Shown piece by piece: positions 1-64,000 of a DNA stretch of 64,000 bases. Source of the DNA: Chlorella sorokiniana (Eukaryota > Chlorophyta > Trebouxiophyceae > Chlorellales > Chlorellaceae); NCBI GenBank assembly GCA_025917655.1, contig CP084612.1, positions 310,001-374,000 of the forward strand, given 5' to 3'. Under the pieces are notes generated by a model. It made no database searches. It had not been told where the DNA came from and saw only the letters and a list, made by a program, of their open reading frames with translations. The translations under genes were made by a program, and so were the position numbers. Every line of letters begins with the position of its first letter. The stretch's first letter is position 1.

Positions 1-63
1 CACAGCGCTGGGAGCCCTGCACTCGTCGCACGCCGTCAGCAAAGAGGCCCGCAGCTGCTCCAT
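1..63 (-). CDS. N-terminal first exon of an unrecognised gene (runs off left edge)
   Basis: A CAT at 61-63 opens a minus-strand frame of 21 codons that reaches the window edge and begins MEQLRASLLTACDEC. No family can be named from so short a piece. Its first residues resemble the start of the MYND-finger protein at 24186 (MDELRASFGAL), which could mean a distant paralogue or chance. The start is supported only by being the first ATG of an open frame next to a non-coding stretch on its right. Confidence 0.4.
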   Translation of the reverse strand, partial: MEQLRASLLTACDECRAPSAV

Positions 64-1022
64 TGTCAGACAGTAAGTCGCGAGCCACGATACACGCGAG
101 CAGAGGCAAGCAATCACGATTAAAGACGATACTGCTGTGCCCCCTCGCGCCTGCTGGGCTCCCCCTGGCGGCGTCATTTCCTTGCAGCATGTCGATGCAA
201 GGGCTGTCCCCCTCTCACTGCTATGACCCTTGCATGTGGAACAGCCTGCATGCATAGCATCCTAGATGCATGTGTCAGCGCTGCAGCCCGCAAGAATGCG
301 TTGGGCCAGTTGCAGAGGGCGCCCGCCAGCGCATCCGCCGCTCCTTGATGCTTCCCTTGAACTGTTCCAATAGCCTTAGAACAATACAATCCATGAGAGA
401 CGCCCCCTCTGATCCATCCTTCTCTTGCCCACGACAACACGCTTCCGTCGGGCGCAAACCGCTGTCGGGCGACAGCGGGCAGACACTGGGGCTCAGCAGG
501 CCCCTTGGTCGCACAGTTCAAGAACCCATTCTGTTGGAAGTCACCTTGTCTCCCGTTTTTGCTCCCTGCGGCGGTGGGAGGGCCCCTGTTGCGAGCAGCT
601 GTCATCCTGAGCAATACACAGCGACCGCCGCATACACCTCGCTGCCCATCCTCTTTGGATCGGCATGTGATCGCTTTATCCACGGCCTGCTCCCGCAAAC
701 GGCTGCGCGACCCAGCGTCGGGTCGCGGTAAGCCGCAACAAACAGCTGCCTTGGGGCCAGGCGCGACATTGAGTTGTCGTTCATCATGAGAGATATTCAT
801 AGCCCCGCAACCAAGGTAGGTGCGGCAGTCAGGAACGTTTGGCGCGGAACTCGCTGCTCGGTGCAGCGCCCCGAGTGGGCACCAGCTTGTATGGATACAA
901 GCGGCCCATGTTGGCTTTGGGAGGAGAACTAGCCGCGCACAGCCCACCGGCCCCGCCACCCTTGCCCCGCCCCCTCGCTGCACCGAAGCTCTTGCTCGAC
1001 CTGCTGCTTTGCTGCAGGCGGG
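64..1022. other. Intergenic region / 5' leader of the SET gene
   Basis: No supportable gene. Base composition is less extreme than in the flanking coding DNA, and open frames on both strands lack codon-level or domain support. It probably carries the divergent promoters of the partial gene on the left and the SET gene on the right. A short frame from ATG 786 ending at a GTAGGT donor was considered as a first exon, but its phase does not join the frame opening after the acceptor at about 1018. Confidence 0.4.
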
Positions 1023-4000
1023 ATGAGTTCCCACCAGCAGCGAGATCCGGGAGGAAGGGAGTCTGCAACCGGCGGGCTCTGCGGTGCTGCCGCCGCGCCT
1101 GGCGGCACCGTCGCCAATCCGTCCGCAGCCTTGTCCCGCCCCGCAGCGGCGCCGCGCGATGCTCTGCAGGCAGGAGGCGCAGCCCTTGGCACGCAGTCAG
1201 GCAGCCTGCCTGCCCAGGTGCGCAGCTGGATGGCGCCACAGGCTGCGTGCGTGCCCGGCTGCGGCGCCGAGCAGTGGGGAGGACCGTACCGGGCGCCGTG
1301 AGCAGCCGAAAGGCTCACGCTGCTGCCCACTGCCGCGCCGCCCTCTGCTGCAGGTGGCTCCCAGGGCGCATGCCAGGCGGACGCCAGATCCGCAGGGGCC
1401 TCATGCCGCACTGGCTGGCGTGGCGGCGCGCCACGCGTCAGCACCCACCTGGGGGCAAGCTGCTGCCGCGGGCACACCGGGCCCGGTACAGCAAGGGGGC
1501 CAGCCGCCCGAGGTGCGGCGCCGCCAGCTGCCCAGCCCTCCCTGCTTCAGCAGCAGCAGCAGCAGCAGTGGCAGCAGCGGCGGCAGGCAGCCGCCCCTGC
1601 GGCGCCGGCCGAGAGCAACGGGCCTCTGGCGCTGCTGCGGGAGTGGCAGGGCGCTCCATCCATCAGCGGGTTCCAGGGCGGCGCGGAAGAAGGCGGTGCG
1701 GTGGAGCAGCAGGCAGCGCTGCTTGCGGGCATGCCCCCAGCCGCGCTGCGCCGCCCTCCCTCAGGACCCTCCCCCACCCCCGGCTGCACACCTCTCGGCT
1801 GCCGCCATCGGTTGGCGGCCAGGCGGCGGCAGCCCCGCGCCCGCCCGGCCCGCTTGGCCGCACGCCAGGCAAGCGCAGCCGACGGGGCACGCTGGCAGCG
1901 GCTGCCGGCACCCTGCTGGCTGTCGCTCGCCCCCGCTGCCGCGCCTGGCTGTCACCGCTCTTTTTCCGCCGCTGCCCGCCGCAGGCCCGCCCTCGCACCG
2001 GCTGGCATGCTGGCTGTCGCCCGCCCCTTGATGGCGGTACCCAGCTACCTCGTAGCTCCGGTGTCGTTCCACAGGTGACTGAGCGTGGGAAGCGCGGCTG
2101 CGGGGAGCCCGCCCTCCTCGTGCGCTGGCGTGGCAAGCCACCTGCCTGCTGGCCTGTCTACGCCGCTGCGTGCGCTGCCCGCATGTCGACAGACGGCCAG
2201 CCCCCGCTGCCTGCCACGCAGCCCCAGCGGGCCGCAGCTGATGGCTCAGGCGACGGCGGCTCCTCTGCCGCGCTCCTCCGCCTCTCCGGGTGCCGCCATG
2301 CTGCAGCGGCAGAGCGCCGCCGCCGCAGCAGCCGCCGCCGCCGCGCTCGCCAGCCCCGCCGCCTACGGCAGGCAGCCCAGGGCTGGCAGCTACCAGCCGC
2401 TGCCGCCGCGGCAGTACCCCGCCGGGCGGGCGGTACCGCCGTCCCGCGGCAGCAGCCGGTGGCGCCATCTGTGGGCTGCCTCCCGCAGCAGCCGCTGCAC
2501 GTGTCGCCTCGGCCGCCGACGGTCGCCGGGCCAGCCACCAACCAGCTTCAGCAGCAGCGGCAGCAGCAACAGCAGCGACAGTTGGAAGGCAGGCATGCGG
2601 CTACACGTGCAGGGGGCCCTGCCATCACGGAAGCCTCCGCTGCTGCACCTTCCGAGGATGAGGAGGATGAGGAGGAGGAGGAAGGCACGAACGAAGCCAG
2701 GTCCCAGCAGCATGCTGCTGGTTCCGGCAGCGGTGGCCGGGCCGGCAGCGGCGGCCGGCCCGGCGGCCGGGCCGGCAGTAGCAGCCGCACCGGCGGACGG
2801 GCCGGCAGGAGCGGCAGCGCGGGGCGTACCGCTGGCAGCGGGCGGCTCGGCGGCGGCAGCGGAGGCCGCACCGGCAGCGGAGGCGCTGGGAGCGGCGGCA
2901 GCGGCGAGGGCGGCGCCGCGGGGCGTGCGGCGGCAGCGGCGGCGGGCAGCCGCCTTGGCCCCCGCCTGCTGACCCCCAGCAGCAGCTGCGTGCGGGCACA
3001 GCGCCCCTTGCGCAGCCAGCCCCGCAGCCAAACCGTCCCGAGCAGGCTGCTGCTGCTGCTGCCGGCGTCGCGGCCCACGCAGCCGCGCAGGCGCACGCTG
3101 CAGCCGGCATGCGGGCGGCGGCGCTGCCACCACGCTCGTCCCCGCTCTCAGCGCCGGTCCCCAGCTCAGCGACTCCCAGCTCTTCCCAGGGATCAGCAGC
3201 CTGCTCCTTCCCGGCGACCTGGGGCGGCACGGCGACGACCTGCTGCGCCAGGCGGCGGCGGAGGCGCTGGCATGGACCGCCGACGCGGCGGCGCCGCTGC
3301 AGGGCAGGCGGCAGCAGGCGCAGTCGCTCACTTCGGCGCCGCAGATGCTGCCCATGCAGTGGGCCGGCGAGGAATGCAGCCATGGCCTGTTAGTGGCTGC
3401 AGACTGGCAGGCAGCCGACTACCTCCAGCAGCCGCCGCACCAGCAGCAGCAGCAAGGCAGCAGGCCAGCAGCGCCCGGTGCGTGCTTGGGGGCATGCCGC
3501 CGCCGCCGCCGCGAGGCAAGGCAACGACGGTGGCGGGGCGGTGGGCGCAGAAGGCGGTGCGAGCTGACTGGGAGGCCATCAAGCGGCACAAGCACTTTGA
3601 TGCCACGCAGTCTCCAGAGGTGGCAGGCCTAGCAGCAGCCGCAGCCGCAGCAGCAGCAGCAGCCCCGTCGGCGGCGGCGGCGCTCCGAAGGGCCCCGGCG
3701 GTGGCGCGCGGTGCGCGCGCGCGGCGGCCGCCGCCCGCCGCCGCCGCCGCAGCAGCGAGTGGCACCGCCGCCGCGGGCGGAGGCACCATCCGACAGCAGC
3801 GAGGGTGAAGGAGAAGAAGGGGAGGAAGCAGAGCAGCAGCAGAGCGTGAGCGAGTGGCGGCTGGAAGATGAGGCGCCGCGCAAGGCGAGGCGGCGGCACT
3901 GGCGCCACGCGGCGGCCGCCGCCAGGCCCGCCCCGGCCCGAGCCAGCCGTTGGCGGGGTTCCCCCAGCAAAGCGCTGCGCCGCCGCCGCTCGAGCAGCAG

Positions 4001-7000
4001 GGCACAGTGCCGCTGCTTCAGAAGCGGCGGGGCGGCCGCCCAAGGACCCCCAAGCCGCCGAGGAGTGGCGGCGGCACCAGGCCGCCGCCGAGGCGGCCGC
4101 CGCGGAGGAGCGGCGGCGCCGCGCGATGCAGCAGGGGCGGCAAGCGGCTGCGGGGAGCAGCGGCAGGCCATGCCGGCCCCCGCGGCGGCGGAGGGGAGGC
4201 GCAAGCGCCAGCTGGACGCCCCTGCCGCCGCCGCACCAGCCCCCACCCCGGAGTGCAGCCGCTGGTTGCTTCGGCGGCGGCCGCCGCGGCCCCCAACCCG
4301 GCAGCCGCGCCAGCGCTGCCACCCGCAGCAGCACAGCGCCCGGCTTCTTTCCTACCGCCGCCGCCGCTGCGGTCGAGGCGGAGGCGGGGGTGCGGCGCAG
4401 CCAGCGGGCCACCAAGGGGGTGCACCCCGCCTGGCCAGCTCAGATGTGCTGCTGCTGCTGGGGCCCACCGCGCGTACGTTGCGGCGCAGCTGGCGAGAGC
4501 AGCAGGAGGAGGCAGAGCAGCAGGAGGAAGAGGAGGAGGAGGAGGCAGAGCAGCAGCAGGAGGAAGAGGAGGAGGAGGGCGAGGCTGCCATCAGCGGTGC
4601 GGAGGAGGAGGAGGGCGGGGAGCAGGCGCCGGCCATGCCGCGGGATGTGCTGCCCCTGCGGCTGCTGAGCGTGCAGCGCCAGCCGCCCGCCCTGCAGCCA
4701 CCTGCCCGCCACACTTCCCCGAGGGCTCGCTGCTGCAGCAGCGGCAGCGGGCGGCAGCGGCGTGCTGCTGCTGCAGCGGCAGCAGGACGAACCCGTGCAG
4801 CGGGCTGAGCCCGAGCCCCAAAAAAAAACGCTGCACCGGGCAGCGGCAGCCCCCGCCGCCGCTACGCAGCAGCAGGCTGAGGAGGAGGAGGAGGAGACCG
4901 ATGGCGCCGCTGCTGGGGGCATTGCTGATGCCGTTGAGCTGGCGGCCCTGCGGGCGGCGGCCGCCCGCGTGGCTGCGAAGCTTTCGCCGCGCCAGCCGGG
5001 CGACGGGCGCTGTTCTGGCCGGAGAGACGGCTGCCGGGTGGGTGCTGCTTTCATGTCTCTTCCTGCCTCATTCCTTGAGTGGCAGCGAGTCTGGCGGGGT
5101 GACCCCTGCGCACAGCGTGAAAGCGAGCAGCAGCCAGCAGAAGCCATTGTTTATCGTTTGAAGGACGCTCCCCCAGCTGCTCCCTTGCAGCTTCGCCCGG
5201 CGGCGTCCACCCACAGCGGCAGCACGAGCGGCGGCAGCCCCTCGGAGGCCATGCGCCGCGTCGGCCTGCTGCTGGAGGACCAAGAGGCGTCTGCTGGCGC
5301 TGCCGCCGCGCGTGCGGCCGCCGCGGCGGCGGCAGTGGCAGGTGCGGCGGCGGGCCAGGCGCCGCTCAGCGCCCAGCCACACCAGCCGGCGGGGGCGGCG
5401 CAGCCTGCGCCACGGCGGCGGGGCAGGAACCCCGGCGCGAGCTGCTGCCAGATCGGCGGGAGGAGCAGCAGGCGGCGGATCAGGAGGAGCTTCAAGATGG
5501 TCCCGCCCCGCGGCTGCACGACGCCGCAGCGCAGCAGGCGCGCAACCGTCCTCGCAGCCTGGATGCGGCTGCTGGCCAAGCAGGCGTGGCACAGGCAGGC
5601 GGCAGAGCCGCGCCCGCTGCAGCTCAGCCCGCGTCGGCGCCTCAGCAGCGCCGCGGGCGGCGGCGGCGGAAGCAGCCCGAGGCAGGGGAGCAGCCTGCCC
5701 AGCAGCAAGCAGCTCAGCAGCAGCTGCCTGGGCAGGCAGCGGACGCGCAGCCTGCAAAGAAGCGGCGCGGCAGGCCGCCCAAGCGCAAGCCGATGGCGGC
5801 ACCTGCTCAGCCTGCCACCGCGCCGAGCGACGTGCCGCTCCTGCCAGCGGCTGCGCCAGCGTCCCAGCGGCGGCGTATTGCTGCTGAGGAGGCGGCTGAG
5901 CGGCTGCGCGACGATCGGGAGCAGCGCGACGAGCGGATCAGAGCGGTGCTGCGGGAGCCGTCGCCGCCGTCGGTGGGCAACGCTGGCTCGCCCGTCGGGG
6001 CGGCGGCCGGGCGCAAGGGGCCAGGCGCGATGCAGCGCGACAAAGGTGCGTCACGCTGTCGCTTGTGCCGGGGCATGCTGCGTTTGATGCTGCCCACGTG
6101 CCACCGAGCCTTTGCCTTGTGGCAACCTTGCGTGCTGCCTGCGCCGCGCCGCCGCGCATCATGCGCCCTCTCCCATGTCCCCGCGCCGCCTCGGTTTCCG
6201 GTCATCGCCCTATTCTGACTGTTCGGCGTATGTCGAACGAGCTCTGGCCGGCGAAAACGTTCGTTTTGTTCGGGCACAGCGCCGGGACTCTTGGTCGTGC
6301 CGCGAAAGGCCAGACTGCATGCATGATGTCGACTTGAGCTAGGATAGCATTGACATCCCGCCCCGTCCATGTTCCTCGTCGGCGCGAACCCATCCTGCTC
6401 GCCAACTCCTGGCCCCACCTCCTGGCCTTCCAGCTTCACAACCCGGTTCGCTGGCCCGCTGTTTAGCATCCACATTCGTTTCTGAGCCATGTACGACTTC
6501 TATCGCGCCCAATTGGCCTGCAGCCCGGAGGTCAACAGCGGCGGGGGCGCGCTGCTCAGCCCGGGGCGCCCGGGCCCCGTCGCCCTCAGGCTGATGCTCA
6601 ACTCTGGAGGCATCGCAGCACCGGCCGCTGGGATAGCTCAGGCAGCGGCAGCCGCGCCGCCGCGGCAGCCGCCACCGCTGGAAGACGTGCAGAGCTGCAT
6701 TGTGCGGCCGACGGCGGCGGCTTCCAGCGCTGCTGCGGCGGCAGCGGCGGCGCACAGCGATGCGCCGTTGCAGGTGCTGCGAGGGCTGCTGGGCAACCCT
6801 TCGCTGATGGAGGTTGTGCAGCTTATGGCGCAGCTGCAGCAGCAGGGGCAGGCGGGACAGCCCGCAGGGCTGGCCGCCGCCGCGCCGCACACCACGCTGC
6901 TGCTCTCCGAGCTGGAGCAGGAGCGGCGTGAAACGAGGCGCTGCGGCAGCAGCTGGAGCTGCTGCAGCGCCAGGCCAGCAGCCAGGCGCTGCCGCGCAGC

Positions 7001-9801
7001 AGCGACGGCACCCAGGTGCCGCCCTCGCCGCCCGGCGTCATGCCGCTCCCCGCGCACCTCGGCGGCGGCTCGCAGCCGCGCAGCAGCGGCGGGGGCAACA
7101 GCGGGCCGAGCGAGGAGGCGCGGCGCGCTGTGGCCGCTTTTCGCGCACAGCAGGCGGCCCAGCACGCGCAGCAGGCAGCAGGGTTTGCCCCGCCGCAGCA
7201 AGGGCAGCGGCTGGAGGCTGCGGCGGCGCAGCTGCAGGCTGCCCAGGCAGGAAGAGGGGGCCTGGAGGGGCCGCCGTTGGACCGAGGGGCCGGCACCCCC
7301 CGCCGCGCAAGCGCAAGCGGCGCGGCGGGGGAGTGAGGAGGGCGTGCCGCCGGCTCCCGCCACCAAAGACCCTCCTCCCCAGCGCCCGCGCCAGGCGCGG
7401 CCTGCAAGCAGCAGCAGCAGCAGCAGCAACAGCAACGGCGGCGGCCCACCTCTGAGCCCACCTCCGCAGAGCCCAGGCAGCGCCGCGCCGCCGCCTCTGG
7501 CAGCAGCGGCACCGACAGCGGCGACGCCTCGACGGGCGAGCCCGCGGCGGCGGCTGACGCTGCGGCGGCGGCAGGGCATCCAGCCCAACCGCCCGCCCAC
7601 GCCTTGGACTTGAGCGGCAGCACTGTCCCCAGCGCAGCGGGGAAGCTGCTGCGGAACCTGAGTGTTCAGAGTCGGCGGAGCTCCCACCTGATCCACGCCC
7701 TGAGCCCGACTGGCCCGAGGCGGGTGCTGGCCGCCTGCTGTCTCTGGAGGCCTGGCGGCAGCACAAGCAGACCGTGGTGCAGTGGCGGCTGCGCAGGGAG
7801 CGGCGGGAGGCCGCCGAGGCGGAGCGGGCGGGCAAGCGGCGGCGGCGGCGGCCCGACGCGGCCGCGGCCAGCCGCCGCCGCAGCTGCAGCTGCCGCAGCG
7901 GCCTTCCCCGCGGTGCTGCGCGTACGGCAGCAGCGGCAGGCGCTGGCGGCCGCGCAGGGGGCGCGCGGCGCCGCGCCGCGCCGCCGCGCTGGCCTGCCGG
8001 TCGCGGGTGGCGGCGGCCGTGCGCAGCGGCGGGACCGCCGCTGCTGGCCAGCAGGAGGAGGGAGAGGAGGAGGCGCCTCCTGCGGACATGCCCGCCCTCC
8101 GCCACAGCGCCCGCTGCTCAGACAGGCAAGCGGGACACGGTGTGTGAATGCATGCATGTGGGGGTTGGGGGCTGGTAGAGTGAAGGGCAGGCTGTGGCCT
8201 GTGAGAGCCCTCCCACCAAGGCCTTTTGCCTGCACCACACACCATTCCCGCCCGTTGTTGGCTCTGAAACCTGCCCCCCCTCCCCCTCCCTCCCTCCCTC
8301 CCTCCCTCCCCCGGCTCTCCCCTCCCTCTTTCCCCCCTTCTCCCCCCCTCACCCCAACTCGAACAAGCGCAGGGCCGCTCCGCCCTGCACGGCTGGGGCA
8401 TGTTTGCGGGTGCCCCCATCCGCCGCGGCGCATTCGTCGTCGAGTACTGCGGCGAGGTGGTCAGCAACGGGGTGGCGGGTAAGCCCGCTGCTGCCCCTGC
8501 ACAAGCGTCCAGGTTTTGAAGCATTGATTGGTGTCGGTCTTGTGCGTAAAGTGTGAACAAGCGCGAGCGCCCCCACCCCACCCCACCCCTACCCCCGCGT
8601 TGACCCCACCACCCGCTCTTCCTTCTTGCAAATCGCTCGTAGCTGACGCCCCTCCCCCTCAACACATCCCCCACTTCATTCCCACCCACCCACATCCAGA
8701 CCGCCGCGAGCGTGAGTACGAGGCGAGCGGCGACGGCACCATGTACCTCTTCCGCCTGAGCCGTACCGCCGTGATCGACGCCACGCGCAAGGTGGGGTGA
8801 TTTCTTTGTAATTTATGGGGCGCCTGCTGCACCGAGTGTGCCTCTGCATGCGAGCCTGTGTGAGCGTGTGTCCCTGCGGTTGGGAGCGTGGCAGAAAGGA
8901 GGCGGTGGGGGAGGGGTGCACAGCATGCAAGGCCGAGCCTGCGTGCCGCCGCGCCCAGCCCGCCGCTTCCTTTCCTCCCTGCGCCACGCAGGGCAACGCG
9001 GCGCGCTACATCAACCACTGCTGCGACCCCAACTGCTTCACAAAAGTGGTGCTGGACGTTGAGAGCGGTGGGCGGCCGCACGCACTGCTTCCTTCGCTCT
9101 TTGCTTGTTGTCTGTTGTCTGTTTTATGCGGGGCAGCAGCATGGGTCGCTTGCCTGGCTGATGCGCGGGCAGCGGGGGAGCAGGCGGCAGGCGCAGCCTT
9201 GGCGGCTGCTTGGGGGCCCGCAAGCCGTGCCAACGGCCGCCTTGCTGCTGCCATCACCGCCTTGCTCGCCCCCATCTCCCATCCCCCATTCCCTCCCCCA
9301 GACCGCCGCTGCATGTGCATCTTTGCGATGCGGGACATCGATGAGGGGGAGGAGCTGACCTACCATTACATGGTGGGTGGGCCTCTGTGCGGGCTGGTGC
9401 CGGTGCTGTTTAGGTTTTTCCTGCGGGTGGTGAAACGGTGGCGGGGCACACTGCAGCTTTGGACGGGGTCGGCGAGGGCAGCGGGGGTGCCAGAAGCGTC
9501 AGGCAGGGCGCGGGTGGCGGCGGCAGCGGGAGCGCGCCTGTTTGCCGCCCCGCCTGGTTTCTGCCCCGCCCCCGCTGCCTGCCGCGCGCCGAGGGGGTGC
9601 GGCTCTGCTGGCCATGCTGCCTGGGGGAGGGGCGGAGAGGGGGAACCCTCGTCGCCCTCAACTGCAAGTGCAGCAGCCCGCTGACACGTGCCGCTACCCG
9701 GCTGTGCTGGTCTGCGCTGGCCGCAGATTGAAGAAGAGCCCGACCAGCCGCCCATCCCCTGCCGCTGCGGCGCCGACAACTGCACAGGCCGCATGAACTG
9801 A
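1023..9801 (+). CDS. Set1/trithorax-type SET-domain histone methyltransferase with AT-hooks
   Basis: Predicted histone lysine methyltransferase, by family probably acting on H3K4 in the nucleus. The C-terminal SET domain is clear across exons 8373-8478, 8700-8791, 8992-9067, 9302-9372 and 9727-9801 with consistent phases. Visible motifs are GRSALHGWGMF, VVEYCGEVV, the AdoMet/catalytic motif INHCCDPNC, EELTYHY, and a post-SET CxC-x4-C ending CTGRMN. The 5-6 kb upstream encodes low-complexity Ala/Gln/Gly/Arg sequence with acidic stretches (about 2640-2700 and 4495-4620), AT-hook motifs near 4017-4047 (KRRGGRP) and 5756-5792 (KKRRGRPPKRK), and a coiled coil near 6890-7000. The coding frame there jumps among all three frames without room for introns (for example at 6931), so exon limits and the start (ATG 1023) are uncertain. 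An intron or gene boundary may lie at about 6044-6488. NHCC instead of NHSC occurs in some Set1 proteins; His in TYHY where Asp is usual is unusual. Confidence 0.8.
6044..6488 (+). other. Non-coding segment inside the SET locus (long intron or gene boundary)
   Basis: After an exon-like end (…AMQRDK followed by GTGCGT at about 6044) the sequence becomes less GC-rich and loses plausible coding over about 440 bases, until an open frame starts at ATG 6489 (MYDFYRAQL). Two readings fit: an intron ending at the CTGCAG near 6521, or the boundary between an upstream AT-hook gene and a separate SET gene starting at 6489. The sequence alone does not decide. Confidence 0.4.
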
Positions 9802-10694
9802 GGCGCCCTGCGCCGCGAGCAGCCGTGGTGTGTGCGCCGCCCCAAACCAGAGCCGCTCGTCCACGCTGTGCCGTGCCGCGTCTGATGCCGAGCCCGAGCT
9901 GCACCTGCCAACGAATGCACCACTGTCGGGAGTGCCCTGATGTTTCCTTCCCTGCTTGCTGCCACTGCCTGGCAGGCCGGGGGCGCATTCTGCTCCCAGC
10001 GCCTTTTGTATCTTGCCACATGCTGGGCGCTCCCATGCCCCAGAGGCTCTCTATCACTGCCTTGTTCCTGCTAACGCCCTGCCCCTTCAGCAGCCGACGC
10101 TTCTTCCTTCCTTCTTCCTTTCTAAGGGCGGCGGGCCACACCCCTCGCTCAGTTTCCTTTGTTTCCAACCTTTGCCAACAGGCGCGACGCTGCGCACTCC
10201 TCTGTCACTTTGTCGCTGTGCTCTCTTTCCCTCTACTGTCTCAACCCTTCCGCATAAGCCGCCATCTGCCTAACTTCCCCCACACCCCTTCGCCTCACTG
10301 CCCACCGCTGCACACCTCTGTATGTACCTTCTGCAGGCGCTGCCCTGCACTCCGTCTGACGGTGAAGCGCGTGGGTCTGGCCCCTGCCCTCTCCCCCTGC
10401 CTTGTAACTCTGCCAGAGGGTGAAGCTGGAGCGTCCTTGGCATCAGTGGGCTGGGTGGCCTGCCGCTGCGCCCAGCAATGTGTGCAGCCACAGCGAGCAT
10501 GGGGGTAAGTAGGAGGACAGCGTAGGTGTTGGAAGCAAGAGCTGCAAGGGAGAGGAGGAGGCTGGCTGGAACCCTATGTGTGTATGGGGCAGAGGGGGAG
10601 GGGCATGTCAGCCCAAAACCATCTCGAAGGTCCTTCAACAAGAGGGGGCGGCAAAGCAGCCTCCTGTGAGCCCCACAAAACCTCCAGCGCCAGC
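9802..10694. other. 3' UTR / convergent intergenic region
   Basis: Lies between the stop of the plus-strand SET gene and the stop of the minus-strand CxxC gene. It is pyrimidine-rich near 10080-10300. A TGTAA pentamer at 10403-10407 (+) could be the polyadenylation signal of the SET transcript, which would imply a 3' UTR of about 600 nt. No gene is supportable here. Confidence 0.4.
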
Positions 10695-12147
10695 TCAGCA
10701 GCGAGTTGGCTCAGAAGTCGGCGAGCAGCGTGCGTCGGGCGGCAGCACGCCCAGCAGTGAGGCGCTGAAGCTTGGCGACCATGCAGAATCCAGAATGGCC
10801 TGCTGAGGAAAGCGAGAGGATTGAAATGGAAAAATGACCGGCTAGATTGTTGCGATCGCGCAGTTGTCAGGGGAGAAGGGGTGAAGCAGCAGGAGCTCGC
10901 TGGCTCGACAGGCTGCATGCTGGCAAGCCGCTCGTGACACAAGCTGCCAGAAACATATCAGAGAGCTGCTCTGGCCAACCACCCAGCCCTGGGCCTCCAC
11001 CCACCTGAGCCTCTGCCAGGATGGCGCCGTCGTCATGGCCCAGCAAGCGCCGCATCACGCACAGCATGCAGGGGCGGCACACCTCGTCCGCCTGAGGGGA
11101 ATGGGGCGGGGGGGGGCGGGGGCGACCGCCCGTCAGCTTTGGCTGCACCCCAGGAAACCGTGGTTTGATAGCCTGCAGCGCTGGAACGGCGGGCAGGAAC
11201 ACTTGCCGCCCAGCTAGCGGAGGCTCTCTAGAGGCCAATAAAGGGGGAGGCAGGGGAGCCTTGCCAGCGCACAGACAGCCCACTTGTCAACTTCTCATCT
11301 GCGCTTCCATCGCTAATCTACCCCAGACCCCGCAGCGCCCGACTGCCCATTCAGGCGCGCATGCAAGCGCACCTGCGCCTCTGCCGCTCGGTCCACAAAG
11401 TAGGTGGCGCGGCGCTGGATGTGCAGGCGGCAGTGGGTGCAGGGCAGGTCGCCGGAGTGGCGGGCGGCGGAGCGAGCCACATAGTACCATTCCTGTGGGG
11501 GGTGCAGCTGTGCTGAGAAACGGTAGTGCTTAATGATAATGATATTGATACTGATATTGATAAAAACTGATACAGCAGGAACAACAGGCGTGTCAAGTCG
11601 GGCGCAGGGGCAGTATGCGGCGGAAACAGCGGCGCTGCAGGCTTGCCGCGCGAGCGGGAACCGTGGCGGTTTGGGGCCGCCGAACACATCGCGAGGTGCG
11701 CACCTGCGCTGCGCGCGCCCCCCCGCCGCCGCTCGCCGCGTTTGTTGACCACCAGCAGCGCGGCCCGGAAGCCGGCCTCGTCGGCAAAGTCGCGGACTGC
11801 CTGCCGCTCACGCCGCTTGCGCTCCACATCTAGAGGCAGGGGGTGGGGGACCAGAGGCAAGCGACGGCGTTGGGGTGAATGTCCCGGCATCGGCGGCTTG
11901 CACACTCAGCAGGAAGGCTGCGAAGCAGAGTGAAACAGGCTCCAATGAAGCGGCTCACCCTCCTGCCACCTCGCAAACATGCCGTCTACAGCCGAGAGCT
12001 CTTTGGCCAGGCTGGCACTCAGCAGCGGGCGCCGGCGGCAGGCCCCGACACATGCCGCCCTGCCCCTGCCGATGCGGGGCTGTGCTGGCGGCTTGGTGCA
12101 CCGAGAAGGAGCTCCGACAGGGTAATCAGGGAGTCGTCAGAAGCCAT
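10695..12147 (-). CDS. Unrecognised small protein with two CxxC pairs
   Basis: Five exons join in consistent frames: 12147-11959, 11829-11704, 11492-11373, 11091-11005 and 10799-10695 (TGA). The product is about 208 residues. It starts MASDDSLITLSEL, has a charged helical stretch (ERKRRERQAV), then cysteine pairs CTHC in exon 3 and CRPCMLC in exon 4, suggesting one zinc site shared across an intron. The last exon ends SPTSEPTRC. Exon 1 needs one extra base in the C-run at 12043-12046 to stay open, and the exon 2/3 junction is out of phase by one near a run of seven C. I do not recognise the family and assign no function. It is divergent from the HMG-box gene. Confidence 0.65.
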
Positions 12148-12540
12148 AACGTGCAGGGTTCAGAGGAGCGGAGGCTGACACTCGCCACAACAGCTGTTCG
12201 GCGCCCGATGTTGGTAGTCACACAGTATTGAATGCGCTGTTATGGTATCAGCCTGGAGCGCAGTTCCGCAAAGGGGCTCAACCGAGGTGTCGCGACAATG
12301 AAAGTCCGCGGTGGAAGGATGACGCACGCAACTGGGGGCTGCAATATGTAGTTCTCGCATGTATCAATGTCGAAAGGGTTCCGCCCACTGCCTAGCGCGC
12401 AGCATGCTCGTAGAATGTCATCCTTTCCACCTTGCCTCTCAACTCCTTTCCTGACGAGATACAGCTCATTCATGGCTCCTGCTGTATAACACTGTGCTCC
12501 AATACTGTTCAGACGCTGTGAATTGGTCTCCAGAGGGCCT
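12148..12540. promoter_or_regulatory. Divergent intergenic region (bidirectional promoter candidate)
   Basis: About 390 bp separate the start codons of the CxxC gene (-) and the HMG-box gene (+). It is visibly less GC-rich than the flanking exons. No TATA box or known element can be claimed; the promoter role is inferred from the head-to-head layout. Confidence 0.4.
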
Positions 12541-14600
12541 ATGTCCAGCGCTGCGACAGCTGCTGCCGAGGGCACCACACTGGAAGTGCTGGGCAAGCTT
12601 CAGCACCCTCAGGCAAGTCCCTTGCTGCTATTCTCGGCCGTACAGGGAGCCTGCGGGCGTCCTCCGCCTCCTGGCGAGCTGCTGAGGGCTGCCTCTGATT
12701 CGATTTCTAGCCCCAACCCCCACGCTCACCTCGCCGCCCCAGCCGCAGCTTGCACCTGCACTGGCTGATGCGCTGGTCAGCCTGGAGGCGGCAGAGCGTG
12801 GTGCGGCTGACCTCGGAGGCAGAGAACCGCTGCAGGCGCACCCGCTGCCGCCCGCCGCCGCCGCCGCCGCCACGAGCGCCGCAAGCTGAGCCGGGCCTCC
12901 AGGGCAGAGCGCAGCGAGAGCGGCAGCTCGGACGAGGAGAAGGAGGAGAAAGAATGGGTGGATGAGGAGCGCGCTGCACACGACTGCCAGGTCAGCGCTG
13001 GGGTGGGCGCCGATCTGGACCCTGCTGAGCTGGCGGGGCTGCTGCACCGCTCCGGCCTGCACCGAGCCGGTGCCACGGGTGAGCCCACAGCTCTGCAGGG
13101 CTCAGCTGTGACCCTTCACTCACCCTGAAGGGTTGCGTGAAGAAGCTGGAACTAGCCCAGTAAGCCATTACAATGCTTTGCAGCCGCCTCAGGAGCGCCC
13201 TGTGACCAACTGCAGCCACTCTGGGTGTTTCCACACCAGATTCCCCCTCCCTCCCAAAACACGCTCGCAGCCGGCGACGCCAGGGACAACGTGCCACGGG
13301 GCGGTCGCGCATGGACCGCCTACACAGTGTTCAGTTGCCAGGCGCGGGAGGCGATGCAGGCAGCTCACCCCGACAGCACTGCAACCACAATCGAGAGGGT
13401 GGGTGCTGGCTCTTGGGTTGTCGCAGCTCAACAGCCTCTGTGTGTGTGTAGGGGAGGGGGCTTGTGGGAGACAAACGGCACCGCCTGCTTGTCTGCACAG
13501 CACAGCATGCCTGCTTGCCCAAGCGTGCCCGACCTCCCGCAGCTGCTGGGCCTGCGCTGGGCGGCGCTGCCCGAGGCAGAAAAGAAGCAGTGCGCTGACC
13601 TGGCGGCGGCAGTGCGGGCCGCACACACCACGAGCGGTGGCACGGGAGGCGGCAGGTGAAGAACCCTTGTGCAGAAACTGGGTCAGCTGAGATCGGCTCG
13701 AGAGCACCCACCTGCACAACTGGTCGTTGCCTTGCAGGTCGGCTGGCCCTGCACTCCCAGCTGAGCTGCGCATGCCCCCTGCCACCCTGGAGGCAGGCGG
13801 CTGTAAGGACCGGCCACAGGTGGGCTGGGCTGGCACTGATCCGGCGGCCCGCTCCTCGCTCAAACTGTGACACCCTCCTTGCGCCTGCGCGTTGGCTGTT
13901 CCTTTTAAAGAGGTCTTTGCAACATTGCCGCCTGCAGCGCGCTCCCGCCCCAACCGCTACCTGTCCGAGCTGTTCGAAACCGGCCATTGTGGGTCCCTGC
14001 TGTGCATGCCGGGCTCCTTCCCCCTTCGCTGTTCCAAGGCTGCCTAACGGGCTCCCACGGGGATCCTCTTCACGGGCAGCAGTGCATGCTCCTCCTCATC
14101 CAGATGGGGAGAGGAGCGGGCACCCGGACAGCGGGCATCCACGCCCCACCCCGCTGCTCCTGGTTGATTGCCCTCCCGCAGATGATGGGCTCTCTGACAG
14201 CGACAGCGAGGATGAAGGCAGGCAGGGGATGGAGGAGGAGAGCCTCCGCGGCGCCCCACCCGCAGCCCCAACCAACGACGGCAGCGGCACAGCGAAGCGC
14301 AAGCGGGGCGGCCGCCCAAACACACAGCCGGCAGCGCAAAGGGCGGCGCATCCAAGCGCAAGTCAAGTGCGTTGCAGCCACTCTGCCACCCCCACCAACA
14401 ACAACAGCTGCACTGGAACAATGTCCCCCTCCTTTGCTCATGGTGCAGGGCAGCCGTGCTGCGCAGCGCTCTCGGATGTGCCTCCGGGGGCGCATCATTG
14501 CGGCGGGCTGGAGCTGCTTCTGTGCTGCTGCTTGGCAGCCGACGAAGCGGCGGAAGCCGAGACGCTTGTTGAAGCGGTGTTGGCGGCACGGTGCCGCTGA
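12541..14600 (+). CDS. HMG-box protein with acidic segment and AT-hook-like motif
   Basis: Predicted DNA-bending chromatin protein. Exons: 12541-12612 (GC-AG intron, donor GCAAGT), 12749 to about 13078, 13271-13398, 13543-13655, 13738-13819 and 13938-14600; phases agree at all later junctions. The HMG box is split over two exons: WTAYTVFSCQAREAMQ followed by LLGLRWAALPEAEKKQC, matching helices 1 to 3 of the family with the usual aromatic positions. An acidic/Ser stretch (ESGSSDEEKEEKEW) precedes it. The last exon carries CPSC and CCAC pairs and a basic AT-hook-like KRKRGGRP. A one-base deficit near 12865 separates the first half of exon 2 from the acidic frame. The family is nuclear; the specific role is unknown. 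Confidence 0.75.
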
Positions 14601-14696
14601 ATCTGCTCTCAGTGCTGCCGCCTAAGCCTGGGCCTTACGAACGCAGCTGCCCTTAGAGCAGGCTGGAAGCAGGCCGTCAACGCAGTGGCCGCTTTG

Positions 14697-14701
14697 TTAC
14701 A
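14697..14701 (-). terminator. TGTAA polyadenylation signal for DRC4
   Basis: TTACA on the plus strand reads TGTAA on the minus strand, about 130 nt past the TGA at 14828. TGTAA is the established poly(A) signal of green algae. Assignment by position only. Confidence 0.5.
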
Positions 14702-14827
14702 TCGGCATGAATAATATAGAAAAGCATGCAGGTGCAGTTCAGGGTGCGGAAGGTGCGTTTCAAGACTTTCAAGGACTTATGAAATAGTTCACATTCCCGG
14801 CAAGCAGTAGCTAGGCGTCCGCGCATG

Positions 14828-17800
14828 TCACTCTGGCAGCTGCCGCGAGAGGCGGTTTTCTGGGATGGCCGCCCCACCGACTCCCTCCCCATCCAGCCCT
14901 GCTGCGGCCGCTGCATCGGCGGCAGCCTCGCTGGGCGGCTCACCAGTGGGCACACCTGCCACAGCACGCTCAGCAGCAGCAGCAGCCACCGCTGCTGAAC
15001 TGGGGCTCTCCCGGGAGGCCGTCTCCGCCTCAGCATCTGCCAGCGGCCCCTCAGCAGCACCGGTTGCCGCCGCCGCCAGCTGCTCTCTGTGCCGCAGGTC
15101 GTCCCCAGGCGCCTAGCCCTCTTCCAGGCTGTCGGCGCCTTCGTCTGGCAGCGGCGTGTGCAGCGCTGCTGGCAGCACGGCACTCCCCAGCCCGTCCGCT
15201 TGGCAGGCTGCTGCTCGCCCTCCTGCTGGTGCTTCTGCTGCCCGCCCGCCTCTTCCTGCTGATCTTGCTTGCCGTCCTCCCGCTGGCTGTCCTGCTGCCC
15301 GCCCACCTCCTCCTGGTGTTCGTGCTGCCCCCCTGCACTGGTCTGTAGTTTTGCTGCTCGCCTTCCTCCTGCTGGCTGGCCTGCTGCCTTCCCTCCTCCT
15401 GCTGCTCCTGCCTGGACTCGTCCTGCACTTTTGCCTGCCCCTCCTCGTGCTTGCCCTCCTGTTGCTGCTCCTGCTCCTCCTCCTCCATGCTTTCCTGTCG
15501 CTGCTCCTGCACGTCCTCCTCTTGCTGCTCCTGCCCCTCCTCCTGTTGCTGAGAGGCCCTTGCGCTGCCGACGCTGGCGCCAGCCTCGCTCCCAGGCGTA
15601 GTAGCGCGGGCCGCTGCTTGGAGCGGCTCACCGCCTCGCACCTCGTTCTTCGCTTCTTTGACCGATGAAGCACCGCCCTGGCGCAGCTCTACGAGCGCAG
15701 CCTTTGACGCCATCTGCAGCGCCAGCAGCTCACCCCGCAGCGCCCCCGCTGCAGCGTGTGCAGCGCCAGCGCCTGGTGCCGCTGCTGGAGCTCGGCCAGC
15801 TCCTGCTGCACCTGCTTGGAGGCAGCGGCATTGAGGTCCTGAGACAGTGCACCTCGGCAAATGTCAGCATTTGTCAGAGATCCATCCAGCTTCGCGACAA
15901 GGCAGAGTGGTTGCTTGGAACACTGGTCCGCCCGTTCACAACCACTCTCACATTCCACCCACCCACCCCCACACGCTCCACACACACCTATCCCCCCCCG
16001 CCCCTCCCCAAACACACGCGCACGCACACACCCACACACTAACAAACACATACAACCCAGCCCCCCCCACCTTCTCCAGCCTCTGCCGCGTCACCTCCAG
16101 CTCCCACTCGCGAGCCCGCCCCGCCCTCTCCGCCGCCGCCAGCCGCGCCTTGGCCGCCGCCAGGGCCGCCCGGTCCCGCTCCGCCCCCGAAACCTGGGCC
16201 CGCAGCGCCTCGGCCTCCTGCTTTGCCTGCTGGGCAGACACGGGCGGTGGTGGGCATGCATGCGTGCCCGTAGGGGAAAGAGGGGTGGACGGGTGGTGGG
16301 CTGGGGGGTAGGGGTGGAGGGCACGGGCAGAGGCATTGAGCGAAGCTGGTGTGGGCCCCACCAAACACTCCCCGCCCCCAATTACACGCGATATTGATCG
16401 ACGCGATTGTATATGCCGCTGCACGCCACCCGTCAGCCCACCTTCCCCAGCGGCTCCGTCAGGGCCCGGTTCTCTCGCACCACGTCCCCCACCAGCCGCT
16501 CGCGCTGCGCCTCCGCCGCCCGCATCCCCGCAATCTCCTCCTGCGCCAAGGTGGCGGCAATACATACGAAGGCGGGGTTGAGGCTGAAGTGTTTGCCCGG
16601 GCGCGTCCCAGAAGCTAATGGCGCCCCGTGCTTCCAAGCCTGCACCCAGCCACCATACCCTGCCCTTGCCCTGCCCCTCCCCCGTACACATGCCCATTTA
16701 GACAACAAGCAGAGGACCTCAGAATCGGGGTCACCTTGAGCGTGCGGATGAGGTCCAGGTTGGCCAGCGTGACTTTTGAGTAGTAGGCGCGCTGGCCGCC
16801 CATCGCCGCCTCGTGCGCGGCGGTCAGCGCCGCCACGTGGGCCGCGCTGCGCTGCTCCTGGTCGGCAAGGTCTGAAAAAGAGGGAGACGGCGGGGGACGA
16901 AGGTTGTGAAGGGTAAAGTGCCGACAGGGGCGGATGCTGCAGGCACCCCGCTGTGCGCTCTGCGCAGCACGCTCAGCGTGCTGCAGGCCCCGGCTGCGAT
17001 CCGCCACAGGCCCTGGCAGCATCAGAATCACGCAGCAGGCTACAGCAGCCGGTTTGAGAAGCACAGCTACCAGCAGGGCCACTTCCGCCATGCCGGCGGC
17101 CAGCAGCGCCGCCCGCAGATCGCGCCACGGGGCTGGCAGCCTGAGGCGCACCCGCGGCATACGCCTGCTCCGCCGCCGCGTGCAGCTCCCGCAGCTGCGC
17201 CTCGTACTTGGCCTGTATGCGCCGCGCCTGCGACTCAAAGTCGGCCCGCATCTTGCTGGCCTGCTTGGCGTTGTCCAGCCTGGTGCAAGGGGGAGGGAGC
17301 TGGTGTGTGTGTGTGTGTATGTGTGTGTAAAGGGGGGCGAACGTGTGAAGAAATGTTTGTTGGAAAGGTCAATGCTGCAAGGATGGGCAGGTCGCGCAAA
17401 GCTTCCATTACTGCGCGTGCAAGCGGCACCATGTTGGGACCCGTCTGCACTCAGACTACTCTAGCCGGCCCACTGGCTCGATGCCTGGCGCCTTTCAGCC
17501 ACAGCTAGCTGTCACTCGGCCTACAACAAAGCCCCACCTGCAACCCCTTGCCCTCCTTCTCACACCTGAACTGCTTGAGCAGCTCCTCCCCCGACAGCTC
17601 CTGCTCCCTGACGTGCTGCCGCAGCCGCCGCTTGTCGTCCGTCAGCTGCGCCTCCTGCGCCGCAAACGCCTCCCCCTGCAGGCGGCGGCGGGCGCTGGGT
17701 GCACACGTGGCGCGTGCACATGTCTGCCCCCCGTGTGCTACCTGGACATGCTGCACTGGACATGCTCAATCCTTTCCCGGCATGACCCTGCCTGAAGAAA

Positions 17801-18785
17801 CCATCAATCAGTTCCTTTCCCCAAAATGCCCCAGCAGCACGCGGGCTGGGCGCAGCCAGGCAGCCGGCCGCGCCTGCGCCTTGAGCGCCGCCTCGCCATC
17901 GACCTTCAGCCTCGCCACGTGGCCGCTGTGCTCGTACAGCAAGTGCTTCACCCTTTGCTTGTACACCTTGAGCTCCAGCCCATGCCGGTCCTGGTGGGCA
18001 AGGAAGGAAGAAAGAGGGGGGACATGTTTGCTGCAGGGGAGGCACTGCGGCGGGGCAGAACTGCTCGAAGCGGCGACCTGCTGGGCAGACCACCCGGCCA
18101 ACCTTGACGATAGGGCAACAATGAAAAAACTGCACTGGCAAATGGATCCTGAGGCACCCTTGCACCCAGACTGCCAACATCCACACTGGCGCTGCCGGCG
18201 TCAGCGCGCACGCAGCTCCCCGGCAGCCGCGGGCGGCAGGGCTGCCAGGAGGCCTGGCAGGCGGCGCGCGCCGCATGCACGCGCTGCAGGCAGGCGGCCA
18301 GCCAGGCAGCCTTGGGAGGCCAGCAGCTGGCCGCCAGCCGGCCCCCACCTCCTCCTCCTCCAGCTCCTTCTCCTTTACCAGCAGCTCCGCCCGCGCATCG
18401 CCCAGCTCCCGTTTGGTGATGCCCCAGAAAGACTGGATCCTGTTCTGCGGGGGAGGTGTCGGTCGCAATGATCAAAGTCCAGGGATGGTCCGCAAGCACC
18501 GGGCGCCGGTGCAACCCCAGTGTGAGCTGAGCAAGGCGCCGGCGCCTCGGGGCCGTGGCGCACCCGCTCCAGCTGGGCAGCGTTGCGCGCCAGCTCCTCG
18601 TTGCGCAGGCTGCGCTCCAGCACCTCGCTCTTCTGCTTCAGCTCGTCGGCGGCTGCCGCAGCGGTCGAGGGCACCGACGGCGCCGCCTTCTTGCCGCCCG
18701 CCCAGGCGCTGCGGGCGGGCCCGACACCGGCCGCGACTGCAGGGGCGGAAGCGTTGCGGGGGTGCAAATTGGTGCTCCTGTGCAT
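14828..18785 (-). CDS. DRC4: Dynein regulatory complex subunit 4 (Gas8/PF2 family) with long Q/E-rich C-terminal extension
   Basis: Coiled-coil subunit of the axonemal nexin-dynein regulatory complex, which in Chlamydomonas (PF2) and animals (GAS8) tunes dynein activity in flagella. Nine exons: 18785-18564, 18444-18349, 17990-17874, 17675-17566, 17279-17152, 16871-16735, 16540-16442, about 16229-16071 and 15838-14828, with matching phases. Family landmarks appear in order: IQSFWGITKREL, KVYKQRVKHLLYEH, LRQHVREQEL, MRADFESQARRIQAKYE, AYYSKVTLANLDLI, NRALTEPLGK and REWELEVTRQRLEK. The exon 3 donor is GC. The last exon encodes a Gln/Glu-rich coil of more than 200 residues that the roughly 480-residue family lacks. 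It needs single added bases at 15743-15747 and 15328-15333 and contains an in-frame TAG at 15113-15115, so the true stop may be 15113 or 14828. The start chosen is ATG 18785. Confidence 0.88.
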
Positions 18786-19325
18786 TAACCAAGGCGTTTG
18801 ACGATGACATCAGGTGCGCTGAGCCCAGCCGGCTCGGTCAAAAGGACAGTCGCGAGGCCTGACAAGCCCTTACCGACGTAGCAGATTTTGGTGGCATATC
18901 GGCGCACTTTTAGCTCGCCCAGCGGCAATCGGGTCACTGTGTACAAGAGATGCCGTACGCAACTGCCGTACTCACCAAACCGACCCAAAACCTCCTTGAG
19001 GGCTGAAACATGCTCTATGCGGCCGCGAAAGAAGTCGGCATGCCACCGAGGCGGCTCCAGGTATGCAGCATCTTGGGGCTTGTGAGGTATGCGGGCCTGT
19101 CCCGCCGCCCGCAGCATGCCCAGCAGGTGCAGCCAACCAGAGCTTTGCGGTGGCTGGGCTGGCGCAGTCCTGCTCCATGCCCTGCCCACTAATGCTTTTG
19201 TACTAATTGCTGTTGCCTTTCCATGCCGCTCCGCCAACCCTTCCTGGCCTCCTGGTTATTGAAATCCCGTGCATTGCCACTGCACCATCTACACCCCATC
19301 GCTGCTGCTCGTCCTGGTTTAGCTC
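18786..19325. other. Intergenic region upstream of DRC4 with an unproven ORF
   Basis: A minus-strand ORF of 150 codons (19237-18785) starting MAERHGKATAIS touches the DRC4 start. It shows no recognisable motif and sits in a less GC-rich stretch, as expected of a promoter or 5' leader. I do not call it a gene. Confidence 0.35.
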
Positions 19326-22300
19326 TCATGCGGCTGATTCGTTCACACAGTTGAATGGCAGGCCTGAGCAGCATCGGTACCTCTGGCGTGCACACGCAGT
19401 GCGCAGCTGCCCCTCAGGCCAGCCAAGGGGCCAGGCGGGGCAGCAGGTGGGCTGCCGCCAGCAGCCCCCGACTCCAGACAGGATGTACAGGTACCGCATG
19501 CGGGCTGCAGCGGTACAGCAGCGGCACCGCAGGGTGAGGGGGCAGGGTGGGGGCGGGTGAGGGTGGGTTTCTGGGGGCATGGCCGAGGGCCGGGGTTGAG
19601 GTGGAGGGGCCCGAGCAGCGGGCAGCCACCGCTTGCCAGCAGCCAGACCAGTGTCAGGCCGGCCCCTGGCGGCGGCGCGTGTCGGGGCAGGAGCCTGCGC
19701 AGCGCTGGTAGCAGAGAGACATCCCGCGACAGCCAAACAAATCAATCGCAAAGCTCCCTTTCCCTGCTGCGCAGGCTGGCCCCCTGCCGATAGGAAGCGG
19801 TCGGTGCTCATCGCGCTGCGCTGGCCCTGCAGGTAGGCCAGCAGGGGGCCCAGGGCACCACTACCACGCCTGCAGCGGTGCGGCGCGGTTGCGTGGCACG
19901 GGTGAGGGCATGGGCGGGTGTAGGCGTCGATGTTGTGTACTAGGAAAGTAATGAACTAGTGAAGCAGGGGGAGGGCGGCGCCACAGTCCAGTGTGGGGGA
20001 AGGCGGGGGGTGGCAGACCCAGCGGGTCGACAGCGACAGACTTGGAGGGGCAGCAGCGGGCAGTGGCCAGGAAGCCGGGCAGCAGACAGGCAGCCAGGCA
20101 GCCGGGCAGCCGCAAGCGGGAGGCAACACGCACGCACGCGCACCCTCGTTGCCTGGGTCATCCACAGTCGGCAACCCCTGCTGGCGAAGCAGTGCGCGCA
20201 CAGCCGCCTTCAGCACACCGCCGCCATCGCCGCGGCTGTGCCGCCCCAGCCCTGTGATCACCACCAAACCCGGCGGGGGGTGGCCCGTTGCCGCTGCAGA
20301 GGCGCCGCCGAAGGAGGCGCTTCTTTCCCATGCTGCCTCGCTTGGGTGGTGCACCGGCTGCTGAAGGGGGTCGTCCCCTGGCCCCTGCTGCTGCTGCTGC
20401 TGCTGCGTCGACTGCTGCTGCTGCTGCTGTTGCTGCTGCTGTGTCTCCTCATGCTGCTGCGTCTGCTGCTGCTGCGCCACCACTGCTTCCAGCGCCGGCA
20501 GCAGGTGCACCAGGGCTTCCAGGCGGCGCAGCAGTACCATGCGGGCAGCTGCCTGGGAGCTTCCATGGAGGTCCAGCACCAGAGCATCGCGCAGCAGGGC
20601 CGCCTGGCTGGCAGGAGTGCCGCCGCTTGCGGCGTCCAGGGCGGCCGCCGCTGCGCTATTAACGTCGCTTTCGCCAGCCCACTTGAGAAAGGACAGACTC
20701 GGCTGCCCGTTCCTTCCCGCACTTTTGAGAAGCGGGTCTGGACCACCTGCCAGGCTGTCCACCGCAAGCCGCGGCTGCCGATGATGGTGCAGGCGATACG
20801 GTCGGTCCGGCCCCCGCCTGTACCGCTCCGTGCCATCGCCGCCGCCGCCGTCCCCCGTTGCGCCGCCTCCGCCGCCATCGGCAGGGCGTGGCCCCTCTGC
20901 TGCCTCGGCGCCGCAGTCTCCTGCACCGCCGCCCGCAGCCTCTGCCGCTGCCAGCTGGCCGCTGCGCTGGCGCCGCACCTGCCGCGCCTCCGCCACCACC
21001 TCCGCCGCCAGGGCTGGGTGGCTGCCAAACGCCAGCGCCAACACCCTTTCGGTGCAGTCGTCAGGCACAGCGCCTGCGGGGGGAACGGGAAAAAGGGGAG
21101 GGCGATGAGCGGCGGGCGGGGAGGTGGGTGTGAGGGTGAGGAGCGAAGCTAGTTTCGCTCAACAAACGATTCTGCTCGTTCAGTTGCCTTGATGCATCAA
21201 CATCACCTACTGTCGATCACCCCCCACACACACACACACATACACACACCAGTCTTCTGTCTGTCGCCGCCTCCCACTCCTGATCCACCCCCACCCACCC
21301 GCCTCCAGCATGGCCAGCCAGGCGGCGTAGGCAGCGTCCACGCTGCCCGCCCGCCCGTAGGCGCCCAGCACCGCGTTCCAAACAGCCACGTTGGGCCGCA
21401 CCCCCGCCTGCGGTGGAGGGGGAGGCAGTGGGGAGGGAGGCAGCAGGGAGGGAGGCAGCGGGGAGGGAGGCAGTGAGATTGTGGAAAAGGAGCGCCGGGG
21501 GGGGACGAAGATGGGGGGCAGTGTGTTGGCAAGCGGGAGTGAGGGTTTGGGAGGAGGGGGCAGTGAGACGCAGCAAAGCGGATGCATTGGATGGAGGCAG
21601 GAGATATCTCCCGGGGGGCAGGGGGACGCAAGAGAGCAGGAAGAAGCAGCGCATTCAAGGCGGCATGCAAACGGGGAGGTGTGGCAAGGCCCGCAAGGGA
21701 TCTCGTGGTTTTGAGACTGTTCATCACCTCTACTCCCCCAAAAACCATTCCCACCTGATCACACACACATGCGCTAGAGCCCTGGCAGTGTCCCTGACTG
21801 AAACACTCGACATAATCAATCCCCGACCACACACACCACACCACACCCCTTCACACACACCTGCGGCATCAGTCGCTCCACCACCTCGGCCGCCACTGCG
21901 GGCCGCCCCGCGCGCCCTGCCGCCGCCGCCAGCATGGAAAACGTCCAGGTGGTGGGGCGCTGGCCGGCGGCGCGCATGGCGGCGTAGGTGGAAAGCGCGG
22001 CGTCCACCTGGCCTGCCTTGGCCTGAGGGGGAGGGGGTTGGAGGTGATGGGGGGGGCTTTATGCATGTGCTCCCGTGTCGGTTGCCTGGCCCTGCTTCTA
22101 CTCTTGAGCCTGGTGGGCGGCCTCAAAAAAATTCTCACAAGGCAGCTTCCTCCCTGCAGAGCAGCTGCCGGGCAGCTACCTGGCAGTCGAGCAGGTTGTG
22201 CCACAGCACGAGGTTGGGCTGCACGCCGCGCCGCCGCATCTCGCCAAACGCGTCGGCGGCGCGGGCCGCGTACTCCGGGGGCAGGTCATAAGGGGGTGCT

Positions 22301-23791
22301 CCGCCTGCATCGGGGGCTTGCTGCGTGTTTCAACAAGAAGACTGTACTGGAAGACCGTGAACGAAGGACAGCAGCGGTTGTGGACGTGGGAATGCCGCAG
22401 TGTTCGCTCATGGATGAAGGACAGCCTGTCGAAGTGTGGGGCGGGCTGTGCAGCGGGGGAGCACGGGTCGACAGACAGGGGCCGCGGCGGCCTGCAGCTG
22501 CCGGCGATAGGGGCCAGCGGGTGCACTGCAGGCTGGAAGGCTGACCAAGCAACACAACACAAGGGATCGGCTGAAGGATGGGTCAAGAGAAGCCGGGAGC
22601 AGACGCACCCGGGACAGCGCGGTGAGCAGGGCGCTGTATGTGTACTGGGTCAGCGGCGCCGCATCGAGACGCAGCCCGGCCACCAGCGCCCCCGCCTCGC
22701 CGCTCACGGCAGCCCGCCGCGCCGCCAGCCGCGCCTGCCAGTCGGCCGCGCCGACGCCACCCGGTCCTCTCGGTTGCTGTTGCAGCTGCTCTCGCTGCTG
22801 CGGGCGCTGGGTGTGCTGCGCTGCAGAGGAAGATCCAGATCCAGGCTCCGTCTCTGAATCCAGCCCCTCAAAAGGATGAGAGCCCGCTGGGCCGGCGGCG
22901 CCTGCGTGCCGCTGCCGCTCGGCCGCTGCGCTCGGCAGCGCTGCCGCTTCACCGCTCCGCCGGCCATCCTCCAGCTCCAGCAGCCTGCGGTAGACGGCCC
23001 ACGCCTTGTCAGCCTGTCGCAGGCGACCGTAGGTGCCCAGCAGCATGGGCAGCATCCAGTGCTGCAGGCGAGGTTCCGCAGAGAACAGAGGACGTGAGAA
23101 GCGGGCCGGGCTGATTGAAGCAAGCAAGCTGAACAGAAGCGCCTGCAAGTTAGACAAGGCGGGAAAGGGGGAGGCAAACAGGAAAGCAAGCGCCAAGTCT
23201 GCAACCCAATCCCGCAATCGAGCTGGCAGGCAGTAAGCGCCCCCAGCCTTTGCGCAACAGCACCCGCCTGCGGCTCCCCGCCCTCCTGCACGTAGAGGCG
23301 AAAGAAGTACTCCGCCCCTGCTGCGTCGTTGGCATGCGCACGGCTCTGCAGCGGCAGCAGGCGCGGCTTGCTATGTCGGGTGCGGCAGGGGAGAGAATGG
23401 ATCCCAAAACTTACTCAGGCATATCGTTGCGAGGGAACCAACACGAGAACTTAGGTGGTTGAAAACAGCTGTAGGAACTAGGTGGCAGCCTTCAACCCAC
23501 CTTGAAGCGCCCCACAAGCCGGGCCAGGCGGTGCGCCGCCGCGACGCCTCCACCTCCTTCTCCGGCCTGCTGCTGGAGGGCGCCGCGCCTCCTGCGCCGC
23601 AGAACGCCGCGCTCGCCGCCGTCGTCGTCAGCGGGCGGTGCCGCCGCTGCTGCCAGCCCAGCCGCTAGGGGTTGGCAGGGCGTGGCGGACCATTGGCGGA
23701 GAGCGGCTTCGACATGGCCCCATGTCGAAGGTACTTGTGCACCCCCTCTCGTGGCGCAGTGGGCTGCCGAGCGAGAAAGCTGCGACAGCAT
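19326..23791 (-). CDS. Pentatricopeptide repeat protein with C-terminal SMR domain (PPR-SMR)
   Basis: RNA-binding organelle protein class (as GUN1, pTAC2 and SVR7 in plants); organelle targeting is inferred from the family. Exons: 23791-23501, from 23345, 23061-22609, 22320-22180, 22022-21861, 21407-21299, 21073-20144 and from 19869. PPR signatures include YSALLTALSR, RRRGVQPNLVLWHNLL, YAAMRAAGQRPTTWTFSML and AGVRPNVAVWNAVLGAYGR. The SMR domain shows VLDLHGSSQAA (about 20570), TGLGRHSRGDG (about 20240) and NEGVVVVP. A Gln-rich insert (CTG repeats, 20387-20480) interrupts it. The last exon needs one base added at the G-run 19844-19848 to continue as LLAYLQGQRSAM; beyond about 19780 the C-terminus, here taken to the stop at 19326, is uncertain. 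The exon 2 end is unresolved. It is divergent from the MYND gene. Confidence 0.87.
20387..20480. repeat. CTG/CAG trinucleotide repeat encoding polyglutamine
   Basis: Interrupted CTG triplets on the plus strand read as CAG (Gln) on the coding minus strand, inside the SMR domain exon of the PPR-SMR gene. It keeps the reading frame and so behaves as a coding repeat. Confidence 0.85.
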
Positions 23792-24185
23792 TCTGCCGAG
23801 GGTTTCAACCTGCCATGTTCAACAACATTTGGCACTGCTTACATGGCGGAAAGACACAATCTGCAATGCAGGGCAGCAACCTTGCCTCATGCCACCACAG
23901 CAGGCCGCAGCACACTGACTCGTCTCATGCTGCGGAACCCGAAAGTATGAGGCCTGAGCCCGTTGCTCGTCATCAGAGCCCATCGACGCACTGTTTAATA
24001 TCCAAACGCGCTCCCGGCTGCTTATTGCTCACTTTCAAACCAGCAACTTAATCGCGCCTGCATCAAACCTGCTATCGGTGGGTGTGTTCGTTTTGTCGCA
24101 CGCACCCAGACTGAACTTCCTGACGCCCGCCTGCCCACGAGCAGTCCCACCACAACCGCCGCGCCCGCTCCACTGCTGCCCCGCC
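23792..24185. promoter_or_regulatory. Divergent intergenic region between PPR-SMR and MYND genes
   Basis: About 394 bp between opposing start codons with moderate GC content and no supportable ORF. Promoter function for both genes is inferred from the layout; no specific element is claimed. Confidence 0.4.
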
Positions 24186-27100
24186 ATGGATGAGCTGCGG
24201 GCCTCCTTTGGTGCCCTCATCAAGAAGCATGGGGCGGCCGACGATGCGCGGCAGCGCTTGACGCTGGTCCTGGATGGCTACGAGCTCGCTGTGGCCGCGG
24301 TGGCAGCCCTGGACGGCAGGCGCCTCGCCCCCGGCTCTGCTGCTCTGGATGCCGTTGAGGTGGGTTGCTGTTCTGGCCCACCCTGTCTAAGCACAAACTC
24401 AGCGGCGCGACTTTGCTTCATATACTACATTTGCTAGACAGGTTATGTATCATCGCACTACTATTTTCCTGCGCTGGCGCTGTGTTTCCCCCGACCAAGA
24501 CGCCCCCCTTGCGTGGCCGTACCGCTCGCACCCCACCGTGCAGATGTTTGTGCAGCGGTACAGCCGCTTGGTCCACACCCTCAACGCCTTCTCCAGCGAC
24601 GCCCAGCTCACCAGCTCTCATTACAACCAGCTGCTGCTGCCGGTGGGTGGGGCGCAGGCGACGCTGCCGCCCGCCGCAGCCGCCACAGCTGCTGCACGGC
24701 CACCCTGCAGGCCCTGCCCTCAAAGCTGCCTCCACCACTGGCTCCACCCATGGGCCTGCCCCCGCCCCCCGTGCTTCACAGGTGCTGCGTGCGGCCGACG
24801 CGGCCGACGTGAACGCCCCAACCAACCTGCTGGGCATCAGCCGGCCGTGCGCGCTGCCGCTGGCGCAGCGGCGCGAGGCGGTGCGGCACGTGTGCCGCCT
24901 GGTGCGCCAGCTGGCGCCCGCCTCCCTGGACTGCCGCATGCTGCTGGAGGCGCTGCACCTGCTGCTAGTGGATTCCGAAAGTGGGCCGGCCCCGCAGCCT
25001 CTTTCCAGCTTGCACCCTTCCACCTGACACTCTCCAGCTTTGCTGTGCTCGTTGATGCGTGCCCCCATCGCTGGGGAGGCTGTGGGCTTCCGGCCTTCGC
25101 CCCCCCACCCCCTTGCACCCTCGGGCATGCCCGCGGCGGCATCTTCCTCAGCACCCGTCCTCCCACAGTCGCAGCATGCCCTGACACGCCTGCCTTCCTG
25201 CGACCACAGGTGTGCGGCCGTTGCCAAAGGGCTGCGTGTCTCGGGCGCCGCCCCCGGCAGCGGCAGCCTGGATGCCGGCATGGAGGCGGCTGCGCGCGAG
25301 GCGGCGCGGCACGGGGCCTTTCAGCTGGTGGCCGACACGCTGGCGGCGGCGACGTGAGCCCGCCGCCGCCTGCGTGCACCCTCTGCTGCTGCGGGGTGTG
25401 AGCGAAAGTGGTGTGGCGGGCGGCGGCTGTCGCAAGCGGGGCTGGGGTGCCTGGGCCCCGCGCCTGCCTGCTTCTAGCATCGCGTGCCCCTCCAACTTCT
25501 GGTCTGTTGAGGCGCTGCACATACGATTGGCCTACCACAGCCTGTCCCCTCCGTCGCGCCTGCAGAACGCCAGCTGGCGCTGCGGCCATGATGCCGGGCG
25601 GCGACGCTCGCTTCCTTCCGTAAGGGGCCCCCTGCCCTGCCTGCCGCAAGGCAGCACCCAGCCCTTGTGCCTGCGCAAGCTGCCCTGTGATGGCTCGCTT
25701 CACAAGCGGTTCCCGCTCTCGCTGCCCCGCTTGCCTTCCGCCGAGCTTTCCTGCTTCACACGTTCTCCCCTGCCGCCGCCCCTGCGCTTTCCAGGGTGAT
25801 CGACTGCATGATGATGGCGCTGAGCGCCGCCGCCGACACCGACGCTGACGATGCCGCAGCGCTGGAGCGCATGGCGGCAACGGTTGTCGCCCACCGCGGC
25901 CTGGCCGGCAGGCTGGTGCAGCTGCTGCGGGAGCTGGGGCGGGTGAGGCGCGGCCAGGTTGGGGGCTGAAGGGAGTAGGAGGGTAGGATGGGTCGGAATG
26001 TGTGTGGGGTTGGGGTTGGGGTTGGGGGTGGGGGGTGGGGGCGGTGGGGGCGCGCGGCTGGAGTGGTGCAGATTCTTTAGCAGAGGGCGCTTGCGGCTGC
26101 CGTGCTTGTCACAAACCCAGCAGCTGGGCTGCGTCAAGACCGGCAAGGAGGCAATCGCGGCGAGATCTGTGTTGGTTGCCCGCTGCCGCAGTTTGAGTTT
26201 GAGCAGGGCATGCTGGCGCGCATCCTTGCCAGCCTGCTGCGCGCGGCGAGCGCCGCCACGGCCAGCGCGCTGTGCCGCACGCTGTGGCACGCCGGCGCCG
26301 CCCCCGCGCTCCGCGCCATGCTGTCCAACCCCATCTTTGCGCGCGGGTGCGTGGGAAGAAGGGCAGCGGGGCCGTGCCGGCGCTCCATGCAGTGGCTGGC
26401 TTGCTGTTGCAGTCAGTCTGCCCGCCTGAGTGCCAGCTGGGGGAGCGGCGGCTGGGTCAGCAGGGCTGCTGGGCCGGCATGCATCCGTAGCCCTCCCCTC
26501 GTGTGCCGCCTGCAGGGGCCAGGAGCGCAAGTGGGGCCTGGAGGCGCGCTGGCTGCTGAAGCAGGTGGTCGCTGCCGCTGAGGCGCCGGCGGGGGCTGCG
26601 GTCGCGGCGCCACGCGTGCGGCGCCTGGACGAGTGCGGCGTGCGGGAGCTGAAGGGGCGCTGCAGCAGCTGGGCATCGACTGCAGCAGCTGCCGAGAGAA
26701 GGAGGAGCTGGTGCGGATGGTGAGGGACGCGTACCTGGCGGCGGACCCGCGCCTGGACACCCCCACCGCCCGCATCGTCCGGCAGCTTCTGGCGCCCACG
26801 GATGAGCAGCTGCCAGGCGAGCCAGCCGCTGCAGCGCAGCAAGTTGGCAAGGGTTCAGGCAGAGGCGCAGCCCTGGCAGACATCTCTAATTGCGCAGCCG
26901 AGCATGGGGCAGCCCAACCGGTTGCTGGGGGTCCCAGCGGCGGCGCCCAACCGGTTGATGCGGGCCCCAGCGGCGGCGCCCAACAGGGCGCTGGGGGTCC
27001 CAGCAGCGGCGCCCAACCGATTGCTGGGGGTCCCAGCAGCGGCGCCCAACCGATTGCTGGGGGTCCCAGCAGCGGCGCCCAACCGGTTGCTGGGGGTCCC

Positions 27101-27334
27101 AGCAGCGGCGCCCAACCGGTTGCTGGGGGTCCCAGCAGCAGCATCCAACCGGCAAGGGCTTGTGCCAGCTGCGGCGCCACGCCGGGCGAGGCCATCAAGC
27201 TGCGCCCCTGCGCCTGCCGGCTGGTGCGCTACTGCGGCGAGCGCTGCCAGACCGCAGACTGGCCGGGGCACAAGGCGGCGTGCAAGGAGGAACGGCGGCG
27301 GCAGCGGCGCCAGCAGCCCACCGCCGCTGCCTGA
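24186..27334 (+). CDS. C-terminal MYND zinc-finger protein with a coding 33-bp minisatellite
   Basis: Exons: 24186-24359, 24544-24642, 24782 to about 24980, 25210-25353, 25795-25942, 26192-26346 and 26516-27334. The N-terminal part is helical and Leu/Ala-rich with no domain I recognise (LRASFGALIKK, TVIDCMMMAL). A SAP-like helix pair follows (VRELKGALQQLGIDC then EKEELVRMV), then eight 11-residue repeats and a C-terminal MYND finger: CASC, PCAC, YCGERCQ, DWPGHKAAC. MYND fingers bind proline-rich peptides in partner proteins. The third and fourth cysteines are spaced C-x-C rather than the usual C-x2-C. The SAP-like part needs one G added at 26654-26657. The junctions near 24980/25210 and 26346/26516 are out by one, for the same likely reason. 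The overall function is unknown. Confidence 0.75.
26006..26050 (+). repeat. G-rich intronic tract with G-quadruplex pattern
   Basis: Successive runs of four to six G separated by one to three bases (GGGGTT units passing into GGGGGT) lie on the coding strand in the intron 25943-26191 of the MYND gene. The pattern meets the usual G-quadruplex definition. TTGGGG units resemble a ciliate telomere repeat, but only three are present and they are internal, so this is not a telomere. Confidence 0.7.
26893..27156 (+). repeat. Coding 33-bp minisatellite (eight copies)
   Basis: Eight tandem units of 33 bp encode variants of VAGGPSSGAQP. The first two and the last differ most (VDAGPSGGAQQ, VAGGPSSSIQP), while four central copies are nearly identical, as expected of recent unequal exchange. 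The unit is a multiple of three, so copy number can change without breaking the MYND protein. Confidence 0.9.
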
Positions 27335-28195
27335 GCGGTGCCAGCAGCCGCTCCCAGCGGCAGCTGAGCCTCCCCAACCCGCTGTGCATGCTGCGGTGTC
27401 ACACCAGCGGAGGGTGTGGGTACCCTGCTGCTGCAGCGCTGCCCACGCTGGCTGGTGTACTGCTGCGGCGGCGGTGCCGGCCTGCGGCTTGGCGGAGCAT
27501 CGGGCGGCGGGCAGGGTGGCGAGGCGGCGGCGGCAGCAGCAGCAACAGCAGTGCACGAACGCTTCCTCGCCTGCCGAGAGAGCAGCAAACGCGCACAGGT
27601 GGCCAGGCGGCCTAACGACCTGCAGCATTCAACGTTGAGTTTTCAATAGTTGATAGATCCGTTGGAAGGTGTTATCTTCACAATGCGGTTGCAGGATCGC
27701 CCGCGGCATCGACTCAACCAATGAAGCCGCCGCTCCTGTCGCAGCGTGCCGCTGCCGCCGCTGTGGAGAGTTCTTCACTGGGCGACCTGGCAAAGTTTCC
27801 AAACTACAGGCCATTATCGGCCCGAGCATCCATCAAAAGAACTTTAGAGGCTCCATCGAGGTGTTCAGCACCGTGTACCCCGCTTGCGGAACGAGGTCGC
27901 TCGGGCAAGCACACCTTCAAGGTGCACTTTCTTGAAGTGAAAGTATTTGTTGTGGTGTGCCGAGCCCTTGCAGCCGGGTGTGTATCTCAGCATAGCAACG
28001 CAGTGATCGCCCTGCCTGTGAGCAAAGCACCCCGTTCGTGGCATGTGCATGCACCAATGTACCTACGCCCGCTGCTCGTGCGCACACACGCGCGACCCGC
28101 CCAACCGGCGCCGCCGCTCCACCCGCGTCCGCCTGCCGTGCAGGCTTTCCCGCCCTCAAACGTCGATCAGCTCGGGCGCTTTGGGCAAGGGGGCC
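27335..28195. other. Intergenic region
   Basis: About 860 bp between tandem plus-strand genes. Short ORFs on both strands lack motifs or credible splice structure. The stretch 27640-28030 is the least GC-rich part and may include the promoter of the UBX gene. Nothing else is seen. Confidence 0.4.
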
Positions 28196-31100
28196 ATGGA
28201 GGTGGATGACCGCCAGCTGGCGCGGTTCATGGAGGCCACCCACGCCTCGTTTGACCAGGCCCACTTCTTTCTTGAGGCGGCGGGGGCAACTACGACCGAG
28301 CCCTGTCCATGTTCCTGGGTGGGTGCTGCATGATGGGTGTCGGTGGGTGCTGCTTACGTTGATTTGGTGGGGTTGATCCCATCTGGGTGCTGCATGTCTG
28401 CTTTTTGTTCAGTGGATGGGTATTGCTCAAGGCAAAAGCTGCATGGCGGTGCCTGGCCGCATGAGTTGCTCACCAGCGCAACTCAGCCGCTCTTGCCGCC
28501 CCTCACGCCCGCTGCAGAGCAGACAAACGGCGGCGGCGGGGGCCCGCACGCGGCCCGCCCCCACCCGCCAGACGTGCCGCCCCGCCCTCGTGCGCCCTTT
28601 GGCGGCGGCGGCGGCCGCGGCGGCGGCGCTGTGGCGGCCTACCCCGGCGGGCGGCGGCGCGCTGCCCTTCCCTCTGCAGCTGCTGAACGTCCTGCTGGGT
28701 GCCCCCTTCATGATCGTGGGCGGCAGCATCCGGCTGGCTGGGCGCCTCTTGGGCGGCGGCGCCGCCGTGGCCAGCGCGGTGGCCCGCCGCGTGCTGCCGC
28801 GGCGGCTAGCGGCGGCGCTGGCGCGCGCGGGCGCGCCCTGGCGGCGGCGGGCGCCGAGGCGCCGCCCGCCGATGCGGCCGCCGCGTTTGCGCGGCAGTTT
28901 GCGGGTGGGCTCGCGAGCTGACATATTCTCCGCTTCCGCTCCCGCTGCCGCCCTTTGCCATGCGCCGCTTTCTCACTCTGCCTGTCGCCGTCCAGTGCTG
29001 CCGCCAGCTCTCCCCCCCAAAGCCCAGCCTGGCCCTGCTCCCGCTCCTGCCCTGCCGCAGAGCGCTACGGCGCCGTGCAACCGCGCTGGCAGGAGTGTGG
29101 GTGGGGGAGGCGGCCACGCGTGCGCACGGCGAGGGCAAGTTCCTGTTTGTCTACCTGCACTCCGCGCTGCACCAGGTGGGGAGGGTGGAGGGTGTAGGTG
29201 GGGAGGATGTGGAGGCTGCTGGGGAGGCAGGCACCACAGCGGAGCGCCGCGCTGTGCTGTGCTGTGCTGTGCTGTGCTGTGCTGTGCTCTTAGGAAGGAA
29301 GGGCAGCGTGCGTCGCTGCTGCTGCTGCTGCTGCTGATTCGCCGCTCCCGGCAGCAGCTGCGGTGCCCGCTCGCACGCCCCGCGCTGCTTGCGACGCGCC
29401 ACAGCACCGCCGTACCGCCGTACCGCGCAGGACACGGACGCGTACTGCCGCGACACGCTGTGCGACCCCGCCCTGGTGGCTTTCCTCAACGAGCGCTTTG
29501 TGTGCTGGGCTGGGGACCTGCGCCACTCTGACGCCTTCAGGTGTGCAGCGCTGCATGTGCGCCACGCTGCCGCCACGCGTCGCGGGCATACCCTTGCCCT
29601 GCTGCACGTTCTTTCTGCTGCACGTTTCCGCCAACGCATGCCCCCTCGTCAGCGTGCCCCCCCTCCTCCCCCGCGCCCCCACCAGGCTAGCCGCCAGCCT
29701 GCGTGCCGCCAGGTACCCCTATGCCGCGCTGCTGGCCTTCTCGGGTGCCAGGTGAGCTCCTGCTGGGCGGGTGGGGGCCACCGGTCGGCGGCGGCGGCGG
29801 CAACGCCGGGAAGCGAGCGGCGCGGGGCGGCGCCCGTTGTCGTGCCTGCGGGAAGGACGCTATCGCTGTTCCTCAGTTCCTTGTTTCAGTATGAATTCAG
29901 GAATGCATAAACGCTCCTCGGCCTGCCCCCGCGCAGGACGAGGCTCATCTCGTGTGTGGAAGGCGCCATGGCCCCCGCCCCCTGCAGGCCGTGCTGCAGG
30001 CGGCGCTGGCCGACCACGGCGCCCTGCTGTGGCAGGAGCAGGCGGAGCGGCAGCAGCGGGTGCGGGCTGGGGGCAGCGGCAGGGGGCGGGGCGCGGAGAG
30101 GGGGGTGGTGCAGGTGCCCATTAAAACCAGCGCGTCGCCGCAGTTCTGCTTCGTTTCGGCATATGCTGGGAGCTCCCCAGTAGCTGCCGCCTGCACGGGA
30201 GGACTGTATCCTAGCCCGTCCAGCTGCTAGCCTGGCGTGTCGGCGATGCGGAGACGCTTTGCTTCTCGCTGCCAGGGGTGGCTCCGCGAGGAGCACAGCA
30301 AACAAAGGGTGTGCGCCGGTGCCCGCCCGCCTGCCGCGCCTGCAGGAGACCGATCGGCGGCTGCGCGAGGAGCAGGATGCGGAGTACCAGCGCAGTCTGG
30401 AAGCTGACCGGCAGCGGGAGGCGGCGCGGGCGGCGGCGGCACGCGAGGCCGAGGCCGCCGCACGCGCCGCAGAGGAGGCGGCGGCGCGGGCTCGGGCGGA
30501 GGCGGAGGCCGCGGAGCGGGGCCGCCGCGGAGGCGGAGGCTGCGCTTCAGCGGCGGCGCAGCGAGAAGCGGGCCGCGCTGGGCGAGGAGCCAGCGGCGGG
30601 TGGGTGCCGCGCTTGCGACAGCGCTGCACTGCCAGCCGCCGAGCGCTGCCCCTGTTGGCGATCTGGCCCAGGCCGGGCCATGCCTGGCCCCCTTGTCAAG
30701 AACATGTGCCGTTCATGCTCCGCTCGCTCGTGCGCTGGCCCACCTCTGATGCTGCTGCCCCCTCCCCCTTTTCCCTGTCTCGGCTTGTGCCCTTTCCCCC
30801 TGTATCTTTTCCTCCCGGTGCCTCCTTCGCCGTCAGCTCATCTTCTCCCCCGCCAACCCCACCTTAAACCTTGGCCCCTGCAGGCACCCCCGGCACCACC
30901 CTGCTGCGCATCCGGCTGCCAGATGGGTCCAGCCACCAGCGCCGCTTCATGGTTGCCGACCCGCTGCAGGTGGGTTGGGCGGGTGTGGCGCAGGTGCTGG
31001 CGTGGCCCGCCCGCCGCCAGATCGCCGCCGCCGCTGCCGCCGGCACCGCTCCGCGCCCGTCACGCCCGGAAGTGCGCCTTGTCCTCAGCCCGCGGCCGAA

Positions 31101-31700
31101 GCTCGCCGTCTGTACCGTCATCTCTACCGCCCATGTACCGCCGTCTGTACCGCCCGTGTACCGCCCATGTACCGCAGGCAGTGTACGACTTTGTTGACTC
31201 GCTGGAGGCGGTGGCGGCTCTGCGCTACTCTCTGGCCACCACCTTCCCCCGCAGAGTGTACGGCCAGGGTGCGTGCCCAAATGGCTTGCTGTCGCCACTT
31301 CCGCGTGGCTGCGGAACAGCAAGCAGCCCCTGCAAATGTGGCAGCAGGGGCAGGGCGGAGGAGGGCGTGGGGCGCAAGGGCTGCCCTGCAATGGGGCGCC
31401 CCGCCGCACAACGCAGCTCGAGGCGCCAAGTGGCCCGCCCACCCAGCACCCACATGTGCTGGCGGTGCACACCCGTGCTGCATCTCCACTAAGCCTCATC
31501 ACTTTTCTCCCTCGCACCTTGTAACCCTTTTGCGCCGCGCCCCCGCGTGCCCCCTGCCTCCCCCTCGCCCCCCCCGCCGCCTCCCCTGCACCAACTGCAC
31601 GCAGTTCTCTCAACCCCCCAGCAGGCTGCCTGGCCCAGTCGCTGCAAGAGCTGGACCTGACCCCCAGGCGGTGCTGCTCATGCAGCCCGAGGACGACTGA
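28196..31700 (+). CDS. FAF2/UBXD8-like protein (UBA - membrane hairpin - UAS - coiled coil - UBX)
   Basis: Predicted p97/Cdc48 adaptor of the ER and lipid-droplet membrane, acting in ER-associated degradation (animal FAF2, plant PUX10). Domains in order: UBA-like (LARFMEATHASFDQAHFF, then GGNYDRALSMFL), a hydrophobic hairpin (LPFPLQLLNVLLGAPFMI, about 28670), a UAS thioredoxin-like domain (GKFLFVYLHSALHQ, DTLCDPALVAFLNERFVCW, ARYPYAALLAFSG), a charged coiled coil (REEQDAEYQRSLEADRQRE) and a UBX domain (LLRIRLPDGSSHQRRFM, VYDFVDSLEAV, TFPRRVYG). Well-resolved exons: 28196-28319, 29431-29540, 29686-29751, 29937-30059, 30884-30969, 31178-31268 and 31625-31700. At least five single-base deficits occur: G-runs at 28283, 29103 and 30518, and C-runs at 29978 and 31661. 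The UBX loop usually carries FPR; here TFPRR is intact, so Cdc48 binding is plausible. Confidence 0.9.
29251..29285 (+). repeat. GCTGT pentanucleotide repeat (seven copies) in an intron
   Basis: Seven perfect GCTGT units lie in the intron upstream of the second UAS exon of the FAF2-like gene, followed at 29319-29336 by CTG triplets. Intronic, so length changes should not alter the protein. Confidence 0.9.
31110..31177 (+). repeat. Imperfect TGTACCGCC tandem repeat ending at a 3' splice site
   Basis: Six units of 11-12 bp with core TGTACCG run up to and include the acceptor of the intron 30970-31177; the last unit supplies the CCGCAG splice site of the UBX exon. Related repeats sit at the acceptors at 29430 and 36303. 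Confidence 0.8.
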
Positions 31701-32017
31701 ACAGTGGAGAGGCGGCACGGCTGGATGCTGGGTGGCAAGAGCGGCACTGTAGAGGGCACTGACTGGACGGATGTGAAGCGCTGGTTCCATCGCAGCCGAG
31801 CGCTTGAGGCTCAGCCACAGGCAGCCAGCGTGGCGATGCGCGGTTTGGCACCATTGAATATGAGACAATGCGGTGAGCATGGCGAGAGCATGGGCACAGA
31901 TCAAAGATTTGCAGGGTGCTGCCCGGCGTTTCTGGGGGCGGTCGCGCCTCAGTCGGTTGGCCGTTGCCGCGTGGCAGGGAAGGTGCGCAGTGCTGGGTGG
32001 TTGGGTTCGTCAGGCTG
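31701..32017. other. Convergent intergenic region (3' UTRs)
   Basis: About 317 bp between the stops of the FAF2-like gene (+) and the GH88 gene (-). No ORF with support and no TGTAA on either strand was recognised. Confidence 0.4.
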
Positions 32018-34824
32018 TCACGCGGGAGCCGCAGCTCTCTGCCCTTGGAGGTCGGCCAGCGCTGAGAGGAAGTAGAAGTCGCCAAAGGGCAGGCCCACTC
32101 CCGACACCTGGCGGCTGTAGGTGCCGTTGCGCAGCACCGACGCCAGCTGGCGGTACTGCGGCGCCGCGTCGGCCAGGTAGCCGCGGCACAGCGCGCGCAG
32201 CATGCGCAGCGCGGCGGTGCGGTACCATGGCGTACGCGTCGCGCGGGACAGGCGCAGCAGGCCCGCCGCTGCTATGCTGCCGGCTGACGTGTCTTTCCAC
32301 CGCTGCGCCAGCAGTCGGAGCAGCAGGGGGTGGGGGGTGGGCGCGGGCGGGTAGGGAGAGGCGGAGGCAAAGGCATTGACAGCACAGCATGGGGTCCCAC
32401 CTCTCTCACTTCAACGAAAACAAATTACCAAACATATCATTAGAACACACGCAAGCGCACCTGACCCTTGGGCGCGTCAAAGTCCCAGAGCGGCACGCCG
32501 TCGCGCGGCAGCGCCGCCAGGAAGCGGTCGGCGGCGCGGCGGGCGGCCCGCCGGAACAGCGCCTGCCCGGTGGCCTCGTAGGCTTGTGTGAAGCCGTGGA
32601 GGGCCCAGGCCTGGCCCCTGGCCCAAGTGGAAGTGTTGGAGAGGCCCTGGTGGGTGCCCTTCCACTGTACGCGGCCTGCCGGGAGGGGGGGAGGCGTAAG
32701 TCACCGGGGCGGGATGGCTAAGAGGGGGACTGAGCGACGGTTGGCGGCAGGCTGGCGAGCTGGAGGGGCACCTCCAAAGGGTGGTAATGGAGAGGGCAGC
32801 CGGGGGCCGGTATGCAGAAGGCAGGCGGGCGCTGAAGGGGCCCCGGCCAGCAGTGGGGAGGCTCCAGCAGAGGGCAGGTGCTGGCGCAGGCGGGCAAGTG
32901 CCGGCGTCAATCAGGGGGCGGCAGGGTGGGAAAGGCGCAGCGGGTCAAGCCGGGGCTGCCCACCTGTCGCTGAGTCATACACAATTAGGTGGTAGGTGGA
33001 AGCATCCTCCCTGCGGGGCGCGGAGACGGGGCAGGGCGCGCTGCCTCACTCAGCTCAGCAGCCATCCCCGCAAGACAGCCAGACGGGCAATGCCGCAGCC
33101 GCTGAGCCCAGCCATCCATTGTCCACAACTGGCTCCTCCCCCTGCTGCTGCTCCACCTGTCAGGGTTGAAACCCCACCAGCTCCACGTTTGCTTCTGAGC
33201 TCCCCTCTTGTTGTTAACGGGGAGCACCGGCACACGCTCACCTGAAGAAGTCTTTGGCGGTGCGCCGCGCGTGCGACACAGCCATGTCGCGCCACGCCCG
33301 CCTGCCGCCCGGCAGCGCCGCGGCGGCAAACAGCAGCGGCAGGTTCATCATGTTGTCAATGATGACCTGGGTGGGTGGGTGGGTGGGTGGGGCTGTGGGT
33401 GGACCACGGCACACGCACGCGGCAACTACTCTACATCTCTTGTGTTTTGTGAAGGCAAGGCAGGGGGCTGGCGGCACGCGCCGCTCAGGCACCCAGAATG
33501 GTAGTCTGGGTACCAGCACAACTGCCTGCCGCACAAACCTGTCCCCCCCCGTCGTATGTATACCCCTGCGCTCTCACGCACACCCACACACATACTCATC
33601 TCCCCCGCTTCCCCCTCCTGCTCACCCGGACGTTTCGGTCGTCCAGGTCTTTGCCCCAGGAGCGCAGCAGGCCCAGCTTGGGATTGTACCTGCATCGAGA
33701 CGAAGCGCGGGGCGGGCCAGGGGCGGCGTCACAGGCCATAGGCAGCAGCGGCAGAAGCTCCTCTGCGGCAAGCAGGCCGGCCGCAGCGCAGGGCAGTCGG
33801 CAGCTTCTCGCAGCCCAACAGCCCTCCTGGGGGGTTGCTGCGGGGCCACGCGCTTCGTGTCTGCGGCGCACGCACCGCTTGGCGAGGGGAGGCCGCCGCA
33901 CGGCGCAGCACGGCTTGGTAGCGGCGGGCGGTGGCGGCGGGGGTAGCGGCGCCGCCTCCAGCGCCAGGCCGAAGGAGCTTGTGGTGATGAAGCCGACGTC
34001 ATGTGACTGCCGGGGAAGGGGAAGGGGAGGAGGCACGGGGATCTCGCAGCGTGGCAAGAGGAGAGGGGTTGTGTGGGGCGCAGCGCGCATCTCCTGGGCG
34101 GCGGCGAGGACGCCGCGCGCGCCGCCGTCCCTGTGCGTGTATCGCAGTGCAGGGCGTGCCGCCTGCCGGCGGTGCGGAAACGCAGCGATCAGCGCACTTG
34201 ACACTGCGTTCATGTGTCTGACTGATCCTTACCCCAGAGTAGTCCTTCACCGGCTCCAGGCTGGGCAGCAGCGCGGTGGCGGCGTCCCGCCAACGCCGCT
34301 CACCCGTCAGCAAGTGCATGCGCCAGAGGCTGCCTGGAAGGAAACCTGCCGGGTTGGGGGCGGTGGAAGGGGGTGGCGACAGTGTGGCGCTGGCTTTGGT
34401 GCTGCATGCGGCTGATCCAAGGCTGTCAGCAGCGTATGGCGGGGATCCTGCGCCAGTTTTGACGTTGGGCGGCAGGGCATGCACAGGTGGTGGGTGCAGG
34501 AGATGTGAGCCGGCGGCACCCGCCCGCGACGCACCCGCCACCCAGTTGGTTGGATCCACCGCGGGCCAGCTGCCATCCGGATTGGTGTGACGGCCTGGGA
34601 GCGTGCCGCCACCGGGAGGAAAGTCCTCCACCGCCCGCTGCAGCTGCGAGGCGGTAAACGCCAGCGCGGCATCCACTTCGGCCTGCGAGCGCCGCCGCCG
34701 CCGCTGGCTCCCTGGCGGCGGCTGCCGCCAGCGAGATCCAGATCAAGCAGATCGCTGCTATCATCAGGTATCGGCGCAAATGGCGGCTCTGCGGCGTCAA
34801 GAAGCCGCGGCAGGGATGTTCCAC
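32018..34824 (-). CDS. Glycoside hydrolase family 88 protein (unsaturated glucuronyl hydrolase-like)
   Basis: GH88 enzymes remove the unsaturated uronic acid left at the non-reducing end of oligosaccharides by polysaccharide lyases. Exons: start-34535, 34333-34233, 34006-33876, 33689-33626, 33366-33242, 33010-32964, 32675-32461 and 32302-32018. Family landmarks: TNPDGSWPAVDPTNW, LTGERRWRDAA, SHDVGFITTSSFGLAL (with the Asp that aligns with a catalytic acid), YNPKLGLLRSWGK, VIIDNMMNLPLLF, STYHLIVYDSATG, NTSTWARGQAWALHGF, VPLWDFDAPKGQ, KDTSAGSIAAAGLLRL and GDFYFLSALADL. The N-terminus (ATG 34824 or 34764) has a hydrophobic segment IAAICLIWISLAAAAA, a signal peptide or anchor, implying secretion. 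Frame slips occur near 34690 and at the G-run 33886-33889; the latter would need a base removed rather than added, the one exception in the window. The substrate is unknown. Confidence 0.9.
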
Positions 34825-35227
34825 CGCGTTGAGCCCAGCCTAAAACAGCGCGAACATTCAAACATCACAGTCCACGATGCTCAAATGTTCCGAAAAGTCC
34901 GATCAATATGCGCGTTGCGCCCCCGCCATGGGGGCATCAGGCGCCGCCAGCCAGGACAGGTGGGGGCTGCCGCCGAGGGCGTTGGCTCCAATACTGTCTG
35001 ACATGCATGGCGGGGCTAGGCAGGGGGCTGGTATCTCATGCTCACCTTCGAACCAACACATGAAGTTGCATCTGGGGCTGGGTCAACACTGCAGCAGCCA
35101 GCCAGAAAGCGCCCGCTCAGCGTGGCTTCGTGAACGGCGCCCGGCCGCACACTGGCCCAGCTGTTCACCTCCTCTTGCTGTTGCATCCCCCTCCACACTG
35201 ATCTGGACCTTTTTTCAATCGAACGAA
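34825..35227. promoter_or_regulatory. Divergent intergenic region between GH88 and SDR genes
   Basis: About 403 bp between opposing starts. GC content is lower near 34850-34920. No element is claimed beyond the head-to-head layout. Confidence 0.4.
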
Positions 35228-38200
35228 ATGGGTGATAAGGCCAAGGGCATGGCAACCGAGGGTGAGGGGATTGTTGGGGGAGGGGGGCTGGACTGTAGGC
35301 AGCACGGGGCCAGCCTTGGACGCTGTTCAGGGAGGGGCGGTGGGTGGCTTCAGGAGCAGAATCCCTTGTGGGGCTGCTGCAGCCGCGCCCCCAGCGCCGA
35401 AGCCAGCAGGGGGCCGGGCTACCGGGCTGCCTGTGGAGCTGCACGTTGCACGGCGTGGCGGGGCGGCGACAGCTGCCGCTGCTGCTCGCGGGGGAGCAGC
35501 TGCCCTTTCCTGCGGCACCCCTCTGCGGCCTCACCACGCTGCTGCGGGCGCTGGCGCAGGCCTGAGCGACGGGTGGCGAGCCCACCAAGGCAGCTGGGTC
35601 TGGAAGCATAGCGGGGCCACCGCCCAGACGTGTCGCGGGCCACCGGGCCTTGGCAATGTCTGGCCTGTGGCACCGCTCTGCTTTCAGACCCAGCTGCCCC
35701 TCGTGGGCTCGCCACCCGTCGCTCAGGCCTGCGTGTGCTGACATGCAGCGTTCTGTTGGGATGGGGCGAGCTGCGGCAGGCGCCCACAGCCCTCCTGCTG
35801 GCCGTTCAGGCGGCTCTTCTGCCAATGCTGCGCCCCCTCCCCTACCCCGGATGCGCCTGCAGGCATGCCCAAGGGCCCCGAAATGAAGGACAAGTCGCAG
35901 GTACGCCCCCACCGCCACGCTTCGACTTTATTGCTGCCGCCCCGCTGTCTTTGGGGCAGCTGCTCCAACCAACCCCTGTCCTACTGGCCTGCCCCTGCCT
36001 GGGCTCCTGCCTGCAGGTGGACACCAGCGCCCTCGCGGCGGCCAGCCTGGGCTGCAGAAGGAGATGGGCACGCCGCCCGTCACCGAGCAGCTGCCCACGC
36101 AGCACGGTGCGCGCCCACAGCGGCGGCTGACCGGATCAACAGTACAACCAGATGCCTGCCCTGCCTGTAGGGCACAGGGGGCGGCGCTGGACCCCTCACC
36201 TCGGCCTTGTGCTGCGATTGGCCTCCCATCCTTCGCTGCCTGCTGCCCCTCGCTCGTTCGTACCCGACTGGTCTGTACCGCTGTACCGCTGTACCGCTGT
36301 GCAGGCGACCAGGATGTGTTGACGATGGAGACGTATCGGGCGTCGGCAAGTTCCAGGGCAAGGTGGGCGCCGCTGCCTGTACAGTGCTCTCACGAGGTGG
36401 AGTTGTTTGCCGCCGCTGTGGCGCTGGAGCCAGTGCCGCCGCTCCCTGCTGCGAGGGCTGCCACTGCCGCAGCCATCATGTTCCCGTGCCCCCTCGTCGC
36501 GCCTCATCCCGCCATGCCCTCCTGCCGCTACCCCCTTCCCCTGCCGCTCCAAATCCCTTTCCCCCACGATTGGGAGCTCCCCCTCCTGGCCCTATCAAAA
36601 GGGCACCTAAGGGCCCGAACTAGCGAGTCAACCCCTCCAGCACCTCAATTCCCACCACCCCACCCAACACGCCAACCCCTCCTGCTCATGTGCCGTCCGC
36701 CCCTCCCTGCAGGTGGCCCTCATCACCGGCGGCGACTCGGGCATCGGCCGCGCCGTGGCGGTGCTGCTGGCAAAGGAGGGCGCCAAGGCGGTGGCCATCG
36801 TCTACCTGCCCAAGGAGCAGCCGGTGCGCTTCGCCCTGGGCGGGGGGGAAGTGGGCACGCTTCTGTGGCGCCCTTGCTGCCACGGGCATGCTGGTGTGTG
36901 CTGGCCAGCAAGCGTTTTCCATCCCACACCTCTGCCGCTGCTCGAATCCTTTGCACCCTTCACGCTGCCGCTGCATCGGGCCTCTGGCCGGCCCCCTCAC
37001 CGACATGGATTCACAAACCCAGCAGCACTCCTGACCCCTCAATAGCCGTCTGCGCACCCACCTTTGTCGCATCCAAAACTCTTTGGTCCCAGCCAATGGC
37101 AGCAAGGTTGCACCGCCTCCCTTGAACGCCTGCAGGACGCCGAAGATGCGCGCAGGCTGATCGAGGCGGAGGGGAGCGAGGCGCTGCTGCTCCCTGCCGA
37201 CCTGTCTGAGGGCGACGCCACTTGCCAGAAGATTGTCAGCCAGGTGGGTTCGTGTGTGTTGGAGGGGGTGTTTGAGGCGTGTGTGACGATCACTGCAGAC
37301 GCGTGCTGATGCTGCGTTGGGAAAGCAGGAGGGGGCCAGCTGCAGCGCCGGGATGGCGCAGATGTCAAGAGTGGGGCGGCAAACGCGTCGGCAGAGACAA
37401 CGTCCAGCACTGCGCAAGGCTGCCACGCCTGCACCACGCTGCCAATCTCTTTACCGCAGCCGAAGCAAGCCGCCTGTGTTTCGCACCCTTACACCCTCCC
37501 ATGTACTTCCTGTACTGCCAGGTGGTGGAAAAGTACGGGCAGGTGGATGTGCTGGTGAACAACGCCGCAGTGCAATACATTGTGCCATCCATTGCGGAAA
37601 CAGGGCCTGAGATTGTGGAGGACACATTCCGGTGAGTAGATGTCAGATCTGAAAGAGGTGCAGGGGCGAGGGGGTGCTACGTTCCCATGTGCATCGGCAG
37701 CGTTGGAAGCGGGGCTGCTGCGTTCCTTGGAAGCTGTAACCAGTTGCACTCTTGCAGTAGCCAGTGCTGGAGCCTCTCCTGCCAGCTGGCACTTAGACAG
37801 CCATCTGATGCGGCCGTCTGCGGCCAGCCTGGAGGTGCAGGCATCATACCTTCGACCCGCTGGGATGTGCTCGTTGGCCCTCCCGCTCCTGTATCCACCA
37901 CTCACACGTCTCCCGTCTCTTTATTGCCCATCTTTGCAGGACCAACATCTTCCCTATGTTCTACTTGGCAAAGTACTGTGTGAGTGTCCCTGCTGTACTG
38001 CTGTGCTGCTGCTCCTGCTGCAAGAAATGCAGGGGAATGGCAGCAGCACCCAGCGCACCTGGCAGGCTGCGCGGCTGCGCAGCAGGAGTGCAGCCACGCC
38101 ATGCATGCCGACACAGCGCTCCTCCCTTTCACCACCACCAAATGGAGCTTTCGCTGCCGGCAAGGCAGCTGGCGTTAGTGCCCCCTGGTCTTCCCGCTCA

Positions 38201-40749
38201 CGTTCCCTCCCGACCCTGCTCCTTTCTTCCAAGCAGGTGCCTCACATGAAGCGCGGCTCCTCCATTGTGAGCTCCACTTCAATCACCGCCTACCAGGTGG
38301 GTGTGGGGGGGGTGGAGGCGCTTGAACACCGGTTGTCCTTCCTTCACTGTCCTTCCTTCAGCTGTCGTCTCCTCTGACCGAGCTTCCTCCCTCCGGCCGC
38401 ACGCCCCCGCCCCCGCCCCCACACACACATACACCTCTTCCCCCACCATACCCACCCACCCCCACACACACACACAATCAGGGCTCTAAGACGCTCCTGG
38501 AGTACGCCTCCACCAAGGCCGCCATCGTGGGCTTCACCCGCTCGCTGGCGCTGCAGCTGGCCCCCAGGGCATCCGCGTCAACGCCGTGGCCTCGGGCCCC
38601 GTGAGCTGACGCACCGCTGCGCTGCTCAGCTGCGCTGCCGCGTGCCTGCAGGGTGCCGCTGCCGGTGACCTCTGGGTCTGCCGGGCAGCCGACATGCACC
38701 TGTCAGCTGCCTGCGCTGTGTCTGCTGCACTGCTGCTGCGCTGCTGCTGCCCGGCGCATTTGTGTGCTGAACCGCTGCCGCCGCTGCGACAGCCGCTGGG
38801 CACCAGAATTAGATGGATCCAGGCGGCGGTCATGCCCCAAAACGCTCTGGAGGGTACCAAGAGCTCTTCGCCGCCGCTGGGCCGCCCCAACCAAGCCTGT
38901 AGCCTCCCGCTGTGGCCACCACTGCAGCTGCTGAGCCCGCTGCCCTCCCCCTTCTCTCTGTCCCCCTTCCCTCCCTCGCCTTCCATGGATGATGACAAGA
39001 ACAGATTTGGACCCCTCTGAACCCCGCCTCCCGCGACCAAGACGACCTCCAGGGCTGGCTGCAGAAGGAGCCACCGCTGGGGCGCATCGGCCAGGTGCGG
39101 TCTTTCCAGTGCAGCCCACCTGCCTGCTGGCAGCCCTGTGGGGTGGCTGCTGCATGGAAGGGGCTCAAAAGCAGGGATGGGGCAGCCGCCGAGCTGTCGG
39201 CTTTCTGTCAGAACAGCTCCACGACGTCGCACGCAGTGGCGCATGCGCTGCGGACGTCGGCGTGCCACAGGATCAGGCTTCCCCGGAAAGCGGGCGCAGC
39301 TGAGGCAGGCTGCCGCCAGCTCAGCCGAGTCGGCTGCGCCTGCTGGTAGTAGGGAGCGCTCTCCTGTGGCACGCTGCCAACCACAGCCCTTGAAGCCAAC
39401 CATGCACGTGTGTCGGCCGGCACTGGCAGTCGGCTGGCGCTGCCTGGAGTGCGAGGGAGCGTGTTGGCTATCAAAATGCCCCACACAGTGCCATCTGCTC
39501 AAGTTGCTGTTAGGGCTGCGAGTGCCCCCAAGCCGGGGCGGCAGCAGGCGCCAGGGTGGGATGAACGGCATCAATGCAGCAGAAAAAGTGCATCTGGAAG
39601 GCAGGTCAGCACGATTGAATCAAGCGCTATGGTTCTCCGCCATGGCGTTGTGCCTTCCAGTGCTATTCTGCAGCAGAATGGTACTTGAAAGCATACCATA
39701 TTCTGCTGCAGAATATCTGGACGGCACAGTGGCATTGCACAGAACCATAGCGCTTGATTAAATGTGCTGACCTGCCTTCCAGATGCACTTTTCTGCTGCA
39801 TCGGGCTTGCCGCTCGGCAGGCGCTGCCGAGTTTGTTCCTAACAAAGCACTCTGGCTGATGCTGTTTGCCAGCAGGCCTGATGCGCTGCTCATGTGTAGC
39901 CCAGTGGGCCTGATGGCAGACTATGGGCAGACATGAGCTGCTGCAGCAGAAACGGCAGCAACTCAGCAGTAGCACACACCTGCCTTGGCTGCGCTGAACG
40001 GAGGGCAGCCCTGTTTGAGACCATCCTTGCTGTTTGGAGACTTCCTTAACTTCGTCTGTCTAAAGCCCCTTTCCAGCAGCCGGCCTACTTCTTCAAGCCC
40101 CACACTGTGCACTGCTGCTGTCAGGCACCCTTTCGCAGAAGCTGCTCAGCGCTGGTTTGTTTGCATTCTTGTCCTCTGTGACACCGTGCAGCTGCATACA
40201 GCAGTAAAGCTGCATGCAGAGGCTACTGATGGCCCCCTACAGAGCTGCTGCATGCTGCTGTGCTGCTGTACATAGCTGCACGGCGAGGCAGGAGGGCGTT
40301 GCAAACAAACCACGCTGCGCTTGAATCGCGCAGCGTGCACCCCTGCCTCCCGTCACTGTCACATGTGTCATTTTATTGAGCCACGCTGCAGCATGGGTGC
40401 CTGCATGCTCGAGGTGCACTGTGTGTGCAGCTGACGCTGACGTGCTCCTTCTGTCCCTCGCAGCCAGTGGAGGCGGCCACCTCCTACGTGTTCCTCGCCT
40501 CACAGGAGGCTGCCTTCATGACGGGCCAGGTGGGGGCAAGGACTGTGCAGAGATGCCGCAGCCCCCGCTGCCAAGCCTGCTGGGCGGCCGCAGCCCCCGC
40601 TGCCAGGCCTGCTGGGCCGCTGTGCGGCACATCAGACAAGGCCACTCTGTGGTCACACAATGAGTGCAACAGCAACTCGCCTTATGTCGAGCGTTTTAAT
40701 TTCCTCGCAGGTTCTGCACCCAGATGGCGGCATGTTCACCTCAAGCTAA
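35228..40749 (+). CDS. Short-chain dehydrogenase/reductase (plant 'glucose and ribitol dehydrogenase homolog' type)
   Basis: NAD(P)-dependent Rossmann oxidoreductase of the classical SDR superfamily. Thirteen exons: 35228-35261, 35863-35900, 36017-36106, 36304-36362, 36713-36823, 37136-37243, 37522-37631, 37940-37979, 38237-38296, 38482-38600, 39005-39094, 40464-40529 and 40711-40749 (TAA). Motifs: cofactor site TGGDSGIG, the NNAA motif (VDVLVNNAAVQY), catalytic Ser in IVSSTS, catalytic YASTK, GIRVNAVASGP, and the C-terminal HPDGGMF. The N-terminal extension (TPPVTEQLPTQHG, VLTMETYRASGKFQGK) is typical of the subgroup with a predicted glucose/ribitol dehydrogenase name; the true substrate is not shown by sequence. 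Single-base deficits lie at 38561-38565 (C-run), near 36350 and near 36050. One intron, 39095-40463, is 1.37 kb and holds a foldback element. Confidence 0.93.
36267..36303 (+). repeat. CTGTACCG tandem repeat ending at a 3' splice site
   Basis: Three perfect 8-bp CTGTACCG units, a degenerate copy upstream and a final CTGTGCAG unit that forms the acceptor of the SDR intron 36107-36303. It resembles the repeats at the acceptors at 29430 and 31177. Confidence 0.8.
39574..39801. mobile_element. 228-bp foldback element (MITE-like) in an SDR intron
   Basis: The left arm 39574-39636 and right arm 39741-39801 are near-perfect inverted repeats starting ATGCAGCAGAAAA and ending ggttct/agaacc. The interior is also self-complementary (two copies of TATTCTGCAGCAGAAT in opposite orientation around 39690), so almost the whole unit can fold into one hairpin. 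It has no coding capacity. Target duplications are not clear. It lies in the longest SDR intron (39095-40463) and is probably spliced out. Confidence 0.8.
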
Positions 40750-41083
40750 AGGCAATGGGCAACAAGCCGGAGCGGCGCGGGCGCAGCTGCTCCAAGCCAG
40801 TTGTGTCGTGCCTCCTGCGACGCCATCAGGTGCAGCCATTCAGCTGGTCAAAGTGATGAACACTTAAAATCTGTGCCATGTGTTGATTAGATGGAATCGT
40901 GAGCTGCAAATGAACAGCAGACATTTGGCAGCGGCATGCTGCACGCTCGGGGCGGGTCAAGCAGAGTGCATGCGTGCGACATCTCTGGCTTGTGCGCGTA
41001 ATCTGGCTTGTGTGCGTAAGGATTCGTGATCGTATTCATACCCTCCAATTGTTCACAAGACAACTCAGTTTGTAAGCAGCGGA
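40750..41083. other. Intergenic region
   Basis: 334 bp between tandem plus-strand genes, comparatively AT-rich (40850-41060). Likely the 3' UTR of the SDR gene and the promoter of the next gene. No ORF or known element is seen. Confidence 0.4.
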
Positions 41084-43058
41084 ATGGCCGAGCCATGGCG
41101 ACAATTTTCGGCTCCCGCAGCGGTGCCCTCCCAAGCCATTGCTCCTCACGGGGCAGCAGCCCCTGTCGCACCGGATCCGCAGCCTGAGCCCCGCTACCTG
41201 CTGCGGTCCGACCACCCCCAGGTTGCCGTCACATGGAGCACCGCCCTGTTCTCCGACAGGCAAGCCAGCCCTTGCGGTTGCGTGGGCTAGCTGTGGCGAT
41301 CCAATGTACCGCCCCACATCGGCTGCAAGCCGACAAGCCGCTGCTCCTAGTGTCGCCGCCGCCGCCGCCTCCCGCGCCCTACCCAGCCAGCCTTTTTCTG
41401 CCTCCTCTGCGTGCAGGCCGAAGCCGGACACGCTGAAGCTGCGCAAGCGCGTGCATGCCTGGCCGCTCGAGTTCACATTCAAGGTTCGCGGGCTGGCTGA
41501 CCGGGCGCCAATGCGGGTTGGCTGTTGGCTCGAGTTCGGCAGCCAGTTCCAGAGCCCTCCTGCCTTGCTCGCAGGCCGATTACCACACGGCAACTCGAGA
41601 GATCAGCTACGGAATGATGTGCAGGGTGAGGGCCCAGTGCGGCGTGTGGGGTGCCTCCCCCTGCAGCTCACGCCATGCCCCCTTGTGCCCCCTTGCGCTG
41701 TGCACGCGCCCTGCCCCCACAGCTTCCCGTGCCCTTCCCGCCGGCAAGCCGCCATCAGCACGTCGCTGCTCCCCCTAGCGCAGGACCAGCTGCTGAGGGG
41801 CGACATCACGCTGAACATGCCGCAGCAGCAGGTCGAATACCACAAGCGGCTGCCGCTGGCGGGGGGCGCCACCCTGGCCCTCGCCGCCTCCTGCCGCCTG
41901 CAAGGTGCGCAGTCGCCGCCGCCCACGCTGGCAGCTCTCCTCCAGCGCTTTCCTCCCCAGCTGCGGCGCCGCTGTCCCCTGCGGATGGATGGCACCCATG
42001 CCAAGCCATTCCAGGTTTTGCAGCGGCACGGTGCACCGCAAGCCGCCGCCCTCCCAGCCCCGCCCTGCTTGCCCCCTTCCCGCCCACCCTGCTCCCCCTC
42101 CCCTCCACCCCCTGGCTCACACCAGCTTCCCTCCACCCCCTGGCTCACACCAGCTTCCCTCCACCCCACCTGGCTCACACCAGCTTCCCTCCACCCCCTG
42201 GCTCACACCAGCTTCCCTCCACCCCCTGGATCACACCAGCTTCCCTCCAACCTCCCTGGCTCACACCAGCTTCCCTCCACCCCCTGGATCACACCAGCTT
42301 CCCTCCAACCTCCCTGGCTCACACCAGATTCCCTCCAACCCACCTGGATCACACCAGCTTCCCTCCCCTCCCCACCCCACCCCCTCCTGCTCCCCCTCCC
42401 TCCCTCCTCTGCCGCCTCGCCGCCCGCCCCGCCACAGACCGCCGCCTGCAGCCCGACGCCCGGGTCACCGTGGAGTTTGGCACCCACAGCAGCCCGCGCG
42501 GCGACGGCCAGGCCGTCTACGTGTCCAACGCGTCGGGCAGCAGCTTTGACGTGCAGCAGCGGTTCAAGGTGGCCAAGGGGCTGGCGCTGGAGGTGCGGCG
42601 GGGGGCGGGGGTGGTGGGCGGCTGGGTGGGCGGGGGCTGGTGTCGCGTGCTGTGCGCATGCGTGCGTGTTTGTGTTTCTGTGTGAGGGGAGGGAGGGTGG
42701 GGAGGTGGTGGGGAGATGCAGCAAACAGATTGCGAGGGCTGAGGAGCAGGGAGGTGCCAGCTTCCTGCCTTGCCAGGCTCGCTGCCGACCCCCGCAGCGC
42801 CTCTGCTGCCCCCCCCTGAAGCCCGCCCTCAACAGTTGCTCACTGCATCCACCCGCCCGCCCACCCTCACCAGCCACATTCATCCGTCCGCCCACCCCTC
42901 ACCACACCAGCTACCCGCCCCCACCCTCCCTCAGGCGTGCGGCAACGTGCGGCTGCCCAGCCCCGCGGCGCGCTACTCCCCCAGGCCGGGCAGCTGGTGC
43001 TGGGGACGGCGCTTTCCACCTGCACGTGGCCCAGGTCAACGCAGTGGTGCACCTGTGA
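41084..43058 (+). CDS. Unrecognised, probably beta-rich protein
   Basis: Six exons join cleanly: 41084-41259 (GC donor GCAAGC), 41417-41483, 41575-41625, 41784-41904, 42438-42592 and 42935-43058. The product is about 210 residues, starts MAEPWRQFSAPAA and is dominated by alternating hydrophobic/polar stretches (VAVTWSTALFSDR, HAWPLEFTFKADYH, DARVTVEFGTHSS, FHLHVAQVNAVVHL), suggesting beta-sandwich or beta-barrel structure. No signal peptide or helical membrane segment is evident. The last exon needs one C at 42978-42982 and one G at 43002-43005 to reach the natural ending VVHL. I do not recognise the family and propose no function. Confidence 0.65.
42111..42366 (+). repeat. 28-30 bp intronic minisatellite (nine copies)
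   Basis: Nine tandem copies of a pyrimidine-rich unit with the core GGCTCACACCAGCTTCCCTC, alternating between GGCTCAC and GGATCAC variants, in the intron 41905-42437. Spacing varies from 27 to 30 bp. Non-coding. Confidence 0.9.
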
Positions 43059-44379
43059 GGGCGCAGGGCCCTTCCACACACACACATGCACACACACACG
43101 CGGCCAAGTGTGTGCGCGCAGCCAGGGCCAACGCTGGGGTGCACTTGCTTGTGAGTGGAGGCGGGGTGAACATCCACTGAGCACGGCCCAGCTTCAGCAC
43201 ACAGGAAGCGCCGCCTCCCGCGGCAGAGCAGAGTTAATTGCTGCCGTAGAGCTGTCAACCATCGCTGCCCCATTACCGTGCTTGCCAGGCACCTGCTGCT
43301 CGCTTCCGGGCCTTTGGCTGTTGAGCCCCTCCCCCTTCTTCTTTGGTATCCTCTCTATTCATCACTGCTCAAATGCTGGTCGGTTACATGTCAGAGGCGC
43401 GCACGCATGGCGCAATGCAAATCAAAGCCTGGAGAGCCGCAGCTCCCCGCCCGCAGCCCTCCAGCGCTGGAGGGGCAGCACGGCAGACGGGGCTGGAACG
43501 CGCATCGTGGCTGTGTACATACGTGGCGGATTGGAGAGGAGATCCAGTGCTAGGGCGCTAGTGCCGCGATAGGTCACGGGTGGAAGGAATGCAAAGCAGG
43601 CCGGTGGGGCGAGCGCGCAGGCTGCCCGTCCAGGGCAGCCAGGCGGGGCGGCGCCTTAGTGCCGGCCAGGGAGGCGCCAGCTGGGGCGGGCAGCCCCCAA
43701 CGGCTGCGACGATAGAGAGCTCTTAACGGTACGGTAGGAAGCTGTGGCCAGGCCGGGATCCCTGGGGGTATGAAAGGGACAGGGTAGAACGAGCAAGCGG
43801 GGCAGGGCCGCCGCCGCCGCGGGCAAAAAGGCATAGGCACAGGCGGGCGCACGATGGCGGGCGCCGCCGAAAGGAATGGGAAAAGAAAGGGACACGTGGG
43901 GTGGGGCTGGGCACAATTGATTGGCACACACGGGGCGCACGCGTCACTGGGGTGCGCGCGGCACCCGCCCAGCTGGGGAGGTGGGGAGCTGGCGGGCGGG
44001 GCATCGCCTTGTCGGCGTGCAAAGGCATGTGATCAAGGAATTGCAGTGTGAAAAAAAAGGGGGGGGAGGGGCATTCGGGGGAGGCCGCGATGCCAGAGGG
44101 GATATGGCAAGCCCAGAGCATTGCACGACGTCGTGGTGGCGAGGCCGGTAGGGGGGGGGAGCACCCCGGGTCCTGGGCTTGGGACCCACAGAGCGCGACT
44201 GTCGTCTCTCTCTCCGAGGACCGGCGGTGCGATTGAAAGCAAGGGGGGGCGCCGCAAAGACAGGCAGAGGGCGGCGCCGCTGACCCGGCAGAGAGGTTCA
44301 TTGGGGTGGGGGCAGCTGGGGGCGCTGCAGCTTGGGAAGAGCGCTGCAGATGGGGGGCAGGTGCCGCTCGTGCGGCGCC
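43059..44379. other. Convergent intergenic region
   Basis: About 1.3 kb between the stops of the beta-rich protein (+) and the B3 gene (-). It includes CA-rich DNA (43070-43100) and a G-rich stretch at 44050-44170. ORFs on both strands are compositional and lack splice or motif support. Parts are probably 3' UTR of one or both genes. Confidence 0.4.
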
Positions 44380-46278
44380 TCACGCCAGCATGCCCGCCAG
44401 CGACGCCGACGGGTTCCCGGCGGCTGCCGCCGCCAGGCAGCGCTGCAGCAGCGCCTGGATGTGGGCCTGCGCCGCCGCCTGCTGGTGCGTCTGCTGCGTC
44501 TGCTGCGCCTGCTGCGCGGCGGCGGCCACCGCCGCCGCCTCGCGCTCCCGCTGCTGGTGCTGCGCAAGCAGCGCCTGCGCCGTCACCAGCGCACGGCTGT
44601 ACTGCTCCGCGGCCAGCTGGCGCTGCCGCTCCGCCTCGCGCTCAGCCAGCAGGGGAGCCAGCATCGCGTGAATCTGAGCAGCGGCTTCCGGAGCAATGCC
44701 CGCCCGAGCCGCCGCAGCCATCACCGTCGCCTCCTGGCGGTCGGGCGGCGGCAGGCTGGCGGGGGGGGCGGCGGCGCCGCCGCCATGGCGGCCTGCAGCG
44801 CGGGCGCCAGCGCGTGCAGCAGCGAGGCGGCGTCCACGCCGCCGTGCGCCGCCTGCGGGCGCAGCACGGCGGGCATCTGCGGGCTGCCGCCGCGGCTGGC
44901 CTGCACCGCCTGCTCAGACTGGCTGCTGTCGCGGCTGGCGCCCGCCGCCATGTGCAGCGTGACCAGCGCGTGGGCCGCCATCTCGTCGCGGCCGCTGCCC
45001 GCGGTGGTCAGCTGCGCCGGCGCGGGGCTGGCACCAGAGAAAGGGTGCTCGGGGTGAGGGGAGCTCGGGGTCGCCGCGCGGGCGCGCGGCTTGTAACCCG
45101 GCATCAACACTTCGTACGGCGCCCAGGCGCCGGGGGCGGGAGACCGCGCGGGGAGGGCCGCGCGGAGGTGGCGCGGCGCTTGGCGGCCGGGCCAGCCGCG
45201 GCGGCGCCCCGTGCGCTTGAGCGTGCGCGGCGGCAGCTGGTCTGCGCGCAGGCTGGTGCGCAGCAGCATGCGGCCGTGGTGGGGGCAGAAAGCCAGGGTG
45301 TCGCCCTGGGCCAGGCGGTTGGCGCGCACGAAATCCGCTGCACAAAGGGGGTGTGGAGAGGGGGAGGAGGCGGCCATGCCGTCAGCATCGAGCGGTGAAG
45401 CGGCAGAAAGATGCCAGGGCCCCAAATTGCGGCCAGGCCGTGCAGCAGTGCTGGCCACACACTACCAAACTCCTCCCAAACGCAGCCTGCAGCCTGCACA
45501 AAAACCAGCGACGCACCCGTGTTTTCCAGCACAAAGGTGGGGCGGTGCTCGCCGCTGACCACGTTCTGCCACGTCTTCATCAGCAGCACCCAGGAGCGCC
45601 CGCCTCGTCCTCAACAGCCTGCGCCACAGAGGGAAGAAAGCAAGGGACGGGGGGAGGGGGTCAAAAGGAGGTCATGCTGGGGAGAGGGCCGCCGCTGAGG
45701 GCGGCGGCAGGGACAGCCAGACTTGTACCAGCGGAGGCCGAGGTGAATCCTGGCAAAACGCACGCTGCCACACGCGCACCAAGGCAGCCGCAGCGCTGAC
45801 GGCTTGCAAACGCAGTTGTGCAGCACCCACAAGCTGGAAACTGCTGGCGGGGGGGGAAGCAGAGGGGGTTGGGGCTCACCAGGTCAACCGACAGCTTGAC
45901 GGGGCCGCCGCCGCGCAGCGCGGGCAGCACGCCCTCGGCGCGGCACAGCCGCAGCAGCTCCGGCAGGCACTGCTGCACTTGGATGCGCGGCAGCACGATG
46001 CGGCCGGTGCGCGCGATTTCGGTGGAAACGTCGCTGTAGGTGAGCACCTTGCTGACGAGGATGGGGCCCGTTCCGGCGGCGGCGCCGCCAGAGCCGATGC
46101 TCGCGCCGCCCGGCTGGTGGCTGGCGCTACCTGCAGCATGCGGGGACGGGCAGGCTGGGTGAGGGAGGGAGGCGGTAGGATGCCTGGGGTGCTGGGCGGC
46201 TGGGTGAGCTGACGTGAGGCTAGCCCTGCGTGTGGCTGTGGGGTCCAGAAGGCCCGCACCTTCCGAGGAGGTGGCCAT
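44380..46278 (-). CDS. B3-domain DNA-binding protein (plant-type transcription factor)
   Basis: Predicted nuclear transcription factor. Exons: 46278-46260 (MATSSEG), 46130-45880, 45618-45517 and 45337-44380; phases match. The B3 fold is split over three exons: ILVSKVLTYSDVS, TGRIVLPRIQVQQCLPEL, WQNVVSGEHRPTFVLENTG and DFVRANRLAQGDTLAF, in the family order (K-L-xxSD, G-R-I/V-P, W..., YxLxxGW-like, F---L--GD). The C-terminal half is Pro/Ala-rich, then a Gln/Ala coiled coil (AHIQALLQRC) that may dimerise. Deficits of one base occur in exon 3 near 45590 and at the G8 run 44761-44768. An alternative start at 46329 exists. Green algae have few B3 proteins; subgroup not determined. Confidence 0.82.
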
Positions 46279-47650
46279 GGCGTTGGAGGGTTTCAGGCCT
46301 GCGGGGCGGACGGAAAACATCAGGGTCACGAATGTGAGCCTTTAAAGCGGTGAACGAGGGGCCCACGCTGCGCTGCTCCTCGCATGAGGGAAGCCGATTT
46401 GGCAAGGCTTGGGTAAGCCTTGGCCTCGGAGTCGTCCGGCGACGGCCGCGCTCCAGGCCTCACAAACAACGCCTGGGGCGGTTTGCAGGCGACGGTGGAC
46501 TCCCCAGGAGAACGGGTGCATGACGTGCTCTCCCCATCCAGCCGCAGCCTTCCGCAGCCGCCGGCTCACCTGTCTCGCGGTGATTTACGCCAAACAAGGG
46601 GGCTTTGCGGATTCTGAAAGGTGCAAACGCCTGGTTGGGCTGTGGTGCGGGTCGGGAGTCTGAACGAGTAACCGCGTGGGCGTTTGTGGAGGTTGGAACA
46701 AGGCTGTTGGATCACAGAAGAGTCGATAAATCGAGAACGACGGGGGAAGTGATGAGGAATAGCTCACAACAGGCTTGTGCCCCGCCGTTTTATGAGCCAC
46801 GCTAGCCATGCAACTGGTTAGTAGATGCATGAGCGATGGGTGGGTGGGCCGGATCCGGCCTCCAACTCTTTCATTGCCGGCCACAATCGTGTTGTAAGCC
46901 AGCGGCGGCAAGGGTTGCACGCAGAGGGCTTCCTCCCACGCACCACAGCTGCCGCCGCTGGCTGTGACGCGCGGCTCACCACATAAGTCCCAACCGAGTG
47001 GCATACCCCACCGCCATGGTTTGCACGCACCCAGTCCAGGGGGCACTCCAGAGCTGTCTTGGGACAGCCTTCTCGCATGCTGGGCCCGGCAAAGGCTGGC
47101 CACGCTGCGGCCTCGTCCTGACGCACTTCCCTGGCCGGCGGCAGGCGGCAGGGCCATGCCAAAGGCCAACCAGCGGCACACGCGTCGCGTGATCCTTCAC
47201 ACCACAACCGATGAGGCAACACGCAAGCCCAGCTGCCAGCCTGACGAAGCGCAGGCGAGCCGGGCGCGGCTGGCGCTGCAGGGTTGCCGCTGCTGGCTGC
47301 TGCCCCTGCCAACACCAGCGCAGGCAGCGGCGCAACGAACATCCTCACAAATACACAGGGACACGAGATCAAGGCGGTCGGTGTGAGGCAAGGAGCATTA
47401 ACCCTCCCCGTTGGGGGAGTGGCCTAGGTGCCGCAGCGCGCACGCCATGGCCCTGCAGCTGCCCGCTCCAGAAGCTGGTGCTGATGCGCGGCTGACCGAA
47501 CTGACCTGCTGTCCTGCTGTAACCTGGGCACGCCTTGCTGTGACAAGGAACGGGTCAAAACGCACCCTGGCAAAATCATTGGAAAATTGTAGCAGAAAGC
47601 GACAGAAAACCTTGGGTGCAGCATTGGCCACGGGCGCCGCCAAGCAGCCG
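46279..47650. other. Region without a supportable gene
   Basis: Minus-strand ORFs of 120-198 codons overlap here (for example 47181-46585 and 47372-46818) but show no recognisable motif, no consistent splice structure and rich Cys/Trp content typical of non-coding GC-rich frames. Some 5' exons of the B3 gene could lie at 46330-46600. Otherwise nothing is seen. Confidence 0.35.
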
Positions 47651-49196
47651 TCACTCGGGCGTCACCAGCAGCACGGCCTGCCAGGCTGCCGCCACCAGCA
47701 GAAGGCACCAGCTCAGCCCATCCACAGCCCGTTCCTCTGCATGCGCCGCCAGCCAAGCAAGAACGCCTTCGTAACAACGCTGCCCTGCAACCCTCGCCGC
47801 TGCCGGCTGCACGGGCGCGCCTGCCTCCGAGGGGGCAAACGCAAGCTGCGCTGCGCCCGGCTGCCCGGCCGCTGCTGCGCTGCCGACGACGGCAGGCCTG
47901 GGAGGGCTGCTCGCGGCTTTGCCGCTGCTGGCCCGCTTCAGCAAGCTGCTGCACTCCGCTCCGGCTGCAGGCTGCGGCTGGCTGGGATGAAGCAGCATCC
48001 GCTGCTCCGCATGGGTCGCTATCAGCCGCCGGTGCCGCTGAAACAGCAGGCTCTCCGCCACCGCCAGTCCCAACGTGGGCGCCACAAAACCCAGCAGCAG
48101 CTCTGCCGCCCCCAGCACCGCCTTGCAGCGGCCCGCCGCATCGTGAGCCGCCACCAGAGGCACGCCTGGGGCAGCCGCCGCTGCAGCAGCAGCGCCGAGA
48201 GGGCGCCGTAGGCGACGGCGGCGCCGCGCTGGGCCGCGGGGTGTTGGAACGCGGCGGTGGCGCAGATGTCGCCGTTGCGCTGCGCGATCAGCAGCATGGT
48301 GGCTGCTTGGGCGGGGATGTGCAGCGCGAGGCGCACCGGCCGTGCCAGGGCCTGCAGTGGTGGCAGGAGCATCAAACAGCACGCGTTTGGCACGTGTTTT
48401 GGCTGCCGCTTGTACGAGCTTTACACTCGCGGGAACGGCAGCCCCACGAAAGCCGCTCCCAATGTGCTCATGCGACAGCGGCGCTCACCAGGATGCTGCC
48501 TGTGGCAGAGAAGCTGGCAAAGAGCACGAGCAGGCAGAAGGCTAGCCCGTCCCGCAGGGCGCTGCCGCCGCTGAAGGGCGGCGTCCCGTTGAGGGCCACG
48601 GCCGTGATCTTCCATGCTGTTGGCGAGGCAGCCACCGCCAGCCTGAGCACTGTCGTCGGCAGCTCCCGGTATCGGACCCAAGCGGCCGGGTGGCGGCGCC
48701 GCCAAGGCAGCGTGCCGACGGTGGCAACGCCGCAGGCAGCCAGGAACGCAAGCTCAACGGGGACAGCGGTGCTGCACGATAGGCGCCGGCCAGGATGACT
48801 ATCTGCAAGGGAGAGAAACCGGGGAGTCGTCAGTGCGGGCAAGGCTCCCGGGAGCTCCCAGCTGCCTGGGCCCGGGTTGATAGCGATGTTATTGTTCGAC
48901 ACACTTACAAGGGCTAGTATATCCAGGAAAGGCTTGTCCTGAGCAGCCAGCCCCTCTCCCACAAAGTCGGGCAGCGAGGGCAGGGCCGCAGAGAGCCCAT
49001 GGCTCATTTGATTCCCTTCCTGGAGGAAAATCGCAACGCAATCTGACGAAGGAAGGCCTTCGGTGAGCTGCACAACCAGTTCCCTCCAGGTCCCCCAAGG
49101 CGCCACTGGCGTGACGAGCATCAGGCAAGCTTTGCCCTCCAACCCATTGAATGCGAATCTGCTGGGCCCCTCTTGTCGACAGATACTGTTGAACAT
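47651..49196 (-). CDS. Unrecognised multi-pass membrane protein
   Basis: Exons: start-48909 (strong donor GTAAGT), 48802-48489 and 48351-47651. Hydrophobic segments suited to membrane helices: VELAFLAACGVATVGTL, LAFCLLVLFASFSATGSIL, LLLGFVAPTLGLAVAESLL and WCLLLVAAAWQAVLLV. Loops are Arg/His-rich (RHPAAWVRYREL, FQRHRRLIATHAEQR). Two one-base deficits are needed to keep the frame: near 48780 and at 48168-48171. The start is uncertain. ATG 49196 is used; the in-frame ATG 49262 would overlap the last exon of the next gene upstream, whose stop is at 49210. The two may be one gene with an unrecognised intron. No family recognised. Confidence 0.55.
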
Positions 49197-49209
49197 GTTG
49201 TTGTCAAAA

Positions 49210-50793
49210 TCATTGGAAGTGTCTTGAGGTTTCGTAGGCTCCGATGCTGGCCAGTGCCGCACACACAGCTGCGAACGGCTGCCACAGCCAAGCCAGCAGC
49301 AGCACCCACACCACGCCAGCTCCCCCGGTCCGCCGCTTCACGGGGCCAGCAGGCAAGCAGCATGCAGCAGAACCGCACGGCAAGCCAGCCTGGCGGCTGC
49401 AGCTTTGGCTGCTGCGCCGGGTCGGGCCGCCGCGCTGGGGCGCCCCTGTTCGCTCCAGCGCCCCGCGCTGCTGTGCCGCCTCCCGCTCGTGCTCTCCCCC
49501 TGCCGTGCCAGCCTCTGCTGCAGCTCAGAAAACCCCCCGGCTCAAGGCGTCGCGCTGCTGCTGCATGGCGGCTGTTGCAGCCTTGCCGGCCATCAGCTTG
49601 CGCTGGGCAGCAGCCAGTTGGAGACGCAGCTGGGCCGCCTCGCGCCCCGCTGCTCCAGCCCATGCGGCTGCGGCGGCCTGCTGCCCTTGCAGATGCTCCG
49701 CCGCGGCGCGCTGCAGCTCAAGCAGCTGCCCGCGCAGAGCGCCTGCCTGCCGGCTGGCAGCAGCAAGAAGAGATCACTGTCATATCAGGTTGACAGCGCA
49801 TGGGTGCTTCCCAGTGGCATGTCTTCATGGGCTGGGCAGTCGATTATTGCCAGTTGTGGGCAGATTGGCATCATAGAGTGAGAGGGGAGAGGTAAAATCA
49901 GCTCAAAGCTGCAGAAGCTGCGAGCCAGCTGCACAGAAGAAAAGAGCAGAGAAGGAGGGCGCCAAGAATGCCAAGCGCTTGTCGTGCATGTTTGGGCTGC
50001 GTTCATTGCGCCACAGGTGACACTGCTGTGGGCCGTGCTGGCATACCACAGGGCTGGCCTTGGACCATTCGGCAAGACCAGGGGCCGAGTTTTGGCCCGA
50101 ATCGACAGGGGCTTGACACATTCAGCTGACACTGCGGTATGGGCCCTGACGACAGCAGCGGAGAGGCCTTGCCATCCTCCAGTTTTCTGGTCCTGAGGGG
50201 GCTGCCCAGGCGAGCCCCGCGGCGCACTCGCTACCAAGCTGCCCTGTGCTTGCCCTCTGCTCCCAGTGCCTCCAAGCCCCCTGCTCTTGCTGCCAGCCCC
50301 TCACGCTCCCTCTCCCCTCCCATTCCTGACCGCAGCTGTGAAGAGCTTGAGAAAGCAGCAGCACGCGGCTGCCAGGGACAAGACCGGTGCTAGCTCGCTG
50401 CCGCCGCCGCCCGCCGCCTGCGACTGCCCGCTCGCCCGCCGCCCGCCGCCGCCTGCTCACGTTTCCTACAGCCTGGTGCAGGTTTGCCACCAGGGAGGCT
50501 GCAGGAGACTTCGTCGGCCCAAGAAGGCCATCAACGGACAGCGAGGATGAGCCCCCTCCTTCTGGGCAGGCTGGAGCTCTGCAGGTGGGCGCCGCGTCAT
50601 CTTCCGGGCTTCTTGTTCTCTGTCGGATGCTGTTGCTGCTCCCGGGCATGCCGGCACAAAGCCTCCCGCCTGTAGCCGATGCCGCCGTACGCGCCGTCGG
50701 CGCCTCTTCCAGCTTTCGCCTGGTATTCTCACACAACTTGCCCACATCCATCTGCGCACAGGCGCCTTGCGCTGTGCAAGCCGCAAGGCGCAA
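49210..50793 (-). CDS. Coiled-coil protein with C-terminal tail anchor (unrecognised)
   Basis: A minus-strand exon from about 49757 encodes a long coiled coil (LRGQLLELQRAAAEHLQ, REAAQLRLQLAAAQRKL) and then, after a frame slip around 49370, a basic stretch KRRTGGAG and a single hydrophobic segment VVWVLLLAWLWQPFAAV close to the stop (YETSRHFQ, TGA 49210-49212). This layout is that of a tail-anchored golgin-like or tethering protein. A likely first exon lies at 50793-50483 (VDGLLGPTKSPAASLV, LEEAPTARTAA); intermediate exons were not resolved. A G-run near 49530 also breaks frame. Part of the first exon is duplicated in inverted orientation just to its right. Confidence 0.5.
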
Positions 50794-50880
50794 GGCGCCT
50801 GTGCGCAGGTGGATGTGGGCAAGCTGTCTGAAGATACCAGGCGAAAGCTGGAAGAGGCGCCGACGGGGCGTAAGGCGGCG
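50683..50880. repeat. Inverted duplication 1 (arms about 91 bp, roughly 90% identical)
   Basis: The left arm 50683-50772 and right arm 50788-50880 are reverse complements with about eight differences, joined by a 15-bp centre. Both arms can be read outward as the same peptide (VDVGKL…TRRKLEEAPT), with Met-Asp/Cys-Glu on the minus copy and Val-Asp/Ser-Glu on the plus copy, so an exon fragment has been duplicated head to head. Confidence 0.9.
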
Positions 50881-52362
50881 TCTTCAGCTGCCGCGCAGGC
50901 CCTGCTGCAAGGCCATGCAAGCCCCGCGGTGTGCCCCCGCAGGGCGTCGCGCGGGTGGCTCAGTATTGTTTCCCTGCTTCGCGGCCCGGCAAGGCCATGC
51001 AAGGCCCCCACCCCGGCCCTGAAGCAGCGGAAACGATCCTGAGCTACCTTGCACGACGCCCTGCGGGGGCACACCGCGGACTGTCGCGGCGGCGGGCGTC
51101 ACTCAGGTCGGCTGCACAAGTCGGGCGCTTCCTTGCCGGCACCCTGTCCCTGTCCCCCACCCGGCCAGCTCAGCGTGCCCCTCGCCCGCGCAGGCCCAGC
51201 CGCCCGAGTTCTTTGAGCTGAAGGGACCAACAAACCCACACCCGCACCCACACCCACCTGATTCATCATGTCGACGGAGAAGAGGACATCGTGGCGGCCG
51301 CGCATGAAGATGCCCCCGGGTTGGCAGCAGCGGTGGGGGCTGCCACGCCGCGTGGCGCGGAGACAGGCGGCACTGCAGCTGTCATATCCCCCTACATACT
51401 CCGCGCCACGCGGCGTGGCAGCCCCCATAGCCGCCGCCAACCCGGGGGGCATCTTCATACGCGGCTGTCGCAATGTCCTCCTCTTCTCTTTCCACATATG
51501 AATCAGGTGGGTGTGGGTGCGGGTGTGGTGGGGGAGGGGGGGGGGGGAGCAGGGGGGGGGTGTGCTGCTGCTTGGGGTGTTGCTGCCTTGGGGAGGGGCA
51601 GAAGCTTATCACAGCCCCGCTCACAGCCTCAACGCGCCGCCACCGAAGATGCTCCGGACGCCGGTGAGCAGCGAGGGCGGCGGCGACCCCTCCAAGCTGG
51701 TTGCGCCGGTGATAGACTGCGCCGTGCACAACACCCACACGCACGGCTACAAGGCTGTGGTGACCCGCGGTGGGGGCCCCGCCGGAGCATGCGCAAGGAG
51801 AGCTGCACGCCCGACAATGCCACTTTCTTCTCAAGAGCCAATGCTGCTGCGCGCTGCCACAACCCCGTTCTGCTGGGGACGTGTTCCTGCACAACCCCGC
51901 GGCCCCGCAGATGGCGGCAGTGTTTGGCCAGGTGTGTGGGTGTGTGGGTGGGGGGTGTGTGTGTGTGTGTGTGGGGGGGCTGCGCGCGCTTGGCTTGAGC
52001 TGGCCTGCTCCGCCAGCTCCCCTTTCAATCCGTGTGCCTCAGCTTGCCAGTGCGCAGGGCCAGCAGTTTGGCCTCTTTCTGCAGCGGCAGCTGCAGGCTG
52101 GGGAGATGGCGCAGGTTGGCGGCCGCGTGGTCGACGTGAGCGGGCCCCTGGCGGAAGCCGTGGTGCAGCTGCTGCTGGGCACCCCCGGCCACCTACAGTT
52201 GGGCGAGGCGCTGCAGCACGAACCGAGCGTGTGCGACGGCCTCAAGACGGCCTCTGCGGCGCTGCGGCTGCGGCCCTGCGGTTTGCTGCCGCTCCTCATG
52301 TTATGCATGGCGCACATTTGCAGCTCGTCTCATGTCAAGCACGGCGCACGTTTGCAGCTCTA
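50790..52362 (+). CDS. Possible plus-strand gene of unknown function over the inverted duplications
   Basis: Exon-like pieces: KLSEDTRRKLEEAPTGRKAA (right arm of duplication 1), AQPPEFFELKGP near 51190, LRTPVSSEGGGDPSKLV and DCAVHNTHTHGYKAVV (51629-51770, after a CTCACAG acceptor), VFLHNPAAPQMAAVFGQ (51885-51930, before GTGTGT) and FGLFLQRQLQAGEMAQVG (52045-52260). They are protein-like and mostly bounded by splice consensus, but frames do not join without slips and I recognise no family. It may be a real gene damaged by the inverted duplications, or a gene plus pseudogene pieces. Confidence 0.35.
50924..51079. repeat. Inverted duplication 2 (exact 26-bp tips, longer imperfect stem)
   Basis: 50924-50949 and 51054-51079 are exact 26-bp reverse complements. 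Homology continues inward at lower identity (GTGGCTCAGTATTGTTTCC against its partner near 51022-51046), so the unit forms a stem of about 65 bp with a loop of about 20 bp. Its centre (about 51001) differs from those of the neighbouring duplications. Confidence 0.9.
51237..51528. repeat. Inverted duplication 3 (arms about 124 bp) carrying an exon-intron junction
   Basis: Left arm about 51237-51360, right arm about 51400-51528, loop of about 40 bp. Each arm contains a coding stretch ending in the same splice donor (AATCAG then GTGGGTGTGG): on the minus strand in the left arm (GGIFMRGRHDVLFSVDMMNQ) and on the plus strand in the right arm (GGIFIRGCRNVLLF, then an in-frame stop). Identity is roughly 85%. 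Confidence 0.9.
51529..51560 (+). repeat. G-homopolymer-rich intronic tract
   Basis: Several runs of five or more G, one of about 12, directly after inverted duplication 3. Such a tract is likely to be miscounted in sequencing and could form G-quadruplexes. Confidence 0.7.
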
Positions 52363-52835
52363 AGGTGGGCTGCCACGGGCTGCCTGCCCGGCCGCGGCCT
52401 GCCCAACCGCAGCCCAGTCTTCGGGTGCTGACCAGGGAAGCATGTCCAGCAGCCAGCTGTCCTGCCCAGCATGGCCGCGCTTCAGGTGCTGGGCAAGGCT
52501 GGTGGCGGCGGCGCTGTGCAGCCCCTTCCAGGGCGGCCTGGGCCCTCGTCTCATGGTTATCACGGCCGCGAAGCTTAAATCTGGGAGCGGGGCAGGTGGA
52601 AAAGGGGGTGGCTTGAAGTGTGGGTGTGAGGGTGCAGGCGCCGGCAATCCAAGGGGCGCTGCATGGGCGCCACATATGTCACCTCACGTGAGGGTTTGCA
52701 GATGGGCAGATCATCCTTGGGAAAGTGTTGGAGATCCCGTTTGCGACATCCGCAAGCTCGCCAACGCGTCCGCCCTCCCATCTCTTCTCTCCACCCGGAG
52801 AACCTCCCTCGCTCCGCCACCCGACAGCCTCAGCC
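52363..52835. other. Intergenic region upstream of the GST gene
   Basis: No supported gene. A short direct repeat (GGCGCAC…TTTGCAGCTC) lies at about 52309-52360 at its left border. The stretch from about 52550 to 52830 is probably the GST promoter and 5' leader. Confidence 0.4.
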
Positions 52836-54382
52836 ATGTCTGCCGCAGCCATGCCCAAGCTCTACGTAGATCGCATGAGCCAGCCGGCCCGCACCTGCAT
52901 CTTGTTCTGCAGGTGGGCCGCCGCCGTTTCCGCCGCCCCGCTGCTTTCTGGACTTGTTCCATCTGACGACACTGGAATCTCTGCTCCCTTGCTTGGTCCC
53001 CAACCTCAGCCCACCCCCTGCACCCATGCACCAGGGTGGCGGGCATCCCGTTTGAGGAGGTGCGGGTCAGCATAGCCAGGCAGGAGCAGCGGCAGGCGGA
53101 GTACCTGGGGGTCAACCCGCTGGGCAAGGTGCCGGCGCTGCGGGACGGCGACGTGTGCCTGCCTGAAAGCGCCGCCATCATGCAGTACCTGGCCGACACG
53201 CGGGCGGTACCGGACCACTGGTACCCAAGTGAGCTTGGAGTTGGGGCGAAAGGGGGATCAGTATGACAGCGTCGCACTGCTGCCGACTGCTGCCACTGCC
53301 GACCGCTTCTGCCGCTGGTCGTGGGTGCTTGCTGGGGCCAGCAGGCAGGCACCTCTGTCACAGCCCAGCCGGCGGCCTTGGTTGCGCTGCAGAGGACCCT
53401 GTGGCGCGGGCGCGGGTGAACGGGGCCATGGCCTGGCACGGCTCCACGCTGCGCATCGGTTCCATGGTGGTGGGCTGGAACAGAGCCATCAGCCTCACGT
53501 GAGCACGGCATCAACCCCCCAGGAGTGTGTGCCGGCTGGAGGGCTGGGGGGGGGCAGCGGCAGCTCCGCTCTGCATTCTTGCTTCTTGGACGCACGCAGC
53601 GCTGCGGTGCTTGGCTGCGCAGCGTGCAGACTGGCTGGGGCTGCGCAGCTCCCTGCGTGAGATCTCGCTCCCGGGCAGCTGTTTGTAGATTGATGAGCTG
53701 CTGCCCATCTGGATGGCAGTGTCCCCCAACCACCTCGCTCCTCCCCTGCCCCCAGCCTGGGCTTCGAGGGCAACGAGCAGCTGGTGCAGAGCTACGGGCT
53801 GCCCACGCTCAAGGCCGCGCTCAAGGTGGGGGGTGGGGGGGGTGGGGAAGGGTGCGATGGGGGAGGGTGGCTGCTGCGCAAGGTGGGAGGGCGGTGAATG
53901 CGGTAGCGGCAGCCGCGACGCTACCCCCCCCTTCCCTCCCCTCCCCTCTCTGGAGCCCCCTTTCGCCAATCACTCCCACTCCTCACCCCCAGTCCCACAC
54001 CACAACTCTTTTACCCCTCCCCCCTCCCCCCCCGCCCGCCACACACACACACTCACGCGGCCAGGCCCTGGATGAGGTGTGGCTGCGGGAGGGCCCCTTC
54101 GTGGCGGGCCAGGCCCAGCCGTCCATCGCCGACCTGCTGCTGGCTTGTGAGGTGGAGCAGAGCTGCCTGCTGGACGGAGCGCTGCTGGTGCGTTCCAAGC
54201 GGTTCCGGACTTTCGGATTGGGGGCAGGGGGGAAAGGGGGCTTGAGAAGAGCGGGGGCACGTGCTTGCTGCGTCCGCTGCCTGCGGCGGCTGGGCGACCG
54301 CCAGCACATGCCCGCCATTCCATGCCGGTCAGGTGAAGCCAGCCGCCCAGCGCCCCTTCCGCCCCTTGGCCCGGTTGTGGCG

Positions 54383-54413
<31 letters not shown>

Positions 54414-54764
54414 TCATATACGGCTGTGCCCCATCCCCCACCCACAACCCCCCTCCCACTCAGCCGCCCTCCATGGCCGAGCTGCTGGAGCCGCACCCCC
54501 GCCTGCGCGCCTGGCTGGCGCGGCTGCGGGAGGCCTGCGCGCCGCACTACGACGGTGAGCGACGGCGTCGGCCAGCCCGCTTTGCTTGCTTCGCTGCAGC
54601 CGCCGCCTGGCAGCGCGCAGGGCTGGACTCCTCTTTCCCAAAGCGGACAGCAGCACCGCCCCTTCACCCGCCTGCCCCGATGCCCCGCAGAGGTGCATGC
54701 GCTGCTGCGCAAGTCACGCGACCGCCTGGTGGCCCGCACCAAGGGCGGCGCCAGCAAGCTGTGA
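52836..54764 (+). CDS. Theta-class glutathione S-transferase
   Basis: Cytosolic detoxification enzyme that conjugates glutathione to electrophiles or reduces peroxides. Seven exons with exact phases and no frame slips: 52836-52912, 53035-53228, 53393-53498, 53756-53825, 54065-54187, 54464-54554 and 54691-54764 (TGA). The N-terminal thioredoxin fold reads KLYVDRMSQPARTC, with the early Ser of the theta active site (DRMSQPAR). VNPLGKVPALRDGD supplies the cis-Pro motif and ESAAIMQYLADT the glutathione gamma-glutamyl contact (E-S). The C-terminal helical domain has FVAGQAQPSIADLLLACEVEQ, the N-capping box of GSTs. The length of about 240 residues fits the class. It is convergent with the condensin gene. 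Confidence 0.93.
54381..54411 (+). repeat. CA dinucleotide microsatellite in a GST intron
   Basis: About 15 CA units in the intron 54188-54463. Similar but shorter CA/TG tracts occur in introns at about 21226-21250 and 17306-17330. Confidence 0.9.
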
Positions 54765-54906
54765 GCGGCGGGTTGGCGCTGGCACAGTGGCAGGCAATGC
54801 TGCGGCCTGCCTGCACTGGAGGCACGTTTTTGGCTCCAGGAGCTGCCTGGTAGCAAACCCTAGTTTTTAAAGTGTCTGATGCTCTTGAACTTTTCCTGTT
54901 TTGAAT

Positions 54907-54911
54907 TTACA
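54907..54911 (-). terminator. TGTAA polyadenylation signal for the condensin gene
   Basis: TTACA on the plus strand, about 52 nt past the minus-strand stop at 54963, in a locally AT-rich stretch. It matches the green-algal poly(A) signal in sequence and position. Confidence 0.55.
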
Positions 54912-54962
54912 GTTGTTCCTGAAGCTGCCTTGACTCATGCGTTTAAGCTGTGCCAGGCGGTT

Positions 54963-57900
54963 TCAGGGCGACATGGCCGCCGGGCCGCCGCCGCCGCCCG
55001 CTCCTGCCGGCTCCGCTCCCGCGGCTGTTGCTGCTGTGCGGGCGCGGCCGCTGGGTGCAGCTGCTGTGCTGGTTGCTGCGGTGCCCTGCCCTGAACCCTC
55101 AGAGGCCAAGCTGGACCTGCGGCTGACCGCTGTTGCGGCAGGTGTGGCGGCTGCACCCGCCAACGTGCTGGCTGGCCGCGGCGGCCGTCCCCTCCGTGGC
55201 ACGGCGCGCCGCCGCTGCCCAGCATGCGCAGCAGCTGCTGCTGCAGCCCGGCGCTGCCCGGCCCTGCCGCCGCCGCCGCCGCCGCGCTTGCGCTTGCGCG
55301 CCGGGTCGCCGCCGCCGCCGCCGCCGTCGCCCTGCTCTGCGGCCTGTTCCGCTGCCTGAGGCACGTGGTTGCTGACAAACTGCCTGAGCGCCTGGCACGC
55401 CCCGCTCGGTAGCCGGCTCGCCAGGCTGGTCCCACCTTTAGGCCCTCCGCCGCCGCCCGCCGCCAGCTGCGTGGAGAGAGCCGCCAGCACCTTGGCCGAC
55501 GGCTGCATGGGCCGCAGCAGGCACGCGGCCGCCCGCACTGCCTCCTCCCCCTCCCTCCCCGCCCGCGCAGCCGGCGGCGGACAGCAGCGCCTGCACTGCC
55601 TGGCTGCACAGCACATCGCTGCGCAGATCGGCAGCCAGCAGCAGCCCGGCGTGGGTGTCGGTGAGCGCCGCCGCCAGGCGGCCCCGCACTGCGCAGGATG
55701 CGCGATTGCCCAACGTTGGTTTTAGGGGTGTACAGATCGAGCCTTGGGCAGTCACATCACACCCTTAATTGGCCGCAGCCCTCATGTCGGAACGCGCTGC
55801 TGCAAGGCTGCACGCGTGCTGCTGCACCGCGCCCCAGCTGCGCCCAGCTTCCGCCCACCTGCCAGCGGCGTCTGGTGGAAGAGGTCCAGCGCCAGGCGGG
55901 CGCTCGCGGGCGGCGCCGCCGCCAGCAGCAGCGCGCGCAGCGCACAGCCCACCACCACCGCCACCCTGGACTGCGGCCCCTGCCTGACAACATCCTCAGA
56001 GTCGGCGCTGCGAGCAAGCGCAAGGCCGGCCGGGCCCAGCACCCCCTGCAGCTTGAGCTTGTTGCTGAGCAGGAGGCGGGAGTAGGCGGCGGCGGCCATG
56101 CACGCCAGCCTGTCGGCAGCGCCCCGTGGCGCACTGCCCGCCGCCGCCTGCTCCTCCGCCGGATCAGGCTGGGCATCCTCACTGTGCTGCTCGCAAGCAG
56201 CTTGTCTGCCATCCTGCTGCTCCGCGCCTGCTGCACCGCTCTGCCCAGCTGCCGCCGGCACCATCAGGTGCCCGATGAGCAGCAGCTTGGAGCCGAACGC
56301 GTTTGGGAAGGCATCCACGGCGGCAGCTGTAACCTCCACGGCAGCCTCCGCGGACGCATCAGCCGCCGTGCCAGCGGGGCCCTCCAGGCGTCGCTCGGCG
56401 AGGCCGACAGCGCGGCGGCAGAGCGGCTCTGACAGCACCGCGAGGCGGCCCAGGGCCGCCAGCGCCGCCGCCTGCAGCTCAACAACGTCGCTGCGTGTCG
56501 GTGTGTGGCAACATGGCTGCTGCACGTTCAAGCAGCTGATGCGACAGAGTAAACTGGCAGGCGGGTCACCACAGCTTTAGGGAGTCTTGCGCACAAGCAG
56601 GTGCCCGCTGGCTGGTCCTGACCTGGACGTCGGCGGGGCGGCCGCCGAGCCGGCCAGCCGCTCCAGCAGCGGCAGGAAGCAGGCGGGGGCGCGTCTGCGG
56701 CCGCCAGCAGCGACTCCAGGAAGCGTTGGGCGGCGGCGGCGTGCTTGGCTGCCTCGTCCTCCCGCTGCATGTAATCGCCCTGAGCCGCTGTCAGCTGCGA
56801 AGCGCCTGCACCTGCCGCTGCTGCAGGCACCGGCTGGGGACCTACCCCCACCTCCGTTGGCCCCTCTTCCGCCCCCTGCACCCTGCTCCTGCTGCTCCAC
56901 AGGGCCGCCCCGTTCCGCCACCCACCACTCCGCCGCCGGGCGCAGCTGGCGTCCCCCGCCTTGCTGCGGTGGCCATGGCCGCCGCCGCCGTCGCCGTTTG
57001 AGCGCAGCTGCTGCAAGAAGGCGGCTTTCTGCTGCTGGTAGGTGCCCGCCATGCTGCCAAGCAGGTCGAAAAGGGCCAGCAGGGCGATGCGCTGGGCACC
57101 CTGCTGCTGCCCTGCCTCCTCCCCCTGGCTTCCGCCCCCGCTGGCTCTGCTGTGCTGCCCGGCAGCGCCACCAGAAGCAGCCCCTCGTCAGCATCCAGCT
57201 GCAGCCTGGCTTGCAAGCCCTCCGCGGGCAGCAGCAGCTCCGCCGCCGCCCGAGCACGGCTGACGCCGCCAGCCGCCACCGCCAGCCCGCGCAGCAGGCG
57301 CAGCGGCGCCTGCGCAAAGGCGGGCATGGCCGCCGCCGCCTCCAGGGCGGCGCCGCGCACCAGGCGGGAACGTGCGGCGGGGGACAGGAGCACAGCGTGC
57401 AGAGCAGGGATGGCCGCCCGGCAGAGTGCCGACGTGCAGCCCTGCACTGCGTTGGGGTCCTCCTGCGTGTCGTCGCCGCTGTAGCCACCGCTGCTTTCAG
57501 AGGCGGGGCGGAGTGTGCTGAGCTGGCACAGAGCCAGGCTGAGGCATTGCAGCAGGCGGCACAGGGCGCCGCTCCATCGGGTGTCGCTCCCTTGTGCGCC
57601 GCCGCTGCCGGCGATGCCTGCTTGCGCGATCTTCCGCAAGGCGTCGACCAGCAGGCGGGCCTCTGCCGCTCCCTCTGCTGCGTTGCTGCCGCTCAGGGGC
57701 CCCAGCACAAGCAGCGCGGCCGCCACTGCGTCAAGGCCTCCTGGCTCGATGCTGCTGCCTTCTGGTGGTGCATCCGCGGCCCTGCCGCTTGCAAAGGCCT
57801 GAATGCGGCGGTAGCACAGCCGGACCGCAGCCACCGCAGCCTCCTTGGCTGCTGCATCTGCCGCGGGCAGTGCTGCGCCTGCTGCCTGCCGCAGCTGTGC

Positions 57901-60218
57901 CACCAGGCCCTGGCTGCCGCCAGAGACAGCCTGCAAGAGGTTCTGCAGCAGCTGCTCGCCGGGTGCGCAGCCGCCGGCGGGCCGAGCCGCCCGGCACCCA
58001 GAAGCATGCGCAGCGCTGCAGCCTGCAGCCGCTGCCGCGCTGCGGCGTCGCCAACGTTGGCTGCCAGGCCCACCAGCTCCCGCAAGCTGGCGGCAGAGGC
58101 GCTTGCACCCGCCATGTGCAGCACTGCCTCCGCTAGCACCTGAGGGACAGCAGATGAGAGCAGAAAAGTTGTAGGGCCGTGTTCAGATCGGCAAGTATGC
58201 ACTGGGTGCATGAAATTTCACGGAAGGAGTAAAAAGAGAGCTGGCAAGGCAGTTTCCGGCATTAAGCACACCACCTTTGCGGCGTCCTCCGTGGGGCGGA
58301 GAGCCGAGTCGGGGCGCACGCTCAGCAGGCCGGCTGCCACCGGTAGCGTCGACGCCGCGAGCGCGGCCGCGGCAGGCTGCGGCAGCCGGGCGCGCAGCAG
58401 GGCCTCCAGCAGGGCAGCCGCCCTCTTGCGCACGCTGGGGCTCCTGTCGCGCAGCCGAGCGGCCAGCGCTTGCGGCAGGCAGCGCAGCGTGGCGTCGCCG
58501 CCCGCGTGCCGCGCCAAAAGTGCCGCGCCAGCAGGGCGGCGTGGCGCTCCAGCAGCGCGAGCGCTTTGCCGCGCAGCGTGGCGTCCTTGTCAGCCAGCCG
58601 GCCGAGCAGCGCCGCAAGTAGCAAGTCAACGTATGTGAACGAGGGCGGCTGAGACCGCGTGGCTGCCGCTGCCGGCGCTGCCGTCCCCTGTGCCGGCTCT
58701 GCCGTCTCCGGTCGAGCCAGCCGGGAGGCCTGGATACCCTCAGCCCTGGGCTGCAGCGCCGCCGCTGATGGCAGGAGCGCGGAGCAGGCCTCCAGTGCAA
58801 GCCGCCGGGTGCTGCCGCGGGTGTGGCGGGTGAGGGGCAGCAGCGCGGGAAGACCCAGCAGCAGCGCGGCAGGGAGACCCTCGCAGCCGGCCCCTGCCAG
58901 CAGCGCCTGGAAGTGCAGGCAAGCATCCAGACGCTGCCCCATGAGCGCCGAAGCTGCCGCCGCGGCCTCCGCCCGCCTGCCGCCCGCCCCGCCGCTGCCG
59001 CCGTCGCTCTCCGCTGCCAGCTGCTGGACGCGGTCGGACAGGCTGGCGGCAATGGCCAGCCCCGCTTTGCGGCTCCTCTCCATGACGCTGGTAACGACTC
59101 GAGCGGCGCCTGTCAGGATCTGCTGGGCGCTTGTGGGGCGGGGTGGTCACGGCATGAGTAAGAGGGGCGTTTCGTCCTCGCCGTCGTGCGCAATGGTGGG
59201 TACAGGCGGCGGCACCCCACGGGCAGCACCCACTAAAGCCCCACCCCGCCGCCCCTGCACGGCGCACCGCTGGCGGGGCCTTGGGCTCCGAAGCGAGCTG
59301 CAGCAGGTCTGCCAGGGCTGCAGCAGCGGGGCCCTCGGACCCGCCAGCCGCCGCCGACACAAACGGCACGCATGCCAGGTCTGTGCAGTCAGGAGGGGAC
59401 GTGATCGGTACGAAACTGAGGGCAGAGCAACATGCTGTGGGCCGGGGCTCAACATATTCCAGAGAAAACAAGCACCCACCTGTCACCGCCTGCTGGAACG
59501 ACTCCACCTGCGCTCTGGCTGCCCTGTCCGCCCCGGCCGCGGTGGGCGCCAACGGCCGCGCAAGGCACTGGAGGGCAGCTGCCCAGACGAGCCTTGCTGT
59601 TGCTTGCTTGTCGGCCACAGCTGGCAGGAGGCCTTCGTCTGATCTCAGGGCAGCATCGATGGCCGCCACGGCCAACAGGGCATCCCGGCGCAACCGCGCG
59701 ACGTACACGACACTTGTGGTGCTGCCCTTCTTTCCTCGTTGCTTGCCAGCAGGTTGATCTGCCTCCTCGGCATGTGCTGCCAGGCCTCCAGGCTTGCCCC
59801 TGGCCACCACACACAGGAAGAAAAGGGTGAGCTTGAGGGTGTTGCGCAGCGCGAGGGGATGACGAGGATCGCCGCTGTCTGCCGCTGCTGCAACGCCAGC
59901 GCCAGCGTCGTTAATGCCAGCCCCGCTGCCCTTGATGTGCTGCTGGAGTCCCTGCCTGGCTCCCTGCTCAGCCCAAACGAGCAGGGAGACCAGCTGGGTC
60001 CCTGCCTGCTGCCAGAGGCCTGCTGAACCGGCTTTGACCGCTGTCAGCACCACTCCCCACTGCAGGCTGGTCACGGGCTGCTGCCTGGATCTCTGTGTCC
60101 ATGCCAGCAGCTGGCTGGCCTCCAGGCAGTCGTCATGGCCAGCGAAGATGGGGCTGTTCTCGTCAAGGTCGGCCAAGCGAGCGGGCAGACGCAAGGAAGT
60201 AACTCCCAGGCGCTCCAT
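54963..60218 (-). CDS. Condensin complex HEAT-repeat subunit (CAP-D2/CAP-D3 type, CAP-D2 favoured)
   Basis: Non-SMC condensin subunit needed for mitotic chromosome compaction. Clear exons: 60218-59480, 59380-59268, 59140ish-58275, from 58139 through 56600, from about 56470, and a terminal exon to 54963. HEAT-like helices throughout: LRNTLKLTLFFLCVVA, LLLAALLGRLADKDATLR and RLRDRSPSVRKRAAALLEAL. The Cnd1 domain shows LQAAALAALGRLAVLSEPLC, DAFPNAFGSKLLLIGHL, SRLLLSNKLKLQGVLG and RLALDLFHQTPL, matching the family order (cohort of Cys-terminated helix, FPN, L-L-KxKG, A-LFF-EL). The C-terminus is basic and low-complexity (KRKRGGGGGG), a likely nuclear signal. Several one-base slips occur, one in an A/T run at 58516-58519. 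The start is the first ATG (60218) before a low-GC spacer. D2 versus D3 is not settled. Confidence 0.8.
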
Positions 60219-60643
60219 GCGAATCAGGGGGCGAAGAATAGCAAGCGAGCCTCACACGAAGAATTCGAGTTGAGCTGCCATGACTTTCTTCAGCCAGCGG
60301 CGCCAAGCGCTGAACAAGTTACAGCAGTGTCGCTCCAATGCAAGCGGCAGAACATCTAATGCACTATCAAAAGCAGCAAGGCAGAAGGAGTCAGTGGGCT
60401 CAGTGCCTACGTCAGCAAAGATGGGCAAAGGAAGCACGGCCGCGACCGCCCTGTTTGGCGGCGCCGGCTTCCCACAAAACATTAACGCGCAGAGACAAAT
60501 CATGACGCTGCTGGTGGCAGGGATAGGAAGGCATGTTGGGTTGAATAGAATGCGCGATGGGGGCTCTCTCTCGCTCTCAGGCGCAGCAGCCTGCAGCACG
60601 CCGCCGCCGCCGCCGCTGCTGCACCCTCTGAATCGAAGCGCGC
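60219..60643. other. Intergenic region between condensin start and transporter stop
   Basis: About 425 bp, noticeably less GC-rich than the surroundings. Both neighbours are on the minus strand, so it should hold the transporter 3' UTR and the condensin promoter. No supported ORF. Confidence 0.4.
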
Positions 60644-63600
60644 TCAGCGGAAGGGTGCCGGCATGTTGGGCGACTTGGGCATGTAGGTGACTGAGCGCGA
60701 GAAGATGGAGGGCGCAGGGGAGCTGGCCACGGCGGCAGCACCCGGCACCGCCTGCGGGTGCGCCAGCGCCGCAGCCACGGGGGCAGAGCGCGGCACGTGC
60801 GGCGGCGGGCGTGGCGGCCTCTGCAGAGCACAAACACACAAAAGCGTAGAGGGGTGAGGCTGCAGCAGGCGAACCAGGACATAACCAGCCCTTGCTGGGA
60901 CACTCCAAACGGGTGCCCTGCAGGAGACGCGTAATGGCAACCCCCAGCCGCTGCAGCCGTGCTGCGGTCGACTGCTGCCGCTTCTACACCGGCAAGCACA
61001 ACCCCCCGAACTACCTGCAGCGTGCGCGGCAGGGTGACCCGCTTCACGTGTTCCACCACCTTGTACTCGTAGCGGGCAGCCACCTGTGTGTAAGAAGGGG
61101 AGTGAGTGGGTCGCTTGGTAGGTTGTCGCAAAAAATGTTCAAACTCAAACCAAAATCTTTAAACCAGGCACTGCGCCCGGCGCTTTCCATCCCTGCACCC
61201 AGGCTGCTTCGTTCTAGCTCATCCACCCTCCGCTGCGCCCGGGCCTGCAAACCCCAAACCCCTCCACCCCGGACTGCACGCCCCCTCTGCTGCTGCCGCC
61301 TGCCGCCCGCCCCCGAGAGAAGGCGCACCCAGAGGAAGAGGAGGAGGTTGAACAGCATGAGGGCGGCGAGGCAGAGGAAGAAAAGGTCCAGGCGGCCCTG
61401 CAGGTGGGGGGAGCGCGCGGGAACACCGTGAGAGATGCACGGGGGGCCCGAGTGCAGGCAAGCCGAGGGCAGGAAGTGGAACCAGAAACAAAGAGTGCGT
61501 AGGGGGTGGGTTGGGGTGGGGCGGTGCAGGCAAATCAAGTGCAGGGCACGTGAGAGTGCATGGGGGCTTGAGTGGCACGCTGCACGGCAGCTCAGGCTCC
61601 GAGGGCAGCAGCCAGGCAAGGCAAGGGCCCTCGGCAGGGCTGCACCCGCCAGAGACAGCCCAGCGTCGTGTTGCGGCGACTGCGGCTGGGCAGGGGTTGC
61701 GGGTGCGCGGCGCGAGCGGCAGCAGAGGCAGCGCAAGCGGGCGGGGGTCCACGGTACCGCCGCGTACCCGGTTCAGGTCCTTGGGCAGCCAGCCGGCGCC
61801 TTCAGGGTCGTACCGACGCGTCACAGCGGCAAAGCCCCACACCACTGCGCCTGCGTGGGAGGGAGAGGGCCCAGGAGGCAGTGGGGCAACTGTGGTGAGG
61901 CCGGCATCGCGATGAGTTCGCGTGAAAGGACGCCCACTGCGAAAGTCGGCAGCAGCAGGCGGGCCAGCAAGCAGATCACACCACGATCTTGTGCTCGGCA
62001 GTTTTAGCGGCCCCTCCTGCAGCTGCCTTTCGCTGCAAGGCCACGCACTTGCAGATCACATGCCTCGCACCTCACCTCGCCTGGCCTCACCTCTCCACCA
62101 TGACCCCTTCATAACCCCACCACCACCACCACCAAAGAAACAACAAAAAAAACACAGCACCCACCCGACAGGTAGGAGCCGATGCAGACTGAGAGCAGCT
62201 GCAGGGCCATGGAGCAGGAGCGCATGACGTCGGGGGCCTGGTCGTAAAAGATCTCCAGCTGGCCGATGGACGTGAACACCTGCGTGTTTGTTGGGGCCGG
62301 GGAGGGAGTCAGGAGGTGAAGACCTGCCTGTTGGTTTCTGGAGGGGAAGGGGAAGGAGCCGGCGCTATGGATGATGCAGGCGGGTGCGTGAGAGCAAGAA
62401 AGCTGAGATGGAGCGCAGCGAGGCAGGCGGGCGTAGGCCGGGGCAGACAAGGCGCCGCCGACGCCAGCCCGCAGCAAGCGCCGCCGCTGCTAGTTGAACA
62501 ATCACTCCAACCCTCCAGCTCAGCTCACCTCGGAGAGCCCCACCAGCAGGTACTGCGGCACCTGCCACCACACGCTCATGCGCTCGAGGCAGCCGCCGTG
62601 AAGCTGCACGTCGTCGTCGTCGGGGCTGCCGCCGCCGGGCGGGCTCCAGCTGCCGTGGTTGCACAGGGCGAGGCGGTGATACTCCACGTAGCAGGCCATG
62701 AGCATGCTGGCCACGCACACCACCAGGCCCCAGCCTGCGCAAAAGGTAGAATAGGAGCAAACAGGAGTCTGTAGAGCAGTGGAGGAGCAGCCCCTGGGAG
62801 GGCGGAAGGGGGGCGGGGGCCCGGGGGCAGGCGAAGGGATTGCACGTGTGTGTGCGAGTGGGCAAGGTTGCAACACGCTTTGGCAAGTGGCGAGGGAGTG
62901 CAGTGCGGCTCCGTGCAAACAAGCGGGCACTGCGCCAGGGCCCACCGATGCGCTGCAGCAGGGTGATGGGGCGGCCCAGGCGGCGCATGAGCGGCGCCAG
63001 CCCGCGGTCGTAGATGGGGATGAGAATGACGATGGCGCCTGCGCGGGGCACAGGACAAGTTTGAAGACAGGAACAGATGGTCACAGTTGCAGCCCAAAAG
63101 CCCACACAGACAAAATGCAGGAGCAGGCATGGACAGCAGAAGAAGGCAGAAAGGCAGGGTGCAGGGACAGAGGTTTCGAGCCAACCCTGCACCGCAGCAA
63201 CCAGGCACCCCGCGGCTTGAGCAAACGCTTCCGCTCACATGTGTTAATGGCGCTGCAATCCGCGGGCAGGCGTCAGGGAGAGGGGGGGAAGGGGGGAGGC
63301 AACACACGGGGGGATCAACGGCTGATTGAGTGCCAGCACAGCAAGCAGACAAACAAACGACAATGCAGGCTCAAGCAGTAAGCTCGCGGCGCCAGCTCAC
63401 GCCAGGCTGGCGGCGGGGATGATGAAGGTGCTGCCCCCGGGCAGCGCCACCTCCCGATCCATCTTCACGCCCTGGGCCACAAAGAAGGACCCCATCTGCA
63501 GGCGAGGATGCAGGCGGCAGGCTTCCTGTCAGGCAAAAGTGTCGCTGTCGCACGTCAGGGGGATGTGTCGCACGTGTTTGCCTTTGGTTTGCGCAGTTCC

Positions 63601-63998
63601 AGAACCGCAAGACCACGACAGTCAAAACCGTGCACTCGCGCCGAACAGCCCTTGCCTGCATGTAGATGGTCCAGTAGAGCATGGTGGTGGCGAAGATGGG
63701 CAGCAGGCGCAGCACCAGCTTCACCTCCTCCACCTGGCGCTGTGTGAAGCGCCGAGCGCCACCTGCAGAGCAAAAAGAGAGCGAAAAAAAAAAAAAATGA
63801 AGAGTGGGCGGGCGACAGGGAGACGTTGATGTGGCAGGTGACGCGGGCACAACAAAAGAGGGTCTGTCGAGTGCCAGGGTTCACGGCCCGCTCAGTGAGA
63901 ACGGAGGAGGAGAGTGGAACAATCTGCTTCCAGCCGTCCCTAGCAAGCCGCAGTATCGCCACAACTGCGGAAGGCCTGCGCACAAGTGAAGACCTCAC
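60644..63998 (-). CDS. NPF/POT family proton-coupled transporter (NRT1/PTR type), 5' end beyond the window
   Basis: Major-facilitator-superfamily carrier of nitrate, peptides or related solutes. Exons with exact phases: 63762-63656 (GC donor), 63495-63401, a 14-nt microexon 63252-63239, 63038-62946, 62734-62529, 62279-62165, 61850-61768, 61397-61329, 61083-61015 and 60820-60644 (TGA). Family landmarks: QVEEVKLVLRLLPIF, TMLYWTIYMQMGSFFV, MDREVALPGGSTFIIPAASL, IVILIPIYDRGLAPLMRR, VWWQVPQYLLVGLSEVF, IGQLEIFYDQAPDVMRS and LLSVCIGSYLSG. These cover the second half of the 12-helix fold; the first helices and the ExxER motif lie outside. The cytosolic tail is Pro/Ala-rich (FSRSVTYMPKSPNMPAP). The substrate cannot be told from sequence. 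Confidence 0.93.
63239..63252 (-). other. 14-nt microexon of the NPF transporter gene
   Basis: Preceded by TTGCAG and followed by GTGAGC. Its 14 bases restore the frame between a donor in phase 2 (63401) and an acceptor in phase 1 (63038), inserting A-A-I-N-T-C before AIVILIPIYDR, which corresponds to the family segment SLGVFNT. Without it the flanking exons are out of frame. Confidence 0.8.
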
Positions 63999-64000
63999 CC

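Follow-up and report, generated by a model that had tools for sequence, protein, structure and literature searches.

Structure of the locus

The window analysed here is the whole stretch of 64,000 nucleotides at G000:C10:310001–374000, which lies within the nuclear part of a genome, probably that of a green alga, of 38.8 Mb in 15 contigs. When the window was compared with itself, three consecutive foldbacks were identified, at positions 50678–50882 (88% over 205 columns, 258 bits), 50924–51079 (80% over 160 columns, 125 bits) and 51236–51528 (82% over 302 columns, 273 bits). Each is a reverse-complement copy adjoining its source. This confirms the original prediction of three foldbacks in a row. 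The predicted centres of the first two, at approximately 50780 and 51001, agree with ours, but the third was measured at approximately 51382 and not 51395, and the arms of 91, 65 and 124 bp given earlier were too short, as the measured half-lengths are approximately 102, 78 and 146 bases. The best foldback among 200 dinucleotide shuffles of 50400–51900 scored 42.8 bits, compared with 125–273 bits for the real ones. The features of the locus are, by window position:

50126–50428, plus strand: block common to four dispersed copies, found by DNA searches; without coding signal
50678–50777, minus strand: left arm of foldback 1; inverted and, by inferred polarity, the newer copy
50783–50882, plus strand: right arm of foldback 1, in the original orientation; 50796–50858 matches 4708–4770 of L009, the copy of the locus on contig C1
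50907–50925, plus strand: 19-base direct repeat (family D3) at the left edge of foldback 2, from self-comparison
50924–51001, minus strand: left arm of foldback 2; inverted, apparently newer copy, with its best-matching part at 50924–50952
51002–51079, plus strand: right arm of foldback 2, in the original orientation; 50987–51137 matches L009 4820–4967
51236–51381, minus strand: left arm of foldback 3; probably the inverted copy, with weak polarity
51383–51528, plus strand: right arm of foldback 3; probably the original

The arms had been taken for duplicated pieces of coding DNA, which our results do not bear out. The GC contrast between codon positions in pieces of 50126–51528 is 0.00–0.23, near the window median of 0.16, whereas a GST exon close by gives 0.47. 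In alignments with three related copies, 43 of the 55 gaps are not multiples of three, and the mismatches with relatives are not strongly biased toward any codon position. These gap alignments extend only partly into foldbacks 1 and 2 and do not reach foldback 3, for which the reading therefore comes from composition. As judged from the sequence, the arms appear to carry no clear coding signal. A Pfam search of all six frames of 46001–55990 at E up to 0.1 returned only a glutathione S-transferase N-terminal domain (GST_N) near 53.0 kb, and the minus-strand frames of the related copies on C12 and C10, which is the orientation of the block there, gave no Pfam match above the curated cut-off. A protein piece translated from the C12 copy matched nothing except its own source. 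A read-through translation of the region had no relative in a viral collection, which is uninformative. Long open frames in several frames cross the region, as they do in GC-rich DNA generally. A 33-residue stretch is common to the window and the C1 copy at 55% and is possibly decayed coding sequence; the locus was perhaps formerly coding. To the right, 51600–52320 has more contrast (0.21–0.27) and may hold exons.

A block common to four copies

The cluster had been described as not explained by any neighbouring feature. Our results do not support this, as the block to its left, approximately 300 bp in length, occurs in four long copies with foldbacks to the right of each. Besides the window, it is found at C1:2751028–2751337, C12:899007–899425 (minus strand) and C10:398057–398488 (minus strand), and the copies are 72–80% identical in pairwise comparison. 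The block of the C10 copy, used as the query, recovered just these four copies at E up to 0.01; a count from such DNA searches means at least four. Three short matches of 60–95 bases (C1:4277, C6:1670 and C7:2142 kb) lie at the right end of the block and past it, where the sequence is rich in GCC repeats, and were not counted as copies.

Within 2.4 kb to the right of the block, foldbacks of at least 64 bits number three in the window, five in the C12 copy (132, 416, 80, 320 and 285 bases), four in the C10 copy at 396–398 kb (354, 308, 98 and 233 bases) and one in the C1 copy (269 bases). Over the 1.4–9.8 kb examined per copy to the left, none of the four copies has a foldback of that strength. 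The body of the C10 copy outside the block has no detectable similarity to the other three, except for a 37-base stretch left of the block (shared with the window) and a 34-column inverted match (C12). The block is therefore the main thing that the four copies have in common. The C1 foldback sits in a part common to the C1 copy and its neighbour on C1, and not to the window.

The foldback stretches searched in the genome (the three of the window, the one of the C1 copy, two and part of a third of the C10 copy, and two of the five of the C12 copy) had no matches other than related loci and a single GT-rich simple repeat. The window arms match only themselves, the related copies and this repeat, which upholds their earlier description as local inverted duplications and not a transposon end. 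When 12 of the 13 family foldbacks were compared among themselves, foldback 3 and the second C12 foldback showed real similarity (z = 6.4, 60 shuffles), and no other pair exceeded z = 4. We considered whether these two descend from one ancestral foldback. In our reading of the alignment, the inverted arm lies after a stretch reading PEFFEL in the window and before it in C12; the arms were thus inserted at different points, and we take the two foldbacks as independent, although this is not certain. A two-arm model fits best when foldback 3 is compared with the whole C12 stretch.

Foldback density was tested at a cut-off of 70 bits and a span below 1.5 kb. This cut-off loses one C12 foldback (64 bits), so that 12 family foldbacks enter the tests and 13 the anatomy. 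No foldback of at least 70 bits was present in 19 other nuclear stretches (189 kb), and the rest of the window held three, in or beside a dehydrogenase gene; the background rate was taken as 3 in 251 kb. The window locus was omitted from the test because it had prompted the search, and the C12 and C10 copies had been located with sequence that lies outside the foldbacks of the window, including the block. Together, these two copies contain 8 foldbacks in 9.8 kb against 0.12 expected (P = 8 × 10−13, or 1.4 × 10−9 using the upper bound of the background). The C1 stretch (9.5 kb) has one, and its neighbour at C1:2758.7–2763.0 kb, which is similar to that stretch only over its later part, has none. 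The background is small and not random, with 18 stretches at round coordinates and one (L010) reached via a simple-repeat match. Its 19 stretches gave 13 matches at 45 bits and three at 55 bits, so weak foldbacks are commoner.

The foldbacks also lie on one side of the block. At 70 bits, there are none in 16.8 kb to the left and 12 in 24.8 kb to the right over the four loci (P = 0.002 by length share and 0.0012 within 3 kb; both values assume independent foldbacks), and counted by locus the side is the same in four of four. The left stretch in the window was ended at 40321, just before the next foldback, which does not affect the 3-kb version. Left of the block in C12, a 28-base perfect palindrome (51.8 bits) appears at the 45-bit cut-off. 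The foldback region of the dehydrogenase gene (35001–41000) has only weak, repeat-like matches to the block family.

Direction and age of the duplications

The C1 copy lacks foldbacks 1 and 2, its sequence continuing across both sites. Window positions 50503–50673 match L009 4573–4714 (66%), and the match resumes at L009 4708 with window position 50796; approximately 122 bases are therefore inserted at foldback 1, with an overlap of 7 bases. A perfect 12-base palindrome, CCTGTGCACAGG, is present at L009 4710–4721. Compared with L009, foldbacks 1 and 2 show an ancestral state with departure and return points close together, which is seen weakly for foldback 3. A second alignment with L009 likewise omits the left arms, but its edge falls elsewhere.

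Polarity was scored in 17 comparisons by fitting a relative either to the flanks plus the right arm or to the flanks plus the left arm. The right arm fitted better as the original in 16 of them. The sole exception is 39574–39801 against L051, where L051 is itself a foldback. For the block family, the block-distal (right) arm was the better original in 11 of 11 comparisons, some weakly, and the right (downstream) arm was favoured in five of six for the two foldbacks (35555 and 39574) of the dehydrogenase gene. Clear margins were obtained for foldbacks 1 and 2, for the first, third and fourth C12 foldbacks, for the C1 foldback and for 39574 against L052. The margin is weak for foldback 3; the second C12 foldback is confounded by a comparator with a foldback of its own, and the fifth was compared with no true homologue. 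For want of a relative, the four C10 foldbacks stand outside these comparisons. A two-arm model beat either single arm in nine of the 17: foldback 3 when compared with the C12 stretch as a whole, the second and fifth C12 foldbacks, the C1 foldback, four comparisons of 35555, and 39574 against L051. A clean unduplicated state is therefore confined to foldbacks 1 and 2, three of C12, and 39574 against L052. Counted by locus, the polarity is the same in five of five (two-sided P = 0.06), a count that includes two at the dehydrogenase gene and omits C10; foldbacks of one locus may be non-independent.

Arm mismatch over the aligned positions is 11.8% for foldback 1, 15.8% for foldback 2 and 12.7% for foldback 3. 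Within each locus the mismatch is homogeneous (p = 0.72 for the window, and 0.89 and 0.68), but it differs between loci (13, 20, 22 and 9%; p = 2.5 × 10−4), with the C12 and C10 copies at 20–22%. Given the equal divergence in the window, one episode is indistinguishable from three of similar age. The earlier proposal of either several events or one copying process with repeated switching is supported. The homogeneity within loci suits one burst per locus, with limited power. The three dehydrogenase-gene foldbacks differ in arm divergence (p = 0.036) and therefore do not look like one burst. The window arms, at approximately 13%, are closer to each other than the block copies are (20–28% apart), so that the window foldbacks appear to postdate the separation of the copies.

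Proposed mechanism and alternatives

We consider it probable that the foldbacks arose by recurrent snap-back template switching of the nascent strand in the non-coding DNA to the right of the block. The different foldbacks beside the same block in other copies suggest a recurrent slip of DNA copying at this locus. In this model, a new strand grows leftward toward the block, and its 3′ end would quit its template, on at least one occasion at a small palindrome, snap back, and copy approximately 40–210 of its own last bases before rejoining the template near the point of departure. After every such event, the original would have an inverted copy next to it on the side facing the block, and the arms would then drift without visible constraint. 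At foldback 2, the 19-base direct repeat has a second copy (95%) at 50989–51007, near the centre, and may be the mark of re-entry upstream of the departure point. We infer both the snap-back of the nascent strand as the mechanism and a cause within the block, such as transcription or R-loops that begin in it. Intrastrand template switches are described for RNA hairpins as having a fixed direction (PMC8794818); as such a direction is expected, the consistent polarity in 11 of 11 and five of six comparisons supports intrastrand switching. In yeast, transcription-associated quasi-palindrome mutation is reported to occur only under high transcription, with an influence of replication direction (PMC3820800), and a transcription-linked process of this kind would explain events to the right of a putative promoter block. 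The copied lengths argue against the mechanism, being far above those of usual short-range template-switch mutations, for which a median of 12 and a maximum of 128 are reported in great apes (PMC7954356). In the window they are approximately 102, 78 and 146 bases, the third of which exceeds this maximum.

Alternatively, the block could be the promoter or 5′ part of four hairpin-RNA genes, with the foldbacks kept and their transcripts feeding Dicer and Argonaute to give small RNAs. We regard this as unlikely, although several observations are in its favour. In four of four copies a common, non-coding-looking block is followed by up to five consecutive hairpins, and the predicted RNA folding of 50678–51528 is very strong (−665.8 kcal mol−1 against a mean of −394 for 20 shuffles; z = −33.7). 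A Piwi domain (C1:3585–3586 kb) and two RNase III domains that score above the cut-off are encoded in the genome, which makes a route via RNA possible. For Chlamydomonas, it is described that many of the condition-prevalent miRNAs seem to be processed imprecisely from fairly long hairpins (PMC5511227). Other results argue against such genes. The hairpins differ between copies, except for the pair of foldback 3 and the second C12 foldback; the stretches searched match only related loci and the simple repeat; and Rfam gave no match in the window at gathering scores. The arm mismatches of 16 foldbacks comprise 77 GU and 77 AC (59 and 64 over 15 foldbacks using other alignment scores), a comparison of low power that assumes the transcribed strand. 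The equality of GU and AC is as expected from neutral decay, with pairing of the transcript not selected. It is compatible with a long hairpin RNA, since exact pairing is not needed there.

A broader version joins the two. The block would drive the recurrent birth of new long hairpins to its right, and the four copies would form a non-coding gene family, each member building its own series by snap-back synthesis, which would give the alga a renewing source of double-stranded RNA. We put this forward as speculation and think it quite doubtful.

We give little credence to reverse transcription, by which the copies would be retro-inserted transcripts whose cDNA snapped back repeatedly in one pass. 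A cDNA grows to the 5′ end of its RNA, which fits the side of the new copy if the RNA runs rightward from the block, and the equal divergence within loci and unequal divergence between them would correspond to a burst per copy. The genome also has 57 reverse-transcriptase matches at E up to 0.001, of which 48 are over the cut-off and some belong to one element. However, none of those listed is close to these loci, a dehydrogenase gene has foldbacks of the same polarity within or next to it, and the window arms look younger than the copies, although those of C12 and C10 do not.

Insertion of a foldback or miniature inverted-repeat transposon would account for the palindromic shape and for several per locus, but is highly improbable, as the foldbacks searched do not match many sites, the only similar pair among the 12 family foldbacks compared is by our reading related via a common original arm, and foldbacks 1 and 2 copy adjacent sequence that is present once in the C1 copy. 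An assembly or chimeric-read artefact is scarcely credible; foldback reads are a known long-read artefact (PMC12870357), but such reads are near-perfect palindromes, whereas the arms here have 12–16% mismatch (9–24% over the 16 foldbacks) and four loci carry different foldbacks.

Relation to known processes

Nascent-strand snap-back of this type is a process of a known kind, and the present case is a variant in how long and how numerous the foldbacks are and in their recurrence at several copies of a single locus. Such a variant was not found described in the literature searched, which is weak evidence given that most subscription journals lie outside its coverage. As in short-range template switches, a reverse-complement copy is placed beside its source in one event, giving a hairpin (PMC7954356, PMC8794818), and the points of departure and return are close, with the fixed intrastrand direction (PMC8794818). 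Unlike these, the copies in the family measure approximately 40–208 bases (half the foldback length), with eight of 13 between 80 and 200, and they occur up to five in a row and recur in copies of one locus.

Foldback inversions and inverted duplications in yeast and human are large chromosome rearrangements. They are reported to form by hairpin or foldback priming, in which a DNA end folds back and primes synthesis (PMC7467729, PMC10622511, PMC3907307), as proposed here; by contrast, the present foldbacks are interstitial, shorter than 0.5 kb, and include a return to the template. Quasi-palindrome mutation in yeast likewise involves template switching at imperfect inverted repeats, but its events are described as extending the identity of existing arms (PMC3820800), and transcription is putative at our locus. 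Plant microRNA genes are traced to inverted duplication (PMC3237417), which similarly gives a hairpin and a potential small-RNA precursor. Unlike for such genes, searches with part of the foldbacks returned no trans target, and there was no sign of selection for pairing. Template switching has reportedly been proposed as an origin of new microRNAs.

It is an open question how ordinary DNA gives rise to long hairpins, which are raw material for small-RNA genes and a cause of fragile sites. The four related loci of this genome, with thirteen foldbacks, some with an unduplicated relative, and a consistent direction, allow the polarity, length and timing of the process to be tested. The block is a candidate cis element. 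As a minor observation from the same genome, contig C15 (117.8 kb) has, within its initial 5 kb, open frames that match cytochrome c assembly, NifH/frxC and nitrogenase-component families, and we take them to be plastid ccsA, chlL and chlN.

Foldbacks at a short-chain dehydrogenase gene

Three further foldbacks (inverted duplications with adjacent arms) were identified in or beside a short-chain dehydrogenase gene on the plus strand, the domain pieces of which are weak (window 36.7–38.6 kb).

Foldbacks at the dehydrogenase gene
35555–35733, foldback, arm mismatch 17%
39574–39801, foldback, arm mismatch 9%
40144–40320, foldback, arm mismatch 22%

Exon-like sequence on either side, read by eye, is suggestive of introns. 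The 35555–35733 foldback has no counterpart foldback in four relatives (two on contig C3 and two on C6). For the 39574–39801 foldback, no counterpart was observed in one relative, at C13:1178 kb; another relative, at C13:967 kb, does carry a foldback.

Inverted matches on other contigs

The C1 stretch L009 contains a 269-base foldback at 5492–5760 (C1:2752491–2752759), with an arm mismatch of 9% and a perfect run of 53 bases. Both arms match one and the same single stretch in the neighbouring copy near C1:2760.8 kb, which is itself without the foldback. On the plastid-like contig C15, a single inverted match (L024 2446–3821; 76%, 91.5 bits) has widely separated arms and is not a zero-loop foldback.

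Sequences to the right of the cluster

GT-rich simple repeats occur at window 51920–51978 and at many other genome sites, giving numerous partial matches on different chromosomes. A glutathione S-transferase N-terminal domain is encoded on the plus strand at about 53018–53194, to the right of the foldback cluster.
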